From: Theristus sp. LFF4_11
Taxonomy: Eukaryota; Nematoda; Chromadorea; Monhysterida; Xyalidae
Direction: 5' to 3'
NCBI GenBank assembly: GCA_030248135.1
Contig: JASANC010002409.1
Span: forward strand, 1 to 64,000
Length of the DNA stretch: 64,000 nt
The translations under genes and the position numbers were made by a program. This document shows positions 1 through 64,000 of this stretch, piece after piece (position 1 is the stretch's first letter; the number at the start of each line of letters is the position of its first letter). The notes below the pieces were generated by a model. The model had not been told where the DNA came from. It ran no database searches and was given only the letters and a program-made list of their open reading frames with translations.

Positions 1-500
1 AAAGTGCAAGACAATCAGTGGCTCCGTTCCATCACCGGCACTCACTGGTCTGATCGCGTCACAAATAAAACCGTGCAACGTCGCGCATTCGGGCCGAAGG
101 CGAACACTCAGGGCGACATCACGCAGCTGATTCAGCTGCGACGTCTACGGTGGCTGGGGCATGTGGCGCGCATGAGTCCGAGCCGCATTCCCGCGCGGGC
201 GATCATGGCGTGCGCGGAGCGTGACTGGCGGCGGGCGCGAGGGCGACCGAAGGTGACGTGGCGAGAGATCACAAAAACTGAGACAAAACCGCTCTACACC
301 AACGCGAGAGGGCGCATTCTATATCCGCGTTCGGAGACAGCTGAGAAGCGAGGCGACTACAGCAGTTGGTACCGCACTATTCAGGCGAGCGCGAACGACA
401 GGCAGCGATGGTCGGCAAACATCGAGGCGATCACGTACAAAACCGGAACGGTGGTGAACGGCGTCGAAGCCCGAACAACGGGAGCCGCGCTACGCGGAGC
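1..500 (+). mobile_element. LINE retrotransposon, C-terminal end of the RT ORF (truncated)
   Basis: An open frame runs from the window edge to about position 500. It shows the tail seen after the reverse transcriptase of many non-LTR elements: a motif RWLGHVARM near residue 50, an RGRPKVTW basic motif near residue 80, and a stretch with ANDRQRW. The upstream reverse transcriptase lies outside the window. The frame is cut at about 501, where unrelated repeat sequence joins it. A second copy of the last 60 bases occurs at 60661-60740 and shows how the ORF normally ends (GAATK-like end, stop, then a gtcaagt tail). The clade (CR1/L2 or RTE-like) is inferred from motifs only. Confidence 0.75.
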
Positions 501-501
501 A

Positions 502-3415
502 GGTGTGAGCAGTGAGAAACCTGGGTCGACAACTCTTTTCAAGTCTCTGATGTGGTACACACGGATACAAGTGCATAAGAGTTATATTTTTGCGCCGCAT
601 TTGTTTTGCTGAAAAGCGAAAAAAGCTTTAAAATTATCTTATAATTGTCCTCTCCAGTTTAGTCTGATATCACAGCGAAATTCTGTAAACTCTGTGCAAA
701 AACAAAACAATTAAAAAAAATTAGAGATTGCAATCCCAAAACATTGCTGCATGTAGCATTATCGTTGTGCACGCACCGCTGTGTACACACCAGCACCAGT
801 GACAAAAAGGTATTGTCTTTCGTTATTTTTCACCCTTTTTTACCAAACTCTTGTTGATTGGTGTGGGAGTACGAATTTAGGCTAAATAAACCGTCCGTCC
901 CGTGAACCATTGCCTTTGCCACAGAAGGGGACATTGAATTCACCAATGCCTCTGTGATACACTTTGTCCTGTGCAAACCAGTGTCAGCGATCTAAAGGCT
1001 GATCGTTATTTTAGTGGTTTTAGTGGTCGCTCGCTAAATGCCCGAAATAACACAATGGTGAACGTTTCATTTGTCTACAATGTACGAGTACGAGGGTTGC
1101 CATGTGCAACCGAAACAATAAACAAACGGCGCCAAAATATGGCTCTTTATGTACTTGTATCCGTGTGTACCACATCAGAGACTTGAAAAGAGTTGTCGAG
1201 CCAGGTTTCTCACTGCTCACACCTATTAGCCCATATTCCACCCTTTTTATGCGTCTCCCGCATTTTTAGATAATATTCTGACTTTTACATAAGCCTCGAA
1301 GGTCGGATCAAATTCACAATTCGTTGGGCACACATTCTTCTGAACTTTACATTCGGCAACAACACAGGTTTTTTATTTTTCGTTTCAGACCTATTTTGCC
1401 TATGCTATTTCTACGGAAATTTCGCCCGAAATCGTCACGATTCAGTATGTAGAGTGCTCACGTAATAAAACTAATCCAAAATAAGTGATCAGCGCATTGA
1501 ATTACCCCGGACTACACCAGTTTCTCATTTTTTGTTTTTGAACCGATTTCGCCAATTTTTGCGGCGATTCGCCCGAAATCGTCACGATTCAGTATCTACA
1601 GTTGCGCACATAAGAAAACTAACCCAAAATCCGTGATCAGAGCATTGAATTCCTACGGACTAGACAATTTTTATATTTTTTTTGTTTTTGGACCGATTTC
1701 GCCAATTTCCACGGCCGATTCGCCTGAAATCGTCACGATTCGGTACTTGGAATTGCGCACATAAGAAAACTGACCCAAAAGCCGTGATCGGCGCAATGAA
1801 TTACTTTGGAAAACACCGTTTTCTTGTTTTTCATTTCTGGACCGAGTTCGCCAATTTTCACGGCCGATTCACCCGGACCCGAAATTGTCACGATTCAGTG
1901 TGTAGAGTGCTCACATAAGAAAACTAATCCAAAATACATGATCAGCGCATTGAATTACCCCGGACTACACCAGTTTCTCATTTTTTGTTTTTGAACCAAT
2001 TTCGCCAATTTCGACGGCCGATTCGCCCGAAATCGTCACGATTCAGTAACTAGAGTTGCTCTCATAAGAAAGTAATCCAAAATCCGGATCAGCGCATTAA
2101 ATTACCCCGGCTTACACCAGTTTCTCATTTTTTGTTTTTGAACCGGTTTCGCCAATTTCCACAGCCGATTCGCCCGAAATCGTTACGATTCAGTATCTAG
2201 AGTTGCTCACATAAGAAAACTAACCCAAAATCCCTGATCAGCGCATTGAACTACCCCGGACTACACCAGTTTGTCATTTTTTGTTTTTGGACCGATTTCG
2301 CCAATTTTACGGCCAATTCGCCCGAAATCGTCACGATTCAGTATGTAGAGTGCTCAGATAAGAAAACTAATTCAAAATACGTGATCAGCGCATTGAACTA
2401 CCTCGGACTGCATCACTTTCTCATTTTTTGTTTTGGAACCGATTTCGCCAATTTCCACGGCCGATTCGCCCGAAATCGTCACGATTCGGTAGCTAAAGTT
2501 GCTCACGTAAGAAAACTAACCCAAAATCTGTTATCAGCGCATTGAATTACCCTGGAAAACACAGTTTTCTTGTTTTTCATTTTTGGACAGATTTCGCCAA
2601 TTTCCACGGCCGATTCGCCCGAAATCGTCCCGATTCAGTACCTAGAATTGCTCACATAAGAAAACTAACCCAGAATCCGTGATCAGCGCATTGAATTACC
2701 ATGGAAAACACCGTTTTTTGTTTTTCATTTCTGGACCGATTTCGCCAATTTCCACGGTCGATTCGCCCGAAATCGTCACGACTTTAGTTATTTAACGGTT
2801 ATTCTTTTAATTTTTTCAAAAAATAAAGGTCAAATTCAAACTCTCCGTTGTTGGTTACCCCTGGAAACTTTTTTATTTGTCAAATAACGGTTTGTTTCAC
2901 GCGCAGAAATCGCAAATACACTTCAAAATAAGTATTTTTCGTAATTTTGTACAAGCAAGCTAAATTTTGAGCCTTGGAAAGCATCGCAGAAAAAAAAATG
3001 AATGCGAAATTTGAAAATCCCGAAGATTTTTACCCCAGAAAATGTTTTTATCATAACAGTCAGAATTTTCTTTATATCGCTGAAATTGGGCACACATTTT
3101 ATGACATAGTCAAAAAAAGGTTAGAGAAGAAAGAATAAGTAACAGCATTTTCAGAATCAATGTTATGCGCATACAGCGTGTGTGGAAGATCGCCACGAAA
3201 AAATTTCTCGTGCACACAACATACCTATGGATTATCTACCTGTGTGAAGGAGAAAAAAATTCTCAGCTCCTTTCATGTTCACAATGCGAGGCACAGCAAG
3301 TTTGAAATATTAGCGCGAACGAACAATGGACCATATTATGCCTGCATCCGCTGTCCGCTTCGCTCGCGAATGGGCATGATTCTGCTTTGCCGTGTTTAAA
3401 TGCAACATACCAAAA
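502..3415 (+). mobile_element. Repeat family A, copy 1 (truncated TIR element + 149-bp array + tail)
   Basis: Three parts follow each other. Part one, 502-1270, is a damaged copy of a roughly 1.04-kb element with long inverted ends; the left end is missing and the right end reads cgcatttttagataa. Part two, about 1370-2785, is a tandem array of about nine units of 149 bp, each containing cgattcgcccgaaatcgtca. Part three, about 2790-3415, is a tail also found at 28640-29270. No coding capacity is visible. The open frames here (for example 2246-2545 and 3160-3399) are by-products of the repeat. Confidence 0.8.
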
Positions 3416-3684
3416 CGCAAACCTAAACGGCAAAATCGCAACAGTTTTTTCCAGTGAGTCCCTGGTGGTTGTTTGTTTTGGTTCTAATTTTGATCTAGGA
3501 AAACAAACTCAGTTTTTTGTTTTTGTTTGCTTTTGTTGATTGTTGATTTCAATAACAAGTTTTTTGTTTATTTATTTTTTAAAGCCTTAAACGCTCCATG
3601 AAATTTTCAACATTTTGAAAAACTTTTTGACTTTTATTTGAAAAACGCTTAATGTGAGCTGGTTAATTTTACTATTTTATTCAG

Positions 3685-4553
3685 TTTCAAGTATTATCTG
3701 CTTTGCTGACGACCAACTGGTGCAAATGCGTGATGGTGGTACAAAATCAATGAACGAATTGCAAGTGGGAGACGAGGTGGGAAGAACGTTTGGTTTGATC
3801 ACTAACTGACAAATCAAGCTTTTAACTGATTGATTGCATTGTTAAAGTCATCGAATTTTTTTAGGTTTTGGTTGGATATGCCACAAAACCCGTCTACAGT
3901 CCCGTGGTGACGTGGTACCACCGTAAACTAGGTGGCCTGCATGAATTCATGCAGATCACAACGGAGTCAGGCAAAACACTGAAGATCTCCCCTGAGCACC
4001 TTCTGCCCCGTGTCGCGTGTGAGCAGCAGAACGTGGACGTGCACGCACTCACGGACGCAGCTGAGTTTGCTGGCAAGGCACAGCTGGGAGAGTGTCTGTT
4101 GACAGATGACGGAATCCAAGGAAAACTACTGATGGACAAAATTGTGAAGGTATGTACACAAGAATTATTTGCTTTGCAGATTACAGGCAAATTCAAGACG
4201 ATTTGTTTTTGTTTGCAAACAAGAGTTTTGTTTCTGTACACATTTGTGCTGGACTTTCCCAGCGACTGACTTATCATCGAATTTTTGTTCGATTTGTACA
4301 ATAGATCACCCGAGTGCACTCACGTGGTGCGTATGCGCCCGTGACAGCCGAGGGAAGTCTGTTGGTCAGTGGAGTGCACTCGTCGTGCTACGCAGCCGTT
4401 GAGAGCCACCGTCTGCAGCACCAGATCGCGCAGCAGTACGTGCAGATGCAGCAGATGCTTGGAGAGTTGAGAGTCGAAAACTCAGTAGTTACAGAAGAAG
4501 TTCCGTTTGTGCTAAGGTCATTGTTGTTTGTCAACAGTGTTTTAAGGCAATAA
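3685..4553 (+). CDS. Hedgehog-type Hint domain protein, last three exons
   Basis: Exons 3685-3776, 3865-4149 and 4305-4553 join in phase. The Hint (Hog) domain is the self-splicing/cholesterol-transfer module of hedgehog proteins; in nematode warthog/groundhog-like proteins it is attached to other N-terminal domains. The catalytic Cys stands in CFADDQ right at the start of the first exon, preceded by SSII. Then come GDEVLVGY, YSPVVTWYHR, TLKISPEHLLP with the conserved His, and RGAYAPVTAEG and SSCYAAVE near the end. A Gln-rich helix follows (about QQYVQMQQML). The N-terminal secreted part and the start codon were not found; the sequence upstream of 3685 is transposon. An AATAAA overlaps the TAA stop at 4549-4554. 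Its 3' end faces that of the astacin gene. Confidence 0.82.
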
Positions 4554-5364
4554 ATTAGTTTTGTCGAAACTATCGTAAAGTTTTGCATATAAGGTTCCCT
4601 TATAATTATTTGAAAGCCAAATTTTGTTGAAAAAAAGAAATTTTGAGTGACGACCTTATAAGTATGAGCAGGTGCTAGCTACATACGAAGAACGGGTTAA
4701 AGAATTCATCGTCTTTCAGCAAAAATTCGATGTTTTCTGTTCACATATCTTGACAGGGTGGGATCTTGAGCTAAGACATTACCGTTTCAGCTGTCAGTTC
4801 ACCCTTAAATTTTCTGCTGATTCTCGCGTCCCCCTCCGTTTGTTGACGACGACGTCGTTGTCCTGTTTGTCGCCGTGGTTTTCCGTGGTGCAAAAACATC
4901 CTCTACTTATTCTATTTTTTCTGTGGCATTGTAACCATCATAATAAACGCGAATACGACGTTCCCTCAAGATCGATCTTCTCCAACGACGCCGCTCTGAA
5001 TTTCAAAATAACGTTTCTGCACTTCAATACTTATCTTTTTGCAAAACAATCAGTATTTCAAATGTGTTTGGCTTTCAACGCACTTTGAAAACGTCTCTAA
5101 CGCGGTTACTCTAACTCTCTAACTCTAACCGCAGCAAAAAAAATGAAGCAAAACAAAAAGTCTCATAAACGGGGGTGGAATCCCGCCGTGTGACGATTTT
5201 GACTAAATCACAATTTTGCATCCCGCCGTGTGACAGTCCGCCCAGGGTGGCGGACTTATAACTGGGAGGAACCTCATATGCATGTCTTTATGGTATTTTT
5301 ATGTTTTTATGCGTGTCTTTATGGTATTTTTATGTTATCAGTGACATTTGTGTCAATTTGGTCA
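4554..5364. other. Intergenic between two converging genes
   Basis: No gene is supported. The open frame at 4672-5088 lacks any recognisable domain. A short direct repeat (gtctttatggtatttttatg) lies at about 5284-5333, and a pair of cccgccgtgtgac repeats lies at 5182 and 5222. Confidence 0.5.
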
Positions 5365-8300
5365 TTAGCATGGTACAGCTGACGAAGTACGTCGGTAACG
5401 CAGGTTGAACGTGTTGATTAACCCTGTGCGAGATACCCCGCTGTAGATGACCATCGTATCAGTTGTCGAACTTGTGAATACTCCACCACTAGGCAACGCT
5501 GTTTGGTTGCACAGGCTGAGCACAACCAAATGTATGTATATGTAATGTACATACAACATGGACATGTTAATGACTAAAGGTTAGAATCAATCGCTTACAT
5601 ATGTCTACGTTCTCTACACGCATAATCGGGTAAATTGATACATTGCCCAAATGCAACGTACATGTACATGTATGTACATTGTATGTACATGTATACTCGC
5701 ATTACTCACCGAGCACCGGTGCGTGCCAGATCATCGTCCAGTTTCAGCTCGAGGTAATCATGTTCGCAAACAATCCACGGGAAGAAGCTGAACGTCATTA
5801 TTTCCAGTTCGACCTTTTCCGTTTGAAGGGCCGCCTGTAATTTGCGTATTATTTGTTATAAACAATTACTATCTTTTTACTCAGACTCAATTATTTCTGA
5901 AAGCCCGATGCATGAAACATATCTGCTTGCACTCTTGCAGTACATATTGTACAATATATGCACATTAATTTGGAAGCGACTGAGCTAAAGTACTGTTACT
6001 TTACTGACTGAAAAAGGTGTTGTACAATGTAGCGTGCTGCAAGTTTTTTCTCCAAATTTTAGTTGTTATCTTATATTCAAAATGTCTTGCTCCCAGTCAT
6101 ATAAATTTTGCATACGTGTTCTGCAGAAGGTTTTTTAGAGATAGTTCTCATTCACGGCAAACTTTTTGTTTCTTTTTTCATTTCGCGACGACAGACCTGA
6201 GCACTTGTAGAACACATGGCCTCCCACGTGAGCGGGCCCACAATTCCGTCGTCGATGAGTCCACTACTCAGCTGGAATGCTTTCACAGCTGCCTCTGTGG
6301 CTGTTCCAAACGTGCCAGTATCCGTCACACCTGTGAACACAAGGTAAGTAATAGATGGAATGGATTACCGGAATGTACATGTACAATGTACATACGCAAA
6401 TCAATATTACAAAAGAATATTTGTCCAGACAATATGTTTTTCAAAAAAAAACGGTTATGTTTCTTAGAACACACCAACAGCCCTTTGCACCTCCTTTACA
6501 CATGGGCCAGTGTCTCCCAGTTGAACTGTCGCTGTGCACGCTGTGTTGCATATCTGCAGAGATACAATCTACATGTATGTACAGTATGCCCGTTTTCCTG
6601 GCTTTAGCTAGGTGGCGGAGCTCCTAGTCCTAAACTGGTGAAACATTTTTAAACGGGGGCGGACACTTGCAAAACTTGACCCAATCCGTGTGACGACGCC
6701 GATTTCTTTTCGCTTTTGAAATTTGACTTTCCATCCCACCCACAACAAATCGCGATGAATATTTTACTGATGAAATGAGCGCCCATCTTTGAGAACATGC
6801 GAACAAGGGTTGGTTGAACTTGAACACAGAACCGCAGAGCAGACAGGTCCCCCCCCCCCCAAAAAAAAAACCAAAAAAGTGAAAACTGAAAGTGATCTGT
6901 CCATGGACAGAAAAGAGGGGAATTTTCAATGCAAAATGTCGGCCATGTGGGTATCTCTAAAAACGGACATTTCCCCCAAAACCTTCCCGCACCCGCCCGC
7001 ATCCTGTTCCCTTGGAAGTGGGAACTCGCCAAGGGTCGTCGTCGACGGAATTGAATCAAGTTTTGTAATTGTCTGGTAACTAGAAAAAAATGTTTCACGC
7101 CGTGTGAATGGTGGTATTGTTTGAAACTGGACCTAGCAATGAAGAGGAAAAAGGGCATACATAAACATGTATTCATGCATGTGCTGGCAAAACATACTTT
7201 ATCAGAAGAACGGTCAGAATGGTTTAGTCAATGAGTTTGTACGGCAGAAAGAAACGCTGGGATCCCAGCGACCGACACTGCAACTTTGGAAATTGTTACA
7301 CTTGAGAAAATGGCCGCTGAACGTTCAGCGGATATCAGCGATATCGCTCAAGATTCCGCCGCTGAACGTTCAACGGCCATTTTCTCTAGTGTATATCAGG
7401 TCGCTGAGGTAGTGCAGTCGGTAAGCTAGCCGAAATTTTATTTTTCTGCGGCCATGTCGTACCTTGATAAGATAGTTGCATCGACCGGCACCGGTGGCAG
7501 TGATGGTCTTCCATTGACAAGTGGCCGTCAGATCGATAGCAGCGCCGCATGTGCTTGTAGTTGTAGCTGCTCGTTCACAACACGATCCTCCGAATCCGCC
7601 AGGGCATTTGCACTGAGCGCAATTGTTCGGATCAGCGTAGCCATTGTACTGACAGCCAGACGGACATGTGGACGGTGGTGACGCAGTGGGGCAAACAGCT
7701 GTTGTTTTGCTGTGTATATTTTGCACAGGACAGAGCAATTGCAATGGTAAAAAATAGACTTCACAAAGAAGAACCTACCAGCGCAATAGGCGACATTGAT
7801 AAATCTAGCGTCGTAAAACGACATCGCATCTTGTCCGATTGTGTGCTGATAATTAGCGTCATTAGTTGTGATTACGTAACCGGTCGCATTTGGGTGTTCG
7901 AAGTGCTGCACATGGTTTCAGGTGATATTATCAAAGCGGGCGCATAATGCGGCAACACACCATATAGTTTTGGCCATCATGCGGCAATAGTTTCCACTTC
8001 ATTGTGTAGCAGCTGTTGCCGCATGAGGTATAAGAGGGTCAGTGCAACAAGCAAAAAGTAGCACAAAAAACAACCACGAGAATCGAGAAATTCAAAAAAA
8101 AGAAAGAAAAAGCAGAAAACAAACAACTCAAAAAGGGAGAGAATATTGGCAAACAACAAAACTGTACAGAACACAAGGCAAAAGAACAAGCAAGCAAGGC
8201 CAAAATTTTTTTACTTATTTCCACCATTTTTTGGCCTTGCTTGCTTGTTGTTTTGCCTTGTGTTCTGTAGAGTTTTGTTGTTTACCAATATTCTCTCCCT

Positions 8301-11300
8301 TTTTTGAGTTGTTTGTTTTCTGCTTTTTCTGTCATGTTGTTTTTCGTTCCGTTCTTGTCACAGCTTTGAATTTCTCGATTGCCGTGGTTGTTTTTTGTGC
8401 TGCTTTTTGCTTGGTCTACTTTTGCTGTTTATTTTAGGCCCTGACGATGGTGCACGGGTGGCACCGAAACTGTCGGCAATCATGCGGATGCGCGAGCGAG
8501 CGCCAGCGAGCGGACAGCGCATCACGCATAATATGAGCCGTTATCCCCTCGCGCGCTTTTTTCAAATTTGCTCGCTGCGTCCAGCGAGCATAGTATAAGC
8601 CACAAACTTGGTTCCGTGCACACGAAACGAACACCCAAAGTTGTGCTTGGAGCCGCGAAAAAATTTTTATTCGACTACTTTTCATACGCTGTAGACACGA
8701 AAAACCTATTCTGAAAACAGTGTTACTTCTTTCCCTTTGTCCTTTTTTTTCAGGTATGTAATCAACATGTGTTCGCCCTTTAAATTTTTACCTGCGACAC
8801 TTTCACAGTCGAACAAAAATGTTCCCTGGGGTAATTCCACCCGGAGATTTTGAAAATTGGGTTAATTTTTTACCCCGACCCTGTTTTTGGGTAAAAATTG
8901 GGCATTTTTAATTGTTCGGAGGGTTTTCACCTGGTTTTAAGTGTTCGCCCTTTCAATTTTTAGCTGGGACACTTTCACAGTTGAACAAAAATGTTTCCTA
9001 GGGTAATTTCATCCGTATTTTTTGAAAATTTAGTTAATTTTTTTGCCCGGGCACTTTTTTGAGTCAAAATTGTGCATTCTTTGAAAGTTCGTAGCATTTT
9101 GACTGGGTATCAGTTTTTCACTCTTACAAATTTTGTCTGAGCTGCGAAAAATAGTAGGAAAAAGGTCTAGTCCGTAGTAATTCAATGCGCTGATCACGGA
9201 TTTTGGGCTAGTTTTCTTACGTGAGCAACTCTAGATGCTGAATCGTGACGATTTCGGGCGAATCGGCCGTCGAAATTGGCGAAATCGGTCCAGAAACGAA
9301 AAACAAGAAAACTATGTTTTCCAGGGTAATTCAATGCGCTGATCACGGATTTTGGGTTAGTTTTCTTACGTGAGCAACTCTAGATACTGAATCGTGTCGA
9401 TTTCGGGCGAATCGGCCGTGGAAATCGGCGAAATCGGTCTAGAAATGAAAAACAAGAAAACTATGTTTTCCAATGTAATTCAATCCGCTGATCACGGATT
9501 TTGGGTTAGTTTTCTTATGTGAGCAACTCTAGATACCGAATCGTGACGATTTCGGGCGAATCGGCCGTCGAAATTGGCGAAATCGGTCCAGAAACGAAAA
9601 ACAAGAAAAAGGTGTTTTCCAGGGTAATTCAATGCGCTGATCACGGATTTTCGGTTAGTTTTCTTACGTGAGCAACTCTAGATACTGAATCGTGACGATT
9701 TCGGGCGAATCGGCTGTCGAAATTGGCGAAATCGGTCCAGAAACGAAAAACAAGAAAAGGGTGTTTTCCTTGGTAATTCAATGCGCTGATCACGGATTTT
9801 GGGTTAGTTTTTTATGTAAGCAACTCTAGATGGTGAATCGTGACGATTTCGGGCGAATCGGCCGTGGAAATTGGCGAAATCGGTCCAGAAATGAAAAACA
9901 AAAAAACGGTGTTTTCCTTGGTAATTAAATACACTGATCACAGATTTTGTGTTAGTTTTTTTATGTGAGCAACTCTAAATACCGAATCGTGATGATTTCG
10001 GGCGAATCGGCCGTCGAATTTAGTGAAACCGGTCCAGAAATGAAAAACAAGAAGTCGGTGTTTTCCATGGTAATTCATTGCGCCGATCACGGATTTTGGG
10101 TTAGTTTTCTTATGTGAGCAACTCTAGATACCGAATCGTGACGATTTCGGGCGAATCGGCCGTCGAAATTGGCGAAATCGGTCCAGAAACGAAAAACAAG
10201 AAAAGGATGTTTTCCAGGGTAATTCAATGCGCTGATTACGGATTTTGGGTTAGTTTTCTTACGTGAGCAACTCTAGATACTGAATCGTGACGATTTCGGG
10301 CGAATCGGCCGTGGAAATTGGCGAAATCGGTCCAGAAACGAAAAATAAGAAAAGGATGTTTTCCAGGGTAATTCAATGCGCTGATCACGGATTTTGTGTT
10401 AGTTTTTTTATGTGAGCAACTCTAGATACTGAATCGTGACGATTTCGGGCGAATCGGCCGTGGAAATTGGCGAAATTGGTCCAGAAATGAAAAAAAAAAA
10501 AACGGTGTTTTCCATGGTAATTAAATACACTGATCACGGATTTTGTGATAGTTTTTTCATGTGAGCAACTATAGATACCGAATCGTGACGATTTCGGGCG
10601 AATCGGCCGTGGAATTTAGTGAAACCGGTCCAGAAATGAAAAACAAGAAGTCGGTGTTTTCTATGGTAATTCATTGCGCCGATCACGGCTTTTGGGTCAG
10701 TTTTCTTATGTGAGCAATTTCTAGGTACTGAATCGTGACGATTTTGGGCGAATCGGCCGTAGAAATAGCATAGACGAAATTGGCCTAAAAACGAAAAATG
10801 AAAAACCTGAGTTGTGTGCCCAACGTATTGTGATTTTGGTCCGACCTTCGGGGCTTATGTAAAAGTCAGAATATTATCTAAAAATGCGGGAGACGCATAT
10901 AAAAGGAGGAATATGGCCTTGTGTAAGCAGTGAAAGACTTGGCTCGACAACCTTTTCAAGTCTCTGATGTGGTACACACGGATACAAGTACATAAGAGTC
11001 ATATTTTTGCGCCGTTTATTTTTTATTTAGGTTGCAAGTGGCAACCCTCGTACATTGTAGACAAATGAAACTTTCACATTTGCCTTTTTCTAGCATTTAG
11101 CGACCTCTAAAACCACTAAAATAACGATCAGACTTTAGATCGCTGACACTGGTTTGCACAAAGTGTATCGCAGAGGCATTGGGAACGCAAGGTCTCCTTC
11201 TGTGGCAATGACTCACCGGTTTATCCTGTCACAAGAGTTTGGTAAAAAGGGTGAAAATCAACGGAAGACAACACTTTTTGCACTGGTGCTGCTGTATGCA

Positions 11301-14300
11301 CAGCGGTGCGTACGTTAGCAACAACGATAAAGCTACATGCAGCAATGTTTTGCAATCTCTGATGTTTCTGTTTTTTTGCACAGAATTTACAGTATAGCCG
11401 ATTAAACATGGCAGCTTTTTTCAGGGTGCAAGGAGCGCGCGAATTTTGAATAAAAGAAAAAGAAGTTCAGAAACCAAATTGTATGCCAAATTTGACGCGT
11501 TTTTTAAGCTAATGGATTATCCGTATTATTCTGTTCATTCTTTCTCCCTTGCACACATGATTGGAAATTATGTTGGCATTTTTGAAAAAGACAACTCCTA
11601 GTCAGCGACTAATCCCGCCTTGATGGACTGCCTCATTTATTCGGCCATGCTGTACAGAATTTCGCACATGATGTGATTTTAGACTAAACTGAAGAGGACA
11701 ATTGAAAAATATCTAGATAACTTCAAAATTTTTACGCTTTTCAACAAGCTTGTAAACAACAAACGCGGCGCAAAAATATGACTCTTATGTACTTGTATCC
11801 GTGTGTACCACATCAGAGACTTGAAAAGGTTGTCGAGCCAAGTCTTTCACTGCTTACACAAGGCCATATTCCTCCTTTTATATGCGTCTCCCGCATTTTT
11901 AGATAATAATAATAACATCAAAAAAACCAACTGTGGTGAATCGAGTACAAAATACACAAATTATCATCTGATGCAAACAGTCGTTTTTTGCCAATAAAAA
12001 GACATTGGGTGGGTACGGTATGCATGCTGCCTGCGTAAGCGGTAGGTAATATCAAAAAAGAGAGAGCAGGAGAGATGTGCCTCGTGTCGTGGTGTGTTTT
12101 TGTGAGGGTGACACATATGTGTGTTTAGGTGGGGGGTGGGGCGGGTGCGAGAGCGAAAAGCAGGGTATGTGGGGAGAAATTCGGATAAATATTTATTTTG
12201 AACACATCTCATATGCAGGGTGGCCCTGTTTGTTAGATGTTACCCATTTGTTTTGTTTTTTGATTTCGCGCATGTGCATTGATTGCTTTTGATTTTTTTG
12301 AATTTATAAGAATAATACGGTAATAAAAATTTGTTTGGTACCAAAATTTTGAAATTTGAGCAACTGAAACGTCCGCTACAGTCGTTTCAAATTTTGGAAC
12401 GATTTTCTCCATGTTTGCTCTTTGGAATAGCTGGATCTTTTAGAAGAGCTGGATTTCGTAATCGAACTACACCGGGAACATTTTGAAAAACCTTCCAGTG
12501 GAATGGTTTCTAGCAGTTTTTGAGTGGAAACTTCAAAATTTGAGCGGAAATGCGTTGTTTTAGCGGAAATTTGCTAATTTGCGTTTTCACCAATTTCTTC
12601 GAATTTTCTACGATTGCCAAATTGTTGGATCTTTGTGAAAATACCACATTTCAACTGTGTTTTCTGTTTCTTTTTTAATGCAGCTCATATCTGAAAAAGT
12701 TCATTCTAAGTGCTAGGGAGCCTCACATTGACAATGAATGACTGGAAAAGCCGCAAGCAAGTAAAAAATTGTGCCAAAAATTGAGACGTTTCAGTCGCTC
12801 AATTTCAAAATTTTCGTGCCAAACAAATTCTTGTCGTCTCTTCTACAAATCTTGAAAAAATAATGAAAAACGGTGATATCATGTTGAGTTTGTATTTTAT
12901 GTTCACGAAATATAGCTTTGCCACGCCAACTCACGAACTCACTGATTTCATGTGCCACGGTGCCAACAGAGGTGCAACCGTCACCGATTGAAATGCCCTG
13001 ACCACCGGGCCTCCAGCCTGACTGTCGTCCAAGCGCCGAATAGCAACTGCAATTCTATTATACATGTTCATGTACCGCAAATTGTCAACATCCAGAGTAC
13101 CAGACCAAACAAATATAGTGAAATATTCTGTAATCGCAGGTTCAGTTTTTACTGTAAAAAGTGCAGTTTGCAACATGAACATAAATGTATACAGATGATA
13201 AGCGTCGGAACTATGAAGTTTGCAAAGAAAATCCACAAACGTATGTTCACCCCGATCCTTTGAAGAATTTGATACAGTCGTCAAATAAACATTGGCTCCA
13301 CGTCGCAAGGACAAATCGTACGCAAGTGTTGTCTTGGATCAGTTGGATGCCAGCGTTCACGGCGACTTGGTCAACTGGAAAGTAAAATGTGGTTTATGCG
13401 GAATAAATTTCACAGTCAGACAGTTTACAAATTTGTATACTTACATGTATGAAATCAATGAAAGAACAAGACGCCGATTTTACTTTGCGGGACAGGATAT
13501 ACCCTATTGTAGCTTTCTGCAGACAGGAAGAATCATAAAGGTGAAATAATGAAAATTATGCATAAACAGCAAATCCTCGATGATAATTTACCGCTGCCTC
13601 TAAAGAAGGAGGAGCCAAATCGGTACTTGATTGTTGGCTGCTGTGGCCAACGTTCATCCTGATCAGGCGTAATACGCCTCTTCACAATAACGTGACCACT
13701 GTCCGAACTGCTATCAAGAAGCGCGAGTAGCGTCGGCGACGGTTCATCATTCGACTCCAACATAGCAAGGTTGACTTGTTCGCGGGCATCACTGCGATAT
13801 GCGAAATGTACACAGGGTGTCTAAAAACTACAACACTCTCAAAAAAATACCGTATGAAACGGTTTCAGAAACATTATGACACGGTTTCTGAAACCGCGGA
13901 ATACGGTTTCAAAAGGCGCATGCGAATTTTGAAACCATGATTCCGCGGTTTCAAAACCGTGCCCCACGGTTTCAGGAATCGGACGACGTCGTCTGGAAAA
14001 CCCGCACGTTGTCGTCGTTTTGATGCCTGAAACCGTGGGGCACGGCTTCTGGAACCGTGTCATACGGTAACTTTTTTAGAGAGTGAATGGAGAAATTGCT
14101 CTCACTCGTGCATGTTTTTGATCCACATGTACATGTACATGTACATGTACGGTACCTGCGTTCTTCCGAACGACTCTGGAATTTTGCACACTTACATTGT
14201 ATAGCGGAAGGGCTACAATAGGTTGTAAGCTGATGAGCTCAATGGAATTCTAAATATGTAACATACACTTTACGGTACTGACACAGCAAACAAATACACG

Positions 14301-17300
14301 AATTCACAGCGACATAATAACAGGCCAGTGCGTCAATCAATTCATGTCCACGTGCTTACGATTGCTCAATTTCTTCTCATACGAACTCCATTTGCCTTTT
14401 GAGTGTCTATTTTATCGTGATCGTGTGGTGAAAAGGTGATAAAAGGATAAAAACACCTGATAAAATAACAAAACATTCCTAAGCAGCCTAAATATCGGGA
14501 AAAACTCAGTCCAATGGGGCTAAAAATTGAAAAAAACCAAAGTTTAGACCACAAAGTATCTACATGTACATGTACATACGACTAAAATTTCACCATTGGT
14601 CAAAAACGAGTGACGAGTTATTAGCTGCAAAGATTGTATCACAACTTCTGGGACACACTACTGTATACATGTACCTGAGTAGTTGGTCCATTTGCCGCTC
14701 GCTCAGGATGATGTCACCCTCGAATAAGTTTGGAATCGGATTCTCGGGGTCAGTGCTGTCAATCAACAGCTGAGGCGGTGGTTCTTCGAGTACCTTTGGC
14801 ACAAGCAATGTGACACTAGGCATTTTTTGTAATTTTAACTCTGAGGAAGATACGGTGTGCCCCACATCTGTATATAGGGTTGCGACTGTACTCCGCACAA
14901 AAAGTTACCGTATGACACGGTTCCAGAAACCGTGGGCCACGGTTTTTGAAACCGCGGAACACGGTTTCAGAAGGCGCAAGCTAATTTTGAAACCGTGTTC
15001 CGCTGTTTCAGGCATCAAAACGACGACGACGTGCGGGTTTTTCAGACGACGTCGTCCGAATCCTGAAACCGTGGGGCACGGTTTCTGAAACCGCGGAACA
15101 CGGTTTCAAAATTCGCATGCGCCTTCTGAAACCGTGTTCCGCGGTTTCAGAAACAGTTTCATACGATAACTTTTTTTGGGAGTGCAGGTCATTCCCAAAA
15201 ACATGTAATACCGACATTGCACAAGTCCTCACAACTGCGCAAAATTTTCTAAAGTTTTGCAGTACAAACGGCAACATCTGCTCACTCATGGGTGGTTCCC
15301 AGCGAACTTGTGGGGGGACAAAAAACAAACTGTATGGCGTCCAAAAATTGAGGCGCCTTATATCTGGTGTTTTAGCTTCATAAAATAAATCATCTGATGT
15401 TACTTTGGTCAGAAACAAAAGTTTACCGACTATTGGTGTGAGAAAAACGCGCAATTCCGAATGCGCAACAATGCATGCAACAGGCGCATGCACAATCTTG
15501 GATTTTGACAATTTTCAAACAATCGAGTGTTGTGCATGATACGTTTGATCATGATTTGTTTTGGGCTGAAAATTGAATACAACAAATGTGTCCCCACGGA
15601 TAGTATGCCCGTAAAAATTTTCAGCCCAAAAGATGCAAGCACGCGCTAGTAGTAACCGGTTTCACTCAGATCAAAAATTCACTCGTGCTTCGTGAACTTC
15701 ACGGATAATATCCGTGAGGTGGCCGGATTGCCTTAACTCCGGCAGGTTCCCGCTCCGTTTTGCCCACCGTCCAATATTGAGCATGGGCTGCCGGAGTTAA
15801 GACAATCCGGCCACCTCACGGATATTATCCGTGAAGTTCACGAAGCACGAGTGAATTTTTGATCTGAGTGTTGTAATTGTCACATTTTTTGGGACACCCT
15901 GTATATTTTTTGTTGCTTTTTGCGCGTGCCCACAAACACCAAGCTAACTTGCGCTTGAGATGCGCACGTACGGTACTGCTGTTTTTACAAACCTGGCCAG
16001 TAAGCAAGTACTCAGACAAGCCGTGCAGCGTGCGATACGTGTACTCCAGTTTGTCGTAAGTCGCCGGGTAAATGTAACCTGCGTCGACGAATTCCTGTAA
16101 AATACAGAGTAAAACCGTGAATTAGATACAGACGAAGTTTTGTTGCCAAAATACAAAAAACCGAAAAAAAAGTTTTTTTTTCAGACGACCAATCAGCGTC
16201 CGTGCATAAGTGACACGAGCGCCGCGCTATGGTAAAATCGAAAAAAACTTCGTCTGGGGCAGACGAAGTTTCGTTTTTTTTGGGTTTTTTTTTGGATTTT
16301 TGCAAAAAAACTTCGTCTAGTGCAGACGAACACTCATTAAAATAGTAGCCGTGGCCCACGACAACACATTTCAAATCGACTAGAATTTTGTAGCCGTGGC
16401 CCATTTTCGTTTTTGTTGCCCGCTAGCCGGGCCACACGCTGCAAAACGCGTTTTCGTTGCCCGCTAGCCGGGCCACAGATTTGTGTGAGTGAAGTCCTGA
16501 CCTCAAGTTTTTTTTGACAAACCTGCGTACTAGCAGCACAAATCGACTGCCATGTTTGCGGGCCCACAATTCCGTCAACGGTCAGGTTGTTTGCCTGCTG
16601 GAAACTTTGTACGCCCGATGTCGTGTCCGGTCCAAAGATTCCATCGACGGTCACGTCTACGCAAAGGGAAATTCGCTGTATCCTGGGTACAGCGAATTTC
16701 CCTCAGGTGTATGATCTAATTTGTTTCATTTCTGCGCACCTCAGAGCCAGTAGATTGTAAAACTGGGTAACGCTTGTTTGAAAAAAGTAAACCATATCGA
16801 AATGGAAGAAGGAATAGACTAAAATAACAAAAATAATAAAGGCTTGACTCGATTGTAGAGAATCGACCCTAGCCTAATACCGTATTACCCCCATTAAACC
16901 CCCCCCACCATTAATCCCCCCCCCCACCAATAAACCCCCACCCCCCCGACCAGTTTCCAAATAATCCCCCCCCCCCACAAATAATCCCCCATGGGGGTTA
17001 ATTGGAAACCTGTTTGAAACACATACCCAGCGAATTCAGTGGCTGAATGCAGTGACATTGGTGAAATTGTGCTACCAAAGGCCCCAAATGGATGAGTTAA
17101 TGGTAATTTCATTACAAAAGGCTGTTACAAAAGAAAATCTCTGTGAAAAGTAGAAGTTTCTGCAACTTTCTTGCCTGCCATGCAAGGTATTTTTGCCATT
17201 TTTCAACAAAACCCCACCCCTAGAAATTTTTGTATAATAAACCCCCCCACCAATAATCCCCCCCCCCACCAATAAACCCCCACCCCTAAAAGTCGCTGAC

Positions 17301-20300
17301 GTATTAATCCCCCATGGGGGTTTATTGGGGGTAATACGGTAGTGCACAAAGTTTTTCTGATGAGCTGATCCAAAAAATTATCGGTTTTTGAAAAACTGAC
17401 TACATACACGGATTTTAGAGCCAAAAGCGATTTTGTTGACCCCAATTTTGGGTCAATTTACAAAAATGGCTCCAACTCGCTTCTGTTGCCAGCATTTGAA
17501 ATAAACAAAAACAGGCTTGTACAGGGTATCGCAGAAGTAGAGGGCTGGGCACCCCTTTGAAACGCTGTAACTCGTGACCCGATGGACCATTCGGTCCAAA
17601 ATTTTAAACTTAGCTTCAAGGGGTTCTAAATTAGATGTTCGCCAAGTTTTAGCCCAAATGAAGCAATTTTACCAAAGTTTTTGGCGGAATACTGAAAAAT
17701 AGCCATTTTCGGTCTTATTGTCTACCGCAATTGTTCTTGTTATTTGCGGCTGGAAGGTTATTTGTTGCGAATAACCTACATTTCTGATCCACCTCCCAGT
17801 GTTATAAGCACACAAAAGTACGAAGAAAAGCGGAAAAATAAGTTGGCTGTCGCAGACCTTGTAGTTTGAGACCAAGTTCTTTTTAGCCATTTTGTAAATT
17901 GACTCAAAATTAGGGTAAAAAATCATTTTTTGCCACAAAATGCGATGATGTGGTCAGTTTTTTCAAAAATATATAATTTTTGGACACATCCTCATCCAGG
18001 CGGTTCGATTCGAACGATCTCAGAGTAGGGCTTTTTGGGCAAATTTTATGCACGGGTGCCTTGATGGTGGGAGCTTGGGCTGGTATTATCAAAATAAATC
18101 GAAAAGATTAGGTCAAAAAACTATGCCCCACTTGTAACTCTCTGCACCGTTCTCACACAGTCGCCAGTGTCTCCCTCACGCAGTGTTGCTGTGCACGCGA
18201 ATGTGCATATCGGTGCTGAAATCAATTAATCAGGTTATATGGTTAATCAATTACATGCACAGGGTTGTGTATCAAATGGAAGACAATTTTTTTTAGCAAA
18301 ACGGAGTTAGACCATTATTCTTTACATTACCTGGTGTGCTGGTGCTGGTGCTGGTACAAACATTGTCGATTGCCGCCCACGTGTTTGGGCCCACAATGCC
18401 GTCAACGGTGAGTCCATGTGCCTGCTGGAAACTTTCCACTTTTGTTTTAGTCTCTTGTCCAAAGATGCCATCCACGACCGCGTCTGAGACAAATGTTCGT
18501 GAGAATTGAAGACTTTGGAATAGGAATGACAACGCACATTATTATCAGAACACCTGCTGCAAAAACTGTAAAGCTGTTCTTCTTTTTCGACACAAATTCT
18601 AAGAGAAAGCCTTACCGACAACTTGTTGCACCACTTCAACACAGCTGCCAGAGTCGCCAACGCTCAGCGTTGTATCCATGCAGCCAGCCGTTGAGCATGA
18701 CGGTGCTGCTACAGGAATTAATGAAAGAAGATTTGAATTTGATTGAATTTGATAAAGAAATGTACATTATGGGGGTAATCGTGACAAAACGAACCGGGAA
18801 GGGAAAACTGAACTACTGAACTGAATTGAACTGTTCTACCTGTAGTTGTGGTCGTTGGGGTTGTAGTTGTAGTTGGCCCACCACAGAATCCACAGTGCTT
18901 TCTGCAGTGATATTCAGTCCAGTGCGGGAAGGGAGCACAGTCGGCCGTGTATTGGTCGCAATAGGTGATCAGATCAACGCAGGGGGCTGTGAGTATACTG
19001 AGTCAACCTTTGAGTTTTGAGACGAAAAAAGATGAAAGAATGAATGAGAGTTGAGACTGAAAGTCTAAAGTTGGTCAAAAGAACTAAAATATTGGAATTT
19101 TTTCCTACTAGTAGTTGTTGTCGTAGTAGTAGTAGTTGTGGTTGTGGTTGTTGTCGTGGTTGGTCCTCCACAGTATCCACAAGTCTTGCGACAGTCTCTA
19201 GAAGCCCATTCTTCAGAGCATGATGCCGTGTGGTCATGGCAGTACCAAAGATTGTCAATGCATTCACCTTTAGGAATGTACATATATGTAAGTGAATCTG
19301 GACTTATTTGATCGTAAAGAACTCAAAATTTCAATAGAGATAAGTCTTACTCACTCACCTGTTGTTGTTGTAGTCGTTGTAGTTGTAGTGGTTGTTGTTG
19401 TGGTTGTAGTAGTTGTTGTTGTCGTTGTTATACCCGTTGTCGTTGTTGTAGTGGTTGTGGTTGTTGATGTTGTTGCGGGCGGTGTACAAAATCCACAGCT
19501 CAATCGACAATGATAGCTGGTCCAGTGATTGTTTTCCTCTGAGCAGTCGGCCAAGTACACATCGCAGTATGTGATCAGATCTTGGCAAATCTCGGCTGAA
19601 GAGAAGAGTAAATAAAATCTTTGTTTTTCCGAAGTCATGCATGTACCCAACTGAATGTAAAGGGAACTGGTGAATTAGTATACTTGTAGTTGCGGTTGTA
19701 GTGGTGGTTGGGGTAGTAGTAGTTGTTGTTGTTGTTGTAGTTGTGGTAGTTGTCGTTGTCGTTGTTGTGCCCGTTCCTGTTGTCGTTGTTGTAGTGGTTG
19801 TGGTTGTTGATGTTGTTGCGGGTGGTGTACAAAATCCACAGCTCAATCGACAATGATAGCTGGTCCAGTGATTGTTTTCCTCTGAGCAGTCGGCCAAGTA
19901 CACATCGCAGTATGTGATCAGATCTTGGCAAATCTCGGCTGAAGAGAAGAGTAAATAAAATCTTTGTCTTTCCGAAGTCATGCATGTACCCAACTGAATG
20001 TAAAGGGAACTGGTGAATTAGTATACTTGTAGTTGCGGTTGTAGTGGTGGTTGGGGTAGTAGTAGTTGTTGTTGTTGTTGTAGTTGTGGTAGTTGTCGTT
20101 GTCGTTGTTGTGCCCGTTCCTGTTGTCGTTGTTGTAGTGGTTGTGGTTGTTGATGTTGTTGCGGGTGGTGTACAAAATCCACAGCTCAATCGACAATGAT
20201 AGCTGGTCCAGTGATTGTTTTCCTCTGAGCAATCAGCCAAGTACACATCGCAGTATGTGATCAGATCTTGGCAGACGACTGAAAAACATGCAAAATTTCA

Positions 20301-20695
20301 ACATTTGGTCACTAATTGAATTTTATTAATTAATTAATTAACTATAGTACGTACGCACTAACTGGTACTTACTTGTGGTAGTTGTCGTTGGGGTTGTAGT
20401 TGTTGTTGAAGCCCCTGCAGGCGGTGAACAGAATCCACAGCTCAATCTACAGTGATAGCTGGTCCAGTGATTGTTTTCCTCTGAGCAGTCAGCCAAGTAC
20501 ACATCGCAGTACGTAATCAGATCTTGGCATTCGGCTATAAAAAACAGATTTTACTTGAGAGATAACCTAAAAATCAATTTTTCCGTTCAAAATTTTCCAG
20601 CACAATCAAGTACGTATAAACATACTTTGCGCTTTTGCTTCGCTCACGCAGATGACTGCGACAATCAACTTGATTATAGTTGTGAATGACACCAT
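5365..20695 (-). CDS. Secreted ShK6-PGBD2-astacin-EGF-CUB metalloprotease (zinc-site exon not found)
   Basis: Model (transcription order): 20626-20695 signal peptide starting MVSFTTIIKL; ShK domains 20373-20534, 20027-20278, 19684-19938, 19359-19595, 19109-19267, 18840-18986, five followed by long Thr runs; PGBD-A 18616-18708 + 18331-18483; PGBD-B 18132-18215 + 16523-16656; linker 15993-16094; propeptide 14675-14838 (NLFEGDIILSE); 13592-13791 with KRR then WPQQPTIKYRF (maturation site, mature start); 13251-13374 (DNTCVRF); 12943-13046 (GSGCYSALGR, GTVAHEI, first two residues of HExxHxxGxxH); gap; 7779-7905 (starts at the H after the Met-turn, ends INVAYC); 7463-7698 EGF (CKCPGGFGGSCC) and CUB start; 5710-5834 and 5365-5515 CUB end. 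All phases close, and a missing exon of length 2 mod 3 is required at 7906-12942. Astacins are secreted zinc endopeptidases; PGBDs bind bacterial cell wall or act as prodomains in MMPs. Whether the protein is active is unknown. Confidence 0.85.
5657..5694. repeat. acatgt microsatellite
   Basis: Irregular run of acatgtac units in a short intron of the astacin gene. Similar runs occur at 14128-14151 and, shorter, at several other places. Confidence 0.7.
6197..6553 (-). CDS. PGBD-C, a two-exon peptidoglycan-binding module inside a CUB intron
   Basis: Exons 6475-6553 and 6197-6330 give a full PGBD: VQLGDTGPCV, then TFGTATEAAVKAFQ, then DDGIVGPLTWEAMC. The split point matches that of PGBD-A and PGBD-B. 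The pair is 213 nt, enters and leaves in phase 0, and lies in the phase-0 intron 5835-7462 that separates the two halves of the CUB domain of the astacin gene. It has acceptor and donor sites (cag before, gtctgt after), so it could be spliced in as a cassette, skipped, or be a relic. The frame is fully open. Confidence 0.7.
6637..7105. mobile_element. Possible MITE with gtgaaacattttt ends
   Basis: gtgaaacattttt at 6637 is matched by its reverse complement near 7090. The interior holds a C/A tract and no gene. No clear target duplication was seen, so this is tentative. Confidence 0.35.
7298..7393. repeat. 96-bp near-perfect palindrome
   Basis: The arms read acacttgagaaaatggccg ... cggccattttctctagtgt, with a second internal palindrome gctgaacgttcagc. 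It is a small foldback element in the CUB intron of the astacin gene. Confidence 0.75.
8040..8425. mobile_element. 385-bp foldback element
   Basis: The left arm (gcaacaagcaaaaagtagca onwards, 8044-8205) pairs with the right arm (8225-8422) over about 160-170 bp, with a loop of roughly 20 bp near 8205-8225. It lies in the interval where the missing astacin exon is expected. In nascent RNA it would form a long hairpin. Confidence 0.75.
8689..11906 (-). mobile_element. Repeat family A, copy 2 (3.2 kb, inverted)
   Basis: In reverse orientation: TIR element 10874-11906 (ends ttatctaaaaatgcgggaga), 149-bp array about 9170-10800 (about eleven units), then a 480-bp tail at 8689-9170 beginning ctgtagacacgaaaaacc. 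Nearly the same sequence occurs in the opposite direction at 31184-34424, including segments that copies 1 and 3 lack (for example ggcgggattagtcgctgact). It sits in the astacin gene between the exons on either side of the zinc site. Confidence 0.85.
11911..12301. other. Unique intronic sequence
   Basis: Read on both strands for the missing astacin exon. No HExxH continuation, Met-turn or other domain was seen. Only a G-rich stretch (aggtggggggtggggcggg) near 12127 stands out. Confidence 0.4.
12302..12850. mobile_element. Degenerate CAGGGTG-type MITE, internal part
   Basis: tttgtttggtaccaaaattt near 12329, with ttgagcaactgaaac, is answered by the inverted form near 12785-12830. This is the same family as 21225-21966 and 30624-31183, but both outermost ends are eroded. 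Confidence 0.6.
13834..14085. mobile_element. Foldback MITE, 'accgtatgacacgg' family, copy 1
   Basis: cactctc at 13834-13840 and gagagtg at 14079-14085 bound repeated palindromic blocks of the type ggtttc-agaaacc and a central cgacgtcgtc. It lies in the intron before the mature astacin exon. Confidence 0.75.
14889..15184. mobile_element. Foldback MITE, 'accgtatgacacgg' family, copy 2
   Basis: Same block structure as 13834-14085, starting actccgc...gttaccgtatgacacgg and ending in the degenerate inverse gataac...gggagtg. It is intronic in the astacin gene. Confidence 0.75.
15663..15870. mobile_element. 208-bp foldback MITE with about 85-bp arms
   Basis: cactcagatcaaaaattcac at the left is matched almost base for base by gtgaatttttgatctgagtg at the right. 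The arms continue through ggatattatccgtga and ccggccacctcac. It lies in an intron of the astacin gene. Confidence 0.85.
16119..16480. repeat. agacgaagttt inverted repeats and two short duplications
   Basis: cagacgaagttt and its inverse aaacttcgtctg occur at least five times at about 16125-16330. Next to them, gtagccgtggccca is repeated near 16346 and 16390, and cgttgcccgctagccgggccaca near 16413 and 16455. The stretch is intronic. Confidence 0.6.
16878..17341. mobile_element. G/C-tract MITE (accgtattaccccc ends), copy 1
   Basis: The ends are taccgtattaccccc and gggggtaatacggta. C tracts near both ends (about 16900-16990 and 17240-17320) and a middle segment (gcgaattcagtggctgaatg) are shared with 27138-27587. 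The copy lies in the intron that splits PGBD-B. Confidence 0.85.
19596..20281. repeat. Tandem 343-bp duplication of a ShK exon with its intron
   Basis: The block 19596-19938 (intron plus ShK3 exon) is repeated almost without change as 19939-20278. The intron text tgaagagaagagtaaataaa occurs in both. ShK4 (19359-19595) is also very close. This is a recent unequal-crossing-over product. Confidence 0.9.
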
Positions 20696-21222
20696 TTTAC
20701 AATTTTTCTATGTGACGTTTAAAGATAACATTTAGTTTATAAAAGTTTCAAAACAGAAACATAAAATGTTCAAGTATACATTAGATTAAAAAAGTAGGAT
20801 GTACGGGAATACTGTACCAAAGCCTATTTGGTATCATGGTGGTATCTTACATTACATGTGACGGAACTAACGCGTTTCAACTACAATGTGTAAGCGAATG
20901 TTTGGAGTGAATGGGTCAACTGAGACTGTGACTATCAACAAACATCTGAAAACCGGCTTTCACAGGATAATTTGGCAAGGATTTTTTCTCCTTTCAACGG
21001 CTGATATCTCGCTATTCAACTCGACCGCCTCGAAATATGATGCTGTTCAAAAAAATTTTGGTAATCAAGCTGCTTGAAACTTGAATAATCTGCTGACCAA
21101 ATTTAAAAAAAACCGGCTTATGAAATAAATGAAAACCAGGGCTTAGAGAATTTTGAAGCTTGATTGTTTGGCCAATGAAATTATTATGGTCACACGAAAT
21201 ATGATCATACAATGTACATGTA
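20696..21222. other. Upstream region of the astacin gene
   Basis: AT-rich DNA with no gene. It must hold the promoter of the minus-strand astacin gene, but no clear TATA box or other element stands out. Confidence 0.4.
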
Positions 21223-21224
21223 TA

Positions 21225-21966
21225 CAGGGTGTCCCAGCGAGAACTTCCCCTTTTGTTTTTGGAATTGCGCGCGCGTGTGTTGACCATTTTCAATAATTTT
21301 TTCAGAGTTTGTAAAAAAGACGAGGGGAGTTTGTTTGGTACCAAAATTTTAAAATTTGAGCAGCTGAAACATCCGCTAGAATCGTTTCAAATTTTGACGC
21401 GATTTTTGACCTGTTTGCGGCTTTCTCAGTCAATCATTGTCAATGTGAGGGTCATTACGGCTGCAAATGAACGTTTTCAGCTATCAGTTACATAAAAACA
21501 AACATAAAATAATGTTGAAATGTGGTTTTTCCCCGTCAAGATCCAATAATTTGACAAAATCGCCAAAAATTCGAAGAAATTGCTGAAAATTGAAATTTTC
21601 CAAATTTGTGCATAAACAACGCATTTCAGCTAAAAATTTGAACTTTCCAATCGAAAAATTGTCAGAAACCAGTTTACATGCAACGGAGAGATCCAAAAAA
21701 TTTGATGGGATGTTTTCAGGTATTCCAAGTGCAGTTCAATTGCTAAATGTCAAGATTGAGCTGTTCTAAAGTACAAAACAAGAAAAAATCGCATCAAAAT
21801 TTTAAACGACTATAGCAAACGTTTCAATTGCTCAAATTTTAAAATTTTGGAACCAAACAAACTCCCCACGTCTTTTTTACAAAATGTGAAAAAATTATTG
21901 AAAATGGACAACACATGCGGGTGCAATTGCAAAAACAAATGGGGAAGTTCTGACTGGGACATCCTG
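21225..21966. mobile_element. Tc1/mariner-like MITE (CAGGGTGTCCCAGC ends), 742 bp
   Basis: The element begins cagggtgtcccagcgagaac and ends gactgggacatcctg, flanked by TA on both sides. Inner inverted segments ggtaccaaaatttt and aaaattttggaacc support a long TIR. It has no transposase frame, so it is non-autonomous. Confidence 0.8.
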
Positions 21967-23046
21967 TACTGTACGCCACCCAGAAATGGAACTTCGATGA
22001 TCGCGAACCGGTTTATTTTGTTATAATCATCTGATACCTCAAACAAAAAGGGACATAAAAGTGACTCACACATGTACAGTACTTATCCACTCTCTGAACC
22101 AGTTACCATATGACACGCACAGGAAAAAACGATCATGTACCGCTGCGTACCGGAAGATAAAGCTTTAAAAAATGCTGCTTTTTCATATAGCTTTTTTCGC
22201 CGGTACCAAAAGGTATCATGCTTTTTTGTAGAACTTTAACAAGCAGCACACATAGGCAAAATTGCAAAAAAAACCGCTTTATTTGAGGCAATGTTAGAAA
22301 TAAAGTTTTGGCTTTATTATAGAACTTTTATTGGTTTATTGTGGGCGTGCATATCACGTGTATTATGTTGATTGCAACTGCGTTTTTATGATTTCACAAT
22401 TTGTTTTGGCACAACGCACACTCAAGAGTGATTCCCAGCCGTTACACATGTGTACTGTTAAGAAAATAGTTGATTGTTGTGTAACAGCAACATTCAGTTT
22501 TACCCATTCAAACATGAAAAAACACCTCAAATGAAGAAAATCACTTTCTTTGTTTGGGTGCTCATGTGACGTAAAAGCGTCGGTTAAGGTGTGGGTGCAA
22601 CTGTGACGTCAAATGACCCAGTCAGGAACCGCAAACCAATCACATGTTATAACCACAGGGCTTATAACATGCAAACATAGGGTATCGCTATCCAAAAAAG
22701 AACCGCGATCGATCATCCACAAAGTGTTGATCGCGCGTACATAACCGATGATGCCATCGGATATTTCCGGTTCACTTTCTCTCCACCTGCGAACAACAAC
22801 AAAAATAGTGCCTTTGTCGGATTGTCGGATTTCGAAATTTACAACATCGTCGATTCTGAACTTTCCGTCGTATACTATCTGCAATTCTTCAGCGTTTTAC
22901 GCAAATCCATCCATTGAGCTGACAAGCAAAATCAACACTGCAACCGCATGTTCAAGTGTCCATCGGAGCTCAAAACTCCAGAAAATGAGAGAGTTTCCGA
23001 TGCAAACATCTACTGTTCTACAATATGCATTTGGCGGTCTGATTGG

Positions 23047-24085
23047 TAGGGTTGCCGCGGTAACCGTTTTCCACGGTAACCGTACCGCGGTTCACGGTTT
23101 TTGGCCCAACCGTGGACCGTACCGTGCGTTTTTGACAAACGGTTCACAAACCGAAACCGAGAAATGCAATTTTTTTGAAAAAGGCGGTTTACCGAAACCC
23201 GTGAAAATCCGTACGTCACGGGCGGTAACCGTACCGAAACCGTCAGTTTTTTGACGGTTTTGACGGGCGGTTCAGTGGAAAGTGTAAGTCTTTCAAAGTT
23301 GTCAAAAATAATTGGTTTGTTGTGTCTGCTGCTGTCTAAATGTCTGTGTTGTGTTCATGGGTTTGTGTTTGGGTTCATGTCAATTATTTTGTTACCATTA
23401 CCGGAATTGGGTGACAAGACAATTCAAAATTGATGAACACCCATTTCACATTACATAACATAATATAATATAATACATACATTTGCATGGAAACATGTTT
23501 TCTGTAAGTTTCCGTTCAATTACCCCGGGAAGTAATTGACTATTTCTTTTTTCAAAAATGGGGGGGGGTAATTGACCAAAAGGGGAAAATTTCACCCTTA
23601 TATGTTATTACATTATGGTTAGGGTAGTTTGGGCGGGGGAATTGACCTTAAAGAAATGCACATAATACATGTACACATGTCAAAAATGTGGGGGGGGGGG
23701 GTAATTGAACGGGGGGGGGATTTGAACGGGAAGGGAGGGGGGTAATTGAACCGAAACTTACAATACATTCTTTCGTAACAAGTTATACACTTATACTGCA
23801 TTCCACTGACGCATATAGCAAAAAATATTGAAAAATATAACAACAAAGCTCACCACAATTTTTCACACTCAAACCGTTTGTCAAACCGGTAACCGCGAGT
23901 TTTTGGGCGACGGTTTCGGTTACCGCCCGTCAAACCGCCCGTGAGGACTTTCACAAACCGAAACCGAAACCGAAACCTTAACATCTGGTCTAACTAAACC
24001 GAAACCGAAACCGTACCGTGAAATAAACAAGGGACGAACCGTCAAACCGCCCGTGACCCCAAAAAGTGCTACCGCGGCAACCCTA
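23047..24085. mobile_element. hAT MITE, 1039 bp, TSD CTGATTGG
   Basis: The ends are tagggttgccgcggtaacc and gctaccgcggcaaccctac without its last base. The 8-bp duplication CTGATTGG lies at 23039-23046 and 24086-24093. The interior is rich in accgaaaccg repeats and contains a further nested element. It has no coding capacity. Confidence 0.9.
23503..23765. mobile_element. Nested G-tract MITE (gtaagtttcggttcaatta ends)
   Basis: tgtaagtttccgttcaatta on the left and taattgaaccgaaacttaca on the right are inverted copies. Long G runs (ggggggggggg near 23690) lie inside. The element is nested in the hAT MITE. Confidence 0.75.
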
Positions 24086-24845
24086 CTGATTGGTGATTAG
24101 CATGTTTCCATACTTGATGATTCCTGGTTGAGATGTTTACTTATTTTTGCTGAAAACGTATTGAACAGATCACGGCCTTTCAATTGGCACTAAAATTAGC
24201 CAAAAACTCCTGGAATTGAGCAAATTCTTCACCTTTCCGATGCAAGCATGTGTGTGCGCGTCTTTCACAATAAACCAATAATAAAGCTAAAATAAAGCCA
24301 AGAACTTTATTTTTGCTTTTCTGCTAAAATAATGCGGTTATAGGTATCGCGGCATAAATATAGCAGCTTTCTGAGAGCACAAACAAAGCTTTATCTTCCG
24401 GTACGCAGCGGCATATATTATCGTTTTTTCCTGTGACGGTTCCAGAAACCTTATAGCACAGTTTCTAAAACCGTGCCCCATGGTTTCGGAAGCAACATGC
24501 GAATTTCGGAACCGTGTCCCGTGGTTCAGAAACCGTGCCCCGTTTCAGGAACAAGACGACGTCGTCTGGAAAACCCGATCGTCGTCGTCGTTTTGATGCC
24601 TGAAACCGTGGAGCCCGGTTTCTGAAACCGCGGGACACGGTTCCGAAATTCGCATGTTTCTTCCGAAACCGTGGGGCACGGTTTCAGACACCATGCCATA
24701 CGGTTTCTGGAACGGTGTCATACGGTAACTAGTTTAGAAAGTGTCATGAATCATCATACTTAATAAAAAAATTTGTACGCCCGTCCGAATCCATGGGATA
24801 TCGAATTAAAAAAATATATTTACATCATCCCTTTTATATTGCGCT

Positions 24846-25390
24846 CAGTAGCGAAAGTGCGGGGGGGGGGGGGGGGGGGGTCCACCCCCCCCTCAGCCGA
24901 AAATCCTGCCCGTGCACGGGCAGATACCCGTGTACCCCCCCTCCCCTCCCCTTCACCTCGACACTGGTACCCGACTCCCCCCCACCCCCCACCGCGCGCA
25001 AACACGGGATCGCACCCCCCCCCCCCTCACGGTGGTCAATCTCATCTCAATTTTTTCCAAAAATACCGTAATTTTTGCATTTTTCTTGACGTTTGTGTTT
25101 GTCCCTGCATAGATTTTGTTGTTTCTGACCAAACAAGCAGCTTGTTTGCACAAAATATTCTGTATTTTACAAGAATTTCTGTGTTTTTCTAAGGCAAAAA
25201 TTTGGTATTACCCGTGCGATCCCGTGCGCACCCCCCCCCCCTCACGAAATTTTTCTGCCAGTGCACCCCCCCTCAGGAAAATTTGCTGCCCGTGCACCCC
25301 CCCCCCTCACCGAGAAGGCACCTGACCCCCCCCCCCCCTCTAAAATTAGGCAAACACCCCCCCTCACCCGAGGTCCCGCTTTCGCTACTG
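24846..25390. mobile_element. hAT MITE with long C/G tracts, TSD ATTGCGCT
   Basis: The ends are cagtagcgaaagtgcggg and cccgctttcgctactg. The 8-bp duplication ATTGCGCT lies at 24838-24845 and 25391-25398. A G run of about 20 bases follows the left end, and many C runs of 7-14 bases fill the rest. CAGNGGCG-like ends with 8-bp duplications are typical of hAT elements. Confidence 0.88.
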
Positions 25391-25398
25391 ATTGCGCT

Positions 25399-25849
25399 GC
25401 TCATCACATAATGGCTGTTTGTTAACAATGGATTGCAAATCTGGACAATTTTTATTGCTGGTTTGTTTGTTTACATAGATGTAAATAACTTGGAACGAGA
25501 AATAAAACCTAGTCTAATTTACATGTCTATTGTACATGCGATTATTAAAAAATTTGTACCATATACGTTATTGCGCAAAAAATATGTTTGCAATACATGA
25601 ACAATGCACAAAGGTCCACTGTTTGCTATGTATTTGAATGTCCGATGCACAAAATGCAAAAAAAATTCAATACAAGGACGCTTACCACTGTGTGCCTACA
25701 ATGTGCATATTTCAACATCCAAACATGTGAAACGGGCAGGGGCAAAAAATTGTCATCACTTTCTAAACCAGGCGCATCACGAAAAACATTTGGGTCCAGA
25801 ACAACTTTTCGAACATAATGTTGATTTTGTGAAACAGTAAGATGAAGTA
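25399..25849. other. Repeat-free gap
   Basis: No gene, repeat or RNA seen. The open frames at 25588-25840 show no domain. Confidence 0.4.
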
Positions 25850-26477
25850 CAGTGCCCACCATAATAAGTGGACGCACGCGTGCACCGTGGTGCAGGAGGG
25901 TGCACGCATGTGCACGCAGCTTTTCATGTGTTGAACATAGGCACAGATCCCGCCCCCTCAGAAAATTTTCTGCGTGCTGCTTGCGGCCATTTGCGTGCAC
26001 CGCAGTTCGCCCAAGCCACCATTTTTGTTGAAAAACACGAATGGAACCAAGAAATGGGGCAACGGAAACACTTTTATGTGCTGTTTGTAGTATGGTGATT
26101 TCATTTTTTTGAAAAAATCTGATTACTGAAACAAAAGTCATCATAAATTCGTGTTTTGTCGTTTTTCACACTATTTTTCTTGCGAGCCCAACGATCTTGA
26201 TTAAAACCACAACCAACAACAAACGACACATCAACATGTTCCCGCTACTCTGCTGAGTTGATTGAGTCATGGCTTATTGAAATTGGCTAAGGGAATCGTG
26301 AGCTGGGCGACATTTTCCTTTTGATACTGCACGCAAACGCACGCAACCGAACGCAGGCATTTTGAGGGGGGGCAAGCATACTTTACGTGTTGAAATGGTG
26401 CGATTGCGTGCGTGCACTTACGTGCACCTGCGTGCGCACAATTGCACGCGTGCGTCCACTTATTATGGTGGGCACTG
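25850..26477. mobile_element. Tc1/mariner-like MITE, 628 bp, TA target
   Basis: The left end cagtgcccaccataataagt and the right end acttattatggtgggcactg are inverted copies. They continue inwards through ggacgcacgcgtgca and are flanked by TA (25848-25849, 26478-26479). There is no transposase; the frame at 25626-26144 (-) crosses the boundary and is not a gene. Confidence 0.88.
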
Positions 26478-26494
26478 TAGCAACCATAATATAA

Positions 26495-29270
26495 TTATCT
26501 AAAAATGCGGGAGACGCATATAAAAGGAGGAATATGGCTTTGTGTAAGCAGTGAGAGACTTGGCTCGACAACTCTTTTCAAGTCTCTGATGTGGTACACA
26601 CGGATACAAGTGCATAAGAGCCATATTTTTGCGCCGCGTTTGTTGTACTACAAAGTGTAAAACAGTTTTAAAATTATTTTTAACTGTCCTTTCCAGTTTA
26701 GTCCGCAATCACATCATGTGCGAAATTCTGTGCAAATTCTGTGCAGAACTTCTGTAAATCAAATATCTGTAAATTCTGTGCAAAAACAGAAAAATCAGAG
26801 ACTGCAAAACATTGTTTCATGTGGTTTTATCGTTGCTAACGTACGCATCGCTGTGTACACACCAGCATCAGTGACAAAAAGGTGTTGTCTTCCGTTGATT
26901 TTCAGCCTGTTTACCTCTAGTGGCAGGATAAACTGTCTGTCCCGTGAGTCGTTGCCTTTGCCACAGAAGGAGACCTTGCGTTCCCTAATGCCTCTGCGAT
27001 ACACTTTGTACTGGGCAAACCAGTATCAGCGATCTGAAGTCTGATCGTTATTTTAGTGGTTTTAGTGGTCGCTAAATGCCCGAAATACCGCAAATGTTGA
27101 AGTTTTAATTGTCTACAAAGTACATGTGCAACCGAAATACCGTATTACTTCTATTAACCACCCCCCCCCCCCATATTAAACTCCCCCCAAAACAAAACCC
27201 CCACCCCCTCGACAAGTTTCCAAATAATCCCCCATCCAAAATAAACCCCCATGGGGGTTTATTAGAAACCTGTTTGAAACACATACCTAGCGAATTCAGT
27301 GGCTGAATGCAGTGACATTGGTGAAATTGTGCTACCAAAGGCCCCAAAGGGATGAGTTAGTGGTAATTTCATTACAAAAGGCTGTTACAAAAGGAAATCT
27401 CAGTGAAAAGTAGAAGTTTCTGCGACTTTCTTGCTGCCATGCAAGGTATTTTTGCCATTTTCAACAAACCCCCACCCCTAGAATTTGTTTGTAAATAACC
27501 CCCCCCCCCCCCCCAAAAAAAACCCCCACCCCCAGAAGTCGGTAAAGAAATAAACCCCCATGGGGGTTTATTAGAGGTAATACGGTAGTGAATAAACGGC
27601 GCAAAAATATGGCTCTTATGTACTTGTATCCGTGTGTACCACATCAGAGACTTGAAAAGAGTTGTCGAGCCAAGTCTCTCACTGCTTACACAAAGCCATA
27701 TTCCTCCTTTTATATGCGTCTCCCGCATTTTTAGATAATATTCTGACTTTTACATAAGCCGCGAAGGTCGGACCAAATTCACAATTCGTTGGTCACACAT
27801 TCTTCTAAACCCCGGAGAACTCAGGTTTTCATTTTTCGTTTTTGGGCCGATTTCGCCTATGCTATTTCTACGGCCGATTCGCCCGAAATCCTCACGGTTC
27901 AGTACCTAGAATTGCTCACATAAGAAAACTGACCCAAAAGCCGTGATCGGCGCAATGAATTACCCTGGACAACACAATTTTCTTGTTTTTCATTTCTGGA
28001 CCGATTTCGCCAATTTCCACGGCCGATTGACCCGAAATCGTCACGATTCGGTATCTAGAATTGCTCACATAAAAAAACTAATCCAAAATCCGTGATCAGC
28101 GCATTGAATTACCCTGGAAAACAACCTTTTCTTGTTTTTCGTTTCTGGACCGATTTCGCCAATTTCCACGCCCGATTCGCCCGAAATCGTCACGATTCAG
28201 CATCTAGAGTTGCTCACATAAAAAAACTAACCCAAAATCCGTGATCGCCGCATTGAATTACGCTAGGAAACACCCTTTTCTTGTTTTTCGTTTCTGGACC
28301 GATTTCGCCAATTTCCACGGCCGATTCGCCCGAAATCGTCACGATTCAGTATCTAGAGTTGCTCACATGAAAAAACTAAAACAAAATCCGTAATAAGCGC
28401 ATTGAATTATCCTGGAAACACCGTTTTCTCATTTTTTTGTTTTTGGACCGATTTCGCCAATTTCCACGGCCGATTCGCCCGAAATCGTCACGATTCAGTA
28501 TATACAGTTGCTCACATAAAAAAACTAACCCGAAATCCGTGATCAGCGCATTGAATTACCCCGGAATACACCACTTTCTCATTTTTTGTTTTTGAACCGA
28601 TTTCGCCAATTTCCACGGCCGATTTCCCCGAAATCGTCACGACTTTGGTTATTTAACAACTATTCCTTTGATTTTTTCAAAAATAAACATCAAATTCAAA
28701 CTCTCCGTTGTTGGTTACCCCTAGAAATTGTTTTATTTGTCAAATAACGGTTTGTTTCACGCGCAGAAATCGCAAATACACGTCAAAATAAGCATTTTTC
28801 GTAATTTTGTACAAACAAGCTAAATTTAAAGCCTTGGGAAGCATCGGAGAAAAAAATGAATGCGAAATTTGAAAATCCCAAAGATTTTTACCCTAGAAAA
28901 TGTTTTTCTCATAATAGTCAGAATTTTCTTTATATCACTGAAACTGCGTACACATTTTATGACATGGCCGAAAAAAAAAGGGGGGGGAGAAGAATAAGTA
29001 ACAGCTTATTCAGAATCGATGTTTTGCGCACACAGCGTGTGCAGAAGGTCACCACGAAAAAATTTCTCCTGCAGACAGCTTACCTATGGATTATCCACCT
29101 GTGTGCAGGAGAAAAAATTCTCAGCTCCTTTTATGTTCACAATGCGAGGCACAGAAAGTTTGGAATTTTAGCGCGAACGACAGATGGGCCATATTATGCC
29201 TGCATCCGCTGTCCGCTCCGCTAGCGCTTCGCTCGCGAATGGGCATGATATCCATGCCTTTTCAAATAGA
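26495..29270 (+). mobile_element. Repeat family A, copy 3
   Basis: TIR element 26495 to about 27742, split by the G/C-tract MITE at 27138-27587; then a 149-bp array at about 27830-28640 (five to six units); then a tail to about 29270 like that of copy 1. No coding capacity was seen. Confidence 0.82.
27138..27587. mobile_element. G/C-tract MITE, copy 2
   Basis: The ends are taccgtattacttc and gaggtaatacggta. The middle shares gcgaattcagtggctgaatg and gctgttacaaaag with the copy at 16878-17341. It is nested in repeat family A copy 3. Confidence 0.85.
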
Positions 29271-30623
29271 ATTACTGGTCTTGGCATCCGGCTATACAAA
29301 AATTTTTAATTGCAGAAGATTTTGTACTTGAACGCTGAACTTGGCTTGAACGTACTTTGTGTTGTGCCATCGCTGTGGTCACCAAAATGGGCGCTGCAAA
29401 TGCGAGTTTTATAACAGATTTAATTGACATAGATGTCATTTTTAAAAAATTCTGCAATTCACATGGTGAATAAATAAATCGCTAGAAAAATTTGTCCCAT
29501 GCAGATTTACAAAAAACAGGTCTACCTAAGCCACAATAAATAGTGTAACATGCGTTAGGTATAGGTGGTAATCTGTTGTTGTTCAGCCGAATACTTTTCC
29601 AGTGCTACAAAAATCTCTGACACACGTTCTTTGCCGGGGACATTTTATCCGAACGGTATTTAGCAGCGCAGGGGTACAGGGTAATTCAATAATGCTTACA
29701 CAATTATGGGAATTTTTATAAATTTTCTCACAAAAAACTGCAGATTGTATTTTTTACAATTGCAATATTGTTCCCCAGAAAGCATCCCACGAGATGTGAG
29801 ATATTGGCTTCAAAGACTACCGGTAACTTTAAAGAAAATAAGCAGGTCTCGGTATTCTCCTAGCTCGGGACACACATTGCGATTTTAGCGGTACAGGGTG
29901 TGTCCGCATGCGTGGTGAACTTGAAAGTTATAAGAAACGAAACAACGCACACTAGGGAAGTTTTCGACGGAGAATTCAAATTTGTTATCCATTCTTGCAC
30001 CCGGGGTCACTATCTACAGGGTGGACCATAAGAAATTGGCCAATTCCGAGAACATTTTGAAAATTGCCCAGGGGGGAAATATAGTAACCCTGAGCAAAAA
30101 AAATGGATACAAAATTTGAATTTTCCATCGAAAACTACCCTAGTCTAATAAGATTCGCTGCTAATAAATGAATAAAAGTAACAGAACTCATTCGCGCACA
30201 CCCTGTACCAATGTGTGTCCCGAGCTAGGAGAATACCGCAGGTCTCTCACCCTATAATTATGACACAGCAGTATACGGTAATTCTTTTCAAACTTCAAAC
30301 TTTTACGGTATGATGTAGTTACGGTAGCAGTTTAGAGAAGTTTTTTACTTGAGTTCCTGTTTTTTGGTTGAAATAAGATCTAGCTCGTCGCGCCTGCAGC
30401 GGGACCAGGCTGAACTTTAGTTTTCCAACCACATTTTTTTCACATGCTGTTCAATCAGATTTATCGGTTACCAACAAAAAACCTGATTTGTGTTCCAGCA
30501 TACAATGATCCATGGACACTTGTGATACAATTGGTTGGAGTGACACCCAATACTTCAAAAAATTACAAATGAAATAAAAATTTCGCGTTCAACATGCTTT
30601 TATCAATTTGCACTTTTGTATTA
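29271..30623. other. Gene-free stretch with a nested inverted-repeat element
   Basis: Inverted copies of ggtattctcctagctcggga lie at about 29850 and 30225 (outer pair). Inside them, acagggtgtg at 29893 and cacaccctgt at about 30208 bound a smaller element. The rest shows nothing recognisable. Confidence 0.6.
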
Positions 30624-31183
30624 CAGGGTGGGCCAGCCAAAGGTGCCGTATTTGTTTTTGCAATTGCGCGCGTATGCTTTGACCATTTTCGATAAATTTT
30701 TCAGGGATTGTAGGCGAGACGCTGAGAATTGGTTTGGCACCAAATTATTGGAATTTGGTCACCTGAAACATCCGCTACAGCCGTTTCAAATTTTGGCAAG
30801 ATTTTCGACCTGTTTTCCTGCTTCCTGAGTCATTCATTGTCAATGTGAGAGTCATTACGGCCAAATGAACGTTTTCAGACATCCAGCCACATAAAAACCA
30901 ACAGATAATGCACTGGAAATGTGGTGTTGTCATGTCAAGGCCCCATAATTTGATGAAATAGCCGAAAATTCGAAGAAATTGGTGAAAAACAGAATTTTTC
31001 AAATTTTCACAAAACCACGCATTTCAGCTCAAACTTTGGATTTTCCACTAGAAAAATTGTTGGAAATCATTTTGCTTGCTGCAGAGTGATCCCGACAACC
31101 CACTGGTAGGTTTTGTAAGCTTCCCAGAGGAGCTTGATTGCGAAATGTCAAGATCCAGCTATTCCAAGGCGCAAAAACAATAA
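30624..31183. mobile_element. CAGGGTG-type MITE, right end lost
   Basis: It starts cagggtgggccagcc after TA and follows the 21225-21966 element (for example catccgctacagccgtttca). The right inverted end is missing; repeat family A copy 4 begins where it should continue. Confidence 0.65.
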
Positions 31184-34100
31184 TTATCTAAAAATGCGGG
31201 AGACGCATATAAAAGGAGGAATATGGCCTTGTGTAAGCAGTGAAAGACTTGGCTCGACAACGCTTTTCAAGTCTCTGATGTGGTACACACGGATACAAGT
31301 ACATAAGAGTCATATTTTTGCGCCGCGTTTGTTGTTTAAAAGCTTGCTGAAAAGCGTAAAAACTTTGAAGTTATCTAGATATTTTTCAATTGTCCTCTTC
31401 AGTTTAGTCTAAAATCACATCATGTGCGAAATTCTGTACAGCATGGCCGAATAAATGAGGCAGTCCATCAAGGCGGGATTAGTCGCTGACTAGGAGTTGT
31501 CTTTTTCAAAAATGCCAACATAATTTCCAATCATGTGTGCAAGGGAGAAAGAATGAACAGAATAATACGGATAATCCATTAGTTTAAAAAAACGCGTCAA
31601 ATTTGGCATACAATTTGGTTTCTGAACTTCTTTTTCTTTCATTCAAAATTCGCGCGCTCCTTGCACCCTGAAAAAAACTGCCATGTTTAATCGGCTATAC
31701 TGTAAATTCTGTGCAAAAAACAGAAACATCAGAGATTGCAAAACATTGCTGCATGTAGCTTTATCGTTGTTGCTGACGTACGCACCGCTGTGCATACAGC
31801 AGCACCAGTGCAAAAAGTGTTGTCTTCCGTTGATTTTCACCCTTTTTACCAAACTCTTGTGACAGGATAAACCGGTGAGTCATTGCCTTTGCCACAGAAG
31901 GAGACCTTGCGTTCCCAATGCCTCTGCGATACACTTTGTGCAAACCAGTGTCAGCGATCTAAAGTCTGATCGTTATTTTAGTGGTTTTAGAGGTCGCTAA
32001 ATGCTAGAAAAAAGCAAATGTGAAAGTTTCATTTGTCTACAATGTACGAGGGTTGCCACTTGCAACCGAAATAAAAAATAAACGGCGCAAAAATATGACT
32101 CTTATGTACTTGTATCCGTGTGTACCACATCAGAGACTTGAAAAGCGTTGTCGAGCCAAGTCTTTCACTGCTTACACAAGGCCATATTCCTCCTTTTATA
32201 TGCGTCTCCCGCATTTTTAGATAATATTCTGACTTTTACATAAGCCCCAAAGGTCGGACCAAAATCACAATACGTTGGTCACACATTCTTCTAAACCCCG
32301 GACAACTCAGGTTTTTCATTTTTCGTTTTTAGGCCAATTTCGTCTATGCTATTTTTACGGCCGATTCGCCCAAAATCGTCACGATTCAGTACCTAGAATT
32401 GCTCACATAAGAAAACTGACCCAAAAGCCGTGATCGGCGCAATGAATTACCATGGAAAACACCGATTTCTTGTTTTTCATTTCTGGACCGGTTTCACTAA
32501 ATTCCACGGCCGATTCGCCCGAAATCGTCACGATTCGGTATCTAGAGTTGCTCACATGAAAAAACTAACACAAAATCCGTGATCAGTGTATTTAATTACC
32601 ATGGAAAACACCGGTTTTTTGTTTTTCATTTTTGGACCGATTTCGCCAATTTCCACGGCCGATTCGCCCGAAATCGTCACGATTCGGTATCTAGAGTTGC
32701 TCACATAAAAAACTAACCCAAAATCCGTGATCAGTGCATTGAATTAACATGGAAAACGCCGTTTTCTTTTTTTTCATTTCTGGACCGATTTCGCTGAAGT
32801 CCACGGCCGATTCGCCCGAAATCGTCACGATTCTGTAACTAGAGTTGCTCACTTGAAAAAACTAACACAAAATCCGTGATCAGCGCATTGAATTACCCTG
32901 GAAAACACCCTTTTCTTATTTTTCGTTTCTGGACCGATTTCGCCAATTTCCACGGCCGATTCGCCCGAAATCGTCACGGTTCAGCATCTAGAGTAGCTCA
33001 CGTAAGAAAACTAACCAAAATCCGTGATCACCGCATTGAATTACCCTGGAAAACATCTTTTTCTCGTTTTTCGTTTCCGGACCGATTTCGCCAATTTCCA
33101 CGACCGATTCGCCCGAAATCGTCACGATTCAGTATCTAGAGTTGCTCACATAAGAAAACTAATCAAAAATCCGTGATCAGCGCATTGAATTACCATGGAA
33201 AACACCCTTTTCTTGTTTTTCGTTTCTGGACCGATTTTGCCAATTTCCACGGCCGATTCGCCCGAAATCGTCACGATTCAGCATCTAGAGTTGCTCACGT
33301 AAGAAAACTAACCCAATATCCGTGATCAGCGCATTGAATTACCCTGGAAAACATTTTTTTCTTGTTTTTCGTTTCTGGACCGATTTCGCCGATTTCCACG
33401 GCCGATTCGCCCGACATCGTCACGATTCAGCATCTAGAGTTGCTTGCATAAAAAACTAACCCAAAATTCGTGATCAGCGCATTGAATTACCCTGGAAAAC
33501 ACCCTTTTCTTGTTTTTCGTTTCTGGACCGATTTCGCCAATTTCGACGGCCGATTCGCCCGAAATCGTCACGATTCAGTATCTAGAGTTGCTCACGTAAG
33601 AAAACTAACCCAAAATCCGTGATCAGCGCATTGAATTACTCTGGAAAACACCCTTTTCTTGTTTTTCGTTTCTGGACCGATTTCGCCAATTTCGACGGCC
33701 GATTCGCCCGAAATCGTCACGATTCGGTATCTAGAGTTGCTCACATAAGAAAACTAACCCAAAATCCGTGATCAGCGCATTGAATTACACTGGAAAACAT
33801 AGTTTTCTTGTTTTTCATTTCTGGACCGATTTCGCCGATTTCCACGGCCGATTCGCCGGAAATCGTCACGATTCAGCATCTAGAGTTGCTCACGTAAGAA
33901 AACTAACCCAAAATCCGTGATCAGCGCATTGAATTACTACGGACTAGACCTTTTTCCTATTATTTTTCGTAGCTCAGACAAAATTTGTAAGAGTGAAAAC
34001 TGATACTCAGTCAAAATGCTACGAACTTTCAAAAATGCACAATTTTAACTCAAAAAAAGTGCCCGGGCAAAAAAATAAACTAAATTTTCAGAAAATACGG

Positions 34101-34424
34101 ATGAAATTACCCTAGGAAACATTTTTGTTCAACTGTGAAAGTGTCCCAGCTAAAAATTGAAAGGGCGAACACTTAAAACCAGGTGAAAACCCTCCAAACA
34201 ATTAAAAATGCCCAATTTTTTACCCAAAAACAGGGTCTGGGTAAAAAATTAACCCGATTTTCAAAATCTCCGGATGGAATTACCCCAGGGAACATTTTTG
34301 TTCGACTGTGAAAGTGTCGCAGGCAAAAATTTAAAGGGCGAACACATGTTGATTACATAGCTGAAAAAAAAATACAAAGGGAAAGAAGTAACACTGTTTT
34401 CAGAATAGGTTTTTCGTGTCTACA
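31184..34424 (+). mobile_element. Repeat family A, copy 4 (3.2 kb, forward)
   Basis: TIR element 31184-32224 (ends ttatctaaaaatgcgggaga and its inverse), 149-bp array about 32330-33950 (about eleven units; period measured at 33546 to 33695), then a tail ending gtttttcgtgtctacag. It is the inverted twin of 8689-11906. A TATA-like tataaaagg lies inside each long inverted end. Confidence 0.87.
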
Positions 34425-34768
34425 GCCCAGTATAGCTTGAACACTTTGAAAAAACCGAAGCAGACCACTAACGTATTTACAGTGTTGACCGACGTAGTTT
34501 GGTGCGCACATGCACGTGTTGTCCGGCGTTACAGTGCCTCCGTTGAAGCAACTGAACAGGCAAACATCATCATTTTAACGTTGACACAACATAAACATCA
34601 TCATAATCACTATTTGCCACTGTTCAAACAGTATCTCATCGTCTGACTGGTCGGAATCATGCCGACTGAATCAACCTACCGCAATGAAGTCAAGTGACAA
34701 ATTGAAGCATCCGAGCATTGATGCACGCACCAAGCGCAAACAAACATTCACACATGCTCCCCAACTCA
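34425..34768. other. Downstream flank of the EGF protein gene
   Basis: No gene seen. The frames at 34416-34646 (+) and in the Thr-rich exon on the plus strand are shadows. Confidence 0.4.
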
Positions 34769-37700
34769 CTAAATGTCATGGCAGGTGTCACCGCTCCATC
34801 CCCAGGTGCACACGCATTTGCCAGTGCTCGGGTCGACCACGCCGCCATGCTCACATTTGCCTCCGGGCGTCGTCGTCGTCATGGTCGTGGTTGTGGTTGT
34901 TGTGGTTGTCGTATTCGACGATGGCGTCGTCGTCGTCCTTGTTGTGGTCGCTGTCGTGTGCGACGAGGTCGTCGTCGTTGACGTCGTTGACGTCGTCGTG
35001 TTTGATCCGCCTGGAATTTCGAATGACGACACGATTGTTCTCATATTGACCGATCATATGAATCACCAATAGAGACACGTCGCAAAACGAAATGTCGAAA
35101 AACAACATTTCAAGCTGGCTGTTGCGCTGAAAAATCCAGAAACGCCTTTTAGTTGTGTGGCCGCGACGAATCATATTGCGGCTCTCCAAAATAACAGGAG
35201 GCAACAGATGAATTGAGCGTGAAAAAAAACACACCAACGCACGCCACTCGATCGGTACGGTGGAACGCGTAGCCGTTGGAATCAACCCCTAAGATCTGAA
35301 AAAATGAAGCAAGGTTCACAACTGGGTAACCAAAAAATGTACAGAGGCAGGTCCGATTTCAGAACACTTGTGGTTGTTTAGCCAATCCACCTCAGGACAG
35401 TCGGTTAGTCCAGTAGTGAAACACGGTTGAGCTACGTAGTGAAACACGGTTGAGCTACGTAGTGAAACACGGTTGAGCTACCACTACCATTTTTAGTTTG
35501 CACATGACACTGTTTCAGCTGTTTGTACAACATTTATCCCTAGTGCAAATATGGAGACACCTTGTAATAATAATTGGACTCGGCACGGCAGAATATCGGC
35601 CCAAACACCATGTCATACGCACAACGGAACCTGGAACACACAAACTTTTTAACGGAAAAGTTATGACTTTTGAGTAACCTGACAAACAGGTCAGTTGTTG
35701 GTGAGTACCGCAGCCCAATCAGCGCATCAATCTATTTTCAACAACAGAAGCTCTACTTTTTGTTTTGTTTTTCTGTTTTAGCAAAAAGCCTAAGTCAAGC
35801 ATCAGGCGCTTACAGTCGAACTCTAAATTATAGGCGATCAGCTGATTGGTTGGTGATCACGTGTTGTATGCTTTCTGTACAGGACAGACTCCACATCCAC
35901 GGCAATGCCTGCACGGAAAGCATGCACCACCGTGATCAAGGCTGTCAGCTTCACGTGGCGACGGTATTGGCTCGCCAGATGGTGAACCGTCCGTTCCCCG
36001 AAACCCACCGGAGTTTGGTACCTTCGGGTTTCTGAAATCGGTGGAGTGGGAGGGGTGGGGGTGCGTGCTTCAACTAGAATTAAAAGAAAAAATCAGCGAC
36101 AGCTTGTTTACACATTCTTTAGGAATTGCAACATCGTCTAATGAATGGCGTTTGTGAAAGCCGGAATCGATCCGCCACTGCCACCATACCTGTCGCGTCT
36201 GTCATACGACTGCAACAGCGTCGCGTCTTCGTAGATCTCCAAGACGCTCACTTGGCCGGGAATGTTGAGATTGTTTGCGTTGGCGACCGCCAGCGAGAGC
36301 GTGCGCGCCTGTAGCTTTGCGTCCGGCTTGTCGTTGTGCAGCATTCGGTCGCCGTGCACGAAACCGAGACTGATCGTTAGGTTCGTTTGAGCCTGCGATG
36401 CGCACGGGGAACAGAGTTTGGGGATGTACAGCATTTTGCTACAGTCCAACTCTAAATTATTGGAAATCCGCAGTCGTTGGTGATCACACGTTATGCATGC
36501 TTTCTGTGCAGGTATTGCTGGGGGGGGGCGGAGTTTGCACAGAAAACATGCATCATGTGATCACCAACCAATCAGCTGATTCCCTATAATTTCGAGTTCG
36601 ACTTCAGGTACATAGAGATAACGAAATTATCTGTCTGTTCAGTTCTGCACTGAATGCACGCGTATGGGATAGAAAATCAAGTTGAGAATGCCAACTGAAC
36701 ACTGAACAATTGCTGTATGACACCCGAGTCCCAGCAATGCGACCGAGACACTTTGGACAATGTTGCATTGTCACAGCAACAAAGCAGAGCAACTAAGGGG
36801 CCATTCATGAACGAGTATTTAATGACCGCTTAGCTCCAGCTATGCGTCACTAAATACTGCTATTCATGAATGCTCCCTATTTTCTCTTGCAGTGTCCGCA
36901 AATGTGTTGAGTCGCGGAATCAAAACAGATATTATACCAACACAAAAAAAACAACAAAAGACAATCAAAATGCCCATCCACTGACATGCGCTTGGTAAAT
37001 GCACGGCTGTTTAGCGCTGAACTTTGCAAAGTACACGCCGAAGTTCGGCTTATCGTAGCTGTAAATGATCGTCTTCGAGTCGTTCGTGATCACACTGCTT
37101 GGTGGCACCGTGGCACCTACGATGGTGCATTTTTAAAATTGTTTATTCGGAATTTTTTTTGCTTCAACAGCGCTGACTATGTATAACTTCGTTGTTCGCA
37201 CAACATTTGCCACGGAAGGGTGCGAGAAAAGTTACATTTTTAAAACAACATGTTCATCGGCCAAGTCAATAGTTAATCCAACCACCAATAGCCTCTGCCT
37301 CCGCGCTATCTAACGGAAAAAAGCTGTTTTTGCTCCAGCTGTATCGTGGATGCAGATATAAATCATTTTCGCGACAGCCGAGAGAAGTCGGGAATCAAGT
37401 TCGATGTTTGGGAGAAGTTGGGAATCAATTTCGATGTTTAGAAAAGTCGGGAATCAATTTCGATGTTTCGAGAAGTTGGGAATCAATATTTCGATGTTTT
37501 TTGTGCCCGCCGACCGACCAGTGCCATCGATCAGCACCAACGTCGGATCCGAGCCGAAGTCCTGTCCGTCGATCATCAAGAACAGCACATCAACGTGCGA
37601 GTCAACGTTCACGTACGTTGAACCAGCGCACATCGTTTTGTAGACCTCGATGTCCATCGCGAAGCCGCGGTCCGGATGCGGCAGTACCACCTGGCCTTTG

Positions 37701-38470
37701 CTGTCGCATAGCACTGAAATGAGACGGCGAAACTTTGGCGACGTTGTGAAATTGAGCACCGGTGCGAGGGGAAATGAGATGAATGCAATTGGCGCGGTCA
37801 TTGTGCACATGTTAGAGCTCGACTTTTGGATGTTTTTCTCGCTGGTAAACTTATTATATGTGTGGTTGCTTTTTCGAGCCTCTGATTCTCTCCACTACTG
37901 CCGTACCTCACAAAACATGATGCACTTAAAAAATCCGAACTTAAAAAGTTTCTTGCATGCTGCAAAAAATCTGCGTGTTCTTCCACCATTCAAATCGTCC
38001 TCTTACAACTAACCTCGATCGCAAAAATACCCCGCGAATCCCTGAGGGCACGGCGTTGGGCAAGAGCCGTCACGTGGCTCCGGATCGGAGACACTGGCCG
38101 CCAGTAGATGACTGAGACTCGATGGGTCTGAGGCAGTATCACAATGAGATTTTAAAAATGGCGTTGAAAAGTCGATTTAAAAAAGATCGTTTGAAAACGA
38201 CGGATATTGCTTGGTTGAATGATCAGGTGAAGAAGCAAGTTTCTCTCCTTGTGCGCTGTAAAAAAGCGTCACCGCATCTTTGAGTGACCGAACAGATCGG
38301 TCTTATAAGAACCAGAATAACGTTTCAAACTTGACCATGTTTCAGTCAGAAATTGTGTGCTCATTGTGATTGAGCCTGGTTGAATGTTCGTTTTCAAGTG
38401 TACCTGGTATTGAAAGCACACTGTTCACCAGCGCAACGGCGATCACAGCGAGACCGAGTGTTCGCCCCAT
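34769..38470 (-). CDS. Secreted EGF-domain protein with a nematode-type extracellular domain, 360 aa
   Basis: Eight exons close in phase to 1083 nt: 38404-38470 (signal peptide MGRTLGLAVIAVALV), 38014-38127 (EGF end, CPQGFAGYFC), 37519-37713, 36986-37116, 36190-36392, 35561-35630, 35235-35295, 34769-35010. After the EGF comes a domain of about 200 residues with DVLFLMIDG, TIIYSYDKPNFGVYF, LTISLGFVHGD and a Cys cluster FRCAY...IFCRAE...GVDSNG..F.R. From memory this resembles the region that follows vWA/EGF units in nematode IRG-7-like proteins; the Cys cluster also recalls DSL domains. A Ser/Thr-rich linker and a C-terminal EGF (CEHGGVVD, CVCTWGWSGDTC) end the protein. Its role is unknown; secreted adhesion or immune function is an inference. 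Confidence 0.8.
35400..35485. repeat. Three-copy tandem repeat, 23 bp
   Basis: gtagtgaaacacggttgagc occurs three times in a row in an intron of the EGF protein gene. Confidence 0.85.
35813..35945. mobile_element. CAGTCGAACTC MITE, partial copy
   Basis: The left end cagtcgaactctaaattata, after TA, and the inner gctgattggttggtgatcac are intact. The right end is degenerate. It is intronic in the EGF protein gene. Confidence 0.65.
36442..36606. mobile_element. CAGTCGAACTC MITE
   Basis: cagtccaactctaaattatt (after TA) is answered by tccctataatttcgagttcg. In between are gcatgctttctgtgca and its inverse. It is intronic in the EGF protein gene. Other copies lie at 48280, 56392 and 62473. Confidence 0.8.
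36800..36875. mobile_element. Short foldback MITE (ggccattcatgaa ends)
   Basis: ggccattcatgaac and tattcatgaatgctccc are inverted; tatttaatgacc pairs with gtcactaaatac. It is related to 60613-60791. Confidence 0.6.
37385..37500. repeat. Four-copy tandem repeat, about 30 bp
   Basis: agtcgggaatcaatttcgatgttt-type units are repeated four times, ending about 20 bp from the 5' splice site after exon 37519-37713. Confidence 0.8.
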
Positions 38471-39143
38471 TTTCTGTCCAGGTCCAACTGAAAATCAAAA
38501 ATAAATTTCTCTTTTATTCGTGATTTAGAAACTTTTCAAGTTAGTTTACAAAAAGCAACATTAACTGAGCACTTTATACATAAGTCAGACGAATTCCGAA
38601 ATAATCTGGCTACGCCCCACACACCGATCTGATGTGCTGATGAAGAAAAAAAACGCGCAAAAGAAGCATTGCAAAATGGCAGACTTCTGATAAAAAACGT
38701 AAACGGTTCATTATCATCAAGAGCGCAAAAGTAGTCAGTGATTTTTACAGGTGATTTGATAGCGACTGAAAATGAACCTTATCAGGTTTCAAATCTGTGA
38801 ATCGTTAAAAAAAGCGTACCCCATCTTCATACTGGAACCTGTCGTAAAAACGGTTGCACCGGCGTCACGGTGGCATTACAGTGTGTTTGAAACAATCTCA
38901 CATTCACACTGTCTTCAAGTTGATTTTTTTCAATACAACACAAGCTGAGACAAAGTCAGATGAAAACCGAACTTGCAACAATGGGTAGCAAAGCAACTTT
39001 ACAAATGATATGGTAGCAAAAATGATGAGAAACTGGACATAAAAAAGAGTTTGCAGAAGAACACAGTGTATCCAGCAGTAACACCAGAAGAGGAAACAAA
39101 AAAACTGTTGAATGATAAAATTCATCATTTCAAATTTCCAGTT
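38471..39143. other. Intergenic
   Basis: About 670 bp between the vWA gene stop and the start codon of the EGF protein. No promoter motif or repeat was recognised. Confidence 0.4.
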
Positions 39144-42100
39144 TCAAGTGCACATCGATTGGTACAGTTGTTCTGCAACGGCATTCAAATTATCGGTGTC
39201 CTTCACTCGGAACGCTCTGTCGCTGATTGAGCTCAAATCAGGTCCATTCAAGCCGAGTGAAATCGTGAAAATGCGCGTGCCTTTCGCGCGCAGTGTCTTC
39301 GCTACGCCCAGTGTCTCTGTCCAATCGTCCGCTCTGGAAAAATGTGCAAGCAGCTGATTGGTTGGTTGGTTGAGTTGGGGCCAAGAAAGCCTAGAAGTGT
39401 GGAAAAGATAAAACTGATTGCCTGATGCGGGTGTCAAAATTTTATTGACTGGATTGGAATAAAAAAACTGTTTGTGGCTTCATAAAACTCTCGGTAAAGC
39501 AGTAATGTTTTGTACTATACTCTATGCAATTTGAAGCAGGATAGGTTTTACTGCATTGTTTCAAAAAACAAAAAAAATGAAAAAAGTTGAAAAAAAAAAC
39601 CAACGGTGTCACAAACTTATGAGTGGCGAACATGACGACGACGTTCGGTACTGTCGGTCGATCATTGGTCGGAGTGAGTTCGAGGGACAGTGCCCTAAAA
39701 AGTTAGCAATCAGTAGATTTCGTCATGAATGGACACTGTTCAATGAATTGGAACGGTCGCTCGCTCATCTGAGCGCTAGCAGAAGCTGTTTGATTGATTG
39801 ATTGGGCCGCAGTGTCGCAGCGTCAGAGCGAGACGCTTTCGTCCTGGACGCATCGCTCACGTGTGCACCCCTGACTAACGCCGATTTAGTGCAGTGCAAC
39901 ACCTTTCCGCATAGTGGCGGCAATGGAACGACAACAACAGTAAGCTGATTGGTTGCACCCGTGTCAACATGACGACACACAGCCAATCAGAGACCCAGAC
40001 ATCTTGAACATCGGAAAACATGCCAGCCAAAAACTCAATAAAAACACAAACTTTGGGCGAAAACAAACCAAAACGCGTCCACTGTGCTCTACACTCACGA
40101 ATGCATGTACAACGCCGCTTTACTACCGAGCTTCAGATTCTTGACCAGTGACTGCGCATCAGGCAGCGTCTTCGCGACGCCCAACGGGTAGAGGATCTCG
40201 GCCTCATTAGAGTAAATGCCGATGGACACTTGCACGGAGGACAGGTCGATCTTGAACTTCGGCAGCATGTTGTCGGCCGTGAAATCGATCATCTGCGATA
40301 AAGTTGTTGTTGTTGGTGGTGTTTTGAGCATTTTAGGCGATGTTTTCCGCCAGGGCTAACTCAGATAAGAGCACAAAACGCCGTCGAGTACGGTGCCCGT
40401 CGAGTTTTCTCCGCTCATACACCCCTTGGCGGGGTTCGATCCTCCAAACGCACAGGCGAGAGTCTAACGCGTCCCTGCCACGAGGGTGACAGTGGCTCAG
40501 TGGAGCTTGATGGCAATTGGGTACGGAAAATTATTGCCAGATCGCTGTCGCTGTTGGTATTTTGCGCATTTTCAGTGTGCGTTGACCACCCAATTTGGGG
40601 CAATCTTAAGTTTGGACACCTAAGTTTTAACAGGCAACTGAAAACTTGAGTGCAGTTATCAGACACTTCTTAAGGACGTTTTGAGAAAAATCCCAGCACC
40701 ATTTCAATTTCAAGTAACTGTGCGACATCAGGCCGATATCCACGGTCTTCAGACAAGGAGATTGCTTTCACGATAGAACGATAAAATCCAGATTTTTCAA
40801 TCCTTGGTTGGCTGCATCACGTGATCCACCTTCTCATCCAATCAACAAGCTGTTCAAAATTCCGCACGAGAATACGAAGTCTACGAACCGTGCGAAAGAT
40901 GCTTGCCGACATATAGCCAGAGTTGTCCACCATCAACAACAAATCGAGCTTGTCGCAGTTGCCTGGTGTCGGCGTCTGCGTTGTCACCGCACCTGTGCGA
41001 ATTGAAGTGAAGCACAGATCAATCAGATTCGTTTTGATTCTTTTTCACGGTCTGCTCAAACACGGCGGCAGAAAAAGGCAGCCTTCAAAAATTCGAAAAA
41101 AAAATTGAAAACCCAATCATCCGAATATGCGCTGGCTGAAATGAAATGTCAGTCAGAAAATGAAAACTTCCAAAAAAAATGAAAACATACCGGAAGAGGT
41201 TGTTAGAGTCGGCAATGGTTGCAACGTCTCGCAGAGACCCGTAAATTTGTCTGCAAACAAATAATTTGAGCACTGCCAAAATTCGCGTGATCATCCTCTC
41301 ACTTAGCTCAATTCAAATGCAGCCAATCAGCGTGCTGCCACAGAAAAAATGTGCGTCACACACCTGTCAACGAGAACTGTGCCAGTTCGGGCGCAAGTGT
41401 GTGTGCCACATCTGTCGGCTTCAACACGGCGTCCGAGCGTAGAGTGACGCTCGCGTAGTACGTGGCGCCGGATGCGTGCGGCGACGGTGGCGGCCTAGTA
41501 TGCAATTGATTGATTGGTTGATTGAGCGATTGATACATTGATTGGTTGGCGAAAGAAACGTTGCTTGAGCTAGTGATGACTGAGAAGAAAGACGACAGAT
41601 TTTTTGCACGCAAATTCAACAAACGAACAAACAAATGGTGATTTTTGGCGATGATTTTAGCCAGGGCTAACGCAGAAAAGCGTACAGAACGCCCTTGAAT
41701 AGGGCGCCCATCGAGTTTTCTCTGTCATTGACTGCCTACAAACCACTCGGATAGGCTCGATCCCCCGAACGCACAGACAATGGTCTAACACGCTACCACC
41801 AACCACCCAGGCCACGAGGGTGACGCAACAAAACGTATTTTCACGCTTCCACGGTCTTCACACATCATTATTTTTAGGCCTCGTAGGTGCCATCGGCACG
41901 TTAGGTTGAGGTTTTAAAAAACAATCCGCTCAGCATTCACAATGTGCTTGACTTTTTTTGCTGTAACTAAATACAGTGCACAAACACAAATTACGTTTTT
42001 TTGACCTTGGACGAAAAGCAATAAAAATCCGAAAGCAATGTGCATCCACCTCAGTGCATTTACAGCGATATGATTAACGGAATAATGCTTCGAAAACGCC

Positions 42101-43136
42101 TGCGCGAGCTGGCTGGCGACGACTTGCTCCTGGCTTGTTGCTTGTAAAGCTGTGAACTTTGTCGTCACGTTCACTTTGTCCGTGTAGCCGTACAGATAAA
42201 CGTCCTGATTTCGAACGCAATTCGTTGTCTTGGCTGAAAAGTTGCGAAAAAACGAACGTTTTTTAAAGACCGAAAATTTGGGGCAGCTGTTTTTATGAAC
42301 TTTGGGTAAGGCTTAGCCAATCAGCTAACTGCCGCGTCGGTGCCACTGAATTATCATTTTCCATCGCGTAGATTGGCTAAACTTGAACTCAGGCGTGTTG
42401 ATTGGCTGATTGGTTCCTTGCACGAATGTTATTTACAAATTGAATCAGCAATAATATGGATCAAACGTATAGCAAAACTTTCAGCTGTTCATGACAGCAT
42501 GTTGATTTCTTACGTGACTTCGTCCAATTGACAATGACGAGCACCAGTAGCACGACGCACAACAGAAACAAAAGGATGCAACTGAGCAACAGGAAGTAGA
42601 ACACGCGCTTGGAGCCGACAGAGAAGGTCGTCTCTGGAATAGTGCTGTACGAAAATCACGGCTTTCACAACACATGCTTGGTAATTGGGTGGCAGTTGAA
42701 TGTTGATTGAAGCTCACTACTTGGCGACAAACAATTCGTGAAACTCTAAAGCCGTCGTCTGAAGACCTAGCACTCTTACAAAACAGTAATAATGTTGCAC
42801 AGTCACAAACAAAGATACACATATAATGAAAAAGGCGCCGCGTGATGACACAATTTTGCACTGGTGTCTGTGTGTTTGTTCGTGACTGTTCAACATTACC
42901 GTGTTCATGGCAAGAGTGTACCGTCTTCCGACTAGGACTCTATCAAACCCCAAAAACGCAATTATACAACTCCCACTTGGTTTCGTGTTTTCCGGATGCC
43001 ACTGCGCCGTGGACGAGCCACGATAGGCGGACAGGCCGTAGGCGGGCGCGATGGCAGTGCCGCCCGCGCCGCCACTTGACCTGCCACTTTGACCGCCAAA
43101 CTGGCGCGTGTCGTAGCTGCGTGGCAATGGGGTGTT
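39144..43136 (-). CDS. Membrane-anchored vWA-domain protein
   Basis: Exons: 42514-42644 (hydrophobic run after SKRVFYFLLLSCILLFLL, preceded by basic residues), 42079-42233 (or ending at 42098, which alone keeps phase), 41364-41494, 41191-41250, 40847-40992, 40099-40292, 39880-39944, 39617-39650 and 39144-39333 with the stop. The vWA domain runs from CDKLDLLLMVDNSG through VQVSIGIYSNEAEILYPLG and VPNVVVMFATHK to GTRIFTISLGL and the C-terminus SMCT. The metal site is degenerate: DNSGY replaces DxSxS, and the ATHK loop lacks the usual Asp. A Gly/Ser-rich exon 42977-43136 probably precedes the membrane segment, giving a cytoplasmic N-terminus and type II topology, but its phase does not join cleanly. 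The start codon was not found. Confidence 0.72.
40333..40490 (-). mobile_element. tRNA-like SINE, copy 1
   Basis: The reverse strand reads ccctcgtggc...gttagactctcgcctgtgcg...ggatcgaaccccg, i.e. tRNA-like A and B boxes, followed by a segment with gagaaaactcga. It lies in an intron of the vWA gene. Copies: 41643, 46879, 47448. Confidence 0.7.
41643..41826 (-). mobile_element. tRNA-like SINE, copy 2
   Basis: Same family as 40333-40490, with ttagccagggctaac at the far end and cacgagggtgacg at the tRNA-like end. It lies in an intron of the vWA gene. Confidence 0.7.
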
Positions 43137-43142
43137 CTGCAC

Positions 43143-45604
43143 AAACGTGGAATGGTTTTTTTATTCTTCAAGTGATTTCTTGGAGAGTTTCTTCAAGTGA
43201 TTCGTTTGATTTGAAATTGATGATCGCTCAACGAAACAATCAAGAGCGGGATAGTCGAAATTCGACGCGTTCAATTTGTTTTTATTCCCGATTTTTTGCG
43301 GTTCGGGTGTTTTTTACTGGTGTTTTACAAAAAAAAACGAAAAAAATACCATGATCCGTCTTCACACTAATCGGCAGAATTCCAGAACAGACAGCAAGAA
43401 GCCATGAAGCTCAACAAGGTTTCAAATAAATTATTTTTTTGGAAACAGATGCAAAAAAGTAAATTACCGACATTCACCAATCATTTTACGGAGCATGAAA
43501 ACACGCCAAGTGACTGTCTTGGTCTGGAGAATTTTTCGCAAGTGTGTTTCAATGTTTGCTCAAGTTCATGCGCATCACATTTATTTTCTTGCTCTTTTTA
43601 CCTCTCAAACGCGCACAAACCTGCCTTCACCACCACACTGTGTCTTCCGGTCAGTTGATAAAGCATGATAAAACTGTTGTGCAACATATTGCCAGCTTGA
43701 AGATGGTGTGCTTGTGTGGTTTGGGCGTAACCATTTTTATGCTCAACAACAATTCCAGTCTATCAGTTTACATCTGGCCAACTGATTGGCTGCTTTGTCC
43801 ACGGCAACCAATCAACGTGCACACACAATGCAATCACACTCAACCCATCTGCAATGGATGTTCCTAAAATCTTGACATGATTTTACTTTTCGATGAATAA
43901 TCAGTTGAGCGAAATCGATTTTTTATTAGTTTCATGGTAATAAAACACACGCATAGTTTACAGGTGTCCGATCCGACACCAAGATATATTCAGAGATTTT
44001 TCAATTTTATTTTTTCCTTTCAAAACATGTGACACACAAAACAGTCACTCTCACATCACAGGAAACGTAATCGTCATGTGGTCACAAAAAAACGCAATGA
44101 CTAGAAAGTACAGTACAGCTGAGACACCATCACGGTTGTATTCATGAGAACGAACAAAGCAATAAACAACCAGCACATTCAAAGTACAAGAACACAAGTC
44201 GACAGTTGTTTTATGCAGCAAAAAAACTCGGAATGATTGAAAATCAGAAGAAAAAGCGTACATTTTATCACAGATAGTAGAAGTCAAAGTGCCTTCAGTA
44301 GAATGAAGCAATCCGCAACAACAACAAAAAACAATAACGACTTGAACAAGTTACAAAGCCTTTATAGCAATATTCCAACTTAGAAAGCAGTACCAGTAGC
44401 AAAATGTCGAGATAAAAACACACAACCACAAAAGCAACAGGGTCGAAGCACAATGCCACACCAACCGTTGACAATATCAGAAAACAATTTCAGAACAAAA
44501 ACAACAAATGATCAAAGATGATTTCCTCTGAGAAAGAGACATTCGCTATACAGCTTTGGAAACAAGCAACTCAATGATTGTAACCTAAACGGACCCATAA
44601 ACATGAAAATGAAAACTAGTATTGGAGACATTGAACAGTTTGTTCTGGAATATTTCCAGGAGCTACATGATAGCTAGCTGAACAGCACACGAACAATAGA
44701 GAAATTTGAAGCACAACACAAGCTAAAAGATCATGCTTAAAGCTCAGTTTCTAAACTTTCACAACGGCCAGTTCACGGTCAACTCACTATTTCTGTTATG
44801 TGTTCGTTTTTCGTTTCTTGAATCGAAAACCCTGAGGTATACTATACAGTTATTCGTTCTTCCATTTTTGCTCGTTCATGACATTTAATTATGACTTATT
44901 TTTTCAAACGTGTCCCATTGAAATGACGTCATGTGCCGCAAAACATGGGTTTGTCGTTCACAGCATACCAGACTTTCCGTTCAGCCGATTTCTTCAAGTG
45001 AACAAATGGTGAATGTCCAATCAGCCACACCAACCAAGCTGAAGTTTTAGTGCCTGTACTTTGACAAACGGGCGTTTTTAAAGCAAATGACGTCATTTTA
45101 GCCCGGACACGTTTGAATAAATCCACAATACCAAAAAAACATTTTGAATGCCTGGCCCAATATGATCAAACGCAAAAGATGCAAACTCAAAGGCAATTCA
45201 TGACGTATCCGGCACGCCACGGCACGTCATGTATGAATGCTTGTATGAAGGAGCACGTGTTCTAAAGATAACGTGATGTGCTGGATTGCTGTTTTTTTGC
45301 TCCATGAAGGTCTCTCCATGAATGACGTGATGTACCGGACAAATGTTGTGCGCATGAATTGGCCTTCAGACACACAACTGGAGCTCGAGTTGAAACTGAT
45401 TGACTGCATCATGCTGGCCCACCCAACCAGTGTGCTCAATTGAACGCAGCCAACCAATCAGGAATAAAGTAGGGAGAGCTAAACCGTCCTAACTCATGTT
45501 TGTGTACAACTGATAAACGCACAACAAATTTTGGTATAATATCGCTACAACAACTAACATCGCTCAAGTTCCTATTCCTAGAACAAGCCCCAAAACGACG
45601 TGTC
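43143..45604. other. Intergenic between vWA gene and SLC12A8-like gene
   Basis: About 2.4 kb without a recognisable gene. It holds the MITE at 44901-45118. A weak inverted pair (aaggcaattcatgacgt at about 45190 and gcatgaattggcctt at about 45353) suggests another foldback element. Confidence 0.5.
44901..45118. mobile_element. MITE with paired TGACGTCA near both ends, copy 1
   Basis: ttttcaaacgtgtcc at the left and ggacacgtttgaataa at the right are inverted. aaatgacgtcat follows each end inward. An inverted copy lies at 57518-57732. Confidence 0.8.
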
Positions 45605-48600
45605 TCAGTCAAACTCCGGCTGCTGCGGCACCGCCTTGCTCTGGTGGTACTTCTTGCGTTGCGCGTAGTCCTCGTTCTGCTCGTTCTGGCGTTCGCGCAG
45701 CGTGTCGACGCCGGGATGCAGCGGCGCCACCACCACCTGCTCGTCGTCGTCGCGGCGCCCGCGCAACTGCGCAGCGATCGTTTGCAGCATGTGCGGCACG
45801 CTGAACTCGGTGATGCCTGCGTGATTGCGAAATGGAAACTTGAAGAAATGGTTTTTTTTAAATTTCCGTTATAATTTCGCGAAACGCATCGCACATCGTC
45901 GCGTCAACTGATGTGAACATGTGCGGAGTCGAGGAGGCCCGACCATAGCGCCCCGCACCTCACGCGGATCGACGTGCTCAGTCAAGCAAGTCAAGAAACG
46001 CAGGGCAAACTCTGTACTAAATGCTGTTCATACAGTTTTATCGGAGTTTCCTGCTTTTGTGCGAAATGAAATGAGTGAATGAAACTCCAATAAAACACTG
46101 GAAACATCACATGATACGAGACGCCTGGTTGGATTGGACGGTATTACTTTGGTTGGTAACTTGGTACTACTCTTCAATTTGCGATTTCAGGTTGATTTGT
46201 GCAATAACAGCGTCAGCAAAGACAAATCAATCCACAGATTCGTCCCGAATTCTCGTACCGGGAAACACGCCGGGCGACGCCTTGCCGATGTACATGTAAA
46301 GGCTGATGAATGCAATCACGTACAACACCGAGTAGACGAAGTTCATCGGAAAAATGATCAGAATGTTCACAACCATCTGAAATTAAAGTTATTTGCTACA
46401 CAAATTATGAAATTTCATTCCAAGTCACAAAATTGCATGGATCTTGTTTGCATACAATTTCATCATACCGAATTAGTGATCCAAAAATTCCAAAATAAAC
46501 AATCCAACGCTAAAATGCAGTTAATTTGCAAATTCTGCCGAAATTTCGCAGCTCACCCCGACAAGCGCCACCCATCGATTGCAGAACATCGAGTACCACG
46601 ACTCTTGCTGCAGCACTATGGTCGGCTTCGAATCTGGAGGAAAAAAACGCTGACGCGTTTAGTTCAGTTTTAATCAATCAATCAATCAATCAATCAAGTT
46701 TATTTGTAAGCGTCACGGACAGTTCACATCAACACATTCGCAAAACTTCCATTATGCAAAAGCACAGCATTTTTGGCACAGAGTGCCAGAGGTAAAAAGA
46801 ATACAGACAGACCAATCGAAGTTGCGGAATTTGCTCAAAAAATTGACAGCCGAAAACATGGACATATTGTACGTGTCGTCACCCTCGTGGCCTTGCTGGT
46901 AGCGTGTTAGACTCTTGTCTGTGCATTAGGGGATCAAGCCCCGCCCAGGGGTGTATAGGCATTTAATGACAGAGAAAAACTCGATAAGCGCTTTACTCGA
47001 CGCCGTTCTGTATGCTTCTCTGGGTGAGTCTCTGGCTACAAAGAAATAGCCTAAAATCTCTGGCTCCGTGACGCGTAGTAGACCGAAACCAACCAACCAA
47101 TAATCGCGCGCACCTTTCTGCAGCAGTCCCACATCGTCGGGGCTCAACTGCTGATGTTGTTCATCATGGTCGACATCAGCGGCCGGTTGCGTCGGCGGCG
47201 TCGCCGACTTCTGCGGCAACCGGGCGCCCTTCACGATCTGACGCTCCGGGAACAGACTGTCCAAATCGTCGCCGGCGCCCTTGATGCCGCCCATGCTGCC
47301 GTAACCGTGTGGCAGCTGTCTGGAAAGCAGCAGTGAAAAACGGATGGAAATGCGCGACTTTTTGCTCGATTGCGTCATTGCGTGTTTGCGACTACCAACC
47401 AACACTGTAATGCGTCTAAATTCTTGAATAAAGCTCACTGAATGGCTACCCTCGTGGTCTGGTGGTAGCGCGTTAGACTCTTGTCTGTGCGTTCGCGGGA
47501 TCGAGCCCCGCCGACTGGTGTATAGGCACTTAATGACAGAGAAAACTCGATGGGCAAACTACTCGACGGCGCTCTGCACGCTTCTCTTGGTCAGGCTTGG
47601 TGAAATACATCGTCTAAAATCCCAACAACAACACCTGAGTGGCTGCACAAGCAAAAGCGTGGATGGAGAACTACAGTCAACCAATCGGAACAGATAAAAC
47701 AGAGGTCGTTGTGGTGGTGTCCTGCGCTCAGACATAACCCGTCACTGGCCAATCACTGCCAGCGAGACCAATAATCGCCACCACAGTCCAGCTCTAATTC
47801 CAATGCGCAATCACCCGAACGCACTTTGCCTGTCGCTGCTGCTGAATGTCGTACGTCATCGCCAACGACACATAGGCGTAGTTGACGTAGGCGTACGTGA
47901 TCAGGAATGGGATGGTGCTGATGATGGCGAGCGAGTTCAAGTCGCCGACCAGCACGAATAAGAACGAGAGTGCAGTCATGGCGAGCATCGCGTACACCGG
48001 ATTACGGTTGGCGCCTTGCTGAAACGCGCGAAGTTGATGGAGAACATTGGAAAAGCTGGTTGGTTGAGAACAAGGTTTGTGTGGTTCGGTTTTACCGAGC
48101 ACTTTCGGTGCGTGATCGACACAAGTGTTCAAAGTGATGACAAAGATTACCGAAGTCGGCACGAAATTTTGTAAGCATATACGTCCAATCATTGCGCTCT
48201 CTATGATTGCGCGGCCAATCAGCGAGTTGCAAGTATGTTCGGATTCGGAAAGTAAAAAATAGCTTTGCTGTAGTGACTACAGTCTAACTCGGTAACATAT
48301 CCAACTAGCTGATTGGTTGATGCGTGCATTCTGCGCATGGATTGCTGAGTTCGGCGGAGTTTGGTTTTGCATAGAATGCAATGCATCCATCACGTGACTA
48401 GGGATGGAGCCGGTTCCGGTCCGGATTCCGGATTCCGGATTCCGGCGCCTAAAATTGGATCCGGATCCGGTCCGGATTCCGGCGCAATTTTGCCGGATCC
48501 GGCCGGATCCGGCCGGAATGGCCGAGACCCGCGAATTAACCAGTTGATTCCTCTGTTTCAGAGCTGTTCAATGGTTTGACAAATTTGTATCGGTGCTTTG

Positions 48601-51600
48601 TTGGTTTTGTTGTTGTGCATTTGACATGTGATCAGTGAGCGTTTCTTTAGTTTAGTGTTCTGTTCAATGGTAAATGGTTCACTGCTTTTGTCTTGAGTGG
48701 TAAACTTATGTGGTCGTCCACTTTAAAAAAACGTGGCTGCCAGCTTTTGGCCGACGTTGTTGATGAACAATAGCAGTTTTTTTGAAATCAGCCATCTTCG
48801 TTGGTCATATTCAGTTAGCTGTCAAACAGTTGCTTTTTTGTGAGCCCCAGAACACCAGAGATTTTAGCGACGTGTGTTACCGTGGGTGTGCGGGGTGCCG
48901 TGACCCCCTAAAATCCGATAACCCCCCTTCCCAACGACGAATCCACGAGACGACGAATCCTTTTCAATGGTGTTGCCCGCCGTTTGCGCACTGAAGCAGC
49001 GCATTGAACAAGTCGATGCGAGTGGCATTGGTACGACGAAAGAAACGCTGCCGACCAGCATCGACACACGCTTCCGTGCGCTTTTCCACAACGAATCCAA
49101 CATCATGGCCACGTACGTTGATCCGCGATTCAACAATACTGCAGTCGTCTTCGAAAATGAAGGCGCGATCCGTTGTGAACTACTTCACATTGCAAAGAAA
49201 ATCTTGAAACGACCGGAGACGCCCACAAACTGCGACGATACATCCGAGATCGCAAACAACGACGATGACGAAAGTGAACGCGAGCCCGAACCAAAAAAGA
49301 AATCGACTGGCCTCTACGGAGGCATCGAGTTTCACGCTGCGCGACCGCGCAACCCGTCAGGCGAATCCAGTCTCGAAGACGAACTGCGCGGCGAAATGAA
49401 TATGTACGAGTCGGATGATTTTATCGACGAACCGGACAAAAAGGATCTAATGCTAGACTTTTAACGGCTGAACTCGTCTAAATACCCCAAACTATCGACA
49501 ATCGCGCGCAGATACCTGGCACCGCTACCAACAAGCGTGGCAAGCGAACGAATGTTCTCTGAAGCCAGGCAGGTGTTTGTGTACAGCCGATCTCGTCTGT
49601 CAACTCAGAACGCCGAAAAGGTCATGTTTCTGAATGGAGTGTTGCCAGCACTTGATTATCCCTATGCGATGTGAATTTTGTCAATTGTTGTTGTTGTAAT
49701 TTTTGGTTGGTTCACGTGCTGTGTCTTGCTGATTTTGTTGCTGTGTCTGTGCTGTTTTATGCTGAAAATGTGATGAAGAAGCAATGAAATGTGCGTAGAT
49801 GTTTTTTAGACATAAAAAGGCCATTCCGGTCCGGATTCCGGCAATTTTTGCCGGATCCGGCCCGGCCGGAATGGGCTTTTGCCGGATCCGGCCCGGATTC
49901 CGGCAAATTTGCCGGATCCATCCCTACACGTGACAACCAACCAATCAGCCAGTTGGACATGTTATAGAGTTTGACTGTAACAACAGACGACGCACCCCAG
50001 CTTCCAGTGGTTTTATGATTGGAATGACATTCTCAGCCGCAATTCCCTGCAGTACACGCGGCGTACCATACATGCTGCCGAGTATCGAGCTCAAACTGGA
50101 TACGTAGAGACCGGCCAGAAATAAGAATCGCGTAGCGGACAGCTGAGAAGGAAGAATGTTTTATTATTACTGTTGAACGCCAGAAAAAATGTAAAAATCC
50201 ATAAAACTGCACAAAAATTGTGTGAATCAGATGAAAAAGTGGGTGGCTTCATAGTTGTGCGCTGCTTGCGAGAAAAAAGTAATAAAAAAAACCAAAAAAA
50301 CTGTTCACCATACCCGTTCGGCCATCATCAAATCGGTCAAGAGAAAACTTCGTTGACATGTGCTGCCGAGTGTCATGATGAACAGAAAACAGAATGCCGA
50401 GCTGAAAATGCAAAATGCAACAAGTGTATTTCAAAAACAGACAAAATTAAAAAAAACCGTGAAACACAACTGCATAGTTTATGAACCATTCAATGGTACA
50501 AACGTGCGGCACGCAATTAGCCAGTTCAATGCCACTTGTTCGACCGAACCCATTTTTGCCCAAGAAATAAGCCCAAATTACCCAATTTTGACCCAAAAAG
50601 CGAACACCTGACTGCAATCGCGGCCAACTCGCCGAGTGGAATATTGTTGCTCGGATCTTTCAAGTCGCCGCTCATGTTGACGCCGGCTAAAACGCCGATG
50701 AAATTCGAGAAGAACACGCCGAAAACGCTGAAAAACGTCTCGCCATCCGTGAACTCCATCGGTGTGTTCATGCGGAAGTTGGTCGCGTTCCACCCGACAA
50801 CGCCGTGTTCTGCGAAAAATGAGCGTTTCTGATTTGGAAACTTTCACGTCAACTTTCGACTTTCCAGCGTTTATCGTACGAAAACTGCAGAGATGCGATG
50901 CCGCAGCTTCGATGAAGGTAATTCCCGTTGGTATAATGAAACAATCAACAATAACACGCAACAATGAACAGAGAACTTTGGAGTGATTTTGTGATCAGTG
51001 AGTTTTGTGCCCATTGAAAAAAAACACACTTGAAAACACCATCACCAACCGACGTCTCGTCGAAATAAGCTGCCAACGAAGACGTCAATAACGGCCAGCA
51101 CCAGTAACGCCAACAAGCCGAGCTGCATTTTCACCACCCAGATCACGCCGCCCAGATTCACGCCTGCAAAACTCGAATCGGTCAAATTTGTGGTCGCCCC
51201 TGACGGTGAAAAAGTGCTAGTCGCAAGACCGTGGACTTTTGCTCGCCCCGCCCGAGCATTCGTTTCTAATGTTGCACAACCGAGACACCAATACACCGGG
51301 GCACTGAGCGCCTCTTTGCCGGCGTGTTTGGTTGTGTGTGACGACGCTGGTACTGGTAAATGAAGAAAGTGCCCGGTTTGCAGACAACAGCGTTATCAGT
51401 TGTGTAACAACATCGGTTCAACTGCTCAAGCGAACCACGAAAAAAAAAACTGATCAGAACCCGACATCCAAAACACGCCAACCAGCAAGTATGAACAGAA
51501 TGACGAATGCAATGAATCGGACAAGCCAGATGTTCTCGTGGCTGCCACCAAGCAAATGCGCCATGCTTTCGCCGAAGCCGACCGCCACTAATGCCGTGCC

Positions 51601-52813
51601 AGCTGCCTGCAAAAAACACACGCAAACAGTTCTCTTTTTTTGTTACTTTTGCTGAAATGCAACGGTTTTTTGTTGTATTTTCTTCGACGCAATGGTCGTG
51701 CAGTGTCTGAGAAACGTGAGCACTGTTCAATCGTCTGTTACTGATTCTGTAGCTCATTTATGCTTTCCAGTTCCCGATAAACCAATAAATGTCAACCAAT
51801 CAATGCATTCGCTTCGCATTTCAAACGTCCTCTTCGTTTCGAATGCCACTAAACAAACATGCGGTCCGTTTTTTTCACCACACAAAAATCAACCGGTCTA
51901 ATCTGTTCTGCATTTCTAAAGTTTCCAAACTCTTTAAAGCGTCCCCAATCTCCAGTGTCACCTGCGCAAACGAGTACAAAATGCCAACAGAGCCGCCAAT
52001 CCGTGCGCCGAGAATGTGCGACAACAAAAAGTACAGTCCACCGGACTGGATCTGACATCGTTCGCAGATGCCGATCGCCGACAGCACTGGCACTAATGCT
52101 AGTGCTGAGCAGCACATTAGTAGCACGATAGAGTGCGCCACACCAGCCTCCGCCTGTAACCGGTTTTTTTTGGAAAACTTCAGGGTTGGGAAAAACGTTG
52201 GTAGTGAAGAAACCAGTGGTTTCGGAAATCGAACTTTAATGCAACACACCTTTTCTACGCAATCAGCTTGATTGATCGAACTTCAAAACAATCCAGAATA
52301 ACATGACACCGCCAATCAGTGTGTGTGTGTATTCGATTGGGTTCAATGGTGTGCTTGTTGACCAAACAAAAACTGTGAAGCTCAAAACTGTAATTTCAAA
52401 GTCTCATGGTCGGCGATTGATTGAATGGTTCGAAATGCGCATAAAAACGTGGCACACAGGAAAACACCAGTCCAAATCGCCCACTCTCCACAGCAACCGA
52501 CCACAATCCAGCCCATTCGCAGGAACACGATCACACCGAAGATGTTCACCATCACGGACGTGAACACGCCATCCCAAGTGCCAAACAGCACCGGCTCTTT
52601 TAGAAAAAAGTTCGACTTCCACCACGGCCGATTCGGGTCGCCCGTTTGCTGTTGGTGTTCGGCGAAAAGCGAGTCGCCCGGCCCGCTGTGCTCCGCGGCC
52701 TGACCCCCCGGCGCGCCCTCCTGCTGCGCGACGAGGGGCCCCTCACTGCCGCGGCTGAGGCCGAATTTCGCCCAGTCCGCCTCGGAGACGGTCTTGCCGG
52801 CGTGCGTGGTCAT
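45605..52813 (-). CDS. SLC12A8: Cation-chloride cotransporter family protein, SLC12A8-like, 661 aa
   Basis: Twelve exons close in phase to 1986 nt: 52502-52813, 51962-52153, 51483-51606, 51050-51163, 50608-50809, 50314-50401, 49996-50142, 47825-48018, 47114-47319, 46557-46633, 46259-46376, 45605-45816. SLC12 proteins move chloride and cations (or polyamines/amino acids, and NMN is proposed for A8) across membranes. Diagnostic stretches: EPVLFGTWDGVFTS, NIFGVIVFLRMGW, IQSGGLYFLLSHILG, FFSVFGVFFSNFIGVLAGVN with SGDLKDPSNNIP, SSILGSMYGTPRVLQ, YAYVNYAYVSLAM and WYSMFCNRWVALVG; order and spacing fit vertebrate SLC12A8 as I recall it. The start is the first Met of a hydrophilic N-tail. Introns carry two SINEs and a MITE with a nested hAT element. 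The length is slightly below the human protein. Confidence 0.93.
46879..47060 (+). mobile_element. tRNA-like SINE, copy 3
   Basis: accctcgtggcc, gttagactcttgtctgtgc and ggggatcaagccccg form the tRNA-like head; gacagagaaaaactcga follows. It lies in an intron of the SLC12A8-like gene. Confidence 0.72.
47448..47620 (+). mobile_element. tRNA-like SINE, copy 4
   Basis: The best-preserved head: tggtctggtggtagcgcgtt as A box region and gggatcgagccccg as B box region. The body matches copy 3. It lies in an intron of the SLC12A8-like gene. Confidence 0.75.
48399..49926 (+). mobile_element. hAT transposon, 1528 bp, TSD CACGTGAC
   Basis: It begins tagggatggagccggttccg and ends ccggatccatccctagiven the last a at 49926. 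The perfect 8-bp duplication CACGTGAC lies at 48391-48398 and 49927-49934. The subterminal regions repeat ccggatccgg many times. Only the C-terminal half of a transposase remains (see 48967-49674), so this is an internally deleted copy. Confidence 0.93.
48967..49674 (+). pseudogene. hAT transposase, C-terminal part, one in-frame stop
   Basis: The frame from MVLPAVCALK runs to a TAA at 49462-49464 and stays open afterwards through the hAT dimerisation region (LPTSVASERMFSEAR, QNAEKVMFLNGVL), ending at TGA 49672-49674. The stop replaces a position usually held by an aromatic residue just before RLNSSKYPKL. An acidic stretch (DDDESEREPEPKKK) lies in the middle. The N-terminal BED finger and most of the RNase H-like fold are absent. 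Confidence 0.85.
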
Positions 52814-52973
52814 TTTTCTCGGGAATAAGCCTTTTTAATAATTTGACCCTTCCCGGTTGTTCAACAATCAGTCAGTCAGTCAGTTTTATTCTGCAGTGCA
52901 CGGCATAATACCAGAGAGTGAAGACGCCTTGACACTACGAAATTCCGTTTGGAAGTTCGTGTTTGCTGCCGAG

Positions 52974-53685
52974 TAGGGTTGTTAAACAAAAATGAAAATT
53001 TTTTTTTGAAAAAAAAGTGATTAAAAAAACAAAAATGCCGATTTAAAAAAAAAATCGAAAAATTTTCCTCTAATATGCTCTGAAAACCTCAATTTTGGCA
53101 CAATTTTTCGAAAGTTCAACAAAAATTTTCTTTGATTATACCTCGTAAAACCTTTAGCAGTCGATTTTGGGCCGTTTTACCGACTGATTTTAGGCTTCGA
53201 CAACATCTGCGATGAAGTTTTTGAGCGTCCCAAAGCTTAGCCTACCATTTCCGATGCAGATAAGGTGACGATTCGCCTCGCAGAGCGTCCGATTGTGCTC
53301 GCTGCTCCGTTTGCAAGCGCTACGTTGTCTGGTTGCTGCTTCGTGTCGTGTCGTCGCGACACCATCAGAAGAATTGATCGAATTTCAAGGCGGTATGTTT
53401 GTCTTCACTTTAGCATTAGCTTAGCTGGGGACAATTAGTGACGTTTTGGAGGTCAAAACACAAGAAGAGGCATGGTGACGGTTTGGAAAAGGGGTAATTG
53501 AGGTCACCAAAACTAAATCTGCTAAGTTCCGCCATACGGGAGTCATTCGGGAGGCGCTTGCATATCATATGTGGTTCTTCGGACTCCCTGATTGATTTAG
53601 CACAACTTTGATTTTTGAAATTTAAAAAAAAAAAATTTAAAAAAAAAAACAAAAATGACGATTTTTGTTTTTTTTAACAACCCTA
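52974..53685. mobile_element. hAT MITE, 712 bp, TSD CTGCCGAG
   Basis: The ends are tagggttgttaaacaaaaat and attttt...tttaacaaccctac without its last base. The exact 8-bp duplication CTGCCGAG lies at 52966-52973 and 53686-53693. The subterminal parts are A/T homopolymers. No coding capacity. Confidence 0.92.
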
Positions 53686-53693
53686 CTGCCGAG

Positions 53694-56391
53694 CGATGAA
53701 AATGCGGCGGAAATTATTATTTTTAGTCTTGGAGGTGATAAGAGTGACAGGAGCTGCCCGCGGGTGCACATGGGTCCGTCCGTGCAATATTCTCCGTAAT
53801 TCGTCGAAATAGAGCTCTTTATTGTTCAGCTGCTTCGTTAGCAATATCCGCAAATGAATGCTGCTGCTGTTTCTAGCGTTTTCGTCTCATCCGTGTAGTG
53901 TGTAAAATCTCTGAAATGTGCACAATGGTGTGGAAAAACAGAAACAGAATACGGAAACATGAACGCCGTCAGTCTCACCGGCAAGAGCCTCCGGTGGTGA
54001 GCCGAGTGAATGAGTGCACCCGAATCTGAGGCTTTGCAAAAACACGATAGAACTGAGAAGATTCACGTGCGCTTCTTTTGCATATGCTGCACAGTTTTCA
54101 AAGGGCAATGGAAACTGTGTCTCTCATTCTGTGTCAGTCTCCCCATGAAGCGGCACGCGCAATACGATGCCACACTAGCTTACACAAGTAAGCTGGACAC
54201 ACGCACACGAGCACACACACACACAGAAGCTTGTGCCATAAAAACACCGATAAATTGTTGAGAAGTGCTATGTGCCCTTGGCTTTACCTGCCGTGCAGAG
54301 GGTAACACCGGGTTTATATTGTTGCCGCAAAAGAACAGCAACCAACCAGTGCCCTGGCAAAAACTTAAGAGAATAAAACTGATGATTGTACACACCAGTA
54401 CCAGAGCACGAATGAAAACCACGGCGAAAGTTTCATTTCAAGGCCATTTCAGAATCAGATTCCCAATTCCCAGAAAAACTGCATTCCGAACAGCTGTATC
54501 TGCCACAACAGGGCTGCATTGTGCAACGTGCCGAGCCCTTGGCGTGGCGCCACTTTGAATCGACCACCATTGAGCCGTGAAGACTATTCAAAGACTGTGC
54601 AGTTTCAGCGAGTTTTCACAAACGCAGACTACTCAGCAACACCCTCTGCTAGTGTTGCACGTTTCAAAACGCATTCACCTCTGGCACTTGGCATGCTGCA
54701 GCAAAACCGGTTTGCTCTCTGATATGCATCTTGCTAACATGCGAAGCTTGGGCGGACGGGCGTGTACCAAAGCAAATCGATAAATAACATCACATGGCCA
54801 TGCAAACTGCAAGCCACCCATCTTTTAGCTAGCGTTGCTCGGCTTTTTTTGCTTGTCGAAAAACGCTTAGCACACCCTCTTGTTAGCTAGACAGCAACTG
54901 TGCAAGCAAACCGACAGACGCCACCCACTCACAAATTAACAGTGAATGATAGTGCCGCATTTATTTTGCGACTTGCTTTTTTTCTGTTCAACATGTGGCC
55001 TGAGAGATGCAGAAATCCGACTTGGGCGATATTTTAATTTTATTCTTATGGCTTTTATCTATTCTAGACGTCATGGGCGTGGAGAATAAAAACCATGCTA
55101 GCCAGATGAACAAAAAGCGATGTCAAAATAACGCGATATGACAGTCACAAACAAATTTTGTACTAACCAATCGCTACGAAGCTAATAAGACTAGACAAAG
55201 GCGCATGTCACTGCGCAAGAATCAAGTCGTGTATACATTGTAGATAAGGACTTTTTGATTTATAAAAAAGGTTTTTTCCAAGTGGATTGTTTGATTATGC
55301 AACAGCAATGACACTGCAATGGACTAGAGTCCCAAACCAACGAAACAATACTCTGGTTGTCATTATGAGAAAGCAGAACAAAATTATGGCAGCAAAAAAC
55401 TTTGTTTACTAAATCATTCTGCGGATTGGTATTCAGCACAGTTGACGAATTCAGAATGTACAGCTTTGAGATTCTTGATTTTTGATTTTTTAAACAATTT
55501 TAGAACATTGTTAATTTGAAAGACACGGTTATCAAAGATTCGTACAAGATTGATTGAAAATTAATTAAACAATACGTCATCGCAGATGGAAATGCAAATC
55601 AAAAAAAAGCCACATAGCACAACAAGCAAACACATGATATAAATAACTACGTAGACTAGACAAACTAAGAAAGTGACCAGACGAGAAACACAACAATCGG
55701 AATGTTGCCTAACAGCAAATAACACAACATCAAATTTAGAATTATTTATGATAAACCTGAGTTTGCACACTAGGGGCAGAATATCACAAAGACAAGGATA
55801 CAAAGATACGAATACACAACCGTAAATACAGGAAAGTTTTTGATTTACACAAATAAGTAGAAATTTGATTTGATTGTTCTGTGAATTTGCACAAAAGTTT
55901 AAGGAGATGCAAGTTAAACATAATAGAGAAGAAATCACAAAAACAGTTGCACAGCAACCCAGCTAAAGATAAGAAAATGTCAAGAAAGGTAAGAAACAAA
56001 AAATGGCAGAAAAACGTAAATCGTCCGCTGATTGGCTGCGTTGACAGATATTGAATCGGGGAGTTAGCGGTTGCTGGCTGCATCAGCTTGGCGGCTCACA
56101 AGAGTTCGAAAACTCAGTTTCAAAACTGAATCGCTCGCCACCATGGCAAATGACGGAACACATTTGAGATTTGTCACCATGCAACCGTCAAACCAAGAAC
56201 AATCAATCATACGCAACTGATCACCGCTGTTGTCCTGATCTGAATACCGTGCAATGTCCATTCACACATGATTTCAGGCTGATGTTGCACCAGTGAACCA
56301 TACGAGACAGACGCTGGCGCGCCAATTAAACGCATTTTCATGTGCTGGCGAATGTGCGCGCACGGTATTCAACCACAACATGCACACTGTA
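53694..56391. other. Intergenic, 2.7 kb
   Basis: No gene, RNA or repeat family member recognised. A cacacgcacacgagcacaca-like stretch lies near 54192. The open frames are short and without domains. It may hold the promoter of the SLC12A8-like gene and the 3' region of FBXO45. Confidence 0.4.
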
Positions 56392-56560
56392 CCGTCGAAC
56401 TCAAAATTATAGGGAACCCGCTGATTGGTCAGTAGTGGTCGAGTGATGCATGTCCTCTGTGCAGGTATTGCTGTGCGAAGGCGGAGTTCTGGTTTGCACA
56501 ACAACGCATGCATACCGTAATCCCCAACGAATCAGCTGATTGCCTATAATTCCGAGTTCG
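56392..56560. mobile_element. CAGTCGAACTC MITE abutting the FBXO45 stop
   Basis: ccgtcgaactcaaaattata (after TA) pairs with tgcctataattccgagttcg. gcatgcatac and gtgatgcatgtc pair inside. The right end is about 6 bp from the FBXO45 stop codon, so the element starts the 3' UTR. Confidence 0.75.
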
Positions 56561-56566
56561 TCAAGC

Positions 56567-59180
56567 TCATCCGTCGATCGGCGCCCCGAGATAGACCATC
56601 GAGACTTCGGTGTTGCCGTACACAGCGCATGCGGCCGGATACAGCGTCACCGGCGGCAAGTCGCGGAACGCGACGCCCAGGAACTCGTAGCGTCGCTCGA
56701 AGTACATCAGATGCGCGTCGCAGTCCAGTATGATGCGAATCTTGTCGCCGACCTGACAGTCGTGGTGGAAATGTTGAAATTTCAGTTTTTGCTTTGTGGG
56801 CTGCGCGTCCAAAAACAGTGTCCAGCCCTCGCGGTGTCAGTACGCAGCCCACAAAGCAAAAACTGACGTATAACATCGTTTTCACGCATATATGCGTGGC
56901 CACAAGCCAACCCAAGCACAGTTAAAATTTCGTTTTCTGATTTCACGACCAGCACAATTTATCGACTGTGCTAGTGCCGGGTTTGCATGACCGAATTTCA
57001 GCGTGCAGATTCTGTCCCGAGTGCGGGCAGCGCACAGCGCACCCGTTATTACACACAAATAAACGTTCGGAACATTTTTTTTTCAATATTCTTCATCACA
57101 CGTTTTCATCAGCCGCCTATATGGAGGTCTTCCATCTCGATGTGGTGGTCTTTGATTTGATTACTGTTCTGCACCGTTTGTGGCCGAACACCCAAGTCCG
57201 CAATAAAACTGGGGGGGGACTGAAACTGATCGCAATTCACGGATGCACATGATCAATCCTTGTTGTTGAGCAGCCAATAGCAGCAGAGCAGCTAAACCGC
57301 GAACAAAGCAACCAACGCAAAGCTCACCTGATAATGGTAACGAGGTAGATCAGAAGCGGCCGGATAGCGCGACACGATCCGTCCGTTGTGCAGCAGCGTG
57401 TTGTCGACCAGGTTCCACGCCCATCCCTGGTCGTCGCTGCCCAACAGCGCCAGGTAGCCGGGACATTGCATCGCTGCGTGTCTGTTGGTGGGAGCAAAGA
57501 AACATCTATTGTGGATTTATTCAAACGTGTCCGGACTAAAATGACGTCATTTGCTTTAAAAACGTCCGTTTGTCAAAGTACAGACACTGAATTGTCAGTT
57601 TGGTGTGACTGATTCGACATTCAACATTTGTTTACGGGAAGAAATCGGCTAAACGGAACGTCTGGTTTGCTGTGAACGGCAAGCGCATGTTTTGCGGCAC
57701 ATGACGTCATTTCATGGGACACGTTTGAAAAACAGGTCATACATAGCTGACGCTCACTACTGCTGGCTTTGCATCTGCCGCTGGGGCACTGACCCGCAAC
57801 GCTATGATGGCAAATACAACAACGAAACGTTTTGTTCAGCACTGACGCGAACAACAACAACAACAACAACAAACATCAATGATATGGTTTGAAAGCAGCA
57901 GAGATCCACAGCAAGTATTAAAACCTTGACAGTTCTTTGCAAACTAAGTGCATCGACTCGCAAAAAAACACGCGACCAATGATGACCATGATGCCATTGC
58001 ACCGCCAGGACGAAATCAAGCTATCAATCTGCTATGCAAGCACAAGCCACCATTCACTGAAACAGTAATCTCTCAAAAACTCACTTGGTCGCGGCGCCAA
58101 CGACAGCAACCGTGCCGAGCGGTCCCTCCCACCAGACCTCCCACGAGTGTCTGCCCTTGTTCAGGCCGATCTTGCTGCGTGCGCCGTCGGTGCTCTGCGC
58201 CACCGGATTTCGGTGCAACGTGAAGCCGTTCGTCTTCACATACGAGTTTCTGTGAAAGAGAAGAAACAAAATAATAAATGCCGTATTACCCCCAATAAAC
58301 CCCCATGGGGGATTAATACGTCAGCGACTTTTAGGGGTGGGGGTTTATTGGTGGGGGATTATTGGTGGGGGGATTATTGGTGGGGGGGGGGATTATTTCG
58401 AAACTTGTCGCGGGGATGGGGGTTTATTGGTGGGGGGGGGGGGGGATTAATGGTGGGTGGGGGGGTTTAATGGGGGTAATACGGTAATTCATTCACCACG
58501 AAAAAATTATCGGGTCGCAAAACAGCTTCATATCAAACGCCTGGGTATTGGTGAAGTCGACGACGCTAAAGGTTTTTCATCAATACATCAGTCGTTGCAC
58601 AACGAAACGAATGTCAACGATCTGACCAAAAACTTCCACAAACCGGGAGCAATCGAGCGGATTGAAGGCGTGCATGAATGAGCGCAGTTTCGCTTTGTAC
58701 GTCGGCGTTTCGGTCAACAGATACGGATCGGCAAGCGCCATCTCCGGTATTCGCTGCAAGCAGAGGCGCTGCCACACCTCGCAATCCTGAAATGACACGA
58801 AAGTGTTGCAGGTTTTGAAAAAAAAACAGTGACAAAAACACAAAACACCCTTGTGGCGGCATCGCAGTGCTTGCGTGTCACTCCGCCTAAAATCCGGACG
58901 CCCGGTGCAAAACGGCTCCAGTGCAAAAAAACGCTATAAAAAAGACAAAACCAACAAAAAAGCCAAACACTCCTACTTCGTTATCGAGATAGGCGAACCA
59001 GTGTTTACAAACGCGAAGCACGTTGAAGATGTCGCGCACATTCAAGAATCGAAAGATCGACGCGAGAATGTGGTGCGGCAGGCGTTCAGCAAGGACGGCC
59101 GGAGTTCGTTTGCGACGTCGCACGACTCCGGACGGAGAGCGACGGCGAGACGCCGCTGACTCACTTTCAGTTTCGGACAT
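56567..59180 (-). CDS. FBXO45: F-box/SPRY-domain protein FBXO45, 283 aa
   Basis: Five exons total 852 nt: 58977-59180, 58644-58786, 58085-58249, 57328-57481, 56567-56752. The F-box ([24 protein letters not shown]) is near residues 30-65. It is followed by [14 protein letters not shown] and a SPRY domain with [64 protein letters not shown] and [17 protein letters not shown]45 (FSN-1 in nematodes) is the substrate adaptor of the PAM/RPM-1 ubiquitin ligase at synapses. Length matches the human protein (286 aa). The Met of MSETESE is chosen; an in-frame upstream Met at 59354 would add a tail not seen in the family. Introns hold two MITEs. Confidence 0.97.
57518..57732. mobile_element. MITE with paired TGACGTCA, copy 2
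   Basis: ttattcaaacgtgtccg at the left and ggacacgtttgaaaaa at the right bound it. It is the inverted copy of 44901-45118 and lies in an intron of FBXO45. Confidence 0.8.
58279..58486. mobile_element. G/C-tract MITE, copy 3 (short)
   Basis: The ends are ccgtattacccccaataaa and tgggggtaatacggt. The interior is almost all G runs (gggggggggggg near 58434). It lacks the middle segment of the two longer copies. It lies in an intron of FBXO45. Confidence 0.85.
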
Positions 59181-59729
59181 TCTCCCTTCTCGTCTCTCGT
59201 TGCCCAGAAATCGAATCGATAACAACAACAACAACAACAAAAACTGATCGGCCCACCCCCTCCCGATCGAGCTGGAATGTGCTAGTTCGATATCTTTGTC
59301 GGCATCCTCGTCTGGGCGGACGGTAGGCAACGGCGACGTCGAAACGACCGACAACTTCGAAGCTGGAATTGTTTCGAATTTTGAAAATCACGGCACGTCA
59401 AATCGTGACAGTGCGTTGCGTTTTTTTAATTATCACAAAATCCAGCGCACTGATTCGCTGCGTTTCATGTGTGATCAAACGCAGTTTGCTTTTGAAAACG
59501 GTTTTCTACTCAAGTCGAAAAATAATCGAAAGTAACGATAAAACGTCGCATGACCGACGCCAATGATGACACTAGTCAACATGAATTTCAAGACTAGCGA
59601 CTCCAATGAACAAGCATTTTATTTCACTTTCAAGTGGACACAATACATCCGTAATCTTTAACAATACAACAACAACAAATCTACAAATTATCTCAATCAA
59701 CAATCACAGAAAATCAACAAGAAGACTGT
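59181..59729. other. Spacer between bystin and FBXO45
   Basis: The two genes run in the same direction 550 bp apart. It should contain the bystin 3' end and the FBXO45 promoter. A caacaa microsatellite lies at 59221-59240. No repeat family member was seen. Confidence 0.5.
59618..59623 (-). terminator. Polyadenylation signal AATAAA of bystin
   Basis: AATAAA on the minus strand, about 107 bp after the bystin stop codon. Confidence 0.5.
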
Positions 59730-62700
59730 TCAATCCATCATGGGCTCCGCAAACTCGGCCCCCTCGACGTCGCGCGGCTTCGCGTGCTGCAGCTCACGGC
59801 GGACCTCGTACGTGATTTGGTGATGCGACTGTACCTGCAGCGCGGATTCATGAACACGTTTTAGAAATTGAACAATCACTCATTAGGTTAGAGCGTGCCC
59901 CCATCAGGTCAGAAAGCCTAGAGTGCAGATGCTCTGACACAAACTGGCTATTGGTACCATCGACCAGGTGGTCCCACCCAAACGGCATTTGGCATCCGCA
60001 TGGCTGCCATGCTGAACATCCAGTCAGTTGTTCAGGCATCCAGTAAATTGTCATTTCACAATGGATAGCATCACAATTCACACAAGCAACGCCAACAACT
60101 ACAACATCATGAATTTGAGTTGGGTAAAGGTCCATTCATGTACTCGCGCACGCTGAAACGCCAACGTCACTTTAGCACGTGAAACGGCGATGTTTTTGCT
60201 TCATGAATGCGCAGCGAACGTGACGCCGCGTGAAGCGACGCTAGCGCTTCAAGTTCCATGAATGCGGCTAAAGGGTAATGGTACGGCCAGCATATTTTTA
60301 TCAGTGTACTAGATTTTAATCAATTTCATTCTTTGTTTGTCACAGAAAAAAGACGTTCTAAAATAAAAAAAAAACCAGTCCAGACAACCACAAACGTGCC
60401 CGACACTGCCCAATTGCGTTTACGATGCTCAGACAACGAACCTTGATCAGTTCGAAAATGGCCTCCTTTTGTTCGGTGCTCAAATCGGATTTGTAGCGTT
60501 GCACAAAGACCAACAGAGCCTGATGCCATAGCACCGGCATTTCGCGGGTGTCATGTGTAAACCTGTCAAAACAACATTCGGTATTCACACAATTTTTGCG
60601 GTAATTCTTAAGCGGCATTCATGAAGCAGTATTCAGCGACCGCGTAACTATGTTAACCGTAACGGTGGTGAACGGCGTCGAGGCCCGAACAACGGGAGCC
60701 GCGCTACGCGGAGCGACGAAGTAAGTCAAGTTAGTCAAGTAACTATGTTATAACATAGCTACGTGTCACTAAATACTGCTTCATGAATGCCCACTGGAGG
60801 TTTTCAAAAAGCTCGGAGTTACAATCACAAAATCTCTTATTTACATGCACGTTCAAGCCCACCCACACATAGCCGCTGAGGTTAATGAAATCAAACAGCT
60901 TTCTTTCATGCCAATCAGCCATTGAATCAGCTCAGATTTGAAAAAGAGACAACAAAGGCCACAAAGCTAGAAAAACGCGTCACCTAACAAAATGCGCCAC
61001 CAAACCGTCAATGACGCGATATGGCAGCGTGTATTTCTTGTCGAGCAGCACTCTCAGAAACATTGAATTCGCGCCGCTATAGTTCATTTCAGCGATCTTC
61101 AGCATCGCCGCCGCCGTATGCAACATCGGGATGCTGCTCTTTGCCAACACACTGGACATGATGGTCGCCTCACGCAGGGTGCACGTGCCGGACTGAAACG
61201 TGCAGTGTTTTTTTTTTGGTCAATCCAACGTTTCCCGCAATTTGGTTTTAGTCTGCATGTCTGCTCAAAAAAAGTCCGACACTGAACTGCCCTTTTTCGA
61301 GTAATTTTCATTGAAAACAAAAACACCACACGAAAGCAGGTCTACTAAATACATGGAAAAACGAAACAGTTCACCTCACAAAGCGGCAACAGAATTCCTT
61401 TGAAGAAAGCGGCTGGTTTGAACAGTGACTTGTGCAACGCCTAGACGAAGACAAAGAAATCTACGAAAACGGTTGAATTAGAGATTTCTTTTGCAAAAAC
61501 TTCCAAATCTTTCGCAACGTTTACCTGGTAAAGATGAAAGTTCAGCTTTTTGTATTCGGCGATATCGTCGCGCACGCGGGGCAACAATACCAAATTGTAG
61601 AATCTGAACGAACGAATATTGCAGTGAGGGATTTAGAAAACAAGAACTCATCACAACTCCAGGATCAAAGTGTCCGTGTAGTAGCCAATCAGCACATCGA
61701 ATTCGACTGCAGATCAGCCTATGAAACTCAGCTACTTTGGGCAGCGTGGGTGGAGTCTACCCAACTTTGGTTGGTCTTGGTCTTTAATTGATCGCAGCAT
61801 GCGAAAAAGGCGACTTTTTACGACAACAAAACGAAACGTTGCTTCCGCTCCGTTCACGCACTTCTGACTCTGTCGGGCGTTCAAGTTCGACGCAAATATC
61901 CGCGTCGCCTGATACATCGCCGCCGCAGTCCACTTGTCCGGTTCCGTCAAACTGAGAATCTGTTCCCAGTTGACGATCTTCGGAATCACTTTGAACGCTT
62001 TCGGCAGTCGCCCGCTGCGATACGCCGACAGCACCTGCCCAACACCGCGGTACATTTCGACGAGTTTCGGATCGAGCTGACGAACGTGAAGATTGTCTGA
62101 AATTGCACAAAGCAATCCACAGTCCATCTGAAAAATATATGCAACATGACGCGAACATGACGTGATGACCAACCAATCAGCGCTGAGAACACCTCATGAT
62201 TAACCAATCAGCGCTGAGCGTTGCTATGACCAACCAATCAGCTAGTTGCATGCATATATTAGCGAGATTGACTGTATGTGCTACAACAAAAGCTTTTGCA
62301 GTTGTTACTTCCAAAATGTGCCTTCTTTGTTACTTCCACATGTTACTGGCTAAACTGCTACATGAGTATGAGCATATCAGCTACGCTGCTGATAGACGCG
62401 GTCAAATTTCTCAAAAAGCGTCTTTTCAAGGCCCTCGTTTTGACGAACCTTAAAGCCACATGTACCTGACTGCAGTCGAACTCTAAATTATAGGGAATCA
62501 GCGTCGTCGTTGGTGATCACGTGATGCATGCTCGCTGTGCAGAAATTGCTGTGGGGGCGGAGTTTGGTGTGCACAGAAAGCATACATGCACGTGACCACC
62601 AACCAATCAGCTGATTCCCCATGATTTAAAGTTCGACTGTACTGACCACTTGCGACGGACATTTGACTGGCCACCTCAGTCTGTTTCTCAGCAATCTTCT

Positions 62701-63750
62701 CTTGAATCAGATCGAACAAAGTGCGACGCTCTGCCTGATCGGGGCACAAGAATCGATCAAACGCCGACTGCAGTTCAGGGTCAACGTGCTGTGAAAAAAC
62801 TGGTTTTTTCTTGGTCAACAGATTACTGAACATGAGCAAAAAAACGTGCGAAACGACAAAATAATGATTAAAATTCCATTGGAACGTAACGGACCGAAAT
62901 TGTGTCATTTGCTTTCAAAACGCGCACGCGTCATTGTCAAAGAATTCATGGAACTTGAAGCGCTGTGCGTCACTTCTCTTCACATTCATGGAGCAAAAAC
63001 ACCGCAGCTTCACGTGCTAAAGTCCATGAATACATAGGCCTTCAGGCATCAGATTTGCAGTCCGGTTCACACATTCCCACATTTTCCACGTGCAAAAGAA
63101 AGCGAAAAGCACGGGCGGTTTTCTGTGCATGACCAGCCCATTTTTCGAGCACAAGACGTCATCGAAAGCGAAAAGGCACGCCATGACCAGTCTATTTTTA
63201 TGTCACATGACGTCATAATTTAAGCCCATCAATCACCCACCACGTCCACCGGCTCGTCAACATCGTCGGTCAGGTCTGGCCATTCTTCCTCGACGTCATC
63301 CTGGTCGGATGTCGGGGCACCGAGTGTCGTCTTGTGCCTGATACAACCAGAAAGAAACGAAACTTCCACTACAGAAATAATTTCTCGAGAAAATTCGAAA
63401 CGATAGAAAAAGCTCACTTTTTCGATCGCGTCTGCCGCACGGAGCCGCTTTGTTCCTGTTCAATTTCGCGCTGCTGTTTCGCCGCTTCATTCAGAATGCG
63501 TTTGGTTAGTTTTTTGTCGACGAACTGAAAACAAAAAATGAGGAGTTTCAGATATTGAAGATCCACAAAAGAAAACTATTAGAAGCGTTCCTCAACCAAC
63601 CTCCTCAATCTTCTCTTCGACCGCTCCATCCTCGTTTGACTGGCTTCGTCGTCGTTTCCGCACGATGTCGTTGCTTCCAATTTGGTCGGCCAACGCGACG
63701 GCGCCCGGAAGTGGGTCACCACGCACAGTTCCTTTTCGCTTTTTGCCCAT
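59730..63750 (-). CDS. BYSL: Bystin (40S ribosome assembly factor), 435 aa
   Basis: Ten exons total 1308 nt: 63601-63750, 63418-63524, 63241-63337, 62650-62788, 61862-62096, 61525-61603, 61375-61440, 60984-61192, 60442-60562, 59730-59834. Bystin/Enp1 is a nucleolar factor needed for maturation and export of pre-40S particles. The N-terminus is basic and acidic by turns ([24 protein letters not shown]). The bystin domain follows with [131 protein letters not shown] and [14 protein letters not shown]. Length matches human (437 aa). The donor after exon 3 could also be 3 nt earlier. Confidence 0.97.
60130..60266. mobile_element. Foldback MITE (ccattcatg ends)
   Basis: ccattcatgtactcg at the left and gttccatgaatgcgg at the right. 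cacgctgaaacgc and gaagcgacgctagcgcttc give internal pairing. It lies in a bystin intron. Confidence 0.55.
60613..60791. mobile_element. Foldback MITE (ggcattcatgaag ends) split by a LINE fragment
   Basis: ggcattcatgaagcagtatt pairs with aatactgcttcatgaatgcc. taactatgtta occurs on both sides. The LINE piece 60661-60740 is inserted near the centre. Intronic in bystin. Confidence 0.75.
60661..60740 (+). mobile_element. 80-bp 5'-truncated LINE copy
   Basis: It matches 440-500 of this window (ggtggtgaacggcgtcga, gagccgcgctacgcggagc) and continues through the LINE stop codon to a gtcaag repeat tail. GTAAC before and after may be the target duplication. Confidence 0.8.
62473..62639. mobile_element. 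CAGTCGAACTC MITE next to a bystin splice donor
   Basis: cagtcgaactctaaattata pairs with tgatttaaagttcgactg. gatcacgtgatgcatgc and gcatacatgcacgtgaccac pair inside. The right end is 4 bp from the 5' splice site of the bystin exon 62650-62788. Confidence 0.8.
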
Positions 63751-64000
63751 TTTTGGGGTTTCGGATTCTAAACCAAAATGGGAATGAAAACCACACAAAA
63801 AATGAGAATCACCATTATGTCCAACAAAAAAACGTAACCATTCAAAATCGAATGACAGACGAAACCGTAAACGTCTGTGGAAAAGCAACTGATCATGAAT
63901 ACAACCACACGAAAACACAATTTTTATTGACTTTTTCTAACATGCACCGGAATATAAACGAACAAAACAAAACAAAACAGAATAAAAAGAGAACAAAATT
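63751..64000. other. Bystin upstream flank
   Basis: The bystin promoter region. AATAAA on the minus strand near 63921 may be the poly(A) signal of a further minus-strand gene beyond the window. Confidence 0.35.

Follow-up and report, generated by a model that had tools for sequence, protein, structure and literature searches.

Between positions 20695 and 5365 of the window, the 64,000-nucleotide stretch of a Theristus sp. LFF4_11 contig that we analyzed, the minus strand carries 20 exons with AG/GT boundaries. Joined in phase, they encode 1013 amino acids and a single terminal stop, in agreement with a preliminary description that had placed them in one reading frame. The 1013-residue model runs from a signal peptide through six toxin-like ShK domains, two bacterial-type peptidoglycan-binding domains (PGBDs), a NAS-34-like propeptide and an astacin domain to EGF and CUB domains. 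The description had further proposed that the exons join in exact phase, which is true of the 20-exon join, but at the gap around the expected catalytic exon only by way of a second GTGAGT donor (12935). Some of its boundaries needed revision: homology to the two paralogs places an overlooked exon, 16094–15993, after 16523 and puts the start of the next exon at 14793, not 14838. The DNA also contains an ORF that we take to be cuticle-collagen-like. The features of the locus are as follows.

20626–20695, minus: exon 1, signal peptide MVSFTTIIKLIVAVICVSEAKAQ (best 9-residue hydropathy 3.2)
20373–20534, minus: exon 2, ShK1 (Pfam)
20027–20278, minus: exon 3, ShK2 and Thr-rich linker (343-bp tandem duplication)
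19684–19938, minus: exon 4, ShK3 and Thr-rich linker
19359–19595, minus: exon 5, ShK4 and Thr-rich linker
19109–19267, minus: exon 6, ShK5
18840–18986, minus: exon 7, ShK6 (18.8 bits against a Pfam cut-off of 20.9)
18616–18708, minus: exon 8, first half of PGBD1
18331–18483, minus: exon 9, second half of PGBD1 (PF01471, 5.4e-13)
18132–18215, minus: exon 10, first half of PGBD2
16523–16656, minus: exon 11, second half of PGBD2, phase-0 end CAG/GTTTGT (PF01471, 2.9e-12)
15993–16094, minus: exon 12, start of NAS-34-type propeptide (EFVDAGYIYPATYDKLEYTYRTL); the homologous exon of L044 and L045 has the same EF phase-0 start (boundaries by eye)
14675–14793, minus: exon 13, propeptide with FEGDI motif
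13592–13791, minus: exon 14, last part of the propeptide and beginning of the astacin domain (the Pfam Astacin match opens at position 1)
13251–13374, minus: exon 15, astacin
12935–13046, minus: exon 16, astacin as far as VAHEI(SEF); donor of the paralog type at 12943, in-phase alternative at 12935
7906–12934, minus: intron at the expected place of the catalytic exon; no HxxGxxH exon found
8688–11910, no strand: 3.2-kb repeat within this intron, with a 149-bp satellite array and 143-bp perfect inverted repeats
7779–7905, minus: exon 17, astacin, C-terminal portion (TIGQ-DAMSFYD...AYC)
7463–7698, minus: exon 18, EGF-like region and beginning of CUB (58% identical to C1058)
6475–6553, minus: first half of PGBD3, cassette exon in the CUB intron, phase-0 start
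6197–6330, minus: second half of PGBD3, phase-0 end CAG/GTCTGT (PF01471, 3.6e-10)
5710–5834, minus: exon 19, middle of CUB
5365–5515, minus: exon 20, end of CUB and stop codon

On the 1013-residue model, Pfam recognized the ShK family (2.7e-14) in five passing stretches for six domains. The six ShK domains described earlier hold up as family members, with ShK6 falling below the cut-off when a shorter piece was scanned. The EGF region had no Pfam match at all, and CUB reached 15.3 bits against a cut-off of 21.4 in the shorter piece and was unlisted in the 1013-residue scan; the CUB domain of the paralog C1058 passes the cut-off. The putative EGF and CUB assignments of the preliminary description are based on the homology of this region with NAS-34-type proteins and with C1058.

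PG_binding_1 was matched in two stretches of the model (7.8e-28), in support of the two PGBDs already described, and a third that had been missed lies inside the CUB intron, where its two exons (6553–6475 plus 6330–6197) form a phase 0-0 cassette. All three exceed the PF01471 gathering score. PGBD2 and PGBD3 end at homologous phase-0 donors, each with a phase-0 acceptor opposite. A first homology search, in which the 7994 candidates sharing most words were scored, was dominated by bacterial PGBDs among the best 120 of 3915 matches. The window PGBDs are 51–56% identical to the best among 40 database domains taken as bacterial, and they match PG_binding_1 domains of bacterial and phage wall-lytic enzymes (PDB 3bkh, 2.7e-11; 9xps, 4.3e-11), from which they differ in being split by phase-1 introns, in carrying extra Cys residues and in being fused to animal domains. 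The prodomains of matrix metalloproteinases (MMPs) also belong to this Pfam family and occur in animals; their hallmark is the PRCGxPD cysteine switch. This genome has two MMP prodomains, on C1730 and C1630, both with a PRCG/KRCG motif (Pfam was run on one), to which the window PGBDs are 16–24% identical, and PRCG is absent from all three PGBDs. By sequence, we class PGBD1–3 as bacterial-type, not MMP-type. A tree of PGBDs gave no supported single origin for those of nematodes. The same genome also contains secreted single-PGBD genes and a secreted gene that combines two PGBDs with a bacterial-type amidase. Because PGBDs of the same type sit on this amidase, binding of the window PGBDs to the bacterial wall is plausible.

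The region after the PGBDs gave nine database matches (7991 candidates scored), all nine from nematodes, the best being Trichinella NAS-34 (P0121; 7.5e-37). Pfam Astacin scored 2.1e-19 on the 1013-residue model and 7.7e-21 on the shorter piece, where two stretches passed and the C-terminal piece was still recognizable. Piece by piece, identity to C1058 is 53–64%. With the NAS-34-like astacins (P0121, C1058 and C1692) the gene shares the FEGDI propeptide motif and the astacin-EGF-CUB order, and nine boundaries (start and end of exons 12, 17 and 18, start of 13 and 19, end of 16) have, by eye, the same phase as in C1058 and C1692. Homology across the propeptide and on either side of the catalytic core argues that the gene is an astacin (M12A) by descent, and its domain order and best database matches point to a NAS-34-like member. 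Unlike its paralogs C1058 and C1692, which retain the catalytic exon and whose contigs gave no PGBD match, it carries six ShK domains and two PGBDs upstream and PGBD3 in the CUB intron, and its catalytic exon was not found. In C. elegans, astacin subgroup V (nas-33 to nas-38) is marked by a TSP1 domain (PMC2824743); since the Pfam scan of the 1013-residue model showed no TSP1, we do not file the gene there. Subgroups II and IV carry SXC/ShK domains in a C-terminal extension (PMC2824743), a likeness in combining astacin with ShK, but here six ShK domains are N-terminal.

The domains, exons and phases of the preliminary description were largely borne out, but the complete astacin catalytic domain that it assumed was not confirmed. 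In this gene, Pfam Astacin aligns best over positions 1–87 of 189, versus 1–189 in C1058. Of the zinc motif HExxHxxGxxH only HE is encoded in the assembled gene, so that two of the three zinc ligands and the Met-turn, both required of an active astacin, are missing. A motif scan of the window did not reveal the exon of about 61 residues that should carry HxxGxxH and the Met-turn, nor did five tblastn queries (best E 0.22 to 1.9 among the matches listed) or an HMM built from the same five sequences (best E 0.27) locate it there. That five-row HMM retrieves L044 at 2.6e-37 and L045 at 5.1e-38, a circular control since both exons are among its rows; in a non-circular control, a Trichinella protein found L044 (1.4e-19) and L045 (2.9e-20) by tblastn. 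Across the genome, a search that scored 150 of 156 candidates listed three sequences matching the C1058 exon over nearly its full length with at least 60% identity. They lie on C1058 itself, on C1692 and on C655, each accompanied by matches to further exons of its own gene; shorter matches (57–72% over about 25–31 residues) were listed as well. Neither the window nor the genome searches yielded a copy that could be assigned to this gene. The earlier suggestion of an active, wall-directed astacin is unsupported because the assembly does not encode the Met-turn or these zinc ligands; the wall-binding half of that suggestion stays plausible by homology.

Could the exon be real but lost in assembly by collapse of the 3.2-kb repeat, leaving an active astacin that the PGBDs direct to the bacterial wall? 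We regard this as possible though doubtful. The 5.0-kb intron consists mostly of repeat matches, with 829 bp in uncovered stretches of at least 60 bp, and its repeat (8688–11910) is 94.6% identical to 34426–31180, 20 kb distant. Such a near-identical repeat could let an assembler collapse sequence and hide an exon, which counts against a true exon loss. The donor at 12943 is in the paralog phase, and the protease exons are open. These stop-free exons and the retained FEGDI also count against a dead core, and would fit a recently active enzyme too; the still recognizable C-terminal astacin stretch is a further point on that side. Measured against C1692, the protease part is changing faster here (102 of 233 residues identical) than in C1058 (133 of 229), but not when Trichinella P0121 is the yardstick (74 of 198 versus 77 of 194); because the two disagree, evidence for relaxed constraint is weak. 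Against a lost exon, the window contains no N, the near-full-length matches elsewhere sit with exons of their own genes, and the remaining core has altered residues, namely four residues inserted ahead of ISIG and a missing Arg in IGQR.

Alternatively, the locus may hold two genes, one for a secreted protein of six ShK domains and two PGBDs that ends within exon 11 or beyond it, the other a downstream astacin-EGF-CUB pseudogene in decay, with PGBD3 stray or nested. Exon 11 stays open for 61 further residues before a stop, splicing from the donor seen in C1058 and C1692 (12943) produces a frameshift and stops, and the secreted single-PGBD genes offer a precedent. Another is the filarial protein nLs_04059, secreted with six ShK domains and, in the passage describing it, said not to be an astacin and given no PGBD (PMC4974336). 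A signal-peptide-like ATG at 17890 (hydropathy 2.99, against 3.2 and 3.4 in two real ones) is a fair candidate for a second start. Yet the DNA between exons 10 and 12 contains two such ATGs, no more than expected by chance (100 base shuffles gave 2.15 on average). The ShK/PGBD array lies directly upstream of astacin-EGF-CUB and in phase with it, in support of the earlier reading. Exon 12 begins with EF in the phase of the paralogs, the end of exon 11 fits that phase, and the donor at 12935, 8 nt beyond 12943, leads into four post-gap exons with no in-frame stop before the last codon. We consider two genes unlikely. That the PGBDs give the astacin an MMP-like latency prodomain, also raised earlier, is highly improbable and we reject it, despite the shared Pfam family, given their lack of PRCG, their low MMP identity and the astacin's own FEGDI propeptide.

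We tentatively favor, at somewhat under even chances, a single exon-shuffled nematode gene whose product would be a secreted, multivalent, non-proteolytic binder of the bacterial wall or a related glycan polymer. A non-proteolytic product is most likely because the exon that would supply the Met-turn and two of the three zinc ligands is missing from the assembled core. A phase-1 array of signal peptide, six ShK domains on Thr-rich stalks and two PGBDs would have replaced the signal-peptide exon of a NAS-34-like gene, and PGBD3 would have been placed in the CUB intron as a two-exon cassette. The PGBDs may then bind the wall, with ShK domains and Thr stalks spacing and cross-linking, while the leftover astacin-EGF-CUB would serve as a scaffold or persist as a truncated remnant. 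A more specific version strikes us as rather unlikely: a functional secreted pseudo-protease, in which PGBDs that came from or with a wall-hydrolase family gained by horizontal transfer entered an astacin gene by two shuffling events (upstream and in CUB), turning a hatching- or moulting-type enzyme into a multivalent bacterial-wall binder, either an immune opsonin or a gut or mucus agglutinin.

Overall, a secreted protein that binds the bacterial wall seems a better description of the product than an enzyme targeted to it. On the reading we favor, a nematode astacin paralog has acquired a new combination of domains and its protease core is dead. Among the literature matches listed, we found no astacin combined with bacterial-type PGBDs, and the term peptidoglycan is absent from the main texts of two astacin papers. 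If the locus yields one transcript, it would add this combination to the astacins and would show cell-wall-binding modules behaving as mobile exon cassettes in a nematode genome, placed on an amidase, on small secreted proteins and on a protease scaffold. It would also provide a testable example of a hatching-type protease turned into a binding protein.

The twenty minus-strand exons, from 20695–20626 through 5515–5365, have AG/GT boundaries and join into 1013 residues, the sole stop being terminal. Exons 2–11 all start in phase 1, and the phase 0 end of exon 11 meets the phase 0 start of exon 12. A Pfam search of the joined protein returned PG_binding_1 (7.8e-28, two stretches), Astacin (2.1e-19) and ShK (2.7e-14, five stretches), far exceeding chance; the putative EGF and CUB domains, which missed the Pfam cut-off here, were assigned by homology. 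The ShK–PGBD–astacin model of the preliminary description can be joined as a continuous reading frame. As assembled, its astacin core is incomplete: the best Astacin match extends over positions 1–87 of a 189-position profile. Within the array, ShK exons at 19379–20273 form a 343-bp tandem repeat (96% matches), which points to recent expansion of the ShK array.

A third peptidoglycan-binding domain (PGBD3) is encoded within the gene.

6553–6475 and 6330–6197, minus strand: PGBD3 exons (PG_binding_1, 3.6e-10), inside the CUB intron

The place and phase 0 of the CUB intron are common to the window gene and its paralogs on contigs C1058 and C1692. Since the PGBD3 cassette is phase 0-0, the reading frame stays open whether the cassette is included (1084 aa) or skipped (1013 aa). 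PGBD2 and PGBD3 have a homologous end site (ASTQ followed by gtttgt and TSAQ followed by gtctgt, respectively).

We considered whether the array and the protease are one gene or two. In both paralogs, the counterpart of exon 12 likewise has a phase 0 start and EF as its first residues, and in C1692 a signal-peptide-like exon, identified by eye, lies upstream of this counterpart. The stretch between exons 10 and 12 of the window gene contains 2 signal-peptide-like ATGs, compared with a mean of 2.15 and a maximum of 7 in 100 shuffles; the better of the two, at 17890, has a hydropathy of 2.99, versus 3.2 and 3.4 for two accepted signal peptides. By this indirect evidence, the ShK–PGBD array seems to occupy the place expected for the astacin's own signal peptide.

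The joined exons pass from GTVAHEI straight to a piece beginning just before TIGQ; a second Astacin stretch, counted in a separate Pfam run, is presumably exon 17. In C1058, the closest paralog, whose Astacin match spans positions 1–189, the intervening exon encodes HALGFWHEQSRPDRD...YDYGSAMHY. A six-frame scan of the whole window found no catalytic motif in or near the gene. Five catalytic-exon tblastn queries against the window gave best E values of 0.22, 0.29, 0.42, 0.55 and 1.9 among the matches listed, none a plausible exon, and a five-sequence catalytic-exon HMM reached 0.27. The HMM scored the paralog loci L044 and L045, both among its own five rows, at 2.6e-37 and 5.1e-38; as an independent control, a tblastn query with a Trichinella protein recovered the catalytic exons of both loci (1.4e-19 and 2.9e-20). 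Across the assembly (159 Mb, 3744 contigs, the window being the first 64 kb of C1555), the C1058 catalytic exon had 67 matches with 150 of 156 candidates scored. In that search, near-full-length matches of at least 60% identity occurred only on C1058, C1692 and C655, accompanied by matches to other exons of their own genes; the list also includes shorter matches of 25–31 residues. On the present sequence, the enzyme core is not intact, and an active astacin is not supported.

The exon ahead of the catalytic one in C1058 and C1692 has a phase 1 end, which corresponds in position to window donor 12943. A splice from 12943 to 7905 puts the reading out of frame, with a stop after residue 812; a second GTGAGT at 12935, eight bases further on, restores the frame (AHEISEF-HFEHPN). 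The exact phase described previously was reproduced only with this putative donor, 12935.

The intron at the catalytic-exon place is 5.0 kb long and mostly repeats; its stretches of at least 60 bp without a match within the window sum to 829 bp. A 3.2-kb unit (8688–11910) recurs in inverse orientation at 34426–31180 with 94.6% identity, and holds a satellite array and inverted repeats.

1421–2781: 149-bp satellite array
9177–10766: 149-bp satellite array
27832–28642: 149-bp satellite array
32357–33937: 149-bp satellite array (two of the four lie within the 3.2-kb repeats)
10872–11014 and 11766–11908: perfect 143-bp inverted repeats, 751 bp apart, resembling those of a recent DNA transposon

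The same sequence would result whether the exon had really been lost, for example through recombination between copies of the repeat, or was hidden by an assembly collapse; the absence of N from the window leans mildly towards real loss. Two further features were seen in the window.

about 34470–35040, minus strand: Thr-rich stretch near EGF-like pieces in tblastn output, perhaps another Thr-rich extracellular protein
58890–59387, minus strand: F-box ORF (F-box-like, 1.7e-9, Pfam)

The remaining protease part carries a 4-residue insertion ahead of ISIG and is missing the Arg of IGQR. Measured against C1692, the window gene kept 102 of 233 aligned residues of propeptide plus protease (C1058, 133/229) and 63/145 of EGF–CUB (C1058, 73/145). 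With Trichinella NAS-34 (P0121) as the yardstick, this deficit vanished (74/198 versus 77/194 and 46/156 versus 41/153, respectively), so that relaxed constraint on the window gene is possible but only faintly suggested.

The three window PGBDs share 51–56% identity with the best of 40 database domains (taken from 79 extracted; presumed bacterial, few named) and 16–24% with two MMP prodomains of this genome. The assembly has 10 PGBD exon matches on 7 contigs.

PGBD exon matches and genes in the assembly
C1555: three matches
C1882: two matches; L022 (C1882:9000–18900), about 3444–6413, signal peptide, two PGBDs and Amidase_2 (8.2e-32), with introns, joined by eye
C1239, C1056 and C2567: one match each
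C1730 and C1630: one match each, which we take to be MMP prodomains by their PRCG/KRCG motif
L019, about 8560–9030: small protein, signal-like start, single bacterial-type PGBD
L021, about 4520–5080: likewise
L023, about 4200–4820: likewise

The eight non-MMP matches begin at profile position 17–21, consistent with a shared split, and the PGBDs of L019, L021 and L023 are split at a place similar to that in the window PGBDs. A PGBD domain tree gave no supported single origin for the nematode PGBDs. Among 120 of 2876 relatives of the C1882 amidase, all were labelled Amidase_2 and the named ones were bacterial; the best identity among the matches listed was 56%, and named amidases at up to 56% were from Pseudomonadota. 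The C1882 gene is likely a horizontally acquired wall hydrolase, and its pairing of PGBDs with a bacterial-like amidase supports a putative wall-binding role and bacterial descent for the window PGBDs.

A literature search for astacin, 'peptidoglycan binding domain' and nematode found no paper with the combination; among the papers listed in another search, the one bearing all three terms sought has no PGBD in its main text. One paper combines 'peptidoglycan-binding' with astacin and ShK, and there the phrase belongs to a reference title. The term 'peptidoglycan' is absent from the main text of an astacin review (PMC9848320) and of PMC2824743, which describes astacin subgroups and eggshell digestion by hch-1/nas-34. 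According to PMC9848320, which cites a survey, over 100 different extra domains occur downstream in the astacins of helminths, so unusual combinations as such would not be rare. The assembly contains at least 155 astacin and at least 150 ShK exon matches, indicating large expansion of both families. Judged from its sequence, the window gene appears to be a real domain combination of an unusual kind; by descent, it is best placed as a new variant among the NAS-34-like astacins.
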